Source: Selaginella tamariscina
Taxonomy: Eukaryota > Streptophyta > Lycopodiopsida > Selaginellales > Selaginellaceae
Length of the DNA: 64,000 nucleotides
Direction: 5' to 3'
Assembly: GCA_003024785.1 (NCBI GenBank)
Contig: PUQB01000148.1
Coordinates: 1-64,000 of the forward strand
Shown: piece by piece, positions 1 to 64,000 of the stretch
Numbering within the stretch: the first letter of the stretch is position 1
Layout: each line of letters opens with the position of its first letter
Made by a program: the position numbers and the translations under genes
The notes under the pieces: model-generated
What the model saw: the letters and a program-made list of their open reading frames with translations, nothing else
What the model was told of the DNA's origin: nothing
Database searches by the model: none

Positions 1-3000
1 GAATTTACAGGGAAAGATGTTTGTATCAAAGATATTCTTGAGAAACTTGAGAAGCCAAGTGATGATGTAAACCCAATAGAAGATGAAGATGAAAATCACA
101 ATGAAATTGAGAGGTATGTTTACATAAAATAATTGAATTTTAAATAATTTATTTTTTCTTTTCTTAGGTTGAGCATATTGAGAATTCTTGGCCTAGAATG
201 GAGCAAGAATGCTGGTGCTTTAGAAAACGCTGGATTAGAGATGTTTTAGCAGCAAAGAGCAAGCTAGCATTACAACAGCGCATGGACATATTTGAGCTTG
301 CAAGTAAGGATGTTAACGGTAAATGCAAGTTTTTCATATGGTGTGTAGAGTGCCAAAAGTTACTGGGATCTACTGAGGCAGAATCCACTCGAGATACATT
401 TAAGAATTTCATATCCTACATCTCAAGTCAAAACAACATATGAAATGCTTGGCAAAGAGCTCAAGAACCAATGTTCCTATGTCTGATTGCATGGACTCTT
501 CTGAGGCATCTTCGAGTGAAATAAACAGGAAGTTGGTTGAAGACTCAATGAAAGAAGTGAGATCTTTGTGAGCAATTACATTGTGAATTTGTTCTTTGGG
601 AGAGCAGTGATTTTGAACGACTTGAGAAAGTGAAGATTCGTGCACATCTGATAATAGCCTCATTTCATTATATCCATATAAAGGTAAATTTTATTTTGTT
701 TTATTATAAACTTATTTTTGATTTATTATAAATGTAATATGTTTATAATTTGCAGGTTCATGTGCAAACAATATCAAAGAACACATTGTTAGTCGTATGC
801 ATATCAATGCTGTTGTAAGAAAAGAGAATGAAAATAGTGGTCAGAGGGAAAACGTAAAGCAATCTTGCTTTAGCTGGTCAGCCTTCAAAACTCGCTTGTA
901 CTGATGGAAACCAGCAGGCGTTAACCATTATTTTCCTATAATAAGTAAGTTTGTTTTAAATTTTATCTATGGCACTACTTTAACGTTAACTTGTTTATAA
1001 ATTTATATGTAACTGCTATAACATTTTAATATTACAGGTGGTGTGCCCAATGTTGAGGTGTTCAAGCAGTAAGTGATACGCTTCACTCACATTTACTTTC
1101 TATACATTATATCACTTGCTAGCTTGCTCAAATCATTGTACTGAATGATGAGACCTATAAATTACTTTAATTTTGCTTAAATTTTAAAACAGCATTTTGT
1201 ATGATGGCATGTAAATATCTATGTATGTATATATATACATATGATTCTTATTTCTATATTTCAGGGTGTGAGTTAGTGAAGAACCTATGCTGGGGTTATT
1301 GGCAAACTCATTATAGATATAATAAAAAGCTTGTGAATATTAAGGGCTTCTTTCATGACAGCAAGAGCGGCTTGAATTGGTTTCCTAGCCATATGTTGTA
1401 GACATAGTCACATATAGAGGACAAGAGGTGAAGATAGAAGGCACATTTCGCACAAAAAATGCATTCGATCTCAACAGGAGTGTTTGAAAACCTTCAATAT
1501 AGTTACTGTGTGAATATACCAAAGGAAAATGACTTTAGAATGCGGTTTATAGGCATGAACTTGCAGTAACTTCAGGAAGACTTGGTCGAGGTAGCAGACA
1601 TCTGGAGAAGGAACTAGGCTTAGTTGGCTTTCAAGTCGAGAGTTATTAACCAATGCAAGTTTGGTGCTAGTGAGCTTTGACGATACAAAAGCTGTGCTTT
1701 ATCAAAGGATGCGGATTACTGCTCTTTCAATGACATCAAGAATATTACAGATGCTTTGGGAGAGAACTTGTGTAGAGGTGATGTTCGCAAGTTTTGTAGG
1801 GATATAGTAGAGGCACATGATCATGGAAAATTTGAAGGTCTTCCAGCTCTATGGGCTTTCTTGACAGATATTGCTCAGAATATTAGGCATCCAAATAGTG
1901 GTAAACGTTGGAGTGTAGAGACTAAGGATATGTTTGAGGCTGTGAGGATTTTTGGAGGTGCTCGGATGCACAACTTTTTAGCTTTGAACTTTGGCAGTTA
2001 TCCATGGATACAACATGAGTAAGACATTGCGATATGTTGTTGGTTTTAGTGAGAGCTTTTTAGCCAGCTTGCTGATATTTACAGGGTTTACACAAAAAAG
2101 ATTCATCTTATGGGAGGAGTTCCTGTTTAGATATCTGAAGATGAAACTCAAATTAAAAGATGTGTCCGCTGATTCCACATCAAGATGCATTGCTTGGTTT
2201 TTGTGGCAAGCTTGAAATCATGTTTGCCAACCAGATTTTAAAGTGGTGGTAGGTAGTGGTGAAGAAGGCTTCAACACTATTACACATGTAAGTTGTTATT
2301 TTTGGTTTAATATAGTTTATCGTAATAAATTTACATATTTGTGTGTAGGCTTTTGAGACATGTCAGATGGCAAGCTATGCAAGAGTTCTCATGATTAATC
2401 CATGGTGAAAATGTGCCTCGCTTAACTTTGATGATTCAGTTGACATGCAACCGGTTTACACATAGAGAGGTTCGACAACAATGGCAAATGCTAGAAGACA
2501 TGTGGAAAACAAGTTGGAAGGTGCTCTTGGACCAATGGTTGGACATGCCTCTGACGGAGATGGTCGACGTAGAAAATTCATGTTGAGGACTATAGTAAGG
2601 TGAAAGTAATCCACAAGGTTGATTGGAGTGGCTGGGTTTTTACACGCGGAGAGCAGATGGTTGGGTAGAAGGCTTGCATGACCAGGATTTTCCACATAAT
2701 GGAAAGAAATTAGTCAACCCTTTGGATTCTGCTGCTAAGAGATTGGTCATCGAAGATTTCTTAATGACGTTGAACCACATATGGCTAGTGCATGAAGTTT
2801 TCCCTTGACAAGAACATGAACTGCAAAAGGGTGATGTAGAGAGAAAGGATAGACAAAATTGGATGCAGCACAACGTTTATGCTCACGTAAAGTTCAATGT
2901 TGTTTGCCAGCAGCTCGAGAACGTGAAGATTGTAAGCGAGAAGCCACACAAGGCACAGAAGTGTATCTCTCTGTAGCATCTCTTTACTTTGACATTTTTC

Positions 3001-3420
3001 TTTCTCCAACAAAAAGTTTAGCAGAGCCAAGTAAAAGCTACAAGCACAGTCAGTTTTTTTCAGTACTTTTAAAGTTCATAATTTTTTTCTTTATAATTTT
3101 AACTCTTTTAGTTAGACTTTGGCGCCTTTGGATTGTTCACTCTACCAACCTTCAGTTGAAGGAAAACTTCATAAGTAATGAGGCCTTTTTGGATATCGAG
3201 ATCTCTTGTCATTACGTTGTTCTCTTGATCAAGCTTTTCAGGGAAAAACTTCCAGGAGTTCCAGTACCTCTTTGGCTATCAGGATCAGATTGCTGTGAAA
3301 ATTTCTCAGCAAAGTAGGAGGCATGGTGCGAAATGAGCGTGCGTATGATGGTGTTGATTTACTTGACACAACTGGATGTATGAACTGGTTGAGTGAGATC
3401 AAAAGTTTGGTACATTAAAC
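1..3420 (+). pseudogene. Decayed transposase-like gene with finger and DGD/QD/GSD motifs
   Basis: Coding blocks run along the plus strand with shifts and stops between them. In order: an acidic stretch at 1-112 followed by a short intron; a finger-like block at 198-450 with WCVEC, then HLKSKQH in another frame; a block at 1,756-2,022 containing FGGARMHNFLALN; a block near 2,500-2,590 with GHASDGDGRRRKFM; a block at 2,623-2,808 with DQDFPHNGKKL and NPLD; and a block at 3,150-3,420 with EISCHYVVLLIKLFREK, WLSGSDCCENFS and NERAYD. The spacing of DGD, QD and GSDxCE resembles the acidic residues of an RNase H-fold transposase, and I remember similar motif strings in uncharacterised proteins of plants and invertebrates. 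The family assignment is inference. The copy is broken by stops and frame changes, and the retroelement at 3.5 kb follows directly. Confidence 0.55.
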
Positions 3421-3518
3421 TTTCCTGTTGCACATAAGAAACAGGAAGCTATTTAGTCACATTTAGAGACAAAAGATAGTAATGTTGTTGTGGATTTAGC
3501 AAATTTCCAAGGTGACAT

Positions 3519-4744
3519 TTGCAAAGCGGGGATTGGTATCGGGTAAGTAGGGGCCTATCCGTTTTCTGCCCTCACGATGCCGAGTGCTTGTGCTTCCAGC
3601 ATTGGCTTGATCAACAAGATCCAAGAGCACCGATAGAGCGGGTGCTAGTTGCCGCAAAGGGCACAAATCATCTCCCGGTGTTCTGGCTGCCTATCCATGT
3701 CATTGTACCTCTGACTGTGCTCCTCTAACCGCAACCTTCTGTGGGGTTCATTAGTCATGTGCACTTGGCTCCTCTGATTCTTTGTGTCCCCCTCTGATTT
3801 CTGTTCCATCGCCAATGCGACTGCTTGCGGTAGCATGTTACTTATGAGCTTGGCCAATCGATAGCAATCGTATGTGTTGTGGGACCCACGAACGTTACAT
3901 ACCCTACAGTACTTGTCCTTGTGTGCTGTGTATCCCATTTGGGCAAGCATTACGGTTAGGTCCTCCTTACCTTGTGGGCCTCCCCTCATTGTGGTTGCAC
4001 CTACTCTTTGGCTCCAAACCCTCGTTCCTTTCTAACAGGCTTTGGGGCGTCTAGAGGTTTTCCTCGTTCATGGTGGTGTCATTCACCCTCTCGGCATTTG
4101 ATTTATCCTATGTCTACCTCTCCTAGCGTCTCTCAGCTTCTTACTTTTCTGCTTTCTTGGTGTACCGGAGTAACTTGTCAAACCTCCAGTCATTATCTAG
4201 TCCAATCCATTTATGAATCTCCGGTCATAATCCCTTCTGGTACCACATCTTCTTGGTCAGGTCAACGGGGGATCCCTTAACTAGGCGATGTACCCAAGTA
4301 TGTGGATTGTGTATTCGTCGACCAACTCTCCTATTTTTTATTTCAAGTTAGCTAGCTTGTGGATTACCTCTTCCTTACATTTTTCCTCCTAAAAGGTGTT
4401 TAAGAACGCCCTTTGTGTGATCTCCTAGCGAGCTTTTATGTTTGCCTTGTGGAATCGCATCCACCAAGCATGTGCCTTCTTGTCTAAAGTGCATGCAAAT
4501 GTGCTTAGCTTCTTGTGGTTATTGCTTATGCTCCTCAACTTGCACATCTGCTCAAACTTGTGTACATGCTTGTCGACGTCTTTGCCTCTTGCTCCACGGA
4601 ACGCGGGTAAGGACATTGTTCTACATCCAGTTGAGCGTGTGGGCAAGTAAGGTCACCGGGTCTACTCCCATGGCTTCTTGTCGAGTCTAGGAAGTGCTTT
4701 GGTCCGGACCCTTTGCTTTGGACGTGCTGTCGTCTATGTCCCAA
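3519..4744 (-). pseudogene. Retroelement gag remnant with zinc-knuckle-like motif
   Basis: Read on the minus strand, the segment starts at a Met near 4,744. It then carries a typical gag block at 4,425-4,646 (LPAFRGARGKDVDKHVHKFE, later a TLDKKAHAWWMRF segment). Frames are broken between about 4,430 and 3,990. A final block at 3,645-3,989 has CRVCNVRGSHNTYDC, which resembles a CX2CX4HX4C nucleic-acid-binding knuckle but has one extra residue before the His. The LTR at 4,846-5,464 lies where the 5' LTR of a minus-strand element should be. No protease, reverse transcriptase or second LTR is visible, so this is a truncated element, probably Ty3/gypsy-like. The plus-strand ORFs over it are antisense shadows. 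Confidence 0.7.
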
Positions 4745-4845
4745 TATCCCGCAAGTACCTTTTACACATGCCCTTCTATTGAAGGTTGGTGATGAGGATG
4801 GGCTCCTCCCAGTTGTCCCTCGGGGCCCCTTCGCGGGACCAACAT

Positions 4846-5464
4846 TGTTAAAGGTAAAATATTAGGAGCATAGGACATCCTATTGTGAAGAGAATAAGGG
4901 TAGGAAGGTTTGTAATAAGCATGGAAGGAAAGTTTGTGAAGGAGGAAAATCCTTACCGAGAGGAAAAGAGAGTAAGAAAAGGAAAAGGAAGTCTCGAAAA
5001 GGAAAAGGATGATGTGGCGAGAGAAAGGGTAGTTAAGAGGTAGTTAGAGCAAGAGAGAAGGGGTCTCCACAAGAAGTTCCAGCAAGAGAGAGAGAGTCTC
5101 CACGCTTTGTTCTCTTGTATTCATGTTAGAAATGAAAGTGCATATTATAAGATCTTGTGTGTGTGATATGTATACTCTCAATGAATGGATATAATAAGGC
5201 AATAGCCAAAACTCTCCACATATGTATATATTAAAACACCTTCTCTCTTCACAATGACTGGTCTTTGAAGTCAAGGGCAGAACGGATGTAAAGAAAGAGT
5301 GTGTAACCTTTCTTGACGGTGAGAGAAAGGAAACGATTAAACAGAAAAATGTGAGGTTTTTTGTTTTCTTGTTTAACAAGCATGATTGCTTGTGGCAGGC
5401 ATACCTCGACTGGATGGTATCCCTTCGTCCAAGGAGTGGTTGGGTAGGACTATGCAACCTTACA
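4846..5464 (-). repeat. Putative LTR beside the gag remnant
   Basis: This 619-bp block begins TGTTAAAGG and ends CCTTACA on the plus strand, so it has the TG...CA ends expected of an LTR. It contains purine-rich AGGAAAAGG runs. It borders the gag start of the minus-strand element. A primer-site-like TGG string occurs just outside both edges (TGGTCCCGCGAAGG on the minus side, TGGTGTCAAAG on the plus side), so its orientation rests mainly on the adjoining gag. No partner LTR is in the window. Confidence 0.5.
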
Positions 5465-7365
5465 GTGGTGTCAAAGTGTAAAAGTATTTAAGTAAATATA
5501 AATGGATTAACTTGTGTTCTTAACAAAGTTGTATAACAATATATATTTGCCAGAAAACAAATATATATTGTATAGTCAAATGTATATGTTTTAGAACCTT
5601 TGTGGCTCTTAACTATTTTTATTAGCTAGAATTAGCAAAATATGCTTAATCATCAAGGTGCTGACCTGTAATGGGAAATTTGTCATATTTACATAAAGTT
5701 TTACATTAACAAAGAATTTCAAATTTCATAAATGAGACGTGGGAAATGTCATCCACCGGAATATATTAGGTTGTGTGGACATGACAATTACAGAATACGC
5801 TTGCCCAAGAACCTTAGTTCTTGATTAGGGTGTTGGAAGGCACTGGAGAAGAGATTGTGAGTGTGTGGCATGTTCTATGAGTACATTATTTATTGTATTA
5901 CTATGTGTAGGTGAAGAACAAGAAATCTGTGGAGTTAGCGGAGCCCAAGAAGTTGCACACAGGAAATGTGACCAATGTGTAACTTATGATATATATTCTT
6001 TATTTATGTTATATAATTTAATTTAAATACATTACATTATCTATTACATTTTGTTAAAACTATCACTTAACTTTATAAATTAATTATAAAATCATTAGTT
6101 CATGTTTTCATGTTCAAATATAAATTCCATTGCTAATTTAAACAATAAAATTTATAAATTTATATTAATATTAATAATAATAATATTGTTAACACTGCAA
6201 TGAATTCATGATGTTGCCATCACGATAAATTCGTTAGTGTTATTTTTAATTTAATTTACTTTTGTCCTAATATTTATTTACTTATTTTCTTTTAATTATT
6301 ATTTTATTTATAAACTAAAAGCTTTATAGATTGTATTATAAAAAAGTTGCAATTTTTAAAATTTTGTAAAGGTGTGTGATTTTCAAAGTAATTTTTACAC
6401 TTATAATATAATTTTTTATCTAGAAAACTTGTAAATTATCAAAACAATTATAAGATTATTGAGGGAGTGTGAGTGTGAGTTAACCTATCAACAAATGTGA
6501 TCTTCATCGTCTTAAATTCTTGAAATTTAGATTAAACTTAAAGTCAAGTTAATTTTTAAATTTAAATTTACATTAATATTTTCAGACTTCAAAGCATTAA
6601 TCAAATAGACTCCAAATATACACAATAATATATGTAATAAACATATTTTATGTATTGTTGTTAGAAAGTGTTGAAACCTAAAAGGTGTAGGTAAAAAAGG
6701 ATGGCTTGCACAATTTACTATTGCAATTTTTTTTAAATCTGAATTGTGCCCTTTAAAACTATTTACCATATGAAAAATCCCCATGGGAAGAGCTTGGAAG
6801 TGCTAAGAGAGATCCTAGATAATCTTGTGATGTACTTGATCCTTTTATACAAGAGAAGACAACGCTTGGAGGTTTTAAGCATAAGATATGCATCAAGAGC
6901 ACAGATGATATAATTCTTGTTCTCATCAGTAATCCTAAATACAATCTTTGGTGATACACACTACGTCTACAATGCCAATGCCAAAGGGTAAGGCAATGAA
7001 GAACCTCACACATGATAGCGTGAGCTTTTTGAGCTGTTTGGTGTAATGGGTATGTTATGCACCACTACGTACAAACTAGAGACCCTCACAAAACCACCTG
7101 ACCTCTCCCAAACTGTCTCTAGTCTCCACACGCTGCTCTCCAAAAGGATGCCAATATTAGGGTGTCTTCCTTAATTCTAGGTATAGCTCTTCAAAAATAT
7201 TCTAACTTATACCTTTCTGGGGAATATTCTTTGATTAGTTATATGAGTCATAACAATCCTTCCTCTATTAGCAAGTCCTTGTTCTCAAGGGTAGTATAAT
7301 TTACTCAACTGGTCCTATATTGTTAGCCTCATACATCCACAAAGAATTTATCCGGGACTCGTTCC
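5465..7365. other. AT-rich intergenic stretch, no gene recognised
   Basis: The segment is strongly AT-rich, especially at 6,000-6,460, with short ORFs only. The 84-residue minus-strand ORF at 6,759-7,013 matches nothing I know. I see no RNA gene and no confident repeat here. Confidence 0.6.
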
Positions 7366-7395
7366 TTAATGCAAGTTGTAACTAAAATGGGCATG
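7366..7395 (-). repeat. 30-bp terminal motif of module C
   Basis: This 30-bp string (TTAATGCAAG...GGGCATG) is identical to 31,296-31,325 and closely matches the reverse complement of 22,309-22,336. In all three places it lies downstream of a gene unit whose upstream end carries a palindrome array. AT-rich DNA rich in GAATATTC follows it on the gene side. I infer a shared element terminus. Confidence 0.6.
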
Positions 7396-7887
7396 GCTAT
7401 AGTCCCATTTCCTAATAATTAGCAATTTTAGCTATTTAATTAGCATTTTCTAATATTAAAGGAATATTCTTTAGAATATATGTTTGAAAAGAGAATATTC
7501 TTTAGAATATTCTATTTTGTATTCTACCCTTTAATAAATTATAGCATTCATTGAACAAAAATTAATAACATTATAAAAGTAGAATGTATTAAATTATATA
7601 ATATATTGCCTAATATAACAATTAAGGAAGAGCATAAGAGGTACATTATATAAATATTGATGTTTTATTAAATATTGATGTTGTTATTAAATATTATTTA
7701 AATATAACATTATTAATTAAAATTTGTAGTAGTAATAATATATATATAAATCCTATAATAATATAGTCAATCTTCCATATCATTTTTTAAATTTATATAG
7801 TTAAGTATACAATTTGGTACTATTATTAAAGAGTTTATAATAATTATGAATATTAAATATATGATATTTTATAATTTTGTAATTGCT

Positions 7888-10800
7888 TTAAGCTTCAGAA
7901 AACATACATTCCCTTGCAGTTTTGTTAATCGTGACTTTATCAACGCTTCTTGACATCCACCCATATCGAATGGATTTAACATTTATAAAACATGCTGGGT
8001 CTTTTTGATTGGGAGACCATGTTTTCTCTAGGCATCCATTATATCTTTCGCTCTCCTTCTCGTGTCGCCTTTTTTGTGGTTTGAACCATGCAACCTTAAC
8101 AATACTATTTTTTGTGATTACTTCAGGTGTGTCGATAATTTGACCCATCCAAATAGGCTGATTATATGACGCATCTGGAGTAATGAGAACCATCATTAGT
8201 TTTTGAAGATCCTTGCAGCAATCAAAGTATGCTTTAGGTTTTTGGTTCCTTTGTCCAACAAAGTGTGGGGTTTGCACTTCCACATCACTACTGGCTTCTA
8301 TGTCGTCTGTGCTCAGTGATGTCATTTCAATCTCCTCTCGCCACCTTGTTTTAGGCCAGAAAGGGTGTTGCAATTCTGTACTTGTGACAGTAGGCCCTTC
8401 CAACTCTCGAACAACAGTCTCCCAATAGTTGACCACATGCTTATATAGTTCTGAGTAACCAGTTGCCTTATCAGAATTCTTTGGCATCGATTTTTGAACC
8501 CATGCCACATATTTTTTGATGCCATCAATAATAACCTCTTGTTCCTTGAGCTGGGCACTCAATGGAATAGGGTCTGGTTGTCCTTCTGGGAGAAGTGGCT
8601 TTCCATCCTCTCCACTTTTGAAGAGCATTAAGCCCTCTTTCGGTAACCACTCCTGCTCTGATGGCCGTAACTTGTACTGCATAATAGGTATACCATCTCG
8701 TATGGAGAAAAAGAATTGTAGCGGCACAAGGTGACCAACTAAAGAATCACTCCCTTCTTTTATATACTCCTTGAGAAATTTTTTGAAGTCTGGCACCTCA
8801 GTCACAAGCAAAGCACAACTTTTTTTGGAGATGCAATTTTCAAAAAGATTCATCATATGCGGTAAGGTAAGTGCACTTGTCCTTTTTGTAGAGTTGGAGA
8901 CCTTGCTGAAGAACGCATCAATATCTTCATGAGTGTGACCAACCATAAGGAAACTGAGCGTGATTGTTTCAAACACACCTTTGGCAACAAGCATTGACAA
9001 GTATGCTAGCACATATCTAGAAAATAAAAGTAAGTATGAGCTTGAGAAACCCTTAAGTAAAATGATTTACCTATTTTTGTTCTCGCCTGCACAATTATCC
9101 ATCTGTAAAAGCAAATGACGAGGAAGCTTATTTGATGTTGAGGACACATGTACACTATTTGAGCTAGATCCCTCCACTGAACCTGAACTCTCAACAGGGC
9201 CATCTTTTTTGTGCAGGTTGCTGACAATGCCTCTCATATTCCCAAGTAGCCTCAAGTGCAGACGTGTTCATGAGAGCATTATGTAAAGGTTGAAGGTGTT
9301 GTTTCTTCACTTTGAGATCACTGATAGGACTTGTCTGTGAGTGGGCTTCAAGGTTTCTGAAACACATGGCTAACGACCCAATAGTGAAATTGGAGTCGCT
9401 AGACCAATGTGGAAGTGAAAAGTGTCCATATGACTCACAACCGTGTCCATGTGTTAGCACACCTGTCAAGAAATCGGAAGTTTCATGACATTTCCAAGGC
9501 ACTTTGGTGTTGCAAAGAGCTTTGGAATGCTGGTCTTTGAATGATCCATCTTGTCATGGATCAAGCACAGGTACTCTGATGGGCGTGACACAGAAAGCAT
9601 GCGGTGTGCATAGTACTGAGACCGCAAGTTTGTTGTGCAATCATGTGGGCCTCCATCTTCCTTTGAATGGTAGTGATCTCCACCAAGGTTTTTGCACAAG
9701 CCTCTGCAGCCTTCAATGATGTACAAGTGTCACACTTAGAAAAGCTAGAGTGTTTTGCAATCTCCACATCCTTAAAATGAGTATTCCATATGTTGTTGAA
9801 GGTACCAGTGCAGATTGCTTGGAGCCCCATCAAACTGAGGCACTTGTTCACATGTTCACACAGTTTCAATTGAGTGTAGATTGAAGGAAAACCTTGAGAT
9901 TTTCCCTGACCCCTGCATTTGTGGTTCGGCATTTGTGAGGCATCCTGTCTGCATTTGCTTCCACAAAAGCCTTGAGTATCTCTATGGCTGCCATGATGTG
10001 AGAGCGGGTTTTGACCAAGCAGTGTTCCCATGAACTGAGGTTCGCGCTCCATCTAGCCACTCATCCCTCCGACGGTAGAACGTGGTCTTTGGGATCCCGT
10101 ATATACTGTACCAAGCTTTGAAGCAGATGGCCACCTTATTAAATACCATGGATGTACTCTGATAACCTGTGTCCGAGGCCATTCCATCAATACACCCAGT
10201 TAGTGCAGCATATACAAACTCATGCCTTTGCTTTTGGGTGAGCATACGAAAGACATGTCTACATTGGGTAATTTCATTCCGGTCTGCCATCTGACAACAC
10301 TTCTTCTTGCAACAGTCAATCGTGGAAATGCTCGTAACACTTTCGGAAGATGTAGGATCCATCTTTACCCTCTTGCTGAAACTTGCAGGGGAAGATCTAC
10401 AACCCATGAATCGCCTTTTTCTTACAATAGGACCAATGCAAGGAACCTCTTCAAATATGAGTTGTTCTTCCGGGTTGTTATTATTGAAATCCAACCCAGA
10501 ATATGTTGAACCATCTTGCCGTCTTAATTCAGATGTTCGCCACCTCACGAGGGATCCAGGATACAATGTGCCATTAGGTGAAACCTCTGTCACAACTACA
10601 CCCACGAAGTCGGACCCTAGTTTCTCTTCTGACACTGCTTCCATTGGATTTATAGCTGTGATGATGCCTCTTCCGACTTCAATCTCACGAAGAAAGAGAA
10701 TCACCTCATCCATACAGCAGGCAAGCCATCATCTGGTAAACTCGTGCTACTATTTGTTTGTGACTCTGCATATTTGTGTCAGCCTTGACTTCATCCAAAT

Positions 10801-11011
10801 TCCACAATACAGGAGAACCCTCCTCAAATTCCATTCCCAGAACCTCAACATGCTTGTAAATGGTGTTCACCCATACGTACACACAAGATCCTTGGGAAAT
10901 ATTGTGACATGATGCATTATTATCTCGAACTTCCACAGTTCCAGTGCCAACTATCTCGTTGTTCCGAAGAAGACATACTTTATCTCCAGTATTAAACATA
11001 TTGTCCTGCAC
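7888..11011 (-). pseudogene. DUF7869-type RNase H-like / transposase-like gene, frame-broken
   Basis: The last exon (9,016-7,888) is open and encodes about 375 residues, starting RYVLAYLSML and carrying GHTHEDIDAFFSKVS. The exon before it ends QMDNCAGENKN, and a 55-nt GT-AG intron (about 9,017-9,071) joins them in frame. Further upstream on the minus strand are HDKMDHSKTSIPK, a KCDTC segment, YGIPKTTFYRRRDEWLDGAR and an N-terminal block from 11,011. The order of a D-containing motif, a DNCxxENKN motif and a GHTHEDID motif is characteristic of the DUF7869 family of eukaryotic transposon-associated proteins. The 5' two thirds need several frame changes (near 10,710, 10,040, 9,560 and 9,190), so the copy is probably dead or has more introns than I can place. 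A splice acceptor at about 11,012 implies a lost or distant first exon. The palindrome array starts 140 bp beyond it. Confidence 0.7.
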
Positions 11012-11150
11012 ATAAATAATTGTATTATTTATGATATCTGTTTATGCAATATTTCTAAGAAATCTGAATTACGGTTACTTAATAATATGCATATGCAATA
11101 ATACATAATTATGTTTAGAGATAATATCTCATGTTTGATTAATACAACTG

Positions 11151-12015
11151 ATGGGCGGGATTAATCCCGCCCACGAATCCCTCCGACGAGGAACGGTCGG
11201 CGGGATTAATCCCGCCGCCGACTCAACCCCTTCGGAGAGAGTCGGCGGGATTAATCCCGCCTTGGACTCCTCCGACAAGGAAGAGCCGGCGGGATTAATC
11301 CCGGCCTCTTCCTCCTCGGGGGAGTCCGGCGGGATTAATCCCGCCGCCGACTCCCCTTCGGAGAGAGTCGGCGGGATTAATCCCGCCTTGGACCCCTCCG
11401 AGAAGAGCCGGCGGGATTAATCCCGCCGCCTCTTCCTCCTCGGGGAGTCCGGCGGGATTAATCCCGCCGACTCTCTCCGACGAGGAAGGGAGTCCGGCGG
11501 GATTAATCCCGCCGACTCATCCTCGCCGAGAGAGTCGGCGGGATTAATCCCGCCGGACTCCCTTCCTCGTCGGAGGAAGAGGCGGCGGGATTAATCCCGC
11601 CGGCTCTTCCTTGTCGGAGGGAGTCCAAGGCGGGATTAATCCCGCCCACAATTCTTACGACGGGGAATGGGTGGCGGGATTAAACCCGCACATAACTCTC
11701 TCCAAAACTATGATTTCAAAGAGATCTCGGGATAAATCCTGTCCCCAAATCTTTAAAACAGGGAAGTGGTGGCGAGATTAATCCCGCCACCCCTTCCCTG
11801 CCTCCTAAAATGGTTGGCGGGATTAATCCCGCCGACAACTCTTTCTAATAAATTCTGGTAACTCTTCATCAGTTGAGAAGGTTATCGACGGGATTAATCC
11901 CGCCACTCTTTTTCAGTGGCGGAGAAGCATTGCCCGGGAGATGGTGGCGGGATTAATCCCGCCACTTCTTCAAAGAGGCGAAAAAGAAATGGCCGGATTA
12001 ATCCCGCCGCCCCGG
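11151..12015. repeat. Palindrome array 1
   Basis: About 19-20 copies of the 18-bp palindrome GGCGGGATTAATCCCGCC. Core starts I can place are 11,154, 11,199, 11,244, 11,288, 11,328, 11,370, 11,410, 11,451, 11,496, 11,537, 11,584 and 11,629, a spacing of 40-47 bp. Decayed copies follow to about 12,007. Spacers are GC-rich variants built from GACTCC, TCCGACGAGGAAG and CTTCGGAGAGAGTC. Some appear in both orientations. The block contrasts sharply with the AT-rich DNA on both sides. Confidence 0.95.
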
Positions 12016-13520
12016 TTAACCTAGAATATTAAGTTAAAAGGATATTTAAACGGATAAATCCCTAACGGAATATATTATAATCCTAATGCATTTCTAAACC
12101 CCTAAATTGTAATTTTAAGAGAGAATGTAAGAGAGTGAATCTTAATAAGTATTTTTAAATTTGTTTATAATACTTACTTGTAAACAGCACTGAAGGCGCC
12201 GTGCTTTCCTATAAAGAATAGCACCCAATTTAATCTCGCTCCTGAGATGATCACTATGAAGAAAAAAGAAGATCTAAAGAGTGAAAAATACAGAAATGAA
12301 GAAACCCTTGCCGGAGAAAGAACCAGATCTGAATTTGAGTGGGAAATTAAATGCATTTTCAAATTTACATGTCAGACCGACAATACATATGTCAGAAATT
12401 CAAATTTTTTAAAAAGAACAGAAAATAAAATTTAAGATGAGTTGACACAAATATCCGACACTCTGACATATATACTCTCCAGTTCCAATGAGTATTTTAA
12501 AATTGCATTTAATGTTATTCAAGTGATTCAAGCTGTTTAATATTACGAAATTTTAGACTATATTCTACATTCTTAGTATTCAAGTATATTTATATTATAT
12601 ATATATATATAATATATACTTATACAATAAATAAATTGATATATTATTATGTATCATTTAAAATATATTCATAGTCTGTTTATTATTATTATTTTCTTAA
12701 TTACTCGAGTATTTAGTTTTCATTTCCTAGTATCAATGGGATATTCTTTAATATTTTATTAATATTTGAAGAATATTCTAATATTAAACCTGATTATCAT
12801 AATTAAATTAGTCTTGTTCTTAATTATTGCAGTAATTATTCTACATTTGTATATATTAATGGGATTTTCTCAATTAATTTGTTATTATTTCAAGAATATT
12901 CATGTGTTAAACCTTATTATCAATATTAAATTAATACACACTATGAACATATTTTAAATTATACATAATAATACATCATTTTATCTAATATATAGTCATA
13001 TATAGTTTTAATAATATATATATTAATATCATTTCCTTAATTACTTGAGTAATTAATCTTCTTTATATTAATGGGATATTCTTTATTATTTTCTTATTAT
13101 TCCAAGAATATTCCAATATTAAACATGATTATGATAATTAATTTAGTTAATTATTTGAGTACTTAATTTATATTTATATGGGATTTTCTCAATTAATTTC
13201 TTATTATTTCAAGAATATTTCAATGTTAAACCTTTTTATCAATATTAAATTAATATATATTATTAAAACTATATAATGTTCTTAATTATTCGATGTTTAT
13301 TTTGCACACATATATAAACACAATCATAAATTTACACACGCATTACAAGAACTTACAAAAACACATATGCACACACATGCACAACCCTAAACCAAACTGA
13401 AGAAATAGGTTGCTTCTTTATTGAAAACATCATGTTCAACGCATGTATGATATATGTACTCAATCTGTGTGACTGTATGTAACACATTAAATTTACATGT
13501 GTTATATTAAGCTTGTTGGG
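12016..13520. repeat. AT-rich block with diverged repeats carrying GAATATTC
   Basis: From about 12,700 to 13,260 a unit of roughly 110-190 bp recurs about four times in diverged form. Each has an ATTACTYGAGTA-like string, ATGGGATATTCTTT or ATGGGATTTTCTC, a CAAGAATATTC-like string and AACCTKATTATSA. The palindrome GAATATTC also recurs at 7,470-7,530 and 14,210-14,290. No coding region is credible. Confidence 0.6.
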
Positions 13521-13523
13521 AGC

Positions 13524-13553
13524 AAACCCTAAACCCTAAACCCTAAACCCTAA
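13524..13553. repeat. Interstitial telomeric repeat 1
   Basis: Four tandem units of CCCTAAA, the plant telomere repeat read on the C-rich strand. They lie in AT-rich DNA just before the microsatellite block. Confidence 0.9.
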
Positions 13554-14340
13554 TATGTAACACAATGAATTTATTCATGTATTTATGTATGTCTGTGTGT
13601 ATACACGTGTGCATGTATATATGTGTACTCTGTATGTATATATGTGTACTTTCTGTCTTCTCTCATACATACACACCATGCATGATCCATGTTAATATGT
13701 ACTGTCTCTCTTCTCTCAAACATACACACCATGCATGATCTATAATATGTACTCGGTCTCTCTAATATTATGTACTAATATGTATGTGTGTATAATACAC
13801 ACCATGCATGATCCATAATATGTACTGTCTCTCTTCTCTCATATACTATGTATGTATATCTGTGTATAATATGTGTAAGTATATATGTGTACTAATATAT
13901 GCAATGTGTAAAAAATAATTTTTCAACACTCTCTCTTCTCTCATACATACACACCATGCATGATCCATCCTAAATCCAAAACCCTAAACCCTAAACCCTA
14001 AACCCATGTAATATGTGTGTATGTCTGTGTGTATACACGTGTGTATGTATATATTATGTGTATTAATATATGCAATGTGTATGTATGATGTATTGATACA
14101 CATGAAACTTTAACACTCTCATGGACACACACATGTTAAATCCCTGCATGATTTATATTTTTGAGGTGTATGTGATACACCCACGCACACGCACGCGCTA
14201 ATAATATAATGAAAGAATATTCGTTTAGGGCGAATCTATATTTTATTCTTTTTAGGGTTTAAGTATATTCTCAGAAGGAATATTCTATTAGGGTTGATAT
14301 ATATATTTAATTCCTTTAGGATTTAGGTATATTCTTAGGG
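13554..14340. repeat. Microsatellite-rich stretch with a recurring CT/CA motif
   Basis: The string TCTCTCATACATACACACC followed by ATGCATGATCCAT recurs whole or in part near 13,650, 13,715, 13,800 and 13,925, separated by TATGTGTA-type simple sequence. A second set of CCCTAAA repeats is embedded at 13,979-14,006. No gene is seen. Confidence 0.7.
13979..14006. repeat. Interstitial telomeric repeat 2
   Basis: About three and a half CCCTAAA units, preceded by degenerate CCTAAATCCAAAA. It has the same orientation as the tract at 13,524. Confidence 0.85.
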
Positions 14341-14391
14341 TTTCAAGAGGCGGCGGCTGTGAAATCGGCGGCGGCGGCTGTGCACACAGGT
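14333..14391 (+). other. Possible isolated first exon with telo-box
   Basis: TTAGGGTTT (the complement of a plant telo-box) is followed by a GC-rich stretch of GGCGGCGGC triplets and then CACACAG|GTGAGA, which looks like a splice donor. This resembles the 5' end of a plant housekeeping gene. The following 1.1 kb is simple sequence with no exon I can recognise. If real, it is a stranded fragment. Confidence 0.25.
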
Positions 14392-14693
14392 GAGATCTGT
14401 GTGTGTGTGTGTGTGTATGTATGTATATATGTATAGGAGTGTGCGTATAATTTTATTTATTAGTTTTATCTCTCGCACACACACGCACACTCCTGTGTAT
14501 GTATATGTGTGTGTGGGTGTGTGTTTGTTTATCTGTATGATTTTATTTGTTTCGCTCACACACGCATACACACGATATACATATACACATATATATATAT
14601 ATACCTATATACATATATACATACATATATTATGTGTACCAGTATCTGTAAATTTTTTTTTATTGATCTTGCTTTACACACACACACACACAC

Positions 14694-14730
<37 letters not shown>

Positions 14731-14795
14731 TATGTATACCAGTATCTGTAAATTTTTTTTTATTGATCTATCTCTCCCACACACACGCGCACTGC

Positions 14796-14875
<80 letters not shown>

Positions 14876-15570
14876 ATCAATGCATATTAACAAATAGTAT
14901 ACAACACTAGTTTATATATATGCTTATATATTCATATGGGTTATATATCTATATACACACATATATATATGTGTGTGTTTTTCTGTATAATTTTATTTAT
15001 TTATTAGTTTTATCTCTCGCACACACACGCACACTCCTGTGTATGTATATGTGTGTGTGTGTGTGTTTGTTTATCTGTATGATTTTATTTGTTTCGCTCA
15101 CACACGCATACACACAATATACATATACATATATATATACCTATATACATATTACATACATACAACACTAGTTTATATATATGCTTATATATTCACAGAC
15201 TCTCTCTCTTTCTCTATAGATTATATATCTATATACACACATATATATGTGTGTGTTTATCTGTATAATTTTATTTATTTATTAGTTTTATCTTTCGCAC
15301 ACACACGCACACTCCTGTGTATATATATATGTGTGTGTGTGTTTGTTTATCTGTATGATTTTATTTGTTTCGCTCACACGCATACACACGATATACATAT
15401 ACACACATATATATACCTATGTACACACATATATTAGGTGTACCAGTACTGTATAATTTTATTTATTTATTTATCTCTTGCACACACACGTACACTACAT
15501 ACATACATACATACATATAATATATATACACACACACATATATATGTGTGTGTTTTTATCTCGCTAAGCC
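14392..15570. repeat. CA/TG/TA microsatellite block with larger repeated unit
   Basis: Dense (TG)n, (CA)n and (TA)n tracts. A larger unit repeats at about 14,430-14,640, 14,980-15,170 and 15,250-15,440. It combines CTGTATRATTTTATTTRTTT, a CTCGCACACACACGCACACT string and a CATATACATA tail. The long plus-strand ORFs here are read-through of simple repeats and are not proposed as genes. Confidence 0.85.
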
Positions 15571-15578
15571 CCTCGAGC

Positions 15579-17160
15579 GGCGGGATTAATCCCGCCGCTA
15601 TAGGTTTATAGCCTCGGCGGCGAGATTAATCCCGCCGCTATATGGTTGGGGTCATGGCGGCGGGATTAATCCACCGCCGAGGCCCTTCAGGCATGGGTGA
15701 GCGGCGGGATTAATCCCGCCGCCGAGGCCCTCACGCAGGCTATGGGCGGCGGATTAATCCCGCCGCTCTACGACAAACCGAAGAGCGGCGGGATTAATCC
15801 CGCCGCCCATGGCCTGCGTGAGGGGCCTCGGTGGCGGGATTAATCCCGCCGCTCATCCATGCCCTGCGCGGAATGCGGCGGGATTTATCTCGCCGGCAAT
15901 GGCCTGTGTGAAGGTTCTAATGGGCGGGATTAATCCCGCCGGATTCCGCGCAGGGCATTTACAGGGGATGGGCGACGGGATTAATCCCGCCGCCGAGGCC
16001 CCTCACGCAGGCCATGGGCGCGGGATTAATCCCGCCGCCCAGGGAATTCACGCAGGACATGAACGGCGGGATTAATCCGGCCCCACGCTCATGCCCTTCG
16101 CGGAGGGCGGCGGGATTAATCCCGCCGCTCAGGCACTTCCGCGGATATAAGCGGCGGGATTAATCCCGCCCCCACCCATCCCTGTTCAAAAATGCCGCAG
16201 CCAATATATATGTGTGAGCGCATGATTTACGAGAGGGCGGCGGGATTAGCCTCCGAACCTTCATTACCCGGTGGCGAGATTAATCTCCGAACCTTCATTA
16301 CCCCATTGGTATGTTGAATCAATTCCGACTAACTCTGTCTGAGACGGAGAAGGTTTACAAAATACCAATGGAGGGAACCGAGAAGGGTGGTGGGATTAAT
16401 TTAACCATCCCTTACATGGTGGGCGGGATTAATCCCGCCGCGTACGCATGCCCTGCGCGGAATCGGGCGGGATTTATCCCGCCGCCATTGGCCTGCCTGA
16501 AGGGCCTAGGCGGCGGGATTAATCCCGCAAGATTTCGCACAGGGCATTGGCGTTCGGCGGGATTAATCCCGCCGACTAAGGCCCGAGTGAAGGGCCTGGG
16601 AGGCGAGATTAATCCCGCCGACGCCAATCCCTGCTCGGAATCGGGCGGGATTTAATCCCGCCGCCATTGGCCTGTCTGAAGTGCCTAGGCGGCGGGATTA
16701 ATTCCGCCCGATTCCGCGAAGGGAATTGGCGTCCGGCGGGATTAATCCCGCCGCATAGGGACCAAGTGAAGGCCCTGGGCGGCGGGATTATCCCGCCGAG
16801 TCTTCAATGCCTGTTGGAGGAATGAATCCGCCCCCTTCCTTTGTTTTCCTCCATTGGTGAGTCAGACCAATCCCAAACGTTTCTGTCTGAGACGTAGAAG
16901 GTTTCAACATACCAATGGAGGGGAACTGGGAAGGGTGGAAATTCATTTAACCATCACTTACATGGTGGGCGAGATTAATCCCGCCTCCTTTCTGGAGTCA
17001 CTGAAGGGGTGTGAGAAATAAATCCTGCCCAGTTCTCTCTGAGACCGAGAAGGGTGGCAAGATTAATTCCGCACTCCCGTTCAAGGCCTCCAGAAAGGTG
17101 GCGAGATTAATCCCGCCCACTCTTTCAGGAGGCATTGAAGGGGTGGCGAGATTAATTTCC
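15579..17160. repeat. Palindrome array 2 (start of module A)
   Basis: About 30 copies of the same palindrome, clean from 15,579 to about 16,800 and decayed after that. Spacing is mostly 39-48 bp in the clean part (cores at 15,579, 15,619, 15,659, 15,703). Spacers form a family distinct from array 1, built from GCCGAGGCCC, CTCACGCAGGC, CATGCCCTGCGCGGAAT and GAAGGGCCT. One spacer occurs in opposite orientations at 15,720-15,746 and 15,804-15,830. The array ends about 330 bp before the ParB-like gene. Confidence 0.95.
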
Positions 17161-17494
17161 ATGTGAATATATATGTGTATTAGTATATATAAGTTGCATA
17201 TCTCATTTTATTTACTTTTATCATCTTATCATAATATTTCGAGTAAAAGCTAGGAATCTATGTAAAACTGTCCAGAGCTCACATTTGTGGTGGTTCTAAA
17301 ACGAAATGTTATCTTTCTTTTGCACTAACACAATGTGAGCTTCGGACAGTTAATTACGTCTACTTCTCTCTGTGTATTATTTTTGTATATTCGGGTTTAT
17401 ACAAGTGTGTGTGCGTTTTTTATATAATTTATATTTATAGTGTATTATTTTGCAGAAGGACGATTTGATCAAACAAGGAGATCGAGTCATTAGT
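17161..17494 (+). promoter_or_regulatory. 5' region and probable leader intron of the ParB-like gene
   Basis: The part from 17,161 to about 17,310 is conserved on the minus strand at 43,650-43,800, next to array 3. It holds a 20-bp inverted repeat (17,266-17,285 and 17,332-17,351). A TATTTTGCAG acceptor-like string at about 17,455 precedes AAGGACG and the first ATG at 17,495, so a 5' UTR intron is likely. Confidence 0.4.
17266..17351. repeat. 20-bp imperfect inverted repeat (hairpin)
   Basis: The arms AACTGTCCAGAGCTCACATT (17,266) and AATGTGAGCTTCGGACAGTT (17,332) pair at 18 of 20 positions across a 46-nt loop. Module B keeps a diverged first arm, but the second is deleted there. Confidence 0.6.
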
Positions 17495-20400
17495 ATGGAG
17501 TCGTCGTCAAATTCTGGGTAAGAATTAAAATAAAATCTGTTATACTCGGATACTTGAACTAATCATTTTTGTATTCAGATGTGGAATTGAAGTGACATTA
17601 AAGACAAGGCAGGAGAAGAGATGGGCAGGGGGATTTTGGAATCAACTTGGCCATATTTTAAGATAAATGGAAAGCGCATTGGAGCAACCATGGTTGCTGT
17701 CAAATTAACCTCTGTCACATCTCATGGACAAGCAAAACAATGGAAAGTAGATTCGCTAGTCAAGCACCGAAAGCAGGCTGCGAACCCAGATTGGACGATG
17801 CTCGACAGATATGCCTTGTTCCATCCAATGTCACGTTCTCGGATCCAGAGGTCGTCAGTTACAACATTAATCTCGGGTGGTTTTGTCGACTTGTGGATAA
17901 TGACGTTCACGTGTTCACTAATGATGTTGACCTTGGAGTTCTTCTTCAACTCAACGAAAGCCCATCTATGGAGGGGATCCATCTGGATGTCTACTTCGAA
18001 GATCTTCAGACTCATCGAGTAGGTGTATTGTCAGGAGATATTGTTTCACAATACAAAAATCAGCAAGTGGAGCAATCGTCCCTCTTCACATTGAAGAAGA
18101 ACACAGCGACATCATAAGGGAGATTGAGAAGGTGGCTCGGTCTCAGGTTCTCTACAGATCCACGTTCAATTTGCTTAGGAGCTTCGGGAGCTGGAGAGTG
18201 TGCCGAGAACACTAGAACAGCTGCAGTCGGGGATCACACATGTTGATTCGGATCGCAAAAGAAAATCATCAATCGTTTTGTCAGCTGCACCTGTGGCATC
18301 TCATGCTGCAATAAGTCACAAGGAAATGATGTTGGATGATAAGATTTATCCTTGTAGGGTTAAATATTGCAGCGTCAACCCAAACTTCAATTACAGGCCA
18401 CTCAACCAGGAACGTGTAGCTGAGCTCATGGAGAAGATGAAGGACGACAATTCTTATACCGTTCCACATAATGCTGTTTTGTGTCCATACTATGAAAGAA
18501 GGAAGGGTGCTGACAAAGTCTGGATCACAACACCAGAACAACTCATGAAGATTCAGACGGAGAATAAAAGATCTATCAAGTACTACATCATTAGTGGCCA
18601 GCACACAATAACGGCAGCCCAACGACTTCTCGATGAACACAACAAAGGAACGATGGCAACAAAACTTTCCGAGCATACCCGTGAGAAGCTGACAAAAAGA
18701 TCGGCGTTTTTAGCTAAGCCGAATCTCACAATCGAGCAGTACCATAAGTTATCGGCGGAATGGGACGCTGCCGACACCAACCACTACAACAGCAAAATAT
18801 GGGAGAAGTTTAAACACACGCGAGCCGTGTGGGAATCTCTTCAGCGACCACAAAGAGCTACCGCAGGGAATACACAATCTGCGGAATACCGGGTAAGCAA
18901 ATTGTTTGGGCGGGATTTATCTCGCCGGTATATTAATCTGTCTTTTTCCTCAGAGAGTTGAAGAAATTGCAGCAGTTGATTTTGCCCAGGTGGGCGGGAA
19001 GGAAACATCATTTCTGATGATGTTGATTTCTTGCCCCGAAGATAGGATCTTTGCCAAATGGTTGGGGATTATGGAATCCTTTTCAAAAGGAACACTGAAG
19101 AAGAAGCAGACAAGTGAAGGGGAGCCCTCAGAAAAGTCTGCAAAGAAACCCAGTAAGACGCCGAAGGCTAAGTCTGTTCAATCTACAAAGGATGTAGACA
19201 ACGATTTCAAGCTCACATGGTTGAAGCCTTTAAATGGAACAACGATGGAGGAGATGGAAGTCTTGGCTGATTTGGTGATCGATGGCAAACTACAAATCAA
19301 TAACAGCAGCCCAACCTCTCCTTTTCATCTCAAGGCAATGGAGTTGAAGACGGTCAGGCATTTCAAGGAGTGGTTGGGAATACACTGCCACAAACTGGGT
19401 TGGACCTCGACTTCAACATATGAAGAGGTTAGCAAATATTTGCATGTGACGAACGATGATATGCTTGTCGAATGGGTGAACCAATCGGAAGATCTAGGCA
19501 AGAATCTATTGCACGCCAACGCCAAAAAGGAGAACATTGGGATGACGCCTTCTCTTATGGCAGTCCTTCAGCAGCGGAGAACCGAATTGAACCTTATAAA
19601 GGAGGATGCTACGAATCACGACAAGCCCTACAGATGTTTGTTGTTAGATTCGGAGACTTTATGGGGTAACATCACTGCTTGTAGGAAACCGTTTCAATTG
19701 TTCGTGATGGATCGGCGGGTGTCAAAAAATCTTTCGACAGATAGGGCACTAGAGGATCTGGTGGAGAAACTTAGCCGTGCAAGCATATACATAGAAGGTA
19801 TTTATTATTGAATTCATGCTTGCGCTCTTCACTGATACCTACTTTTTCAGGTATTTATTTCTTGATTCTTGCTCATGTCACCGATACTTTTGCCTTCGCC
19901 TTCGCCAAGAAGAATAGACATCGTTGGACAGGATTTTATATGAACGGATGCTAATCCCAAGTGCATTGATACTGTTGTTCACTTGGTTGTTAGGAATGCG
20001 CCAAACAATTTCAAGCTTCCAAATGACTGGCCAGGCATCTGTTTGCACTCCAACGGCCCTGAACCTCCATCCGATACACCGATAGGTATGAGTGACGTAT
20101 TCGGCAATGTACGTTATCCAAACATTACAAGTCAAGCGGCACGGAGCATCGTCAACTTGATCAGGGGTCCTCACAGTGATGCGTGGGTTTTTGACTACTG
20201 CACTAGGGGGTCCGTCTTGAAGGAGTGTTACCTTCGGCATACATGTGTGTTTGCCGTTGAGAAGGATAAGACCATGGTTGAGGACCTGAACAAGTGGATA
20301 GATTGGGTCTCAACTGAGTACCCCAACGATTCCATAAAGGCGTATTTGAGAAAGTTCCCTCCAGATAAGTGCGATAGCTCTGAAGGTGAATCTGGTTCAA

Positions 20401-20597
20401 TCTCGGAGTCTGAGAACGAACATCAATCAGATATTAGACCGGAAGTTATCTCGAGGAGTACAGAACATTCGCACACTCCAGGACCCATGGAAACATCAAT
20501 AGAAGATGCAGAAGATCTTGAACCATCTCACAAGCGGCTTAGACCTTCTTCGCCTCATTCAGAAGGTAATAGCGAAGAAGAATTGATAATGAATTGA
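17495..20597 (+). CDS. ParB/Srx-like protein with methyltransferase-like tail (near-intact copy)
   Basis: A multi-exon gene. Exon 1 (17,495-17,517) has a clear GTAAG donor. The middle block at 17,740-18,090 reads FSDPEVVSYNINLGWF and LVDNDVHVFTNDVDLG. The block at 18,200-18,892 has a ParB/Srx-like core: NPNFNYRPLNQERVAELMEK followed by YYIISGQHTITAAQRL. A 61-nt intron (18,893-18,953) leads to an exon with a Lys-rich linker and LFVMDRRV. A 53-nt intron (19,798-19,850) leads to the C-terminal part, where DAWVFDYCTRGSVLKE and CVFAVEKD resemble the last (motif I) strand-loop of N4/N6 DNA methyltransferases. The canonical DPPY and DPFxGxG residues are not conserved. An acidic, Ser-rich tail follows. 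Compared with module B, one extra G near 19,946 breaks the frame. Frame changes near 17,650, 18,070 and 18,150 are unresolved (short introns or decay). The domain calls are inference from motifs. Confidence 0.55.
18909..18926. repeat. Single palindrome relic inside an intron
   Basis: GGCGGGATTTATCTCGCC lies within the 61-nt intron 18,893-18,953. It is a 16/18 match to the array core. The same intron of the module B copy keeps a more decayed version at 42,366-42,383. Confidence 0.8.
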
Positions 20598-20854
20598 TAG
20601 AGTGATGAATAGTTGTAAATGAGTGTAACATAAGGCATTTTTGTATATTTCTTTTATATTTGTACAGAAAATAAATTCTCAAGGATTAATGAAGCTTTTA
20701 GTTCAAACATGGGTCACACATTAACAAGGTAAATAATATACCTTGATAATTTTAAGGTCAGCTAATTATCATTTTGCAGATGTAATGAAATAATTGAGAA
20801 CATGGATTTTCAGCATTGCCATGAGGTAAGAGAGGGGTTTGGCGACAATTTCTT
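20598..20854 (+). other. Gap with probable 5' exons of the phosphatase-like gene
   Basis: Two stretches have convincing splice borders: one ending ACATTAACAAG|GTAAAT near 20,729, the other between TTTTGCAG (20,779) and GCCATGAG|GTAAGAG (20,826). Both are conserved on the minus strand at 40,500-40,690. I cannot join them to the main frame cleanly. Confidence 0.35.
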
Positions 20855-22063
20855 GTGCCACATGTCAGAATGACAGAGTTCATGCAGGAAATGGATAATA
20901 ATGCAGCTCAAAACATCGTTACCATGGGGGCCACTTCAGTTTTTGCATCATCATTTTTATTGGCTTCAGTTCCGAAATCAATTTCTTCAGCGCATGCAAT
21001 ATCTGAATCTTGTAAGGATGATGTACAATTAAATGATGAAGGGATAGGCAACGAAATAGTGGCAACGGATAAATGTGAAAGGGAGCAAACAAGTGATTTG
21101 CAAAGTATTCAAGAGGCAACGCTATCTCATGTTACTCATGGCCATATTGTGTTGTTGGATGTCAATGGTGTTCTGCTTCATCGACAAAGGCCCGAGGATA
21201 GAAAAACAGAAATCAAACAAGGAGATTTCATTCCTTGTCATGGTAAATTTCGATATGATATTATTTTTCGTCCAGGGTTGGATCGTCTCTTTCAAAAGCT
21301 TAAGGAGATGGGTGCGCTTGTGGGGATTTGGTCATGCATGCAGATTCATAACTTAACACCGCTGTTGAGTTTACTTAAGAAACATTGTAGTGTTGCAGAA
21401 GAGGTGATTCGTAAAGATTGGATTTTTGACCAGCGAATGTGTCATAAACCTCTCGAATTTCACAATATAAGAAAGGAAAGCAAGCCATACTTCTTCAAGA
21501 ATGAAAGAATAATTGGGACTCATGGGGAGATCAGTCGCTTAAGGATAACGAAGAATGCACATATCTTAGTAGTAGACGACTCTCCTCAGAAGGCTATGCT
21601 CAACCAAAACATTGCTTGTATTCATCCAATCACTTTCGATCCATATTCTGATATCGATATCATGGATGAGCTAGTGAACTACTTGGATACGTGCCTCAGA
21701 AAGAAGAATCTCGAAAATTTTTGTGAGCAGTATCCACCGTATCATACATTTCCTGAAGCTTTTCTTTCTCGTGATATTGAATTTTATAAAATGAAGGATA
21801 GCAACCGGGCGCTTTATAATATTATTCTTAAGGAACGTCAGTTTTTAGATGAGCCTTTATGCAGACCTTCTCTTATCACATCTTATGTATTAACAAGGAT
21901 GGCAACTCCCAATTGCATTCGTGAGAGTGTTAAGTGGTGGCAACAACATCAAGATATTGACCAAAATGATTTGATTAATCCGGAGAGTGATGATTTAGGA
22001 CAAATTGAAAAGATTTCTTTGTATGATAGAAAGAAAGTATTTATAAAAAAATTAACATGTTGA
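20855..22063 (+). CDS. FCP1/SCP-like (HAD superfamily) phosphatase-like protein
   Basis: An intact 402-codon frame. Residues about 97-105 read VLLDVNGVL, the HAD motif I position. The nucleophile Asp is kept, but the second Asp of the usual DxD is Asn, as I recall for several plant FCP1-like proteins. RPGLDRLFQKLKEMG and GIWSC follow (motif II region), then ILVVDDSPQKAM (motif III/IV). These three in order mark the NLI-interacting-factor/FCP1 fold, whose members dephosphorylate RNA polymerase II CTD or other phosphoproteins. With DxN the activity is uncertain. The C-terminal third (EQYPPYHTFPEAFLSRD, VKWWQQHQ) is not one I recognise. The gene lies 257 bp behind the ParB-like gene on the same strand, and both recur together in module B. 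An upstream short exon may add residues, so the start at 20,855 is the longest open choice, not proven. Confidence 0.8.
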   Translation: MPHVRMTEFMQEMDNNAAQNIVTMGATSVFASSFLLASVPKSISSAHAISESCKDDVQLNDEGIGNEIVATDKCEREQTSDLQSIQEATLSHVTHGHIVLLDVNGVLLHRQRPEDRKTEIKQGDFIPCHGKFRYDIIFRPGLDRLFQKLKEMGALVGIWSCMQIHNLTPLLSLLKKHCSVAEEVIRKDWIFDQRMCHKPLEFHNIRKESKPYFFKNERIIGTHGEISRLRITKNAHILVVDDSPQKAMLNQNIACIHPITFDPYSDIDIMDELVNYLDTCLRKKNLENFCEQYPPYHTFPEAFLSRDIEFYKMKDSNRALYNIILKERQFLDEPLCRPSLITSYVLTRMATPNCIRESVKWWQQHQDIDQNDLINPESDDLGQIEKISLYDRKKVFIKKLTC

Positions 22064-22308
22064 TAAGAAAATGATTTCATTTGTAATTATGTTTGATAGT
22101 ATTTCTTCATTATTGTAAACTATTTTTAGAATAATATGAATATTCTAAGATATTTTAGGAATATTCCTTACTAAGTAAGGTTATTGAAGGATTAATTAAT
22201 TAATTAATTAATATTTAAGGCTTAATTACATATTAATTAAATGATTAATTAATAATTAAAACTTAAGTATTAATTAGTAATTTATTTTATATTCCCATTT
22301 TCACGTAT
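22064..22308 (+). other. AT-rich 3' flank of the phosphatase-like gene
   Basis: Contains TTAATTAATTAATTAATTAA, GAATATTC and TTAGGAATATTCC. The whole stretch is conserved in inverted form at 31,326-31,590, so it belongs to the duplicated module. Confidence 0.6.
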
Positions 22309-22336
22309 CATGCCCACTTTAGTTACAACGTGCATC
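22309..22336 (+). repeat. Terminal motif of module A
   Basis: CATGCCCACTTTAGTTACAA and the next bases match the reverse complement of the motif at 31,296 and 7,366 with about three differences. The homology with module B stops here, and the segment duplicated at 55,551 begins immediately after. Confidence 0.6.
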
Positions 22337-25189
22337 ATATTGAAAAAATAGATTTAAATTGATTAAACAACAACCAATTGCACTCAAATTTAGTGATATC
22401 ATAGCATTAAAAAGCAAAGTAAAATTTAATGATTTGTTGTATTATCTATAATTATTATTATAATTGAGATTCTTAATATGCCTAAAATAGTGCAAAGCTA
22501 AGAAAATGATTTGAAGTTTGTTTGGCTTCTTAGAGTTTATTATAATATACAAAAATATTATGATATGTATATTATAAACTTTTGTAAGTATATACAAATA
22601 TTAAATTTTTAAATGGTTTACATTCATGGTCTTTTTGTAAATATATATAATTTTGTAAAGGATTTTAAAATTGTCACCTATGTTTTAAGGATGATTAATT
22701 TGTGTGCTGGTTTGTACAAGCACTGCATGCTTCGTACAAAACATTTATTAAATACTCTTTTAAATTGCAACTGAGGTTCTACCTCTATGTAAAGATATCT
22801 TCAAATATATTATTTAGTAAATAAAATATATTTTCCTCAACACAAAGGTTTAACTATATTACATAAATTACACCTTTTAAAAAACGATTATGTTTCTAAA
22901 TAGAGATTATGTTTAAGTGTATTTTGGTTATGCTAATGAAAAGAGAGTGTCTTGTCGTTGTTTTGTCTGTTGCATAAAAAATACATGAAGTAGTATAATT
23001 AACAATGTCAAGAATGCTATAGAAAAGCTTGTACAAACATGTGTTTAAGTTTAATGTGTACATTATTTATAATTTTTTTTATAGAAAACTACTTTATTTT
23101 ACAAGTTAGTAAAGTAATGTAATTAATATTACTTCATTTTGTCTCTACCCTTTTCTTTTTCTATCTTATGTGTCTCAAAAATCTTCAAGATTTGATTTAA
23201 TGAATGAATCTTTTATGAATGTTTTTTAACATATATAATATGGGAGGTGTTCTTCTTCTTCCTCCTTAGTATAACTTTTTCATCAATGTCTTATGAATTC
23301 TTTTGATTTTGTTTTCTTATGCTTCTATCTGTCTTGTTTCTATATAGAAACTTTTTAGTGAAATGAAATTCACCAACTTTTGTATCCTTGTTTCTTTTTA
23401 AATGCAAATTTCTACTTTGAAATTAATTTATTAAATAGTGATGGTTCATCCTCATGTTCTTCTCTTGTCATTGTCTTCCTCTTCCTTTTCTTTATTGTCA
23501 CTTACACTAGGCTCTTGTTTGAGCTTTAAATTTTTGTGGAATGCAATGGCTTAAGTAAGTTCATTAAAACTATATTTCTCACACACAAATATCATATTTA
23601 TGTTTACTCTCAATAGATGTCTTCTCATCAATAAACCTACAATAACATTTTCCCAGTCCATGACATAATTGTTCATGACATAATTGCCCAGTTTAGTGAG
23701 ATTGCTTGAGTACCATTATAGCTAGTGTAATAGATTTCTCTAAGCCCCAATGTTTTTTAAAAAAAATATTTAAATTACAGAAGGAAAACAATACTGTTTA
23801 ATTTTTAAAATATTAATAATTATTATTATTATCATAAATTAAAACCTTGACATGATGTTTCATTATTATTCTTGCACATGCATGCCTTCCAAGTTGTCAT
23901 TACATGAGATGCTACTCTCTTTAATACCATTTTTACTGTTAATTTATTTGTGTCCTCTTTCATATTTAGAACAAAAGTTCCACCTTACACTCAGTAGTTG
24001 TACACCACACACACATATTTAATATCAAACATAAGATTTCTCCATATTCATAATATATCTATATCTATGTATATATACATACATTCCTTACACTATTAAA
24101 AATAGACACATCATATTCTTATTTTTTATATTTGTAAACTATGATAATGGGTCGAACAAAAGAAAATTAAATACAATAGTATGTGTTTATGCGTAGGCAC
24201 ACATGAGCACATTGTTTGACAAATGACTTTTACACATTTAATATAAATACATAGATAAATAGATAGATAGACCAACCATGCAAGATTAAATATATTATGT
24301 GTGTTATCTATGCACTTCCCTATAACACCAAATATTAAAAAGAGTTAGTGCATAATCAATGGAATGTAAAATTAGGGTTGTTAAAAAAATTTTACTTTAT
24401 TAAAGAATCAGTTATATTTTTTAATATTACTCTTTTTTTATTTTCTTCAATTCTTTATTTTCTATTAAAAACTTTTGAATCAAGAAATAAATACCTAAAA
24501 ATGTAGGTATCATGTAAGTGTGCAAAAATTAAATAATAAATACCTTCGTACCTTCATTTTCTATACAAAAACTTTGAATAGATATATTTTTAATATTACC
24601 TTTTTTCCATTTTCTTCAATTCTTTATTTTCTATTAAAAACTTTGGGTTATTTATGTGTTCCTTATTAACAAATTTTAATTCCATTGTTAAATAGGAATA
24701 AAATGTAGTTTACAAATTGAACAATTAAAACTCTACTTTGGAATCATGGATCGTGGTTATTTTCTCATAAACTTTTTGTTCAACAACATATATTTAGTGT
24801 GTATAAAAAATACTTAATTGTTTATCAAAAGATTTTAAAATATAATCGAATGAACATGGTTGTTTAATTTTCTTTTAGACTTTTTGCCTTTCACACTAGT
24901 TCTTTACACACAAGCCATTAATAAAAAATAAAAAAAAAACAAAAAAACAACAATATAGACTCAATATTATTATCGCATCAATATGCATTTCATATAATAG
25001 TACATGAAAGTGTTTGAACTCACAAAAATTCTCTTGTTAATAAATTTTGCCCAACATGTGTGTGAACTAAACTAAGGAACACATGTAGCCATATGCAAGA
25101 TCATTATAAGCTATTAACTATAACAAAGTTAGAAGTAACATAAAGTAATATACATGAAGCACCTCCTATAACATGTTTAACCATAAACC

Positions 25190-25280
25190 TTTACCACCAT
25201 TGAATTGGTAGAGCATGTTCTTCTAAGGGAGGCACATTTTAAGTGATGATGTACCAGAGTGGTTTGACCCAGAACTTTCA
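25190..25280 (+). repeat. tRNA-like, SINE-like sequence
   Basis: ATTGGTAGAGCATGTTC resembles the tRNA D-arm/A-box region. About 55 bp on, GTGGTTTGACCCAGAAC resembles the B box; the duplicate at 58,531 keeps the better GGTTCGACCC. The acceptor stem does not pair well, so this is a tRNA-derived relic and not a tRNA gene. Confidence 0.4.
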
Positions 25281-25373
25281 GTAACAATAATAACATAAAC
25301 AAGGTTTGTTGGTTGAGATAGGATGTTACTTTGGCATTTTCAAATTTTTTAACAAATGTCTTAATAAGTATAT

Positions 25374-25543
25374 TGTTGTAATTTTAACTTGGTGAGTTGA
25401 TTATATAGGTAAAAATTATGAAATATGTGAGATATGTAGGCAAAAGACTCACACAAACCTGAGTTATCGTAATTAAGGCCTATCATAAACACCAATTAAC
25501 CCTTTGCCTAATTATTTAAATGGAATAGATAAAGGTTGTGACA
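25374..25543 (+). mobile_element. TRIM solo LTR (copy 1)
   Basis: Runs from TGTTGTAATTTTAACTTGG to GGTTGTGACA, matching the 162-bp LTR of the TRIM at 31,601. Flanks are TATAT and TATAC, a 5-bp target duplication with one change. Confidence 0.8.
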
Positions 25544-27265
25544 TATACTATGACTATACATTCTTTTATTAACCTGAATGCTATACAGTCAAACTAAATA
25601 TATAACACATTTGATTAATATTCATAATGTTTTTTAATTTTTTGTATGAGTGAGGAATTCTCTCTCTCACACGCTCCACACACACATACACGTTACAACT
25701 TTGTATGGTTAGTTTACTTTATTGAACTGAAGAGGTACTTCACTGTGTATGTACTATTTACACGCGTACATTTGTCTCTGTATGATATTTTCAGGTATTT
25801 CACTGGTAGGAAAATGTTTTTTAAATATTAAATATTCCATTCATACATAAAAGGTATTTGCCACGTTGGAAGAACGTTTCTTTCCTTTTTAAAAAAAATA
25901 AATAAATACCAGTACACTCGGATATGTTCATGAATGTCGAGAAATTTATATTATTATAGCCGCCAGAAGTACTTCAAAAATTTTCATTAGAGTTATAATA
26001 ACAAAAGCAGTTTTTAGAGTTATCAAAGTCATTCATTGTGAAGTAATTGCAATTGCAGTTTTACAATCACAGATAGATTTCATTCATCTTTTTTTTCGTT
26101 CATAATTGTCAAGTAATTTTATTTTACAATCGCAGGTAGAAGTGGTGGCATGTGGTTCCGAGTTCGCTTATGAAAAGCCTCGATGTATGTACTATAATGT
26201 ATTGCTACTGTAAATGAATGGATATTGGGAATTTAAAACTGTGTAATTTGGTATATTAATATATTAATACTAATATTAAAATATACATAAATTAAGGTTA
26301 ATTATCTCACTGCTAAAGCGATACTGTGTATATCTACTTAGAAAATACATATCTTTGATATATATATATATATATATATATATAGGTTTTTTTTTCTAGA
26401 GAGATAACTCATGTATATATAATATATACACTCGGATACAGATGTTATTTTAAAAATACACAATCAGTTCACAAATGAAAGAAAAATAACCATGCTATGT
26501 TCTGATTTTTTAATATATATAAAATTGATATTCAGTGGTTTAATTCAAGAATTTAAGCTTTGCATAAGTTTAAGCTTTTTTCAGTAAACATTATTAAATG
26601 CAAGTGCAGGTTTTCTATAATAGAGAAGAACAGCTCCTTATAAAACACAATCTTCACATGCTGTCGATATGCATGTGTGTGTTCCATAACGGGAATGAGA
26701 TATTACGGTATGTTTACACACACACACACACGCGCGCACGCTTATGAATGATAAAAGGAAGAGAACGTATTATCAGATTTTTTAAGTTATATAGGATTGA
26801 CATCATAACTCTAAAATGTTTTTGAGTTTTTTATTTATTTATTTCTTTTTTTGCTATACATACTGGTAAGGAGAAAAAAACAGCTCATTACATACAAATA
26901 AGAATTAATGAAAATTTAAACTTTAAACCCTATAATGAATATTAATTCTATTTAGTTCATGAATAAGTGCCTTTGTGAGTTCCATGTCTTGAACGTCTAT
27001 ATTTATTTATATAGTAACATAAATATTATATCTACGCATATATGTGAAACTCTCCATTTATAACCTCATCAAATACATACAAAACAAGTAGAATAATTAA
27101 AAATAACTGTGATTTAATATGAATGTATATAAACATATCTTACTATAAACTGGAAATTTAAACTGTGTATAATTTTGGATAGGTTGTTTTTACTAAGAAA
27201 TTAACGTTTTTTAGTGCATGTGGATCAGTGATAACATTAAGTTTATGAATTCTTAAGCTTCAAAT

Positions 27266-27400
27266 GTAGTTGCTATTGCGTGGGTCGTTTGAACTTGTTT
27301 GTCAGTCCGAGAATGTCCATATGTTGCTGATAACATGTGTCCGAGGCCATTCCATCAATACACCCAGTTAGTGCAGCATATACAAACTCATGCCTTTAAA
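27266..27400. other. Insertion absent from copy 2, carrying a fragment of the DUF7869 gene
   Basis: Copy 2 (near 60,870) lacks about 135 bp present here. The right half, 27,328-27,397, matches 10,159-10,230 of the DUF7869 gene over about 70 bp with very few changes. The left half has no source I can find in the window. Confidence 0.85.
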
Positions 27401-27599
27401 TAATAAATTAAATACTATATAAGAATATAATTATAGTAATATATACAAAATAATGTATATACACCATTCTCATTTGTCCCTACCTTTATTTATATATATA
27501 TAAGTAATTTATATTTCATTATTGCATATATTATATTTTTATGCTTATAAATCTTTCATTAGTATAATAAAATATTATCCCCACACATAAAAACAAATT

Positions 27600-28020
27600 C
27601 TGGCCACTGAAAGTACACGTCTCTCTCTCTCTCTCTCTCACTCACACACACACACAATCGGATATGCTGATGTTTTGAGGATATCCTATGATTTAAAATA
27701 TTCTTATGAACACAAAATAAGAATGTAAACATCTCTATTACATATGTATTCTATATACACATATCCTACTAAAATGAATGTAAGTTGTGTGTATACACAC
27801 ACACGCACACTACCGTGTGATATGCATTAGTTTGTGTGTAAAATTATAGAAGAATATATATATGTGTATATATATATATATATATTACCCTACTAAATTG
27901 AATTTAAGTACACCCACACACACACTCGCGTGTGATATATTTACATCTGCATTAGTTTGTGTGTAAAATTATAGCAGAATATATATGTGTGTGTACACAC
28001 ACATTAATAAATATAATTTC
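27600..28020. repeat. CT/CA/TA microsatellites
   Basis: A (CT)n run then (CA)n near 27,620-27,655, and two similar TGAATKTAAGT...GTGTGTAAAATTATAG units near 27,770-27,860 and 27,895-27,985. Confidence 0.7.
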
Positions 28021-28054
28021 GTTGGATTCTTATGTCTTCTGTCTAACCCATTGC

Positions 28055-28060
28055 CACGTG
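28055..28060 (+). promoter_or_regulatory. G-box in the upstream region of the Crinkler/RHS-type gene
   Basis: CACGTG within TTGCCACGTGGTTATC, about 385 bp before the ATG. It is kept in copy 2 at 61,571-61,576. Plant bZIP and bHLH factors bind this hexamer; a role here is inference. Confidence 0.35.
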
Positions 28061-28442
28061 GTTATCAGCCACACGTTGTAAAAACATTACTAATTTTATT
28101 TGATTTGAAAAGTACAATTAGCTGAATGGATTACATGTGTTTGCTTCTGTGTGTTCTTGCACGTTATTGTTTGGTTTGGTTCAAAATTCCAAGCCTTTCT
28201 GTTTTCTGTTACAAATTATACATATACATAATGAAGACGAACACACACCAACAAGTGATGCTTTGGTCAGGTCAGTTCCGTGAGCATACAGTGTTGCATT
28301 AGGAGCAGCGACAACATTCTAACTAGTGTATGGAGGTGTGGTGCCGATATTCGCCTTTTATTTCAGTTATCCCGCCTTGATCGCAGCCGTTGATGCTTAT
28401 AGATAAATTAGGGCTCTTTATAGGTAAATTAGGTTTTCCAGC

Positions 28443-31040
28443 ATGGCGGAGAAGGAGAGGTTCAAACGGGCTAGAACTTATGACGTGGGAGTCTACGGGA
28501 CGCTTCAGAAGGTCTGTGTTTATTTGTGGCTACGGTGTTTGACTGATTTCGCTATCGCGTGGCGCAGCAGCTCCTCATTACGGCTGTGGCACAGGCTATG
28601 GTGCAGCTCCTTCTTACGGCTGTGGGCAGGTTATGGTGCAGCTTCTCCTTACGGCTGTGGCGCAGGCTATGGTGCAGCTCCTCCTTACGGCTTTGGCACA
28701 GCTCCTCCTTATGGCTTTGGCGCAGCTCCTCCTTACGGCTATGGCACAGCTCCTCCTTATGGCTTTGGCGCAGCTCCTCCTTACGGCTATGTTTACGGCT
28801 ATGGCGCAGCTCCTCCTTACGGCTATGCTTACGGTTATGGCTCAGCTCCTCCTTACGGCTATGGTGCAGCTCAGGGCTCTGGCACTAACGCGATTGGTAA
28901 GTTCTTTTTTTTTTTTTTAATTTGTCAAGGTTGAGTGAAATAAGGTGTCATACAGATACAAGAACCAAGGCTCGAGAGCTGGACGATACAATAACCAAGC
29001 CTCCAGAGGTGGACGCAAAAACCAAGCTGTACTTAATAGCTAAGGCTCAAGAGCTGGACGAGAATCTGCGTGCATGTTACGGCAAGGACATTGCCTGGGA
29101 GAATACCTCAACTTACGAGGAGCTGTTCGTGCCCACTATCTACGGTGGCCAGAAATATTGGTACATGGGACGTTCACTTTTCGCACGGATCAAAGATTTC
29201 ATATCCGGCTTGAAGCATTCGCAACATGGTGCCACGGATGACAACAAAGCTCCTGGTGTTATTACTGGTACTCCTGGATCTGGAAAGACTACTGCGCTTG
29301 TTACTGTCGTTGGATATCTCCGGGAAGCTTGGAGGAACACTTCCCAGAAGGTCGTCTACATCAACGGCGAAGACTTTGTGCGCAATCCCATAATGATAAT
29401 GTGGGAGAGTCTTGTTCTGGCTTACATTCACGACATTCCGACTGATCTTAAGACTCCAACATGGTCCGAGGAATACTTTTTTCTGGATCCACTCGAGAGT
29501 AGCATCGGAAAGGCTTTACTTCATAGTCGAATGACGCAAATGCCTTTGACATCGACAAGCTCGGTGCTGCCAGTGGTTACTGAGAGAGAGAGCTTATAAC
29601 TTCATAAAGAAAATTGAGCATTTACACGTCGTTATCTACTGTTCTTCTTTAGGGAGTATTTGGAGGCATAAGTTGGTCCGTGACAAAGTTACTCCATATA
29701 TGATGGTGACAGGTGGCTACAATGTAAGTAAATTATGTAAACTCCTCATGGTCTAAGTTATTTTTGGACAGGAAGAAGAGTTCAAGGCATATTGCAGACA
29801 TGAGCTTGATCGTGCCAGGGTGACGGTGAGTGTGCGTGTGGTCTATATATACATACATACATTATTTTATTTTATTTTTCTGAAAGCTCAATCGTGCCGA
29901 GGACCCGATTCTGGGCTATTGTAATCTTCGGCAAAAGTATAATCGGGAGTGGGATGCCAACGATTGTGACGAGGTAAGCTGAGTACAATTGGATGCATCA
30001 GGTCATAAGTGTTGTCTAACGTGCAGTATCGTCTCTCCGATTTTAAGACTGTCACTGGCTGGGTTCCGAGGCTGGTTGCGGCTTATGGAACCGAAAGTAT
30101 AGTCTTGTCGTTCAATATGTACAGAACCGGCATCGAAGAGTTCGTGAAGGACGCCCTCAAGAATTCATTTCAATGGAGTGAGTTCGTGGATGTGGCTGGT
30201 GGATTAGCGAAGATTGAGACGGATTTACCGGAAGCACTAGATAGTCGATGCTTCTACAGGGATCCTGAGACCAAAAGAGGCAGATGTATTTCAGATGGGA
30301 TGTTGGCATATACCTTGGCGATCGTCACCCAGACTACAGAGTATAATTCTGAGTTAGAGGCTGCTTCTGGGATTAGCAAGTGGACCGCCTTGGTTGCGAA
30401 CGATGACAATAGTGCGCGCGTTGGCTGGAACTCAGAGATAGCGACACTACTTTTTATCAAGCATTATGGACTTGTCATCCAGGAGGGCAATTTCGAATTG
30501 AATTTCAGCCCTCAGATAGTCAAAATTTTCCATGGGGATTTTCGCTACGGAGTGATGGTAAGTCGTATTTGTTTGTGCCCGGGAAGTTCAACCATCCTGC
30601 AGTGGATTTGATTGGTGAGGACGCCAACACAGTTTTGGGGGTGCAAATAGCCACGGGCGGGATGCAGTGTTGAAACACAGCATAGTCTATCCAGGTTTTT
30701 AGAAATGACAAGCGGCGACCCACGGAAGAAGGTTTTGGTTTGGATCCTATCTGTTGATGATGCAGATAGGATCAGAATTAGGAGCAGTGAGGAATATACT
30801 GAAGTTTTCGTTTGTTTCGGCCGCTTGAGTCGACTTCTAAGAAGGATTGATGAGACGTGTTGTAAGCTCCATCTGCGTAGTAGCACCCATGTTAAGGAGG
30901 CGACAAGCGGTGCTGAGCGTGAGCATGAAGTGGCTGAATTGAGACAATTTGGGCGTTGTGCTTCTTTGCAAACAAGTTTCGGAAAACCATGCAGAAGGCT
31001 TCGTGGAGATCGTCAGTACTGTCATTACCACGAGGTTTAA
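28443..31040 (+). pseudogene. Crinkler/RHS-type NTPase-nuclease gene, copy 1 (frame-broken)
   Basis: Exon 1 starts [13 protein letters not shown]. Exon 2 (28,568-28,896) encodes APPYGYGA-type repeats. Exon 3 carries [12 protein letters not shown], a [10 protein letters not shown]-loop and VVYINGE. A Walker-B-like [10 protein letters not shown] region follows but is out of frame here. After further short exons come YRLSDFKTV and a nuclease-like end with FVPGKFNHPAVDLIG and GVQIATGG near 30,570-30,670. The C-terminus (30,705-31,040) reads VLVWILSVDDAD and ends in CX10CX9CX2H, a small zinc motif. P-loop NTPase followed by a REase-like PxxFNxxxxD...QIxT core is the layout of Crinkler-RHS-type proteins. 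Introns are 56, 59, 48, 61 and 53 nt. Compared with copy 2, a base is missing near 29,479, one is added near 29,531 and one is missing near 29,573. The frame also breaks in exon 1, near 30,560 and near 30,670. Confidence 0.75.
30950..31037 (+). other. C-terminal CX10CX9CX2H zinc-binding-like motif
   Basis: GRCASLQTSFGKPCRRLRG followed by DRQYCHYHEV and a stop. Short C-C-C-H knots of this style occur at the ends of various mobile-element and virus-like proteins. Zinc binding is inference. Confidence 0.5.
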
Positions 31041-31295
31041 ACACGCGGCAAAATTTAAATATTGTTCCGACTGCCCAGCTATTCTTTGAAAGTATTTGTA
31101 AAAGTTCACCGTATATATTTTCTATATATGTTCTTTAATATATCAAAGATTATTTTACGGATAGTTTACCTAAATTCACTCCTGCACCTTATTAAGTGTT
31201 TCAAGTTTTTGGTCACTAATTCTTGCATGAACTTTTCCACTCTCCAAGATTGGCACAAGCAGTAAGAACATCACCATATGTAATACTTCTAAGTT

Positions 31296-31600
31296 TTAAT
31301 GCAAGTTGTAACTAAAATGGGCATGATACATGAAAATGGGAATATAAAATAAATTATTAATTAATATTTAAGTTTTAATTATTAATTAACTATTTAATTA
31401 TATATAATTAAGCCTTAAATTAATTAATTAACAATTTAATTCTTTAATACCTTACTTAGTAAGGAATTCCTAAAATATTTTAGAATATTCATGTTATTCT
31501 TCATTGTAGAAATAGTTTATAATAATTAAAAAATACTATCAAACATAATTACAAATAATCATTTACTTACTAACATGCTAATATATTTATAAATACTTTC
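31296..31600 (-). repeat. Module B: terminal motif and 3' flank of the phosphatase-like copy
   Basis: The reverse complement of 22,036-22,336. It has the 30-bp motif at 31,296-31,325, the TTAATTAA tract, TTTTAGAATATTC and the last codons of the phosphatase-like frame before the TRIM insertion. Confidence 0.85.
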
Positions 31601-32136
31601 TGTCATAGTTCTAACCTGGTGGGTTGACTACCTGGGTAAAGATTGTGGGATATATAAGTAAAAAGACTTAAGCGTAACTGAGTCATCATGATCAGGGGTC
31701 CTTTCATAAACATTAATTGGCCCTTTGCATAGTTAGCATAAGAAAGATGGAAGGTTCTGACATTTGGTATCAGAGTGGTCCCGGGTTCAATTTTCATCAG
31801 GGGATGAATTTTGAGTAAAGCTCAAGCCACTAAGGTTGGCGCACTTGTCCTTGTCTAACTAAACCCCTCGATCCCATGTGTACATGGGTTGCGAGTCAAG
31901 CGTGAGTAGAAACGCCTCTGCTCCACCTTCTGGAGGAAGGCATAGTAGCAACTTCTTGAGTTTTGTGTGGAGAGTGTCATAGTTTTAACATGGTGGGTTG
32001 ATTACTTGGGTAAAGATTGTGGGATATGTGGGCAAAAGACTCAAGCGTAATTGAGTCATCATAACCAGGGGCCCTCTCATAAACACTAATTGGTCTTTGC
32101 CTAGTTAGCATAAGGGGAGAGGGAAAGGTTGTGACA
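31601..32136 (+). mobile_element. Complete TRIM (miniature LTR retrotransposon)
   Basis: Two 162-bp LTRs (31,601-31,762 and 31,975-32,136), each TGTCATAG...TGACA. The primer-binding site TGGTATCAGAGTGG starts at 31,765, complementary to the initiator tRNA-Met 3' end. The internal part is only 212 bp and non-coding. A perfect 5-bp target duplication CTTTC flanks it (31,596-31,600 and 32,137-32,141). It sits in the last codons of the module B phosphatase-like gene and must be mobilised by proteins of another element. Confidence 0.95.
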
Positions 32137-32141
32137 CTTTC

Positions 32142-32475
32142 TCCTTAACCATACAGAGAAATCTCCTTATTTTGTCTAAGTCATCACTTTCTAGATTAAT
32201 CGAATATTAGTCAATATATTTATGTTGTTGTCCCACCTAAACACTCTCACGAATGCAGCCATCCTTTTTAATACATAAGCTGTGATAAGAACATGATTGC
32301 ATAAGGTTTATCTAAAACATGATGTTCCTTAGGAATAATATTTTTAGAGCGCCCGGTTGCTGCTCTCCTTCATTTTATAAAATTCAAAATCACGAGAAAG
32401 AAAAGCGTCAGGAAATGTTTGATATGGTGGATATTGCTCACAAAGTTTTCGAGATTCTTCTTTATAAGGCACGTA
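32142..32475 (-). pseudogene. Module B phosphatase-like gene, C-terminal part
   Basis: The reverse complement matches 21,695-22,030 of the intact gene (EQYPPYQTFPDAFLSRDFEF is readable), with stops and shifts. It is cut off on the right by the long LTR element. Confidence 0.85.
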
Positions 32476-34189
32476 TGTCAGAGTTTTAAACCCGAAGGGC
32501 CAACACGTGGCTGCCAAAGTGGCCATTTTGGCATCATCACCTTATGTGAGCAACGCTAAGTCTTCCAAGATAATCCTAAGAGTCTGACTCAAAGGCCTAG
32601 AAGACTTAGAGTCCTACCTAAGTCCTCTAGAATGACCATCCCCTGAACCCTAAAGGATAACCCGAGTAGACTTTAGGATCCTATCCCAGTAGACCTAGGC
32701 AGGCTCATGCCTTAACCCCACAAAGGATATGTGTCTCACACATACCCCCCGTGACAAGCCAAGGCATCGTCACTTACCCCTTGAGGAATCACCCTCATCC
32801 GGGAGTACAACCCCTTTAGGGCGACAAGGGGTACCCTGAACCACAACTAACCCTAAGGGTTTGGGTGGTCAAGTCATATTCTAGACCTAGGGCTAGTACT
32901 TAGTGAGGATACAAGTGTGCGCCGTAGGCGGACACGAGTGTTCTATTAAGTAAACTCCCTAAAGCTAGGTTTGGAAAATCCTAAGTACATGACCTTGCGA
33001 GTGCTTCACGAAAAGGCTCCTGCTAACAAGCTTAGGTTGTTCAACCCTTGGATTCCAAGGAGGACACTCCCCTAGCCAAGTGTGCCTAAGCACACCTGGT
33101 TATGAGACCTAACCTCCTTGAGCAAATGCCCAAGGCTTAGCTCCCTAGTGCGAGCACAAGCATGTCTGTTTGTCATAGTATCCAACCCTTGGCGATAAGC
33201 CCATGACACAACCCCAAAGGATGTGCCTTAGGCGTTGTATCGCGTGATATCTAGCCCAGTGTCACATCTTCATGTGACACTGCCTTCCCCAATGTGGGTT
33301 ATCATGCCATAGCCCTTAGATTCAAGAGTTGCACCAAGTGCCACAAACATGGCTCCTAAATGCCAACTCTAGAACCCCTCAATTATCCCTCAAGACTCGA
33401 TAAGGAAACCCTATCAATCAAGAACCCATGCCCACAGTTGGACAAGGACACGAATGTGCCCTGGTTAGCTGTAAGTGTTGCTCCTAGCTTGACGTGGAGG
33501 AGGAGGCTGGAGACAAGCCTCAACCTCTGCTTCTTGGAACGTGCATCCCGACAAGTCCTCCCATGCATGGATTCGCCAACGTTAAAGGTAAGCTACCCTG
33601 AAGATGGGACGTACCCCTATCGTCTGGAAGTTAGGGCGGCACAACAGAGGGTTGTGCCTTGACGACACAAGCTAGAGCTTGCACCGAGAGAAGAGTAACG
33701 AGCTTAGTCATGAACCCAGGAACCCTCACTCCTACTATTTATGTGACGGACCCCCCCCCCCCCCCCTCCCCTGTTTTTCTATATGTGTAAGTGGGCTGGC
33801 ACTAAATTAGCTAGCCCCTTAGTTAATGAGATGAGTTTGCACACTAACCCCTACCCCTAAACCCTACCCAAGGGGGTGGGTGTTTTAGGGCGTGGGTTAG
33901 GGCAACCCTAGGGTTAGGTCAACCCTAGGGGTGTTCCTAACCCTATTTAACATGCCAAACTCATTTACTAGGACGTCAAAATCGGGGGTGGGTTTTCTAG
34001 AAGGTAAGTGCTACCTTCGCTTAGAGTTTCTCGCGACATTTAAAGATAGCCGGCCGGATTACCCCTAAACACCTAAGTGCACTAAGCGGGGTTGTTTCTC
34101 ACTACATCTAGGGTCCGTCAACATAGTACAGTAGGTAACAACAGTCAATGTCCAAAGTAAAGGGCTGAGTCATAGTAAAAACTATGACA
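32476..34189 (-). repeat. Left LTR of the LARD-like element
   Basis: 1,714 bp. Contains a run of C near 33,750 whose length differs from that in the right LTR, and a CCCTAAACCCTACCC string near 33,855. The small ORFs inside (such as 33,360-33,662) recur in the other LTR and are not gene-like. Confidence 0.9.
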
Positions 34190-37100
34190 CACTCCCCGCC
34201 TTTGAAAATGTCAATGTCCTTGTTGACGTTCAACTTTTGGTTGGAGCTAACCAAAAGTTCACATAAGTTTTATTACCCCCCTTGCATTACGTGAAACCAA
34301 GTACTTCAGAACCGTTATTCACTGAGTCGTAAACCCAGCTGCCAAAGGCACCACCTGCGATATGAAGTCACTTAAAGACCTTTTGCACGTCTACAAAGTC
34401 TGTCACCCGACACACACAACACTGGTTAATTTCTTTACTTAATTAGAATTTATATTGAAGGCCTCTAGTTAGTGTTGTTGCTGGCCCCTTGGTTAATAAG
34501 AAATAAAGACTTGCTTTTTTCTTAATATTAAACGCTATTAACGACCCTGTCGTCTTAGCACACAACAAGCACTTTGACGTCCATCTCAAGTGCTTAACCA
34601 AACACCTTCACGTTTCTCCAATTGTTCCACATTTCCACATGTCACAGTATTATAGCCTCACTTTTCTGTATCCCTCAGTGTTTCTCATTACCCCTTTACG
34701 TAAGGGTCTGCTACTATACCTATCCCTTGTTAGTATATAGTTACGTCAGACTAGGTATGAGACTTTATCGGAATCAAGCTCTTTTCTGATACTAGAGTAC
34801 TATTCCCGAAACCCTGTTCTTTGTAAACATGTCAATCTAGCAGAGGCGATCATAGAGGCGCATGGCTATACACATGTATACAACAAGGTCATACCAATCT
34901 GCCAAATGCCATCCACTTGGTGTGTCATTAATATAATTTATTCCCGATAAGAATCAAATTGAGTCAAATCTACAACCAAGTGTGATAGCTCTACCATTCG
35001 TCTTTCGCAACCTAACTTGTACTTTTCATAACACCGACCAGTTCAGGGACCAGATAAGCTAACATACCTTTCTTACAAACTAATGTGGAAACCAGGAAAT
35101 TCAACCCATCTCTAATGCCTCAATCGATGGCCTTAGATAACACGTCTCTTAATTGTCACTTTTATTGTACTCATCCCCAAAGAGCACATATACTAGATGC
35201 CGTTCAACACTTCCTAACTCTTTATCTCACTAAGTTTAAAAATACCAAATTTCAAAACTTGTTTTTCATAATAAGAATTCTCTAAACTCAGAATACTGTA
35301 CACCTCCGTAACATTATATTTATTTCCAACTCTTAAATTGATTTCGTAAATGTTTCTTAACACTATACTGAAGTATAACATTTTCACTAATTCGAGCAAT
35401 TAATGTTTTGACAAACATCTTTTTAAACTAATCCTTTTTTATAAATAGTTGCAATTTCGATATTGATACTCTCGAATGAATAATGATCGTTTCAACGTTC
35501 AAATCCTAAGTTTACCAACTAGCTGTTATATTAACGGATATAAATTTACAATCATATCAATCTATTGAAATGCTAACTATAATATAGACATGGTTTTAGT
35601 TTACATGAACCAAACTTCAGTTTTGAGATGGAACTATAATGTTATAACAGTATTCCGAGGAACTTGTTCAGAGACTAAGAGGAATCATGAATTAGTATCT
35701 GGTTCATCTAACTGATTTAGTAAGATATTATTTTTCACACTAATGTTATTATGACACCAAAGTGCCACCTATAACTTCATGTTTCAGTTATATCTCATAA
35801 TTCAGTAGATCCCTTCCAAACATGAATAAGATATTTAGTTCAGTATGTTAAACTAAGATACACTATTCATTCTAAACACCTAGTAATCCAGAAAGTACCA
35901 CATTGCCCCTTAAGCAATGTATTGAGAAACGCCTCATTTTTAACTAACTTGAAAATATGTTTCAAGTTACTACACTAAGGTACTGCCTTACCAAAGTGTT
36001 AAACTCAAATCTGTTTGATTCTTTATATTTCATGATTATGGCCACCTTATGTGATCATAACCAAGTTTCAATATTGAGCGCTTCAAACTCAATATTCAAG
36101 AGATTTTATACCATACTTTGCCAAGTCATTTATAACCAATCTTAAAAAGATTGTCATAAATTTTGCCAAAGTCTAGAATATAAATATCTCAACAAATGAG
36201 ATGATAGGAAACCTCATATTCTCGAATCGGATATTAGACCATACATTAAGAACCTTGAATTATGATCATCAAAAAGGTACACCAACTTCTTGAGTTAAAT
36301 AAAAATCGATATCGTACTTTCACAAATATTAAACTCAACTCAAGGAACACCATCAGACCTTGAGATAGAACTTGTAATAAACTCAAGAAACACCATCAAC
36401 CTTCAAATAAGAAAAGTTCTACTTTTCAATATTCCAAGGACTGAAAATACATACTTTATTTGTTCTTTAAGTGCCCACATTTGCGATCATGATGCAGAGT
36501 AAGAAACCATCTTTTAAATAATCGTATTCGACTCCAAAATGAAATTGATATTGATTTTAATACCAACTTTTAATTTCATCGAATAACGACTCTCTAAGGA
36601 AGTACATGCATTTAAACTTCCAATGGAAATCTAATTGTTATTAGTTCATTGGTAGTTCTCAACATAAGTTATTAAACTTAGCAAGTTTCCTTACTTACTC
36701 GATAAACTAAGTGGAGAATCCCAAATCATGCTCTTCTTAAGCAAGGAATCATCCTTGTTCAAGAGCTTATCCCCTTATTACAAACAACGTTACAGATTCT
36801 AAAATTAAAGAGTTAACAATGAAAATGCATAAGTGTGCGCCGAACGCCTTCACTATGCAAGTCCTTCATTACTTAATAACCTGAAAATGTAAATGTATGT
36901 TTCAACATTACTTTTTATGATAGATCACACCATCCATCCAAAAGCTGCATTGATAGGGATGCAACATTAAATTTGTTTACTGCCAAAATCTATTATTTAT
37001 TTCATTCTTATGATCCCACATGAGATAACTTCATAATAAGTTAGTTGAGCTAGCTAACTTGAATATAAAGTGCGCGCTTACAACCAACTAAAGTTTTAAG

Positions 37101-37936
37101 TTGTACTTTGTTCAAATTAGGTGACTTGAACTTAGTAAACTATTTCACCTAATGTTACTTGTAACTAGCGTCATCAAAATATTGCGAACATCAGACAATA
37201 CTTTGATTACATTGGATCTAAGAACCAACTGCTTAACACATTTATTATATGTTAATATTTGACATTTGTTGTATTATAAGTTCATCACCAAAGTTTGCTT
37301 CTGGAGTTACACTTTGGAAAACATGCACGATAATGAGAGCTTATTTTACACTTTATGTTAAAATGTAGTGTTCCCTCTTATGTTTAAATATGCCCCTTTT
37401 TAAAGTCAAAGATGCACATTTGAACATAAGTCTTTCCCCGTTTAAACACTATAGTTGGATCCGATATTGAATCTTGCCCTAAGTCAAAACTCAATGAACA
37501 CTGTCTATTTCAAATCATGTGTTATCCCAAATTCAAACACCTTTAAAGAAAAAGAAAATTTTCAATAATGTGTAGACTTAGGATATCGTAAGACACACCT
37601 CACAAGACTTAGTTTGTAAGCCAGAACAAACTAACACGCCACGTCTTGTGGAGTATATGGTAAAGTAATATGAACATCCATAAAGTAAAGTAACCTGGCA
37701 TACAACTTGGAAGTTGCCTTCCAAGTGCTACCTTTGACATTTGAGTCCATAACTCACACCCATTTATGAAGTAGGTGTACTCTGAAGAGTTATAGACCTC
37801 AAGACCAACTCTCCATGCAGAATTCAGACGTTAGCCAAAAGTGATAGAGTACTTCAAGAATTTAGAACTAACTAAACCCTAAAACACACCACACTTTAGG
37901 CAGTCCTACTGACTAGAGAATTGCTCCGCTACCAAT
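34190..37936 (-). other. Non-coding interior of the LARD-like element
   Basis: AT-rich, with many short repeats of the AACTTCA/TTGAACTTAG kind and no long frame on either strand. I see no gag, polymerase or integrase motif. Confidence 0.7.
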
Positions 37937-39634
37937 TGTCAGAGTTTTAACCCGAAGGGTCAACACGTGGCTGCCAAGTGGCCATTCGGCGTCATCACCC
38001 TGTGTGAGCAACGCTAAGTCTTCCAAGATAACCCTAAGAGTCTGACTCAAAGGCCCAGAAGACTTAGAGTCCTACCCTAAGTCCCCTAGAATGACCATCC
38101 CCTGAACCCTAGAGGATAACCGAGTAGACTTTAGGATCCTGTCCCAGTAGACCTAGCAGGCTCATGCCCTAACCCCACAAAGGAGATGTGTCTCACACAT
38201 AACCCCCTATGATATAGCCAAGGCATCGTCACTTACCCCTTGAGGAATCACCCTCATCCGGGAGTACAACCCCTTTAGGGCGACAAGGGGTACCCTGAAC
38301 CACAACTAACCCCTAAGGGTTTGGGTGGCTAAGTCATACCCTAGACCTAGGGCTAATACTTAGTGAGGACACGAGTGTGCGCCGTAGGCGGACACGAGTG
38401 TTCTATTAAGTAAACTCCCTAAGGCTAGGTTTGGAAACCCTAAGTACATGACCTTGCGAGTGCTTCACGAAAAGGCTCCTGCTAACAAGCTTAGGTTGTT
38501 CAACCCCTGGATTCCAAGGAGGACACTCCCCTAGCCAAGTGTGCCTAAGCACACCTTGGTTACGAGACCTAACCTGCCTTGAGCAAATGCCCAAGGCTTA
38601 GCTCCCTAGTGTTTGTCATAGTATCCAACCCCTTGGCGACAAGCCCATGACACAACCCCAAAGGGTGTGCCTTAGGCATTGTATGCGTGATATCTAGCCC
38701 AGTGTCACATCTTCATGTGACACTGCCTTCCCCGATGTGGGCTATCATGCCATAGCCCTTAGATTCAAGAGTTGCACCAAGTGCCACAAACGTGGCTCCT
38801 AAATGCCAACTCTAGAACCCCTCAATTATCCCTCAAGACTCGATAAGGAAACCCTGTCAATCAAGAACCCACGCCCATAGTTGAACAAGGACATGAACGT
38901 GCCCTGGTTAGCTGTGAGTGTTGCTCCTAGCTTGATGTGGAGGAGGAGGCTGGAGACAAGCCTCAACCTCTGCTTCTTGGAACGTGCATCCCGACAAGTC
39001 CTCCCAGGCATCGATTCGCCAACGTTAAGGGTAAGCTACCCCGAAAGTGGGACGTACCCCTATCGTCTGGAAGTTAGGGCGGCACAACAGAGGGTTGTGC
39101 CTTGACGACACAAGCTAGAGCTTGCACTGGAGAAGAGTAACGAGCTCAGTCATGAACCTAGGAACCCTCACTCCTACATACTCTACCTTATTTATGTGAC
39201 GGAGCCCCCCCCCCCCCCCCCCCTCTTTTCCTATATGTGTAAGTGGGCTGGCACTAAATTAACTAGCCCCTTAGTTAATGAGATGAGTTTGCACACTAAC
39301 CCCTACCCCTAAACCCTACCCAAGGGGGGTGGGGGTTTTAGGGCGTGGGTTAGGGCAACCCTAGGGTTAGGTCAACCCTAGGGGTGTTCCTAACCCTATT
39401 TAACATGCCAAACTCATCTTACTAGGACGTCAAAATCGGGGGTGGATTTTCTAGAAGGTAAGTGCTACCTTCGCTTAGAGTTTCTCGCGACATTTAAAGA
39501 TAGCCGGCCAGACTACCCCTAAACACCTAAGTGCACTAAGCGGGGTTGTTTTCTCAGGGTCCGTCAACATAGTACAATAAGTAACAACAGTCAATGTCCA
39601 AAGTAAAGGTTGAGTCATAGTAAAAACTATGACA
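37937..39634 (-). repeat. Right LTR of the LARD-like element
   Basis: 1,698 bp, near-identical to the left LTR with scattered substitutions and small indels. Confidence 0.9.
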
Positions 39635-40470
39635 ATGTATCCAAGTAGTTACTAGCTCATCCATGGTATTGATATCAGAATATGAGTCGAAAATGATTGG
39701 ATGGATACAAACAATGTTTTGGTTAAACATAGTCTTTTGAGGAGAGTCGTCTACCATTAAGATATGTGCGTTCTTCATTATCCTTAACTGATTGATCTCC
39801 CCATGAAGCCCAATAAATCTTTCATTCTTGAATAAGTATGGCTTGCTTTCCATTCTTATATCATAAAATTCAAGAGGTTTATAACATATTCGCTGGTAAA
39901 AAATCCAATCCTTACGAATCACCTCTTCTGCAACACTACAATGTTTCTTAAGCAAATTCAACATCGGTGTCAATTTGTGAATTTGCATGCATAACCAAAT
40001 CCCCACAAGTGCACCCATTTCCTTAAGCTTTTAAAAGAGACAGTCTAACCTGGGTGAAAAATGATATCATATCGAAATTTATCATGACAAGGAATGAAAT
40101 CTCCTTGTTTGATTTCTTTTTTTCTATCCTTGGGCCTTTGTCAATGAAGCAAAACACCATTGACATCCAACAACACAATATGAACATGGGTAACAAGGGG
40201 TAGCGTTGCCTCTCGAATACTTTGCAACTCACTTGTTTAGTCCTTTCACATTTATTTGTTAACACTATATTGTTGCCTATCCCTTTATCATTTACTTGTA
40301 CATCATCCTTACAAGATTCAGATATTGCAGGCGCTGAAGAAAGTGATTTAGGAACTGAATACAATAAAATGGTGATGTAAAAACTGAAGTGGTCCCCATG
40401 TTAAAAAAGTTTTGAGCTGCATTATTATCCATTTCCTACATGAACTTGTCATTCTGACATGTGGCACAAG
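39635..40470 (-). pseudogene. Module B phosphatase-like gene, N-terminal part
   Basis: The reverse complement aligns with 20,855-21,680. ILMVDDSPQKTMFNQN and GALVGIWLCMQIHKL are readable in one frame and SMVFCFIDKGPRIEK in another, so frames are shifted. The TSD-like ATGTA at 39,635 marks the retroelement junction; the rest of the gene resumes at 32,475. Confidence 0.85.
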
Positions 40471-40724
40471 AAACTTTTGCCAAACCCCTCTCTTACCTCA
40501 TGCAATGCTGAAAATCCATGTTCTCAACTGTTTCATTACATCTGCAAAATCATAGTTAGCTAGCCTTATAATTATTAAGGTATATTATTTACCTTGTTAA
40601 TGTGTGACCCATGTTTGAACTAAAAGCTTCTTTAATCCTTGAGAATTTATTTTCTGTACAAATATAAACGAAATATACAAAAATGCCTTATGTTACACTC
40701 ATTTATAAATATTCGTCACTCTAA

Positions 40725-43640
40725 CAATTCATTAACAATTCTTCTTCGCTGTTACCTTTGAGTGAGGCGAAGAAGGTTTAAGCCGCTTGGAAGATCGTTC
40801 AACATCTTCCATATCTTCTGTTGATGTTTCCATGGTCAATGGAGGATGTGAATGTTCTGTACTCCTTGAGATAACTTCTAGTCTAATATCTGATTAAAGA
40901 TTGTCCTCAGACTCCGACATTGAACTAGATTCTTCATCAGAACTATCGCACTTCTCGGGAGGGAACTTTTCTAAATACTCCTGTATGGGTTTGTTGGGGT
41001 AGTTAGTTGAGAACCTCTCTATCCACTTGTTCAAGTCCTCAACCATGGTCTTATCCTTTTCAACGTCAAACACACATGTATCTCGAAGGTAACACTCCAA
41101 GACAGATCCCCTAGTGCAGTAGTCAAAAACCCATGCATCACTGTGAGGATCCCTGATCAAGTTGAGGATGCTCCATGTAGCCTGACTTGTAATGTTTGGA
41201 TAATGTACATTGCCGAATATATCCCTCTCAGCTATCGGTGTATCAGATGGAGGTTCAGGCCCGTTGGAGTGCAAACAGACACCTGGCTTAGTCATTTGGA
41301 AGTTTGAAATTGTTTGGCGCATTCCTAACAACCAAGTGAACAACCGTATCAATTCAGCATCATTCATATAAAATCCTGTCCAACGATGTCTATTCTTTTT
41401 GGCGAAGACGAAGACAAAAATATCGGTGACATGAGCAAAATCAAGAAATAAATACCTAAAAACGTAGGTATCAGTTAAGAGTGCAAGCATGAATTTAATA
41501 ATAAATACCTTCTTTGTACATGCTTGCACAACTAAGTTTCTCCACCAAATCCTCTAGTGCCCTATTTGGCAAAGGATTTTTTGACACTTGCCGATCCATC
41601 ACAAACAATTGAAATGGTTTCCTGCAAGCAGTGATGTTACCCCATAAAGTCTTCGAATTCGATAACAAACATCTGTAGGGCTTATCATGATTCGTAGCAT
41701 CCTCCTTTATAAGGTTCAACTCGGTTCTCCGATGTTAAAGGACTACCATAAGAGAAGGCGTCATCGCAATGTTCTCCTTCTTGGCATTGGCGTGCAATAG
41801 ATTCTTGCCTAGATCTTCTGATTGGTTCACCCATTGGACAAGCATATCATCGTCTGTCACATGCAAATATTTATTGACCTCTTCGTATGTTGAAGCCGAG
41901 GTCCAACCCAGTTTGTGACAATGTATTCCCAATCACTCCTTGAAGTGCTGGACCGTCTTCAGCTCCATTGCCTTGACATGAAAAGGCAATGTCATCAATC
42001 ACCAAATCAGCTAAGACATCCATCTCCTCCATTGTTGTTCCATTTAAAAGCTTCAACTATGTGAGCTTGAAATCGTTGTCTACATCCTTTGTAGATTGAA
42101 CAGACTTAGCCTTTGTTGTCTTACTAGGTTTCTTTGCAAACTTCTCCGAGGGCTCCCCTTTCACTTGTCTGCTTCTTCTTCAGTGTTCCTTTTGCAAATA
42201 ATTTAATAATCCCCACCCATTTGGCAAAGATCTTGTCCTCGGGGCAAGAAATCAACATCATCAGAAAGGATGTTTCCTTCCTGCCCACTTGGGCAAAATC
42301 AATTGCTGCAATTTCTTCAACTCTCTGCAAAAAAAAAAAAAGAGAGAGAAACAGATTAATATACTAGCGAGATAAATCTTGCCAAGACAATTTACTTACC
42401 CGGTACTTCGCACATTGTTCTCTTCCTGCAGTAGCTCTTTGTGGTCGCCCAAGATTCACATGGATCGTGTGTTTGAACTTCTCCCATATTTTGCTGTTGT
42501 AGTGGTTGGTGTCGGCAGCGTCCCATTCCGCTGATAACTTATGGTACTGCTCGATTGTGAGATTAGCTTAGCTAAAAACGCCGATCTTTTTGTCAGCTTC
42601 TCATGCTGAAAGTTTTGTTGCCATCGTTCCTTTATTGTGTTCATCGAGAAGTCGTTGGGCTGCCGTTATCATGTGTTGGCCACTAATAATGTAGTACATG
42701 ATTGATTTTTTATTCTCCATCTAAATCTTCGTGATTTGTTCTTGTGTTGTCACCCAGACTATCTCAGTGTCTTTCTTTTCATAGTATGGGCACAAAACAG
42801 CATTATGTGGAACAGTGTAAGAATTGTTGTCCTTCATCTTCTATGAGCTCAGATGCACGTTCCTGGTTGAGTGGCCTGTAATTTGAAGTTTGAGTTGACG
42901 TTGCAATACTTAACCCTACATTCGTAAATCCTATCATCCAACATCATTTTGTTGTGGCTTATTGCAGCATGGGATGCCATAGGTGCAGCTAACAAAATGA
43001 CAGATGATTTTCTTCTGCGATCCGAATCAACATATGTGATCCCCGACTACAGCTGTTCTTGTTCTTGGCACACTCTTGAGCTCCCAAAGATTCCTAAACA
43101 AATTGAACGTGATCTGTAAAGAACCTAGGACCGAGCCACCCTCTCAATCTCCCTAATGATGTCGTTGTGTTCTTCTTCAATAAGAAGAGGGACGATTGCT
43201 CTACTTATGAATTTCTGTATTGTGAAGCAATATCTGTTGAGAATACACCTACTCGATGAGTATGGAGATCTTCAAAGTAGACATCTAATTGGACCCCTCC
43301 ATAGATGGGCTTTCGTTGAGTTGAAGAAGAACTCCACGATCGACATCATTAGTGAAAACGTGAACGTCATTATCCACAAGTCGACAAAACCACCCGAGAT
43401 TCTTGTCATAACTGACAACCTTTGGATCCGAGAACGTGACATTGGATGGAACAAGGCATATGTGTCAAGCATCGTCCAATCTGGGTTCGCAGCTTGTTTT
43501 TGGGTGCTTGATTAATAAATCTAGTTTCATTGTTTTACTTGTCCACGCGATGTGACAGAGGTTAGTTTGATAGCAACCATGGTTGCTCCAATGCTTCCCG
43601 TTATTTTAAAATATAGCCAAGTTGATAACATTTGGTTTTA
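40725..43640 (-). pseudogene. Module B ParB/Srx-like gene, decayed copy
   Basis: An inverted copy of 17,600-20,600. The C-terminal block (41,529-40,894) is open over the spot where copy A is frameshifted and reads GFYMNDAELIRL. It continues through CLHSNGPEPPSDTPI, DAWVFDYCTRGSVLE and VFDVEKD. Upstream blocks (LFVMDRQVSK, MGIHCHKLGW, RVEEIAAIDFAQVG) are in different frames. The ParB-like core is recognisable but carries stops. The 5' part has lost about 340 bp, including the first exon and one hairpin arm: the sequence jumps from AAATGTTATC to CAACTTGGC at about 43,625. The copy cannot encode a full protein. Confidence 0.85.
42366..42383. repeat. Decayed palindrome in the module B intron
   Basis: AGCGAGATAAATCTTGCC is the counterpart of 18,909-18,926. 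It sits in the equivalent intron, beside an expanded A-run. Confidence 0.6.
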
Positions 43641-43784
43641 AAACCACCACAAATGTGAGATTTGAACAATTTCACATGGTTTACTGGCTTTTACTCAAAA
43701 TATTATGATAAGATAATAAAAGTAAATAAAATGAAATAAGCAACTTATATATACTAATACATATATACATTCACATAGAAGGGG

Positions 43785-44835
43785 TGGCGAGATTAATATA
43801 CACATATACATTCACATTGAAAGGGTGGTAGAATTAATCTCACCACCCCTTTTATGCCTCATGAAATGGTGGGCGAGATTAATCTCGCCACCCTTTGCAG
43901 TCCCCTGAAAGGGTGTGTGAATTAATCCCGCCACCCTTCTCTGTCTCAGAGAGAACTGGGCGGGATTGATTTGGCCCACCCATTCAAGGAACCGAAAAGG
44001 GTAGCGGGATTAATCTCGCCACCCTTTGTAGTCCCCTGAAAGGGTGTGCGGGATTAATCCCGCCACCCTTCTTCGTCTTAGACAGAACTAGGCTGAATTG
44101 ATTTGGCCCACCCATTCAGAGGACCAAGAAGTGTGATGGGATTAATTTCGCCACCCTTCTCAGTCCCCTGAATGGGTGTGCAGGATTAATCTCGCCCTTA
44201 GCGAGAACTGGGCGGGATTAATTTGGCCCACCCATTCAGGGGACCAAGAAGGGTGGCGGGATTAATCTCATCCACCATGGAAGCGATGGCGGAATTAATC
44301 TTGCCACCCTTCTCAGTCCCCTAAAATGGTGTGCGGTAGTAATTTTGCCACCCTTCTCCATCTCAGACAGAAGTGGTCGGGATTATTCGGCTCACCAATT
44401 TATGAGATAGAGAAGGGTGGCGGGATTAATCCCGCCCACGACACTCTCATTTGGATAATGGCGGTGGGCAGGATTAATCCTGCCCCACACTCATTGAGAC
44501 ATAAATTACGGTGGGATTAATCCCACCACCCCTTTCATGCCCAGTGACGGGATTAATCCTCCCACCACCTCCACGCCTCCTCGGACGATTGGCAAGATTA
44601 ATCCCGCCCACTAGGCATAGAAGGGTCGGCGGGATTAATCCTGCCACCCTTTATGTCCAATGAGTGTGGGGCGGGATTAATCCCACCCACCAGGCATGGA
44701 AGGGTCGGTGGGATTAATCCCGCTGCCCTCCACGCAGGCCATGGGCAGTGGGATTAATCCTGTCGCCCATGAGGCTAACCAAAGAGCCTGCGTGAAGGGC
44801 GGCGGGATTAATCCCACCGCTCATGACCTGTGTGA
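43785..44835. repeat. Palindrome array 3 (start of module B)
   Basis: About 25 palindromes, many decayed to forms such as GGCGAGATTAATCTCGCC. Spacing is mostly 40-65 bp. Spacers are built from CACCCTT, CAGTCCCCTGAAAGGGTG, TCTCAGACAGAACTGGG and, at the outer end, GCCTGCGTGAAGGGC, which is shared with array 2. It lies on the 5' side of the module B ParB-like copy, as array 2 does for module A. The gypsy LTR remnant cuts its outer edge. Confidence 0.9.
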
Positions 44836-44951
44836 ACACGATATTGTAAGTATGTGTATTGCTCAGAAGAGAACACCACGTGTTCTTTGGTTGGGAGGTT
44901 TGAGTTGGTAGATCTTGTGTGCGTGTCCATACATGTGTTAGGAGCGTTACA
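44836..44951 (+). repeat. Truncated 5' LTR of the gypsy element
   Basis: Matches the last ~115 bp of the 3' LTR (shared GAGAACACCACGTGTTCTTT and GGAGCGTTACA). The first ~245 bp are missing where array 3 begins. Confidence 0.85.
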
Positions 44952-44953
44952 AT

Positions 44954-44966
44954 TGGTATCAGAGCC
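44954..44966 (+). promoter_or_regulatory. Primer-binding site (initiator tRNA-Met)
   Basis: TGGTATCAGAGCC, two bases after the LTR end. This is the usual plant gypsy and copia primer site. Confidence 0.9.
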
Positions 44967-45049
44967 ACACAATCATGAGCGACAACCCTGTGGTTCTGTC
45001 TGGAGTGATTGAGGTAGAGAAAGGTGAAGAAGTTAACATGGAAGTCGAA

Positions 45050-46649
45050 TGTTATAGTTTTTATTATGACTCGACCCTTTACTTTGGGGTTCGACTGTTG
45101 TTACCTACCGAGTTGTGTGACGAACCCTAGATGTAGTGAGAAACAACCTCGCTTAATGCACTTAGGTGTTTAGGGGTAGTCTGGCCAACTGTCACTAGGT
45201 ACCTCGAGAAACTCTAACCGAAGGTAGTACTTACTTTCTAGAAAACTCTCCCACGATTTAACATTCCAAAGTAGGTTTTCTAGTAAAATATAGCTTGTCA
45301 AAAGGAGGGTTGACCTAACCCTAGGGTTGCCCTAATACCCCTTTTTTTTAAAGGGTTGGCATTTCCGTGCTAGCCCATTTACTCATTTAGGAAAACAAGG
45401 GGGGGGAGGGGGGGGCTCCATCACAAATAAAGTAGAGTATGTGTAGGAGAGCTCCTGGGTTTATAACTGAGTTCATTGCTCTTCTACCAGTGTAAGCTTC
45501 AACTTGTGTTGTTAAGGTACAACCCTTTGTTGTGCCGCCCTAACTTCCAAATGACAGGGGTACGTCCCACCTTCGAGGTTGCTCACCCTTAACGTTGGCA
45601 AATCCATGCCTGAAAGGTCTTATCGGAATGCATGTTTTAAGAGGCAAAGGTTCAGGCTTGTCTCCAGCCTCCTCCTCCATGTCAAGCTAGGTGTAGCACT
45701 CATGACCAAGCAAGGCACAATCGTGTCCTTGTCCAACTGTGGGCGTGGGATCTTTGTTTGACAGGTTCACATTACCCAGTTCTCGAGGGTTCACTAAGGG
45801 GTTTAGAGTTGGCATTTAGGAGCCAAGTTTGTGGCACTTGGTAGTTTAAGGGCTATGGCATGATAACCCACATTGTGGAAGGCAATGTCACATGGAGATG
45901 TGACACTAGGCTAGATGTCACACGATACAATGAGGCACGCCCTTTGGGGTCGTGTCATGGGTTTGTTACCAAGGGGTTGGATACTCTAGTAAACAGGCAT
46001 GCCTATGCTCACCTTAGGCATCTGTTTAGGTCTCGTAACTAGGTGTGCTTTGGCACATTTGGCTAGGGGTGTTCTCCTTAGGATCTAAGGGTTGAACAAC
46101 CTAAGCTCATTAGCAAAAGCCTTATCATGAGACACTCATAAAGTCATATACTTAGGGTTATCCAAACCTAACCTTAGGGAGTTTGCTTATCAGAACATTC
46201 GTGTCTGCCTACGGTGCACACTCATGTCCTAAGTACTAGCCCTAGGTTCAAGGTATGACTTAGTTACTCAAACCCTTAGGGGTTAGTTGTGGTTTAGGGT
46301 ACCCTTTGTCGCCCTAAAGGGGTTGTACTCCCGGATGAAGGTGATTCCTCAAGGGGTAAGTGACAATGCCTTAGCTCTGTCAAGGAGGCATATGTGAGAT
46401 ACATCTCCTTTGTGGAGTTAGGGCATGAGCCTGTCTAGGTCTACTAGGATAAGATCCTAAAGTGTACTCGGGATATCCTCTAGGGTTCGGGGGATGGTCA
46501 TTCTAGGGGACTTAGGGTAATATTTAACTAGGCATCTGAGTCAGACTCTTAGGGTCATCTTGGAAGACTTAGCATTTCTCACATAGGAAATTGACGCCGA
46601 AAGGACACTTAGCGGCCATGTGTTAGCCCTCTGGGTTAAAACTCTAACA
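45050..46649 (+). mobile_element. Solo LTR of the LARD-like family inside gypsy gag
   Basis: 1,600 bp from TGTTATAG to CTCTAACA, the reverse complement of the LTRs at 32,476 and 37,937. Flanks are TCGAA and TTGAA, a 5-bp target duplication with one change. The gag reading continues on either side, so it landed in the gypsy element after that element inserted, then lost its interior by LTR recombination. Confidence 0.9.
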
Positions 46650-47400
46650 TTGAACATGAAGATGTTTCGGAGTATGAGTGAACTAATGAAGTTCTTACTA
46701 CTAAATTTGCTTGTGTTAAATCCACTCTAGAGACACTTGTGAAAGATGTTCATGAGGGTCTTGATTTTTTCTGTGAGGAGCTATGAGGGTTATTGGAACT
46801 TGTGGTTTTAAGGATTCCTCTTTCAAACATTTTGAGAAAAGGCTTGTGCTGAATTTTGATGGCCATGGTAGGCCGATGATAGCTATACCGTTAACTGTAG
46901 AGGGCACTACAATGAAGGTGGACTTTTTGTGGCTAACTTAAATTGGTATGATATCATCTTTGGCATGCTTGGTAATTAATTGGAATACTTATGAAGTTTC
47001 CATGGAGCACAATAGTTCCAAGATAGTTTGGCATGGAAGGAAGTATACTTCTCCTAGTAAGTTACTTTCTACAACTTTCATGAAACAAACAATAAAGAAT
47101 TCTATTGCAAGTTATTTGGTGTATGTGTGTGATATGGAGGATGCTTTAAAGATTGATAACAATCGTGTTCAGGTACGTTCTTTAATATTAGATAAACATG
47201 GTAATATAGTTATTAAAGATAGACATACCTTATTTTCTGCCATTAAACTCAAAAACGTAATTAATGTTAATCGGGGTTTAGGTGTTAAACCTATTCACAT
47301 TAGGATTAACTCTAGAACCCTAACTTCACTTACTTGTAAACCAAATTGTCATAAGTTATAGTTAAGGAGAATTCCATAGTTGAAAATGTCAAATACAATA
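46650..47400 (+). pseudogene. Gypsy gag end and protease-like region
   Basis: Resumes after the solo LTR. A 137-codon frame (46,948-47,361) reads ALKIDNNRVQVRSLILDKHG. The protease active-site D(T/S)G is not recognisable in the open frames, so the protease label is by position only. Confidence 0.4.
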
Positions 47401-47479
47401 ATTCTTACTTAACTTCAAAGTTAAATGTTAAACTTATAACACGTGAGAATAAGGACTTATATAATGCTCAATTGCAATA

Positions 47480-48780
47480 TATATTAAAGGAATATACAGA
47501 TGTATTTCTTAATACTTTGCCTCAGGGGCTTCCCCCATGGCGAGAAATTGAGCATGAAATTCATCTTGAGAGTGGGACTAAGCATGTCTCTTGAAGTCCT
47601 TATCGATTAAAACATTTGGAGGAACTTGAAGTTAATAAATAAGTCCAAGAGCTTATATCTCAAGGTTTTATACGACCTAGTAAGTCTCCCTTTGGAGCAC
47701 CTGTGTTGTTAGTTAAGAACAAAGATGAGTCTATGAGATTGTGTATGCTTAATAAAACCATTATCAAAAATAAACATCCTATGCCACAAACAATTTTTTG
47801 ATAGGTTGGCGGGTGGAGTTTTACAAAGATAGACCTAAGAAGTGGTGATATAATTGTTTGAGAACAAGATGTGATGAAAACAACTCTTTGAACTCAACAA
47901 GGTCATTATGAATTTTTTAGTAATGCCTTTTGGGTTGACTAATGCACATGCTACTTTTATGACATTAATGAATAACATTTTTCACAATATATTGACCAAT
48001 TTGTGCAAGTGTTCTTAGACGATATTTTAATATATAGTAAAACTCCTACCAAGTGTTAAAAGTTTTACGTAAGCATAAATTATATGTGAAAATGTCTAAG
48101 TGTGAATTTTTTTAACCCGAAGTAGAATATTTAGGTCATGTGGTTTCTTCTGAAGGATTAAAGTTGATCCTAAAAAGGTGGCAGTTGTAAAAAACTTACC
48201 AGTTCCACATGATGTAAATGAACTACGTAGTTTTATGGGTTTAGTTATTTATTATAAACATTTTTCTTGGATTTTCAAGGGTGGCTTTGCCTTTAACAAA
48301 CTTACTGAAGCACAATGTACCCTTTGTGTGGGAAGCTAGTCAGAATGATAGCTTTGAAATGCTTAAGTCTTTGTTAACTCAAACACTTATGCTTGTTATA
48401 GCAGATAATGCAAAACCTTATGTGGTTTATACGGATGCCTGTGGGGCAACACTCGATGTTGTGCTCATGCAAGATGGGCATGTAATTGCTTATGAAAGTA
48501 GAAAACTTAGTGATGTGGAAAAACATTATTCCACATACAAACAGAACTATTGGCTATAGTTCATGCATTAAAGTTATGAAGACATTATCTCCATAATGGC
48601 CAGCCATTTAAGGTGTATACTGATCATAAGCCACTGCAGTATTGTAAGACACATAAAGATTTAAATGCTCGCCATGCACGATGGAAATTATTTTTGGATG
48701 AATTTCTTATATGGAAATAATATATAAGGAAGGTAAACATAATGTGGTGGCAGATGCATTATCACGTGTTAAATGCTTAA
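47480..48780 (+). pseudogene. Gypsy reverse transcriptase and RNase H, with stops
   Basis: Reverse transcriptase motifs appear in shifting frames: [46 protein letters not shown] and VPHDVNELRSFMGL. The YxDD region near 48,020 is disrupted. RNase H follows at 48,281-48,560 (YVVYTDACGATLDVVLMQDG, YESRKLSDVEKHYS) and 48,600-48,770 ([22 protein letters not shown]). The element cannot make an active polymerase. Confidence 0.85.
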
Positions 48781-48899
48781 ATACTGTATCCAAGTTGCAT
48801 AGTCCCTTGGTGAAATACATTATGGCTACTCAAGCTAAGGATCAGGAAGCTAGAAAATTGCTTTTTGTGTATGTAGAGCTGTATACCATGCATAATGGC

Positions 48900-50000
48900 A
48901 TGTTATTTTATAAGGGGTGATTATATGTCCCTAAGGATAGAGAAATACTTTCTCGTATTATGTTTGAGATGCATAATAGCCCGCTGGCTGGACACTTGGG
49001 TGAAAAGAAAACATATGAACTAGTTAAATGAAGGTTTTACTGGAAGAATGATATATGTAATTATATCAAAATATGTACTATGTGTCAGTTAGCCTGGCTT
49101 ATTGTATTAGTTAAAATTTCCACATGAACGTTGGAAAAGTATCTTTATGATTTTATTACTCATTTGTCAAAGACACAGCAAAAGCATGAGCAAATATGGG
49201 TTATAATTGACCATCTAATTAAGTATGCTCATTTATCACCACTCAAAAAAGATGCTAAAGCTATGGACTTAGCATGTTTGTATATGTCAGAGGTATTGTC
49301 TACCATGGGTATCCATTGTGATGTGATTAGTGATCGAGATACTAAGTTTACTGGTGATTTTTTGCTTAATTTTTTTTGAGGTTTGGGAATTAAGCTTAAA
49401 CTTAGTAGTGGTGATCATCCACAAACAGATGGCCAAACTAAAAGAGTTAATCAAGTTCTTGAGGATATGTTATGAGCTATTGTGAGTAATCACCTAAGTA
49501 AATGGGATAAATATATTCCCTTAATAGAGTTTGCTTATAATAATAGTAAGCATGAGTCTACCTTGATGAGTCCTTACTATGCAATGTTTGGACGATATCC
49601 TCGTATTTCTTTGGATATTGGTATAATTAGAAGAACATATGGCTAATAACGAGGCTTGTGAGTTAACAATACACTTGGAAATATTCTTCAAGGTTGTAAA
49701 TGTAATATTTTTAAAGCTCGTGATCGTCAAGCTAAGTATGCTAATAAGCATTGTTCATTTCGTCACTTTCATGTGGGTGATAAAGTTTATGTTCGAGTGA
49801 TATTTTTTTTGACTTATAAAAGATCTTTTATTGAAGCACTACGTAAAGGTAAATGTGATAAATTGGCTCCTAAGTATGCTGGTCCATTTAAGATTATTGA
49901 GAAAGTCAATAATGTTGCATATAAATTACAATTGTTTATTGGGGTGCGTATACACCTTGTTTTTCATGTTAGCCAATTGAAAAATGCTTTGATCTGAGGT
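48900..50000 (+). pseudogene. Gypsy integrase, catalytic Glu lost
   Basis: The zinc-binding part (HNSPLAGHLGEKKTYE, CTMCQ) is broken by a stop. The core keeps VISDRDTKFTG, but the usual DGQTE at the third catalytic position reads DGQTKRVNQ, so the Glu is Lys. The GPFKIIEKV domain at 49,773-49,997 ends the protein. Stops occur at about 49,030, 49,377 and 49,474. Confidence 0.85.
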
Positions 50001-50161
50001 GAATATTGGATTGATTTCCTTAAAGATGCACCAACTGTTGATTAGAGCAAGGTGATGGTGCTCCTCCAAAACGTTAATGTGGTAATATGAGTTAATGTAT
50101 GCACACTGAAAATTAGTTCTTCGATCTTTGAGGGCAAAGATCTTTGTAAAGGGGGGAGGAA

Positions 50162-50523
50162 TGTAAGGAAGTAGACTTATGTAATGGACTCATAACTACT
50201 AGGTGGAATATTCAAGAATATATTAATGACATGTGTACATAGATCTAAGAGTCCCATAAAGGTACACAATTCATAAATAGAAGAGTCCGTAAATATAAGA
50301 ATCCATAAAAGGATATAGGCTAATGATATAAAAGGGACAAAAGTATTTAGGGTGATCACAGTCCTTAGATATGTACTAGCGAAAAGTACTGTACTAGTGT
50401 ATTAAGCACACAATATTGCAAGTCTACGTATTACTCAGGGGAGAACACCACGTGTTCTTTGGTTGGGAGGTTTGAGTTGGCAAATCTTGTGTGTGCCCAT
50501 ACACGTGTTTTAGGAGCGTTACA
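50162..50523 (+). repeat. 3' LTR of the gypsy element
   Basis: 362 bp from TGTAAGGAAG to GCGTTACA, directly after a polypurine tract. Contains ACCACGTGTTC (an ACGT-core box), also kept in the 5' remnant. Confidence 0.9.
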
Positions 50524-50888
50524 ATCTACTAACTTGTGATACTTACCAAGCGGCCATTGATGGTCTCTGGTCCAACTCCATCGAATGCCATCAAACTTGG
50601 GAACGACCTATCCTTTCAATCTCAGGCATTAGGTACAGTGATCCTTGAGAAGGTACTGACCCAAACACAGACTTCTTCTCAGATTCATTCTCTTCTTGGT
50701 TCCTCAACACGTCTTCCATGGTGATCTCCTTCTTGGTGCCATCTAAAAGGCTGCTAATGCCATCCCCTCTCTTGTCTTGTGACGCACGTACCACCAACCT
50801 GCTATTTCCCGCACTTCTACAAGTTTGAAAAGGTGCATAAAAGCTTGGACTCTGGGATAACTAAAAAAAGAGAAGTAATGAGTGCCAT
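50524..50888 (-). pseudogene. ELIP-like gene fragment 1 (5' exon)
   Basis: The minus strand from the ATG at 50,888 gives a plastid-targeting-like start, broken by a frameshift after about 20 codons. It then reads RASQDKRGDGISSLLDG, EDVLRNQEENESEKKSVFG and PEIERIGRSQV. After a second shift, LMAFDGVGPETINGRL is followed by a GTAAG donor. This is the first part of an early light-induced protein, a thylakoid chlorophyll-binding-like protein made under light stress. The gypsy 3' LTR lies right beyond the donor, so the later exons are gone. Confidence 0.75.
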
Positions 50889-53800
50889 TTTATGATAAAG
50901 AGCAATTAAATTCAAAACTATTTGTATATATAAGACAGCAAGATATATGTTCACACACACACTAACTAAGCTAAAGCATTTTTACATAGTATTGCTTACA
51001 TTAGTAGACAACAGAGAGCTGAAAATTTTGAGTGGTTGCTACATCCTCCACATGTAACAAGGTTTAACCCCAATATCACTACAACAACACAAAACAAAAT
51101 TATAACGTTAAAGACAATTAATATGGACTTGACTTAGTACATGTTTCTTCGTGTATCTAACTATTATTTCAAGACTCATATACCTCCTATTGTAGTATGT
51201 CTTAATTAATACATGTAAAATCTAATTTGTAGCACTAGTAATATGTTATTGTTTCTTGCATTTTCAATTAATTACACACCAAATAAAAGAACACACCAAC
51301 CAATTTTAAAAGTATCATTATAGTTAGAAGCAAAATCAATATATATATATATATATCTTATTAATTAAGATTAAAAAATAAATATTTTATACATTAAAAT
51401 ATGAATGGTAACAACATAAGCAAAATTTCCAATTACTTCAAAGTAAACCACTTAGATTTACAAACTCTCAATTAATATTAATAAACATTCATGTATTTAT
51501 TTATTTTTAATGGTCCCTTCCTTGTTTTGGTATGTGGACCAAAAAAACTATTTATATGATTATTGCGATGTTGTTTCATACGATTTATTATAAACATGTT
51601 TAAATTGTTGGTGGCAAATATTCATACAAAGTAAATATATAAGCAAAACTTTATATGTTATGAAAAAAAGAATGTTTATAAAATAAATGGTTCATGGGAA
51701 GACCTTGAAAGACTATTTAGAGTCTTTAAATTTATGAAGAACAATTTTTTTTAAGATAAATAGTTTAAGGTAAATGTTTAAGTATTGTTTTGCAATATCA
51801 ATTGTTTTTAAACTTTGACTTAAAATTTTAGTTTTAAAGGAGTTAAGTGAACATAAAGTAATTGTTTTGGTTATCTTTAATGGGAAGTGTTAGGTGTGAC
51901 ACAAAGGATGCCAAGTTACCAAGGATTATGGGTGATTAGTGATATATGTATATACTTTATATATGGGTCATTAAATTATTTTGTTATTTTAACAAACTCT
52001 TAACAAATAGTTATAATAATAAGCTCAGTTGTATTTAAAAATTTAATAAATTATTATAATATCTCTTTCTCTAACATTTACACCATATTCATTTATGAAT
52101 GGTTTGTTGTGTCCTTGCACATTCTTTATAAGCATTATCATATACTTAATAAAGAAAACATGAAATTATATTATAAACATATATTTATTGAGTTCTTTAT
52201 ACGAAAAAAAAATACTTGATCATTATTCAAATAAATTTTAAATCATTTTCATAATTTTATGTCGTTATAAACATACTAAGAACCTCAATTTGTAATAACA
52301 ATGTAAATAATACACTAAAATCATCATTAAATTTGTAATATCATTTTTAATGTTATATATATCATAATAAGTTAATTCAAGTGGAGAAATTTTTTTAAAA
52401 ATGTGTGATTGAAGAATGTAATATATTTATTTTATATTTTTTAAGTGACTATCCTTTTTAATGAAAATGCATAATTTTCTTTTAAAAAATTAAATAATTA
52501 TTCAATTACTATTAGGACACTAATCAAAATGAAGTATTAAGATACTAATAAAATAAAAAATATATGGATAAAAACTGTAAAAATTAGTTTATAAAAAAGA
52601 AAAAAAATAACAATATGATACAACATCAAAATTAATGATGATTATTTCTTCTTATATACCAAAAAGCTATAATTTATAAAATCTTTTAAAGTGAAATATG
52701 TTAAGAATATTTTTAAAAATTGATTATTATTATTTTTGTTATTAATGAAAAGGTTTAAAAGGGAAATGTGCCTATTGTAATATGTTTCTAGCTTGTGTTC
52801 TAAGTGTGTAAATTCTTTTAAAATTTTGAATAAAGTGATTTATAATAATATGAATGAACTAATTAGCTCATAAATTCCATTAACAACCTTGTAGAAATTA
52901 TAATTATTAATATTACTAAACAAAATAAAATTCATATTCGAAAAGGTTAATAAACTTGTGAATTAATTTGCATATGTATAATATCAATTTAGAGGTATTA
53001 TTGCAAATCGAGATTAATAAAAGCAAAATTGACATTACGATTTATGTAAATGTATCCTTGAGCATTTTGAAGATATCAGTGCAATTCAAAATTAAATATA
53101 ATATTGGTATTATAACTTTTATACAAAATGAAATACATTCTTACATCATGTGCTGGACTGATAATTACATTCATTTGAAGCTACACAAACCAAACAAAGT
53201 AGTCATAATTGCAAAACTCAAATGTAATATTCAGTTAACATTACAATGTGACTCAAATACTCTACTTCGTACTAAACAAATGCAGATGTTATGTTGATGA
53301 ATTTTTAAGCACCAATGACAAGAAAAATAATATATATGAAGATGAAAATAATTATTTAACTTCATTACTTAATATTATTATTTTTTGCACTATAAAGATG
53401 ATATGAATTTATTGATTAATAATTAAATACATTTTATAAAGTTTAATGGATTTAAGATGGCACGTTCTTTTCCACTCAGCCATCCACGCTTCCCACTGCT
53501 CTATCATCTTCTTCCTACATTGCAACTCTTCTGAATTTGTTTTACTTAAATCTTTCTCATTTGCACCGTGCAGTTAAGCTAGTCTTCATTATCTATCGCA
53601 ACGGACACACCCACCCCAATTCTAATATTATTATTTAGGTTTGTTTTGATAAGAATTCACGTGAAACGTTCAAACAGTCAGTTCTCTATAGAGTTGGGTG
53701 AGATGAAGTATTTGGAAATATAAACTATGTATAAGAATTATATGTAGACACCACTCGTAATCTTTAGGATACATCTAAAGATAGCCTGGGTGCGGTACGT

Positions 53801-54184
53801 TGCTACTGAGCCTGCAAATGTGGGAGGGTATGTTTTCGTGCATAAGACGAATATTTTTCTTTTCATTTTCTTTATTGGGTGGCTTTGTACAACATGACGC
53901 TCGATAGTATAGAAACTAGTGTAACAAACTTAATAATATATTTCCGTAGCATTCCTCGTGTATCCACCTCAGTTCAGCTATTCTGTTACCTCCATTTTGA
54001 GTTCCTGTTACGGTGGAACTGGCATTCAATACATCAATCGATCAATAAGTGCATATATAAATGTATATATAAGAAAGGAAGAGCATTTCATAATGCTGTC
54101 TTCAATGCTAAACAGTAAATGAAATATCATTATATTATATATCAAAAATGTATATACAACTTCCCTTTGATATCTCACAGGTTT
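50889..54184. other. AT-rich intergenic stretch
   Basis: Very AT-rich between 51,000 and 53,450, with short ORFs that look random (for example 52,968-53,297). A more balanced segment at 53,455-53,880 (CACTCAGCCATCCACGCTTC) could be a gene relic, but I do not recognise it. Confidence 0.6.
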
Positions 54185-54716
54185 CTACATCATGCCAAAA
54201 ACTGGAGCCTTTGTAAAGGCCTCAGTGACAACGAGTGCGAGGAAGCCAATCACGGAAGGACAATGTAAACTGCTGCCGGTTTCTGTAATAATATTACATG
54301 GTATGCGCCGGATTGAGCATTTTAAAAACTCTCTATCTAAGTGCATCATATCTCTATATATGTATCTGCTTACCAAGCGGCCATTGATGGTCTGTGGTCC
54401 AGCTCCATCGAATGCCATCAAACTTGGGAACGTTCTATCACCTGTTTCTGGTTCCTCTCAATCTCAGGCCTTGGGTACGGTGATCCTTGAGACAAACACA
54501 GACTTCATTCTCTTCTTGGTTCCTCAACACGTCTTCCCTGGTGATCTCCTTCTTGGTGCCATCCAAAAGGCTGCTAATGCCATCCACCCGCTTGTCTTGT
54601 GACGCACGTACCATCAGCCTGCTGTTTCCCACACTTCTACAAGTGTTGCTTGTTTGAAAAGGTGAGAAAAGCTTGGACTCTGGGATAACTGAAGAAAGAG
54701 AAGTAACGAGTGCCAT
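54185..54716 (-). pseudogene. ELIP-like gene fragment 2 (two exons, frameshifted)
   Basis: From the ATG at 54,716: MALVTSLSSVIPESKLF and a Ser/Arg-rich transit-like stretch, then RASQDKRVDGISSLLDG and EDVLRNQEENE. Part of the ESEKKSVFG region is deleted relative to fragment 1. A one-base loss breaks the frame before PETGDRTFPSLMAFDGAGPQ and TINGRL. A GT-AG intron follows, and a short exon (VIGFLALVVTEAF, TKAPVFGMM) corresponds to the first membrane helix. Membrane helices two and three are absent. ELIPs normally have three helices, so neither fragment could be functional. Confidence 0.75.
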
Positions 54717-55550
54717 TGTATAGGAAACGATGAAAACAAGGAGCAGTTGATCTCAAAGAAGAATGTCAAAAATATTAAAACTATTTGTATCCTTGTTGTT
54801 ATTTACACTTCGATCTGATCAAAACAGAGTATAGAGGGTGTATTTATATGGTGTAAAGTATGTTGGGGCAGCGGTTGTACATCGCACAGAGCATCTTGTA
54901 TGTGTCAAGTGATATGCGGTGAAATGCGTTTTCCCAGTAAATTATGCTACGTGGTGCTTTCGGACTGGCTTTTAAATATTTTTAGTCATATGTAGATAAC
55001 ATTAATAATGAGAATTTATGAGCTGACCATGTTAATGGGGATTGCTTTCTTTAAAGGTTTAAGCCTAAACACAAATAAGAAATACGTAATAAGTATAAAG
55101 CAGTTAATTTTTCTTATTTGGAAGACCAATGCATTGCGATTAGGAAAAGGGTTTTACAACCGTAACCACCATAGGCAAATGAAAGAGCTACATCACATGT
55201 GTTTTAGTCACACATTATCTTTTTAAATTATTTCCAGGACTAAATTTTAAAAATTTTCATGTTTCCTTTGAACCACCATAACAAAATTAGTTATAAAAAA
55301 AACATTCAATCTAAAATCAAGTAAAAACTGTTTTATGTCAAAACACTATGTAATTTTCACGGGCTTTCCCTTCAACCATGCATCTATAATTTTAAATATC
55401 AATATTAAAGTGAAAAAGGCGAAAAGAGAAATAAATGATTCTATGAATTACTCAATTTAATATGTGTTTATAATATTGATTAATTTTCAACCTTCTTAGA
55501 AAAACCAGTATTCAAATGAAAATTAATTTAAATTGGTTTTCATTTGACAA
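54717..55550. other. Upstream region of ELIP fragment 2; no gene seen
   Basis: AT-rich, with short ORFs only. The segment ends where the duplicated block starts at 55,551. Confidence 0.5.
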
Positions 55551-58459
55551 CCATATTGAAAAAAATAGATTTAAATTGATTAAACAACAACCAATTGCAC
55601 TCAAATTTAGTGATACCATAGCATTAAAAAGCAAAGTAAAATTTAATGATTTGTTGTATTATCTATAATTATTATTATATTGAGATTCTTAATATGCCTA
55701 AAATAGTGCAAAGCTAAGAAAATGATTTGAAGTTTGTTTGGCTTCTTAGAGTTTATTATAATATACAAAATAATTATGATATGTATATTAAACTTTTAAG
55801 TATATACAAATATTAAATTTTTAAATGGTTTACATTCATGGTCTTTTTGTAAATATATATAATTTTGTAAAGGATTTTAAAATTGTCACCTATGTTTTAA
55901 GGGTGATTAATTTGTGTGCTAGTTTGTACAAGCACTGCGTGCTTCATATAAAATATTCATTAAATATTCTTTTAAAATTGCAACTGAGGTTCTACCCCTA
56001 TGTAAAGATATATTATTTAGTAAATAAAATATATTTTCTTCAACACAAAGGTTTAACTATATTACATAAATTACACCTTTTAAAAATGATTATGTTTCTA
56101 AATAGAGATTATGTTTATTTAAAATAATAATACAAGTGTATTTTGGTTATGCTAATGAAAGAGAGTGTCTTTTGTTGTTTTATTTGTTGCATAAAAAATA
56201 CATGAAGTAAAACAATGTCAAGAATGCTATAGAAAAGCTTGTACAAACATGTGTTTAAGTTTAATATGTATATTGTTTACAAATTTTTTTTTTATAGAAA
56301 AAACTACTTTATTTTACTAATAAAGTAATGTAATTAATATTACTTCATTTTGTCTTTACCTTTTCCTTTTTGTCTTATGTGTCTCGAAAATCTTCAAGAT
56401 TTGATTTGATGAACGAATCTTTTAGGAATGTTTTTTAGCATATATAATATGGGGAGGTGTTCTTCTTTTCCTCTTAGTATAACTTTTTCATTAATGTCTT
56501 ATGAATTCTTTTGATTTTATTTTTTTATACTTATATTTGTCTTGTTTCTATATAGAGACTTTTCAATGAAATGAATTCACCAACTTTTGTATCCGTTCTT
56601 TTTAAATGTAAATTTCTGTTTTGAAATTAATTTATCAAATAATGGTGGTTCATCCTTATGTTCTTCTACTGTCATTGTCTTCCTCTTCTTTATTGTCACT
56701 TACACTAGGCTCTTGTTTCAGCTTTAAATTTTTTGTGGAATGCAATAGCTCAAGTAGGTTCATTAGAACTGTATTTCATACACAAATACCACATCCATAT
56801 TTATTCCCAATAGATGTCTCCCCATCAATAAACCTACAAATAACATTTTCCCAGTCCATGACATAATTGTTCATGACATAATTGCTCGGTTGAGTGAGAT
56901 TGCTTGCGTATCATTATAGCTAGTGTAACAATTTCTCTAAGCCTCCAATGCTTTTTAAAAAAATACTTAAATTACAGAAGGAAAACAATATTGTTTAATT
57001 TTTAAAATATTAGTAATTATTATTATTATCATAAACTAAAACCTTGATATGATGTTTCATTATTATTCTTGAACATGCATGCCTTTCAAGTTGTCATTAC
57101 ATGAGATGCTACTCTCTCTAATACCATTTTTGCTATTAATTTATTTGTGTCCTCTTTCATATTTAAAACAAAAGTTCCACCTTACATCAGTAGTTGTACA
57201 CCACACACACATATTTAATATCAAATATAAGATTTCTTTATATTCATAATATATCTATGTATATATACATACATTCCTTACACTATTAAAAATAGACACA
57301 TCATATTCTTATTTTTTTATTTGTAAACTATGATAATGGGCCAAACAAAAGAAAATTAAATACAATAGTATGTGTTTATGCGTAGGCACACATGAGCACA
57401 TTGTTTGACAAATGACTTTTGCACATCTAATATAAATACATAGATAGATAAAGAGATAGACCAACCATGCAAGATTAAATATATTATGTATGTAAATATG
57501 CACTTCTCTATTATTCACCTCAACAAATAACACCAAATATAAAAAGAGTTAGTGCATAATCAATGGGTTGATTATACAAATAGGGTTGTTTTGGATGAAT
57601 TATATAAAAAATTATACTTTGTTACATATAAAAAAATTATACTTTGTTACAATATAAAAAAATTATACTTTGTTAAAGAATCAGTTATATTTTTTAATAT
57701 TACCCTTTTTCCATTTCTTTCAATTCTTTATTTTCTATTAAAAACTTTTGAATCAAGAAATAAATACCTAAAGATGTAAGTATCATGTAAGTGTGCAAAA
57801 ATTAAATAATAAATACCTTTATACCTTCATTTTCTATATAAAAACTTTTGAATAGATATATTTTTAATATTACCTTTTTTGCATTTCTTTCAATTCTTTA
57901 TTTTCTATTAAAAACTTTGGGGTATAAACCTCTTTTAATTATTTATGTGTTCCTTATTAACAAATTTTAATTCGTAGAAATAAAATGTATTTTACAAATT
58001 GAACAATTAAAACTCTACTTTGGAATCATGGATCGTGGTTATTTTCTCATAAATTTTTGTTCAACAACATATATTTAGTGTGTATAAAAATACTTAATTG
58101 TTTATCAAAAGATTTTAAAATATAATCGAATGAATATGTTTGTTTAATTTTCTTTAGAATTTTTGCCTTTCACACTAGTTCTTTGCACACAGATACCATT
58201 AATAAATTTTTCAAAAAAAACAATATAGACTCAATGATATTATTATCGCATCAATATGCATTTCATATAATAGTACATGAAAGTGTTTGAACTCACAAAA
58301 ATTCTCTTGTTAATAAATTTTGCCCAACATGTGTGTGAACTAAATTAAGGAACACATGTAGCCATATGTAAGATCATTATAAGTTATTAACTATAACAAA
58401 GTTAGAAATAACATAAAGTAAACATATATGAAGCACCTCCTATAACATGCTTAGCCATA

Positions 58460-58550
58460 AACCTTTACCACCATTGAATTGGTAGAGCATGTTCCTCTAA
58501 GGGAGGCACATTTTTGAGTGATGTACTAAAGTGGTTCGACCCAGAACCTT
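58460..58550 (+). repeat. tRNA-like, SINE-like sequence (copy 2)
   Basis: Counterpart of 25,190-25,280, with the better-kept B box GTGGTTCGACCCAGAACC. Confidence 0.4.
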
Positions 58551-58648
58551 CAGTAACAATAATAACATAAACAAGTGTTTGTTGGTCGAGCATAGGATGT
58601 TACTTTAGCATTTTCAAAGTTTTTTAACAAATGTCTTAATAAGTATAT

Positions 58649-58816
58649 TGTCGTAATTTTAACTTGGTGAGTTGATTACTTAGGTAAAAATTGTGAAATA
58701 TGTGAGATAGATAACAAAAACTCAAACAAACTAAGTCATCGTAATTAAAGGTTTATCATAAACACTAATTAACCCTTTGCCTAATTATTTAAATGGAATA
58801 GATAAAGGTTGTGACA
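58649..58816 (+). mobile_element. TRIM solo LTR (copy 2)
   Basis: TGTCGTAATTTTAAC...GTTGTGACA flanked by a perfect TATAT target duplication (58,644-58,648 and 58,817-58,821). Present at the same place in copy 1, so it predates the duplication. Confidence 0.85.
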
Positions 58817-59289
58817 TATATTATGACTATACATTTCTTTTATTAACCTGAATGCTATACAGTCAAACTAAATATATAACACATTTGATTAATATTCATA
58901 ATGTTTTTTAATCTTTTGTGAGTGAGGAATTCTCTCTCTCACACGCTCCACAACACATACACGTTACAACTTTGTATGGTTAGTTTACTTTATTGAACTG
59001 AAGAGGTACTTTACTGTGTATGTACTATTTACGCGTACATTTGTCTCTGTATGATATTTTCAGGTATTTCACTGGTAGCAAAATGTTTTAAATATTAAAT
59101 ATTCCATTGCCACGTTGGAAGAACGTTTCTTTCCTTTTAAAATAAATAAATAAATACCAGTTAAGAATATTCTGCAGTATACTCGGATATATTAACTTCC
59201 TGCCTCTTTTGTATTGTTCATGAATGTCGATACTTCAAAAATTCATTAGAGTTATAATAACAAAAGCATTTTTAGAGTTATCAAAGTCA

Positions 59290-59535
59290 TTCATTGTGAA
59301 GTAATTGTAATTGCAGTTTTACAATCACAGATAGATTTCATTCATCTTTTTTTTCATTCATAATTGTGAAGTAATTGTAATTGCAGTTTTACAATCACAG
59401 ATAGATTTCATTCATCTTTTTTTTCATTCATAATTGTCAAGTAATTGTAATTGCAGTTTTACAATCACAGATAGATTTCATTCATCTTTTTTTTTCATTC
59501 ATAATTGTCAAGTAATTTTATTTACAATCACAGGT
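59290..59535. repeat. 68-bp tandem repeat, about 3.5 units
   Basis: Unit: GAAGTAATTGTAATTGCAG, then TTTTACAATCACAGATAG and ATTTCATTCATCTTTTTTTT. Copy 1 has one full and one partial unit (26,038-26,135). Confidence 0.9.
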
Positions 59536-60954
59536 AGAAGTGGTGGCATGTTCACTTTAGACTTGACATAATTATAAATGTTTTTTAATTGTTTTTAATT
59601 TCTGGTTACTTTCACTTTATAACTTTGTTCTGTTTAACGAAGTACACATGTTTGTTTTGGTATCCACATTTTAATATTTTTCTTAGTAAACTGTACAAGC
59701 TTCTTAGCTCAAGTGATAGATTGTGTGGCTTTTAATTGCGTGGTTCCGAGTTCGCTTATGAAAAGCCTCGATGTATGTACTATAATGTATTTTTTCTAAA
59801 TAATATCTTGCTACTGTAAATGAATGGATATTACACGAATGGGGATATTAATATATTAATACTAATAATAAAATATACATAAATTAAGGTTAATTATCTC
59901 ACTGCTAGAGCGATACTGTGTATATCTACTTAGAAAATACATATCTTTGATATATATATATGTTTCTTTTTTCTAGAGAGATAACTCATGTTATATATAT
60001 ATACACTCGTTTTTCCTCCACATATTGTGGATACAGATGTTATTTTAAAAATACACAATCAGTTCACAAATGAAAGAAAAATAACCATGCTATGTTCTGA
60101 TATTTTTAATATATATAAAATTGATATCAGAGAATTTAAGCTTCTGCATAAGTTTAAGCTTTTTTTAGTAAACATTATTAAATGCAAGTGCAGGTTTTCT
60201 ATAATAGAGAAGAACAGCTCCTTATAAAACACAATCTTCACATGCTGTCGATATGCATGTGTGTGTTCCATAACGGGAATGAGATATTACGGCACACACG
60301 CGCACGCTTATGAATGATGAGAAGGAAGAGGAAGAGAACGTATTATCAGATTTCTTAAGTTATATAGGATTGACATCATAACTCTAAAATGTTTTTGATG
60401 TTTTTTATTTCTTTTTTTTTTTGCTATACATACTGGTAAGGAGAAAAAAAAACAGCTCATTACATACAAATAAGAATTAATGAAAATTTAAACTTTAAAC
60501 CCTATAATGAATATTAATTCTATTTAGTTCATGAATAAGTGCCTTTGTGAGTTCCATGTCTTGAACGTCTATATTTATTTATATAGTTACATAAATATTA
60601 TATCTACGCATATATGTGAAACTCGTCTCATTTATAACCTCATCTTATATCTTTTAAATACATACAAAACAAGTAGAATAATTAAATTAATAACTGTGAT
60701 TTAATATGAATAATGAATGTATATAAACATATCTTACTATAAACTGGTTCAAATTGGAAATTTAAACTGTGTATAATTTTAGATAGGTTGTTTTTACGAA
60801 GAAATTAACGTTTTTTAGTGCATGTGGATCAGTGATAAACATTAAGTTTATGAATTCTTAAGCTTCAAATAATGAATTTAAATACTATATAAGAATATAA
60901 TTACAGTAATATATACAAAATAATGTATATACACTATTCTCATTTGTCCCTACC

Positions 60955-60988
<34 letters not shown>

Positions 60989-61104
60989 AGTAATTTATAT
61001 TTCATTATTGCATATATTATATTTTTATGCTTATAAATCTTTCATTAGTATAATAAAATATTATCCCCACACATAAAAACAAATTCTGGCCACTGAAAGT
61101 ACAC

Positions 61105-61156
<52 letters not shown>

Positions 61157-61510
61157 ATCGGATATGCTGATGTTTTGAGTATCCTATGATTTAAAATATT
61201 CTTATGTGATGAGCTAACACAAAATAAGAATGTAAACATCTCTATTACAGTGCTTTTATATATGTATTCTATATACACATATCCTACTAAAATGAATGTA
61301 AGTTGTGTGTATACACACACACGCACACTAGCGTGTGATATGCATTAGTTTGTGTGTAAAATTATAGAAGAATATATATATATATATATATATACCCTAC
61401 TAAATTGAATTTAAGTACACACACACACACACTCGCGTGTGATATATTTACATCTGCATTAGTTTGTGTGTAAAATTATAGCAGAATATATATGTGTGTG
61501 TACACACACA
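60955..61510. repeat. TA, CT and CA microsatellites (copy 2)
   Basis: (TA)n at 60,960-60,990, (CT)n at 61,107-61,133 and (CA)n at 61,135-61,156. All are longer than in copy 1. Confidence 0.8.
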
Positions 61511-61570
61511 TTAATAAATATAATTTCGTTGAACATTCTGGATTCTTATGTCTTCTGTCTAACCCATTGC

Positions 61571-61576
61571 CACGTG
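61571..61576 (+). promoter_or_regulatory. G-box upstream of the Crinkler/RHS-type gene, copy 2
   Basis: CACGTG in the same context as 28,055-28,060, about 380 bp before the ATG. Confidence 0.35.
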
Positions 61577-61952
61577 GTTATCAGCCACACGTTGTAAAAA
61601 CATTACTAATCTTTATTTGATTTGCAAAGTACAATTAGCTGAATGGATTACATGTGTTTGCTTCTGTGTGTTCTTGCACGTTATTGTTTGGTTTGGTTCA
61701 AAATTCCAAGCCTTTCTGTTACAAATTATACATATACATAAATGAAGACGAACACACACCAACAAGTGATGCTTTGGTCAGGTCAGTTCCGTGAGCATAC
61801 AGTCTTGCATTAGGAGCAGCGACAACATTCTAACTAGTGTATGGAGGTGTGGTGCCGATATTCGCCTTTTATTTCAGTTATCCCGCCTTGATCGCAGCCG
61901 TTGATGCTTATAGATAAATTAGGGCTCTTTATAGGTAAATTAGGTTTTCCAG

Positions 61953-64000
61953 CATGGCGGAGGAGGAGAGGTTCAAACGGGCTAGAACTTATGGACGTGG
62001 GAGTCTACGGGACGCTTCAGAAGGTCTGTGTTTTATTTGTGGCTACGGTGTTTGACTGATTTCGCTATCGCGTGGCGCAGCAGCTCCTCCTTACGGCTGT
62101 GGCGCAGGCTATGGTGCAGCTCCTTCCTTACGGCTGTGGCGCAGGCTATGGTGCAGCTTCTCCTTACGGCTGTGGCGCAGGCTATGGTGCAGCTCCTCCT
62201 TACGGCTTTGGCGCAGCTCCTCCTTACGGCTATGGCGCAGCTCCTCCTTACGGCTATGGCGCAGCTCCTCCTTATGGCTATGGCACAGCTCCTCCTTATG
62301 ACTTTGGCGCAGCTCCTCCTTACGGCTATGGCGCAGCTCCTCCTTATGGCTACGGCAGCTCCTCCTTATGACTTTGGCGCAGCTCCTCCTTACGGCTATG
62401 TTTACGGCTATGGCGCAGCTCCTCCTTACGGCTATGCTTACGGCTATGGCTCAGCTCCTCCTTACGGCTATGGTGCAGCTCAGGGCTCTGGCACTAACGC
62501 GATTGGTAAGTTCTTTTTTTTTTTTTTAATTTGTCAAGGTTGAGTGAAATAAGGTGTCATACAGATACAAGAACCAAGGCTCGAGAGCTGGACGATACAA
62601 TAACCAAGCCTCCAGAGGTGGACGCAAAAACCAAGCTGTACTTAATAGCTAAGGCTCAAGAGCTGGACGAGAATCTGCGTGCATGTTACGGCAAGGACAT
62701 TGCCTGGGAGAATACCTCAACTTACGAGGAGCTGTTCGTGCCCACTATCTACGGTGGCCAGAAATATTGGTACATGGGACGTTCACTTTTCGCACGGATC
62801 AAAGATTTCATATCCGGCTTGAAGCATTCGCAACATGGTGCCACGGATGACAACAAAGCTCCCGGTGTTATTACTGGTACTCCTGGATCTGGAAAGACTA
62901 CTGCGCTTGTTACTGTCGTTGGATATCTCCGGGAAGCTTGGAGGAACACTTCCCAGAAGGTCGTCTACATCAACGGCGAAGACTTTGTGCGCAATCCCAT
63001 AATGATAATGTGGGAGAGTCTTGTTCTGGCTTACATTCACGACATTCCGACTGATCTTAAGACTCCAACATGGTCCGAGGAATACTTATTTTCTGGATCC
63101 ACTCGAGAGTAGCATCGGAAAGGCTTTACTTCATAGTCGATGACGCAAATGCCTTTGACATCGACAAGCTCGGTGCTGCCAGTGGGTTACTGAGAGAGAG
63201 AGCTTATAACTTCATAAAGAAAATTGAGCATTTACACGTCGTTATCTACTGTTCTTCTTTAGGGAGTATTTGGAGGCATAAGTTGGTCCGTGACAAAGTT
63301 ACTCCATATATGATGGTGACAGGTGGCTACAATGTAAGTAAATTATGTAAACTCCTCATGGTCTAAGTTATTTTTGGACAGGAAGAAGAGTTTAAGGCAT
63401 ATTGCAGACATGAGCTTGATCGTGCCAGGGTGACGGTGAGTGTGCGTGTGTCTATATATACATACATACATAATTTTATTTTTTTTTCTGAAAGCTCACT
63501 CGTGCCGAGGACCCGATTCTGGGCTATTGTAATCTTCGGCAAAAGTATAATCGGGAGTGGGATGCCAACGATTGTGACGAGGTAAGCTGAGTACAATTGG
63601 ATGCATCAGGTCATAAGTGTTGTCTAACGTGCAGTATCGTCTCTCCGATTTTAAGACTGTCACTGGCTGGGTTCCGAGGCTGGTTGCGGCTTATGGAACC
63701 GAAAGTATAGTCTTGTCGTTCAATATGTACAGAACCGGCATCGAAGAGTTCGTGAAGGACGCCCTCAACAATTCATTTCAATGGAGTGAGTTCGTGGATG
63801 TGGCTGGTGGATTAGCGAAGATTGAGACGGATTTACCGGAAGCACTAGATAGTCGATGCTTCTACAGGGATCCTGAGACCAAAAGAGGCAGATGTATTTC
63901 AGATGGGATGTTGGCATATACCTTGGCGATCGTCACCCAGACTACAGAGTATAATTCTGAGTTAGAGGCTGCTTCTGGGATTAGCAAGTGGACCGCCTTG
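61953..64000 (+). CDS. Crinkler/RHS-type NTPase-nuclease gene, copy 2 (partial, better preserved)
   Basis: Exon 1 reads [20 protein letters not shown] and splices cleanly (GAAG|GTCTGTG...GCGCAG) into the APPYGYG-repeat exon at 62,081-62,508. That exon has two small indels relative to copy 1. The NTPase exon (from about 62,568) carries [20 protein letters not shown] and NGEDFVRN. The Walker-B-like region at 63,127-63,330 reads [15 protein letters not shown] and is open, but lies in another frame from the P-loop part: a stop falls at 63,110, so a shift or unrecognised splice is needed near 63,085-63,110. Introns with GT-AG ends follow, as in copy 1. The gene is cut by the window end in the YRLSDFKTV exon. 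The family's NTPase plus REase-like layout is known from RHS proteins of trypanosomes and Crinkler effectors of oomycetes and fungi. Function here is unknown. Confidence 0.65.

Follow-up and report, generated by a model that had tools for sequence, protein, structure and literature searches.

A palindrome array of Selaginella tamariscina is part of a DNA transposon and may control its two divergent genes

Long runs of palindromic units have been described in both a plant transposon and a bacterial plasmid. For the soybean element Tgmt*, the portion of the description available to us reports 24 subterminal repeats within 732 bp of the right border, which can form 12 palindromes, in a repeat region with GC-rich and AT-rich parts (PMC2613891). 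The sopC locus of the F plasmid, according to the available part of its source, consists of twelve tandem units of 43 bp; every unit contains a 16-bp inverted repeat to which a ParB dimer binds (PMC9178275). Within what these partial accounts cover, the two represent the closest layouts in print to the arrays analyzed here; the Tgmt* repeats differ in position and termini, and sopC in the kind of replicon.

As far as the Tgmt* account extends, the locus resembles CACTA transposons (En/Spm, Tgm) in its many palindrome-forming repeats, its GC-rich and AT-rich parts, and its placement in a large element with terminal inverted repeats (TIRs) (PMC2613891). Unlike CACTA elements, its arrays are central between divergent genes, its ends begin with TGCAAG, and it carries a DUF7869 gene. 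It shares with sopC, as partially described, the tandem inverted-repeat units (~44 bp with an 18-bp palindrome here, compared to 43 bp and 16 bp; PMC9178275). In contrast to sopC, it is a eukaryotic transposon with two arrays, variable spacers, and a gene that has no ParB profile match. Likenesses also extend to TIR transposons with an RNase H-like DDE transposase, namely the TIRs, high copy number, invariant acidic positions, and fold matches, although the Foldseek E-values of the DUF7869 model are not significant.

The window, a stretch of 64,000 nucleotides of the S. tamariscina genome, contains 18 copies of the 18-bp palindrome GGCGGGATTAATCCCGCC at 11154-12008 (array A1; up to 2 mismatches, 13 of the 18 exact) and a further degenerate core at 11726. 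The palindrome array placed at 11151-12015 by the initial annotation is therefore real. The spacing of 40-47 bp given there applies to the left two thirds of A1, and in the right third, which is decayed, the distance between copies still present is 44-98 bp; likewise, the spacers are GC-rich only as far as ~11690. That annotation did not include arrays A2 and A3 or the lone core at 18909, which are further sites in the window (Table 1). At up to 3 mismatches, the window holds 58 core places, compared to none in 100 dinucleotide shuffles. The lone core, located ~1.8 kb from A2, is also present in five other loci (L081, L084, L086, L088, L090).

Table 1. Features of the transposon copies and palindrome arrays in the window.
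Feature	Position	Strand	Details
Left terminal inverted repeat	7370..7395	+	26 bp, TGCAAGTTGTAACTAAAATGGGCATG; common end of element copies
DUF7869 (PF25273) transposase-like gene	7888..11041	-	Open pieces; frame changes between pieces in window copy
Array A1	11154..12008	.	18 palindromes with up to 2 mismatches and one degenerate
AT-rich centre between arrays	12009..15578	.	GC 0.28; telomere-like CCCTAAA runs, CA/TA microsatellites
Array A2	15579..17162	.	Longer; core of A1, mostly other spacers; last units degenerate
Second gene	17495..22063	+	Start placed by eye; novel N-terminal part; frame broken near 18117-18179
Lone core, 2 mismatches	18909..18926	+	Likely in an intron of the second gene
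NIF/FCP1-type phosphatase-like ORF	20825-22063	+	Part of second gene
Right terminal inverted repeat	22309..22334	-	TGCACGTTGTAACTAAAGTGGGCATG
Second element copy	31300..44818	-	Right TIR at 31300; second gene at ~39.6-43.6 kb; array A3
Array A3 (decayed)	43786..44818		Inside second, oppositely oriented element copy

It had also been proposed that the period of the array is close to four helical turns, which would place successive sites on a similar face of the DNA. Across 275 spacings from 11 loci, some of which are counted twice due to the overlap of L084 and L085, the median core spacing is 44 bp or ~4.2 turns; the residual averages 2.7 bp when a turn is taken as 10.5 bp. For A1 considered separately, cumulative phase at this period yields an R of 0.24, compared to ~0.21 expected at random. 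These two values do not support same-face phasing. Of six periods tried, 11.0 bp is the only one with a raised phase value in all three arrays (0.41-0.55).

Outside plants, the exact 18-mer was retrieved from 49 bacterial stretches and one viral stretch, none of which has an array of exact copies. Only one of them (L012) contains two copies, and by eye many resemble terminators or repeated contig-end sequence. No report of the core sequence was found in the open-access papers searched.

The arrays almost certainly belong to a TIR DNA transposon of ~14.6 kb that is present in up to ~1,750 copies. Its termini were located from copies that stop at one common point. In the window, the element is bounded by a 26 bp inverted repeat, one copy at 7370 and the other, which has 2 differences, at 22334; element ends begin with TGCAAG or TGCACG. 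The left repeat occurs at 3,501 places genome-wide (up to 2 mismatches; control 0) and a 33-bp form of the right end at 1,350 places (up to 1 mismatch). Pairing was assessed for 91 of the 100 left ends listed (up to contig C213) against the 100 right ends listed: for 44, a right end facing them lies within 30 kb, and 47 are unpaired. The paired ends are 13.7-15.1 kb apart in 30 of the 44 cases (median 14.6 kb) and at other distances in 14.

A genome-wide search for the 18-mer with up to two mismatches, the check suggested in the initial annotation, returned 59,903 matches in 300.7 Mb (1391 contigs), and the reversed pattern returned none. By arithmetic, 3,501 ends correspond to ~1,750 elements with ~34 cores each; copies seen whole between arrays have 38-47 cores (up to 4 mismatches), which is near this estimate. 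The family would occupy ~25 Mb, or ~8% of the genome, if all copies were full length. A 501-bp probe adjoining A1 yielded 1,654 candidates, and the best 40, which were scored and include the window's own, are all identical over 501 bp; some amplification is therefore recent.

Flanking DNA differs between element copies. Target site duplications were sought by eye in four elements with both flanks: 3 bp fits a copy on contig C1 and, after a one-base shift of the boundary, a copy on C2, and neither the C3 copy nor the window copy shows one. A TTAA target, hinted at early by three of five ends, was dropped when it was found at 4 of the 100 exact ends listed. Assignment to piggyBac was likewise rejected, as TTAA lies directly outside only 4 of 13 ends read and these same 4 in 100. 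A large inversion with self-BLAST breakpoints at 22336 and 31299 was discarded because both points are element ends.

In the window copy, the arrays are 3,784 and 5,172 bp from the element ends and 3,571 bp from each other. This layout was compared with ten loci chosen for their arrays and not at random (L081-L090; five from C1, four from C2, one from C3); one 10-kb stretch not selected for arrays (L091) has no core. Matches of more than 1 kb between the ten loci and the window are 81-98% identical, except for two, at 68 and 72%, in the region of the array and centre. Five of the ten loci (L081, L082, L084, L085, L086) contain both arrays belonging to a single copy, 3.0-3.8 kb apart, and in L083, L087, L089, and L090 the second array is expected outside or at the edge of the fetched range. 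Wherever a fetched copy extends far enough to show it, and likewise in the window copy, the paired arrays flank the starts of the divergent genes. Exceptions to the layout are L088, which has A2 and the second gene without a matching centre on the left; L082, where other DNA replaces the DUF7869 gene; and L084/L085, where the DUF7869 gene of one copy stops and abuts the array of another.

In the window and the ten array loci, a sample of the 59,903 core copies in the genome, arrays of 9-28 units all lie within element-matching sequence. Satellite DNA was rejected on this basis, given that the arrays there are not independent of a mobile element. The initial annotation had taken the array for an undescribed satellite, which proves wrong in kind: it is internal to a multi-copy TIR element, part of a transposon and no new satellite.

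Several other repeats accompany these copies. At L083 (3640-3780), the flank of one copy's A1 array harbours another element copy, and copies therefore nest in each other. A partial TIR sequence within the DUF7869 gene of another copy (L096, 1202-1280) may be a remnant of an insertion or rearrangement. In the second element copy of the window, no A1 or DUF7869 part was seen beyond A3. An insert at 32475-39634 in this copy is flanked by direct repeats of ~1.7 kb that are 93% identical, and is probably an LTR retrotransposon. What looks like another LTR retrotransposon, cutting off or abutting A3, spans 44836-50525 at the outer edge of A3, where a ~118 bp repeat pair lies beside the primer-site-like motif TGGTATCAGAGCC; we take the primer site to be of the tRNA-Met type. 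A second long repeated segment (22336-30392 and 55552-64000, 86-93% identical) has a match that starts beside the element right end, and contains a P-loop NTPase-like ORF (weak Pfam match, below cut-off) after PYG-rich repeats. In the AT-rich centre, the telomere-like runs are at 13524 and 13979 and the microsatellites are long.

The gene next to A1 encodes DUF7869, of which the Pfam entry says only that it is a domain of unknown function. The gene keeps HDKMD, QMDN, and VGHTHEDID motifs, and acidic positions of the protein are invariant. Database searches gave 48 hits, among which the organisms named are Calypogeia fissa and Riccia sorocarpa, both liverworts. These hits agree with a land-plant host, as do the telomere-like runs and the tRNA-Met-type primer site. 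Fold matches include Mos1, retroviral integrase, and TnsB (best VIA Z 7.9, under the trust level of the tool), in a list that also has rows that are not DDE-like (helicase, polymerase, BAH/chromo-type). The presence of the gene in an abundant TIR element suggests that DUF7869 is a transposase family. Foldseek gave no PDB match to the model at E < 0.001, with ribosomal proteins in the top rows and Mos1 tenth (E 0.71); there was no PDB sequence match, none was confirmed in viral contigs, and no report of DUF7869 or the VGHTHEDID motif was found in the open-access papers searched. A weak HTH-like segment lies near 10098 (HTH_psq, E 0.092, below its cut-off). The second gene has no homologs at E 0.001. 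One segment of it looks ParB-like by eye, and the gene has no ParB profile match in Pfam or NCBIfam.

We consider that the array is probably the 5′ control region of one of the two divergent genes of this ~14.6-kb transposon; for a control function of the arrays as such, which is deduced from sequence, the balance is about even. Each 18-bp palindrome is a predicted site for a protein dimer, composed of two GGCGGGATT half-sites. The binder would probably be encoded by the element; candidates include the product of the second gene and the DUF7869 protein, which has the weak HTH-like segment. With many sites per array, such a protein could act as a joint switch or autoregulator of the two genes, and perhaps also counter methylation. 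Selection would keep the core in the active lineage, and the spacers would be free to vary. Exchange between cores may delete spacers and, given that the core reads the same on both strands, can also invert and duplicate them. Inserted copies would drift neutrally, largely by C-to-T change. Since the arrays are located at the expected divergent promoters, 3.8 and 5.2 kb from the ends, they are unlikely to serve in end recognition, and we prefer shared control of both genes.

An unlikely but credible alternative is that the arrays are a neutral minisatellite hitchhiking in the transposon. The palindrome would then be a hinge for duplication and inversion, its copies alike through youth and turnover and unread by any protein. 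Comparisons of core and spacer bear directly on this. In core-anchored alignments, which favor a contrast between the two, the core of A1 differs in 322 of 6540 pairwise cells (~5%) and its spacers in 1937 of 11475 (~17%) across eight element copies; for A2, across seven copies, the values are 440 of 8094 (~5%) and 2037 of 15176 (~13%). The sampled copies thus bear out the earlier claim that cores are kept better than spacers, in both arrays. Gaps are about equally frequent in core and spacer columns, and so whole units come and go. Consistent with a minisatellite, divergence of the core between copies (4.9% in A1, 5.4% in A2) is no lower than that of the flanks (1595/37134 or 4.3%, and 479/14545 or 3.3%). 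Twins of A1 spacers are also both direct (11 of 18) and inverted (9 of 18) at 75% identity or more, compared to ~0 after shuffling.

Recent duplicates within arrays give a divided answer, with totals that take in two of three comparisons for A1, two of three for A2, and all three for A3. Those of A1 hardly differ (core 0/122, spacer 2/115) and the core of A3 decays as fast as its spacers (38/213 vs 34/218), both as expected for a minisatellite. In A2, however, the core changes less (4/122) than the spacer (18/129). The comparisons outside these totals gave 3/53 in core and 4/48 in spacer for A1, and 4/54 and 10/48 for A2. The apparently invariant AT centre of the A3 core (4/150) was rejected as a special feature, given that A/T sites in the paralogous flank also change less (6/109, compared to 11/42 at G/C sites).

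The consensus core is the same 18 bases in all five parts (A1 proximal, A1 distal, A2, A2b, A3), whereas most spacers of A1 and A2 are unalignable, and a neutral core should have drifted too. Between the spacers of A1 proximal and those of A2, best identities average 0.67, compared to 0.64 when shuffled. The outermost part of A1 has a few spacers that resemble those of A3 and of the gene-side end of A2 (up to 0.78); the arrays therefore have some history in common. In addition, the arrays hold their position within the element in the compared copies, which also speaks against a minisatellite. Inserted copies show no clear sign of ongoing selection, because core divergence equals or exceeds that of the flank and core and spacer of A3 decay alike. 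The argument for constraint on the core is its identity across unrelated spacers. Constraint in active source copies combined with neutral decay in inserted ones is what a transposon would predict, the constraint being the putative part.

It is very unlikely that the arrays are instead internal recognition sites on which the transposase assembles for excision or integration, like CACTA subterminal repeats. A precedent is provided by the palindrome-forming subterminal repeats in the right border of Tgmt*, as far as the available description goes (PMC2613891), and the gene adjoining A1 is transposase-like. However, at 3.8 and 5.2 kb from the ends the arrays are not subterminal, and the termini are neither CACTA nor CACTG; membership of CACTA (En/Spm) was rejected on these grounds. 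No tnp2 domain was found among the nine element ORFs scanned. A search for CACTACAAGAAA gave 5 matches, each with 2 mismatches, where 9.2 were expected by chance.

There is a slim prospect that transcripts spanning the arrays form long double-stranded RNA hairpins and thereby supply siRNAs by which the family is silenced. Single-strand folding is far above shuffles (z = -38 for A1 at 11154-11690; z = -24 for A2 at 15579-16170), and 38 of 47 changes in the decayed A3 core are C to T or G to A. Good folding is nevertheless expected from any palindrome array. Palindrome-preserving double changes are not in excess (3 seen and 3.02 expected in A3; 0 in A1 and A2), and the arrays have no Rfam match and no tRNA. 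Neither A1 nor A2 is short of CpG: observed/expected ratios are 1.03-1.11 in the arrays vs 0.41-0.77 in the rest of the element, which also counts in favor of the control reading. Self-complementarity of spacers is mild in A1 and A3 (combined z 4.3 and 4.7), and absent in the first part of A2 (0.8).

Least probable of all is that the element carries a centromere- or partition-like nucleoprotein system, resembling sopC in having a gene nearby with a segment of ParB-like look. The product of this second gene would bind the palindromes of both arrays and spread on or bridge them, linking copies, both ends of the element, or an excised circle in the manner of SopB on sopC; if true, a partition-type system would exist within a eukaryotic transposon.

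Shared control of both genes by the arrays hence remains the reading that we prefer, as a prediction from sequence. DUF7869, a domain of unknown function, is now tied to an abundant TIR element. The genome contains ~60,000 copies of the palindrome, which in the examined copies form two arrays within the element. Owing to this unusual layout, promoter control through dense homotypic sites can be tested directly. The genome could also be rearranged when arrays exchange with one another.
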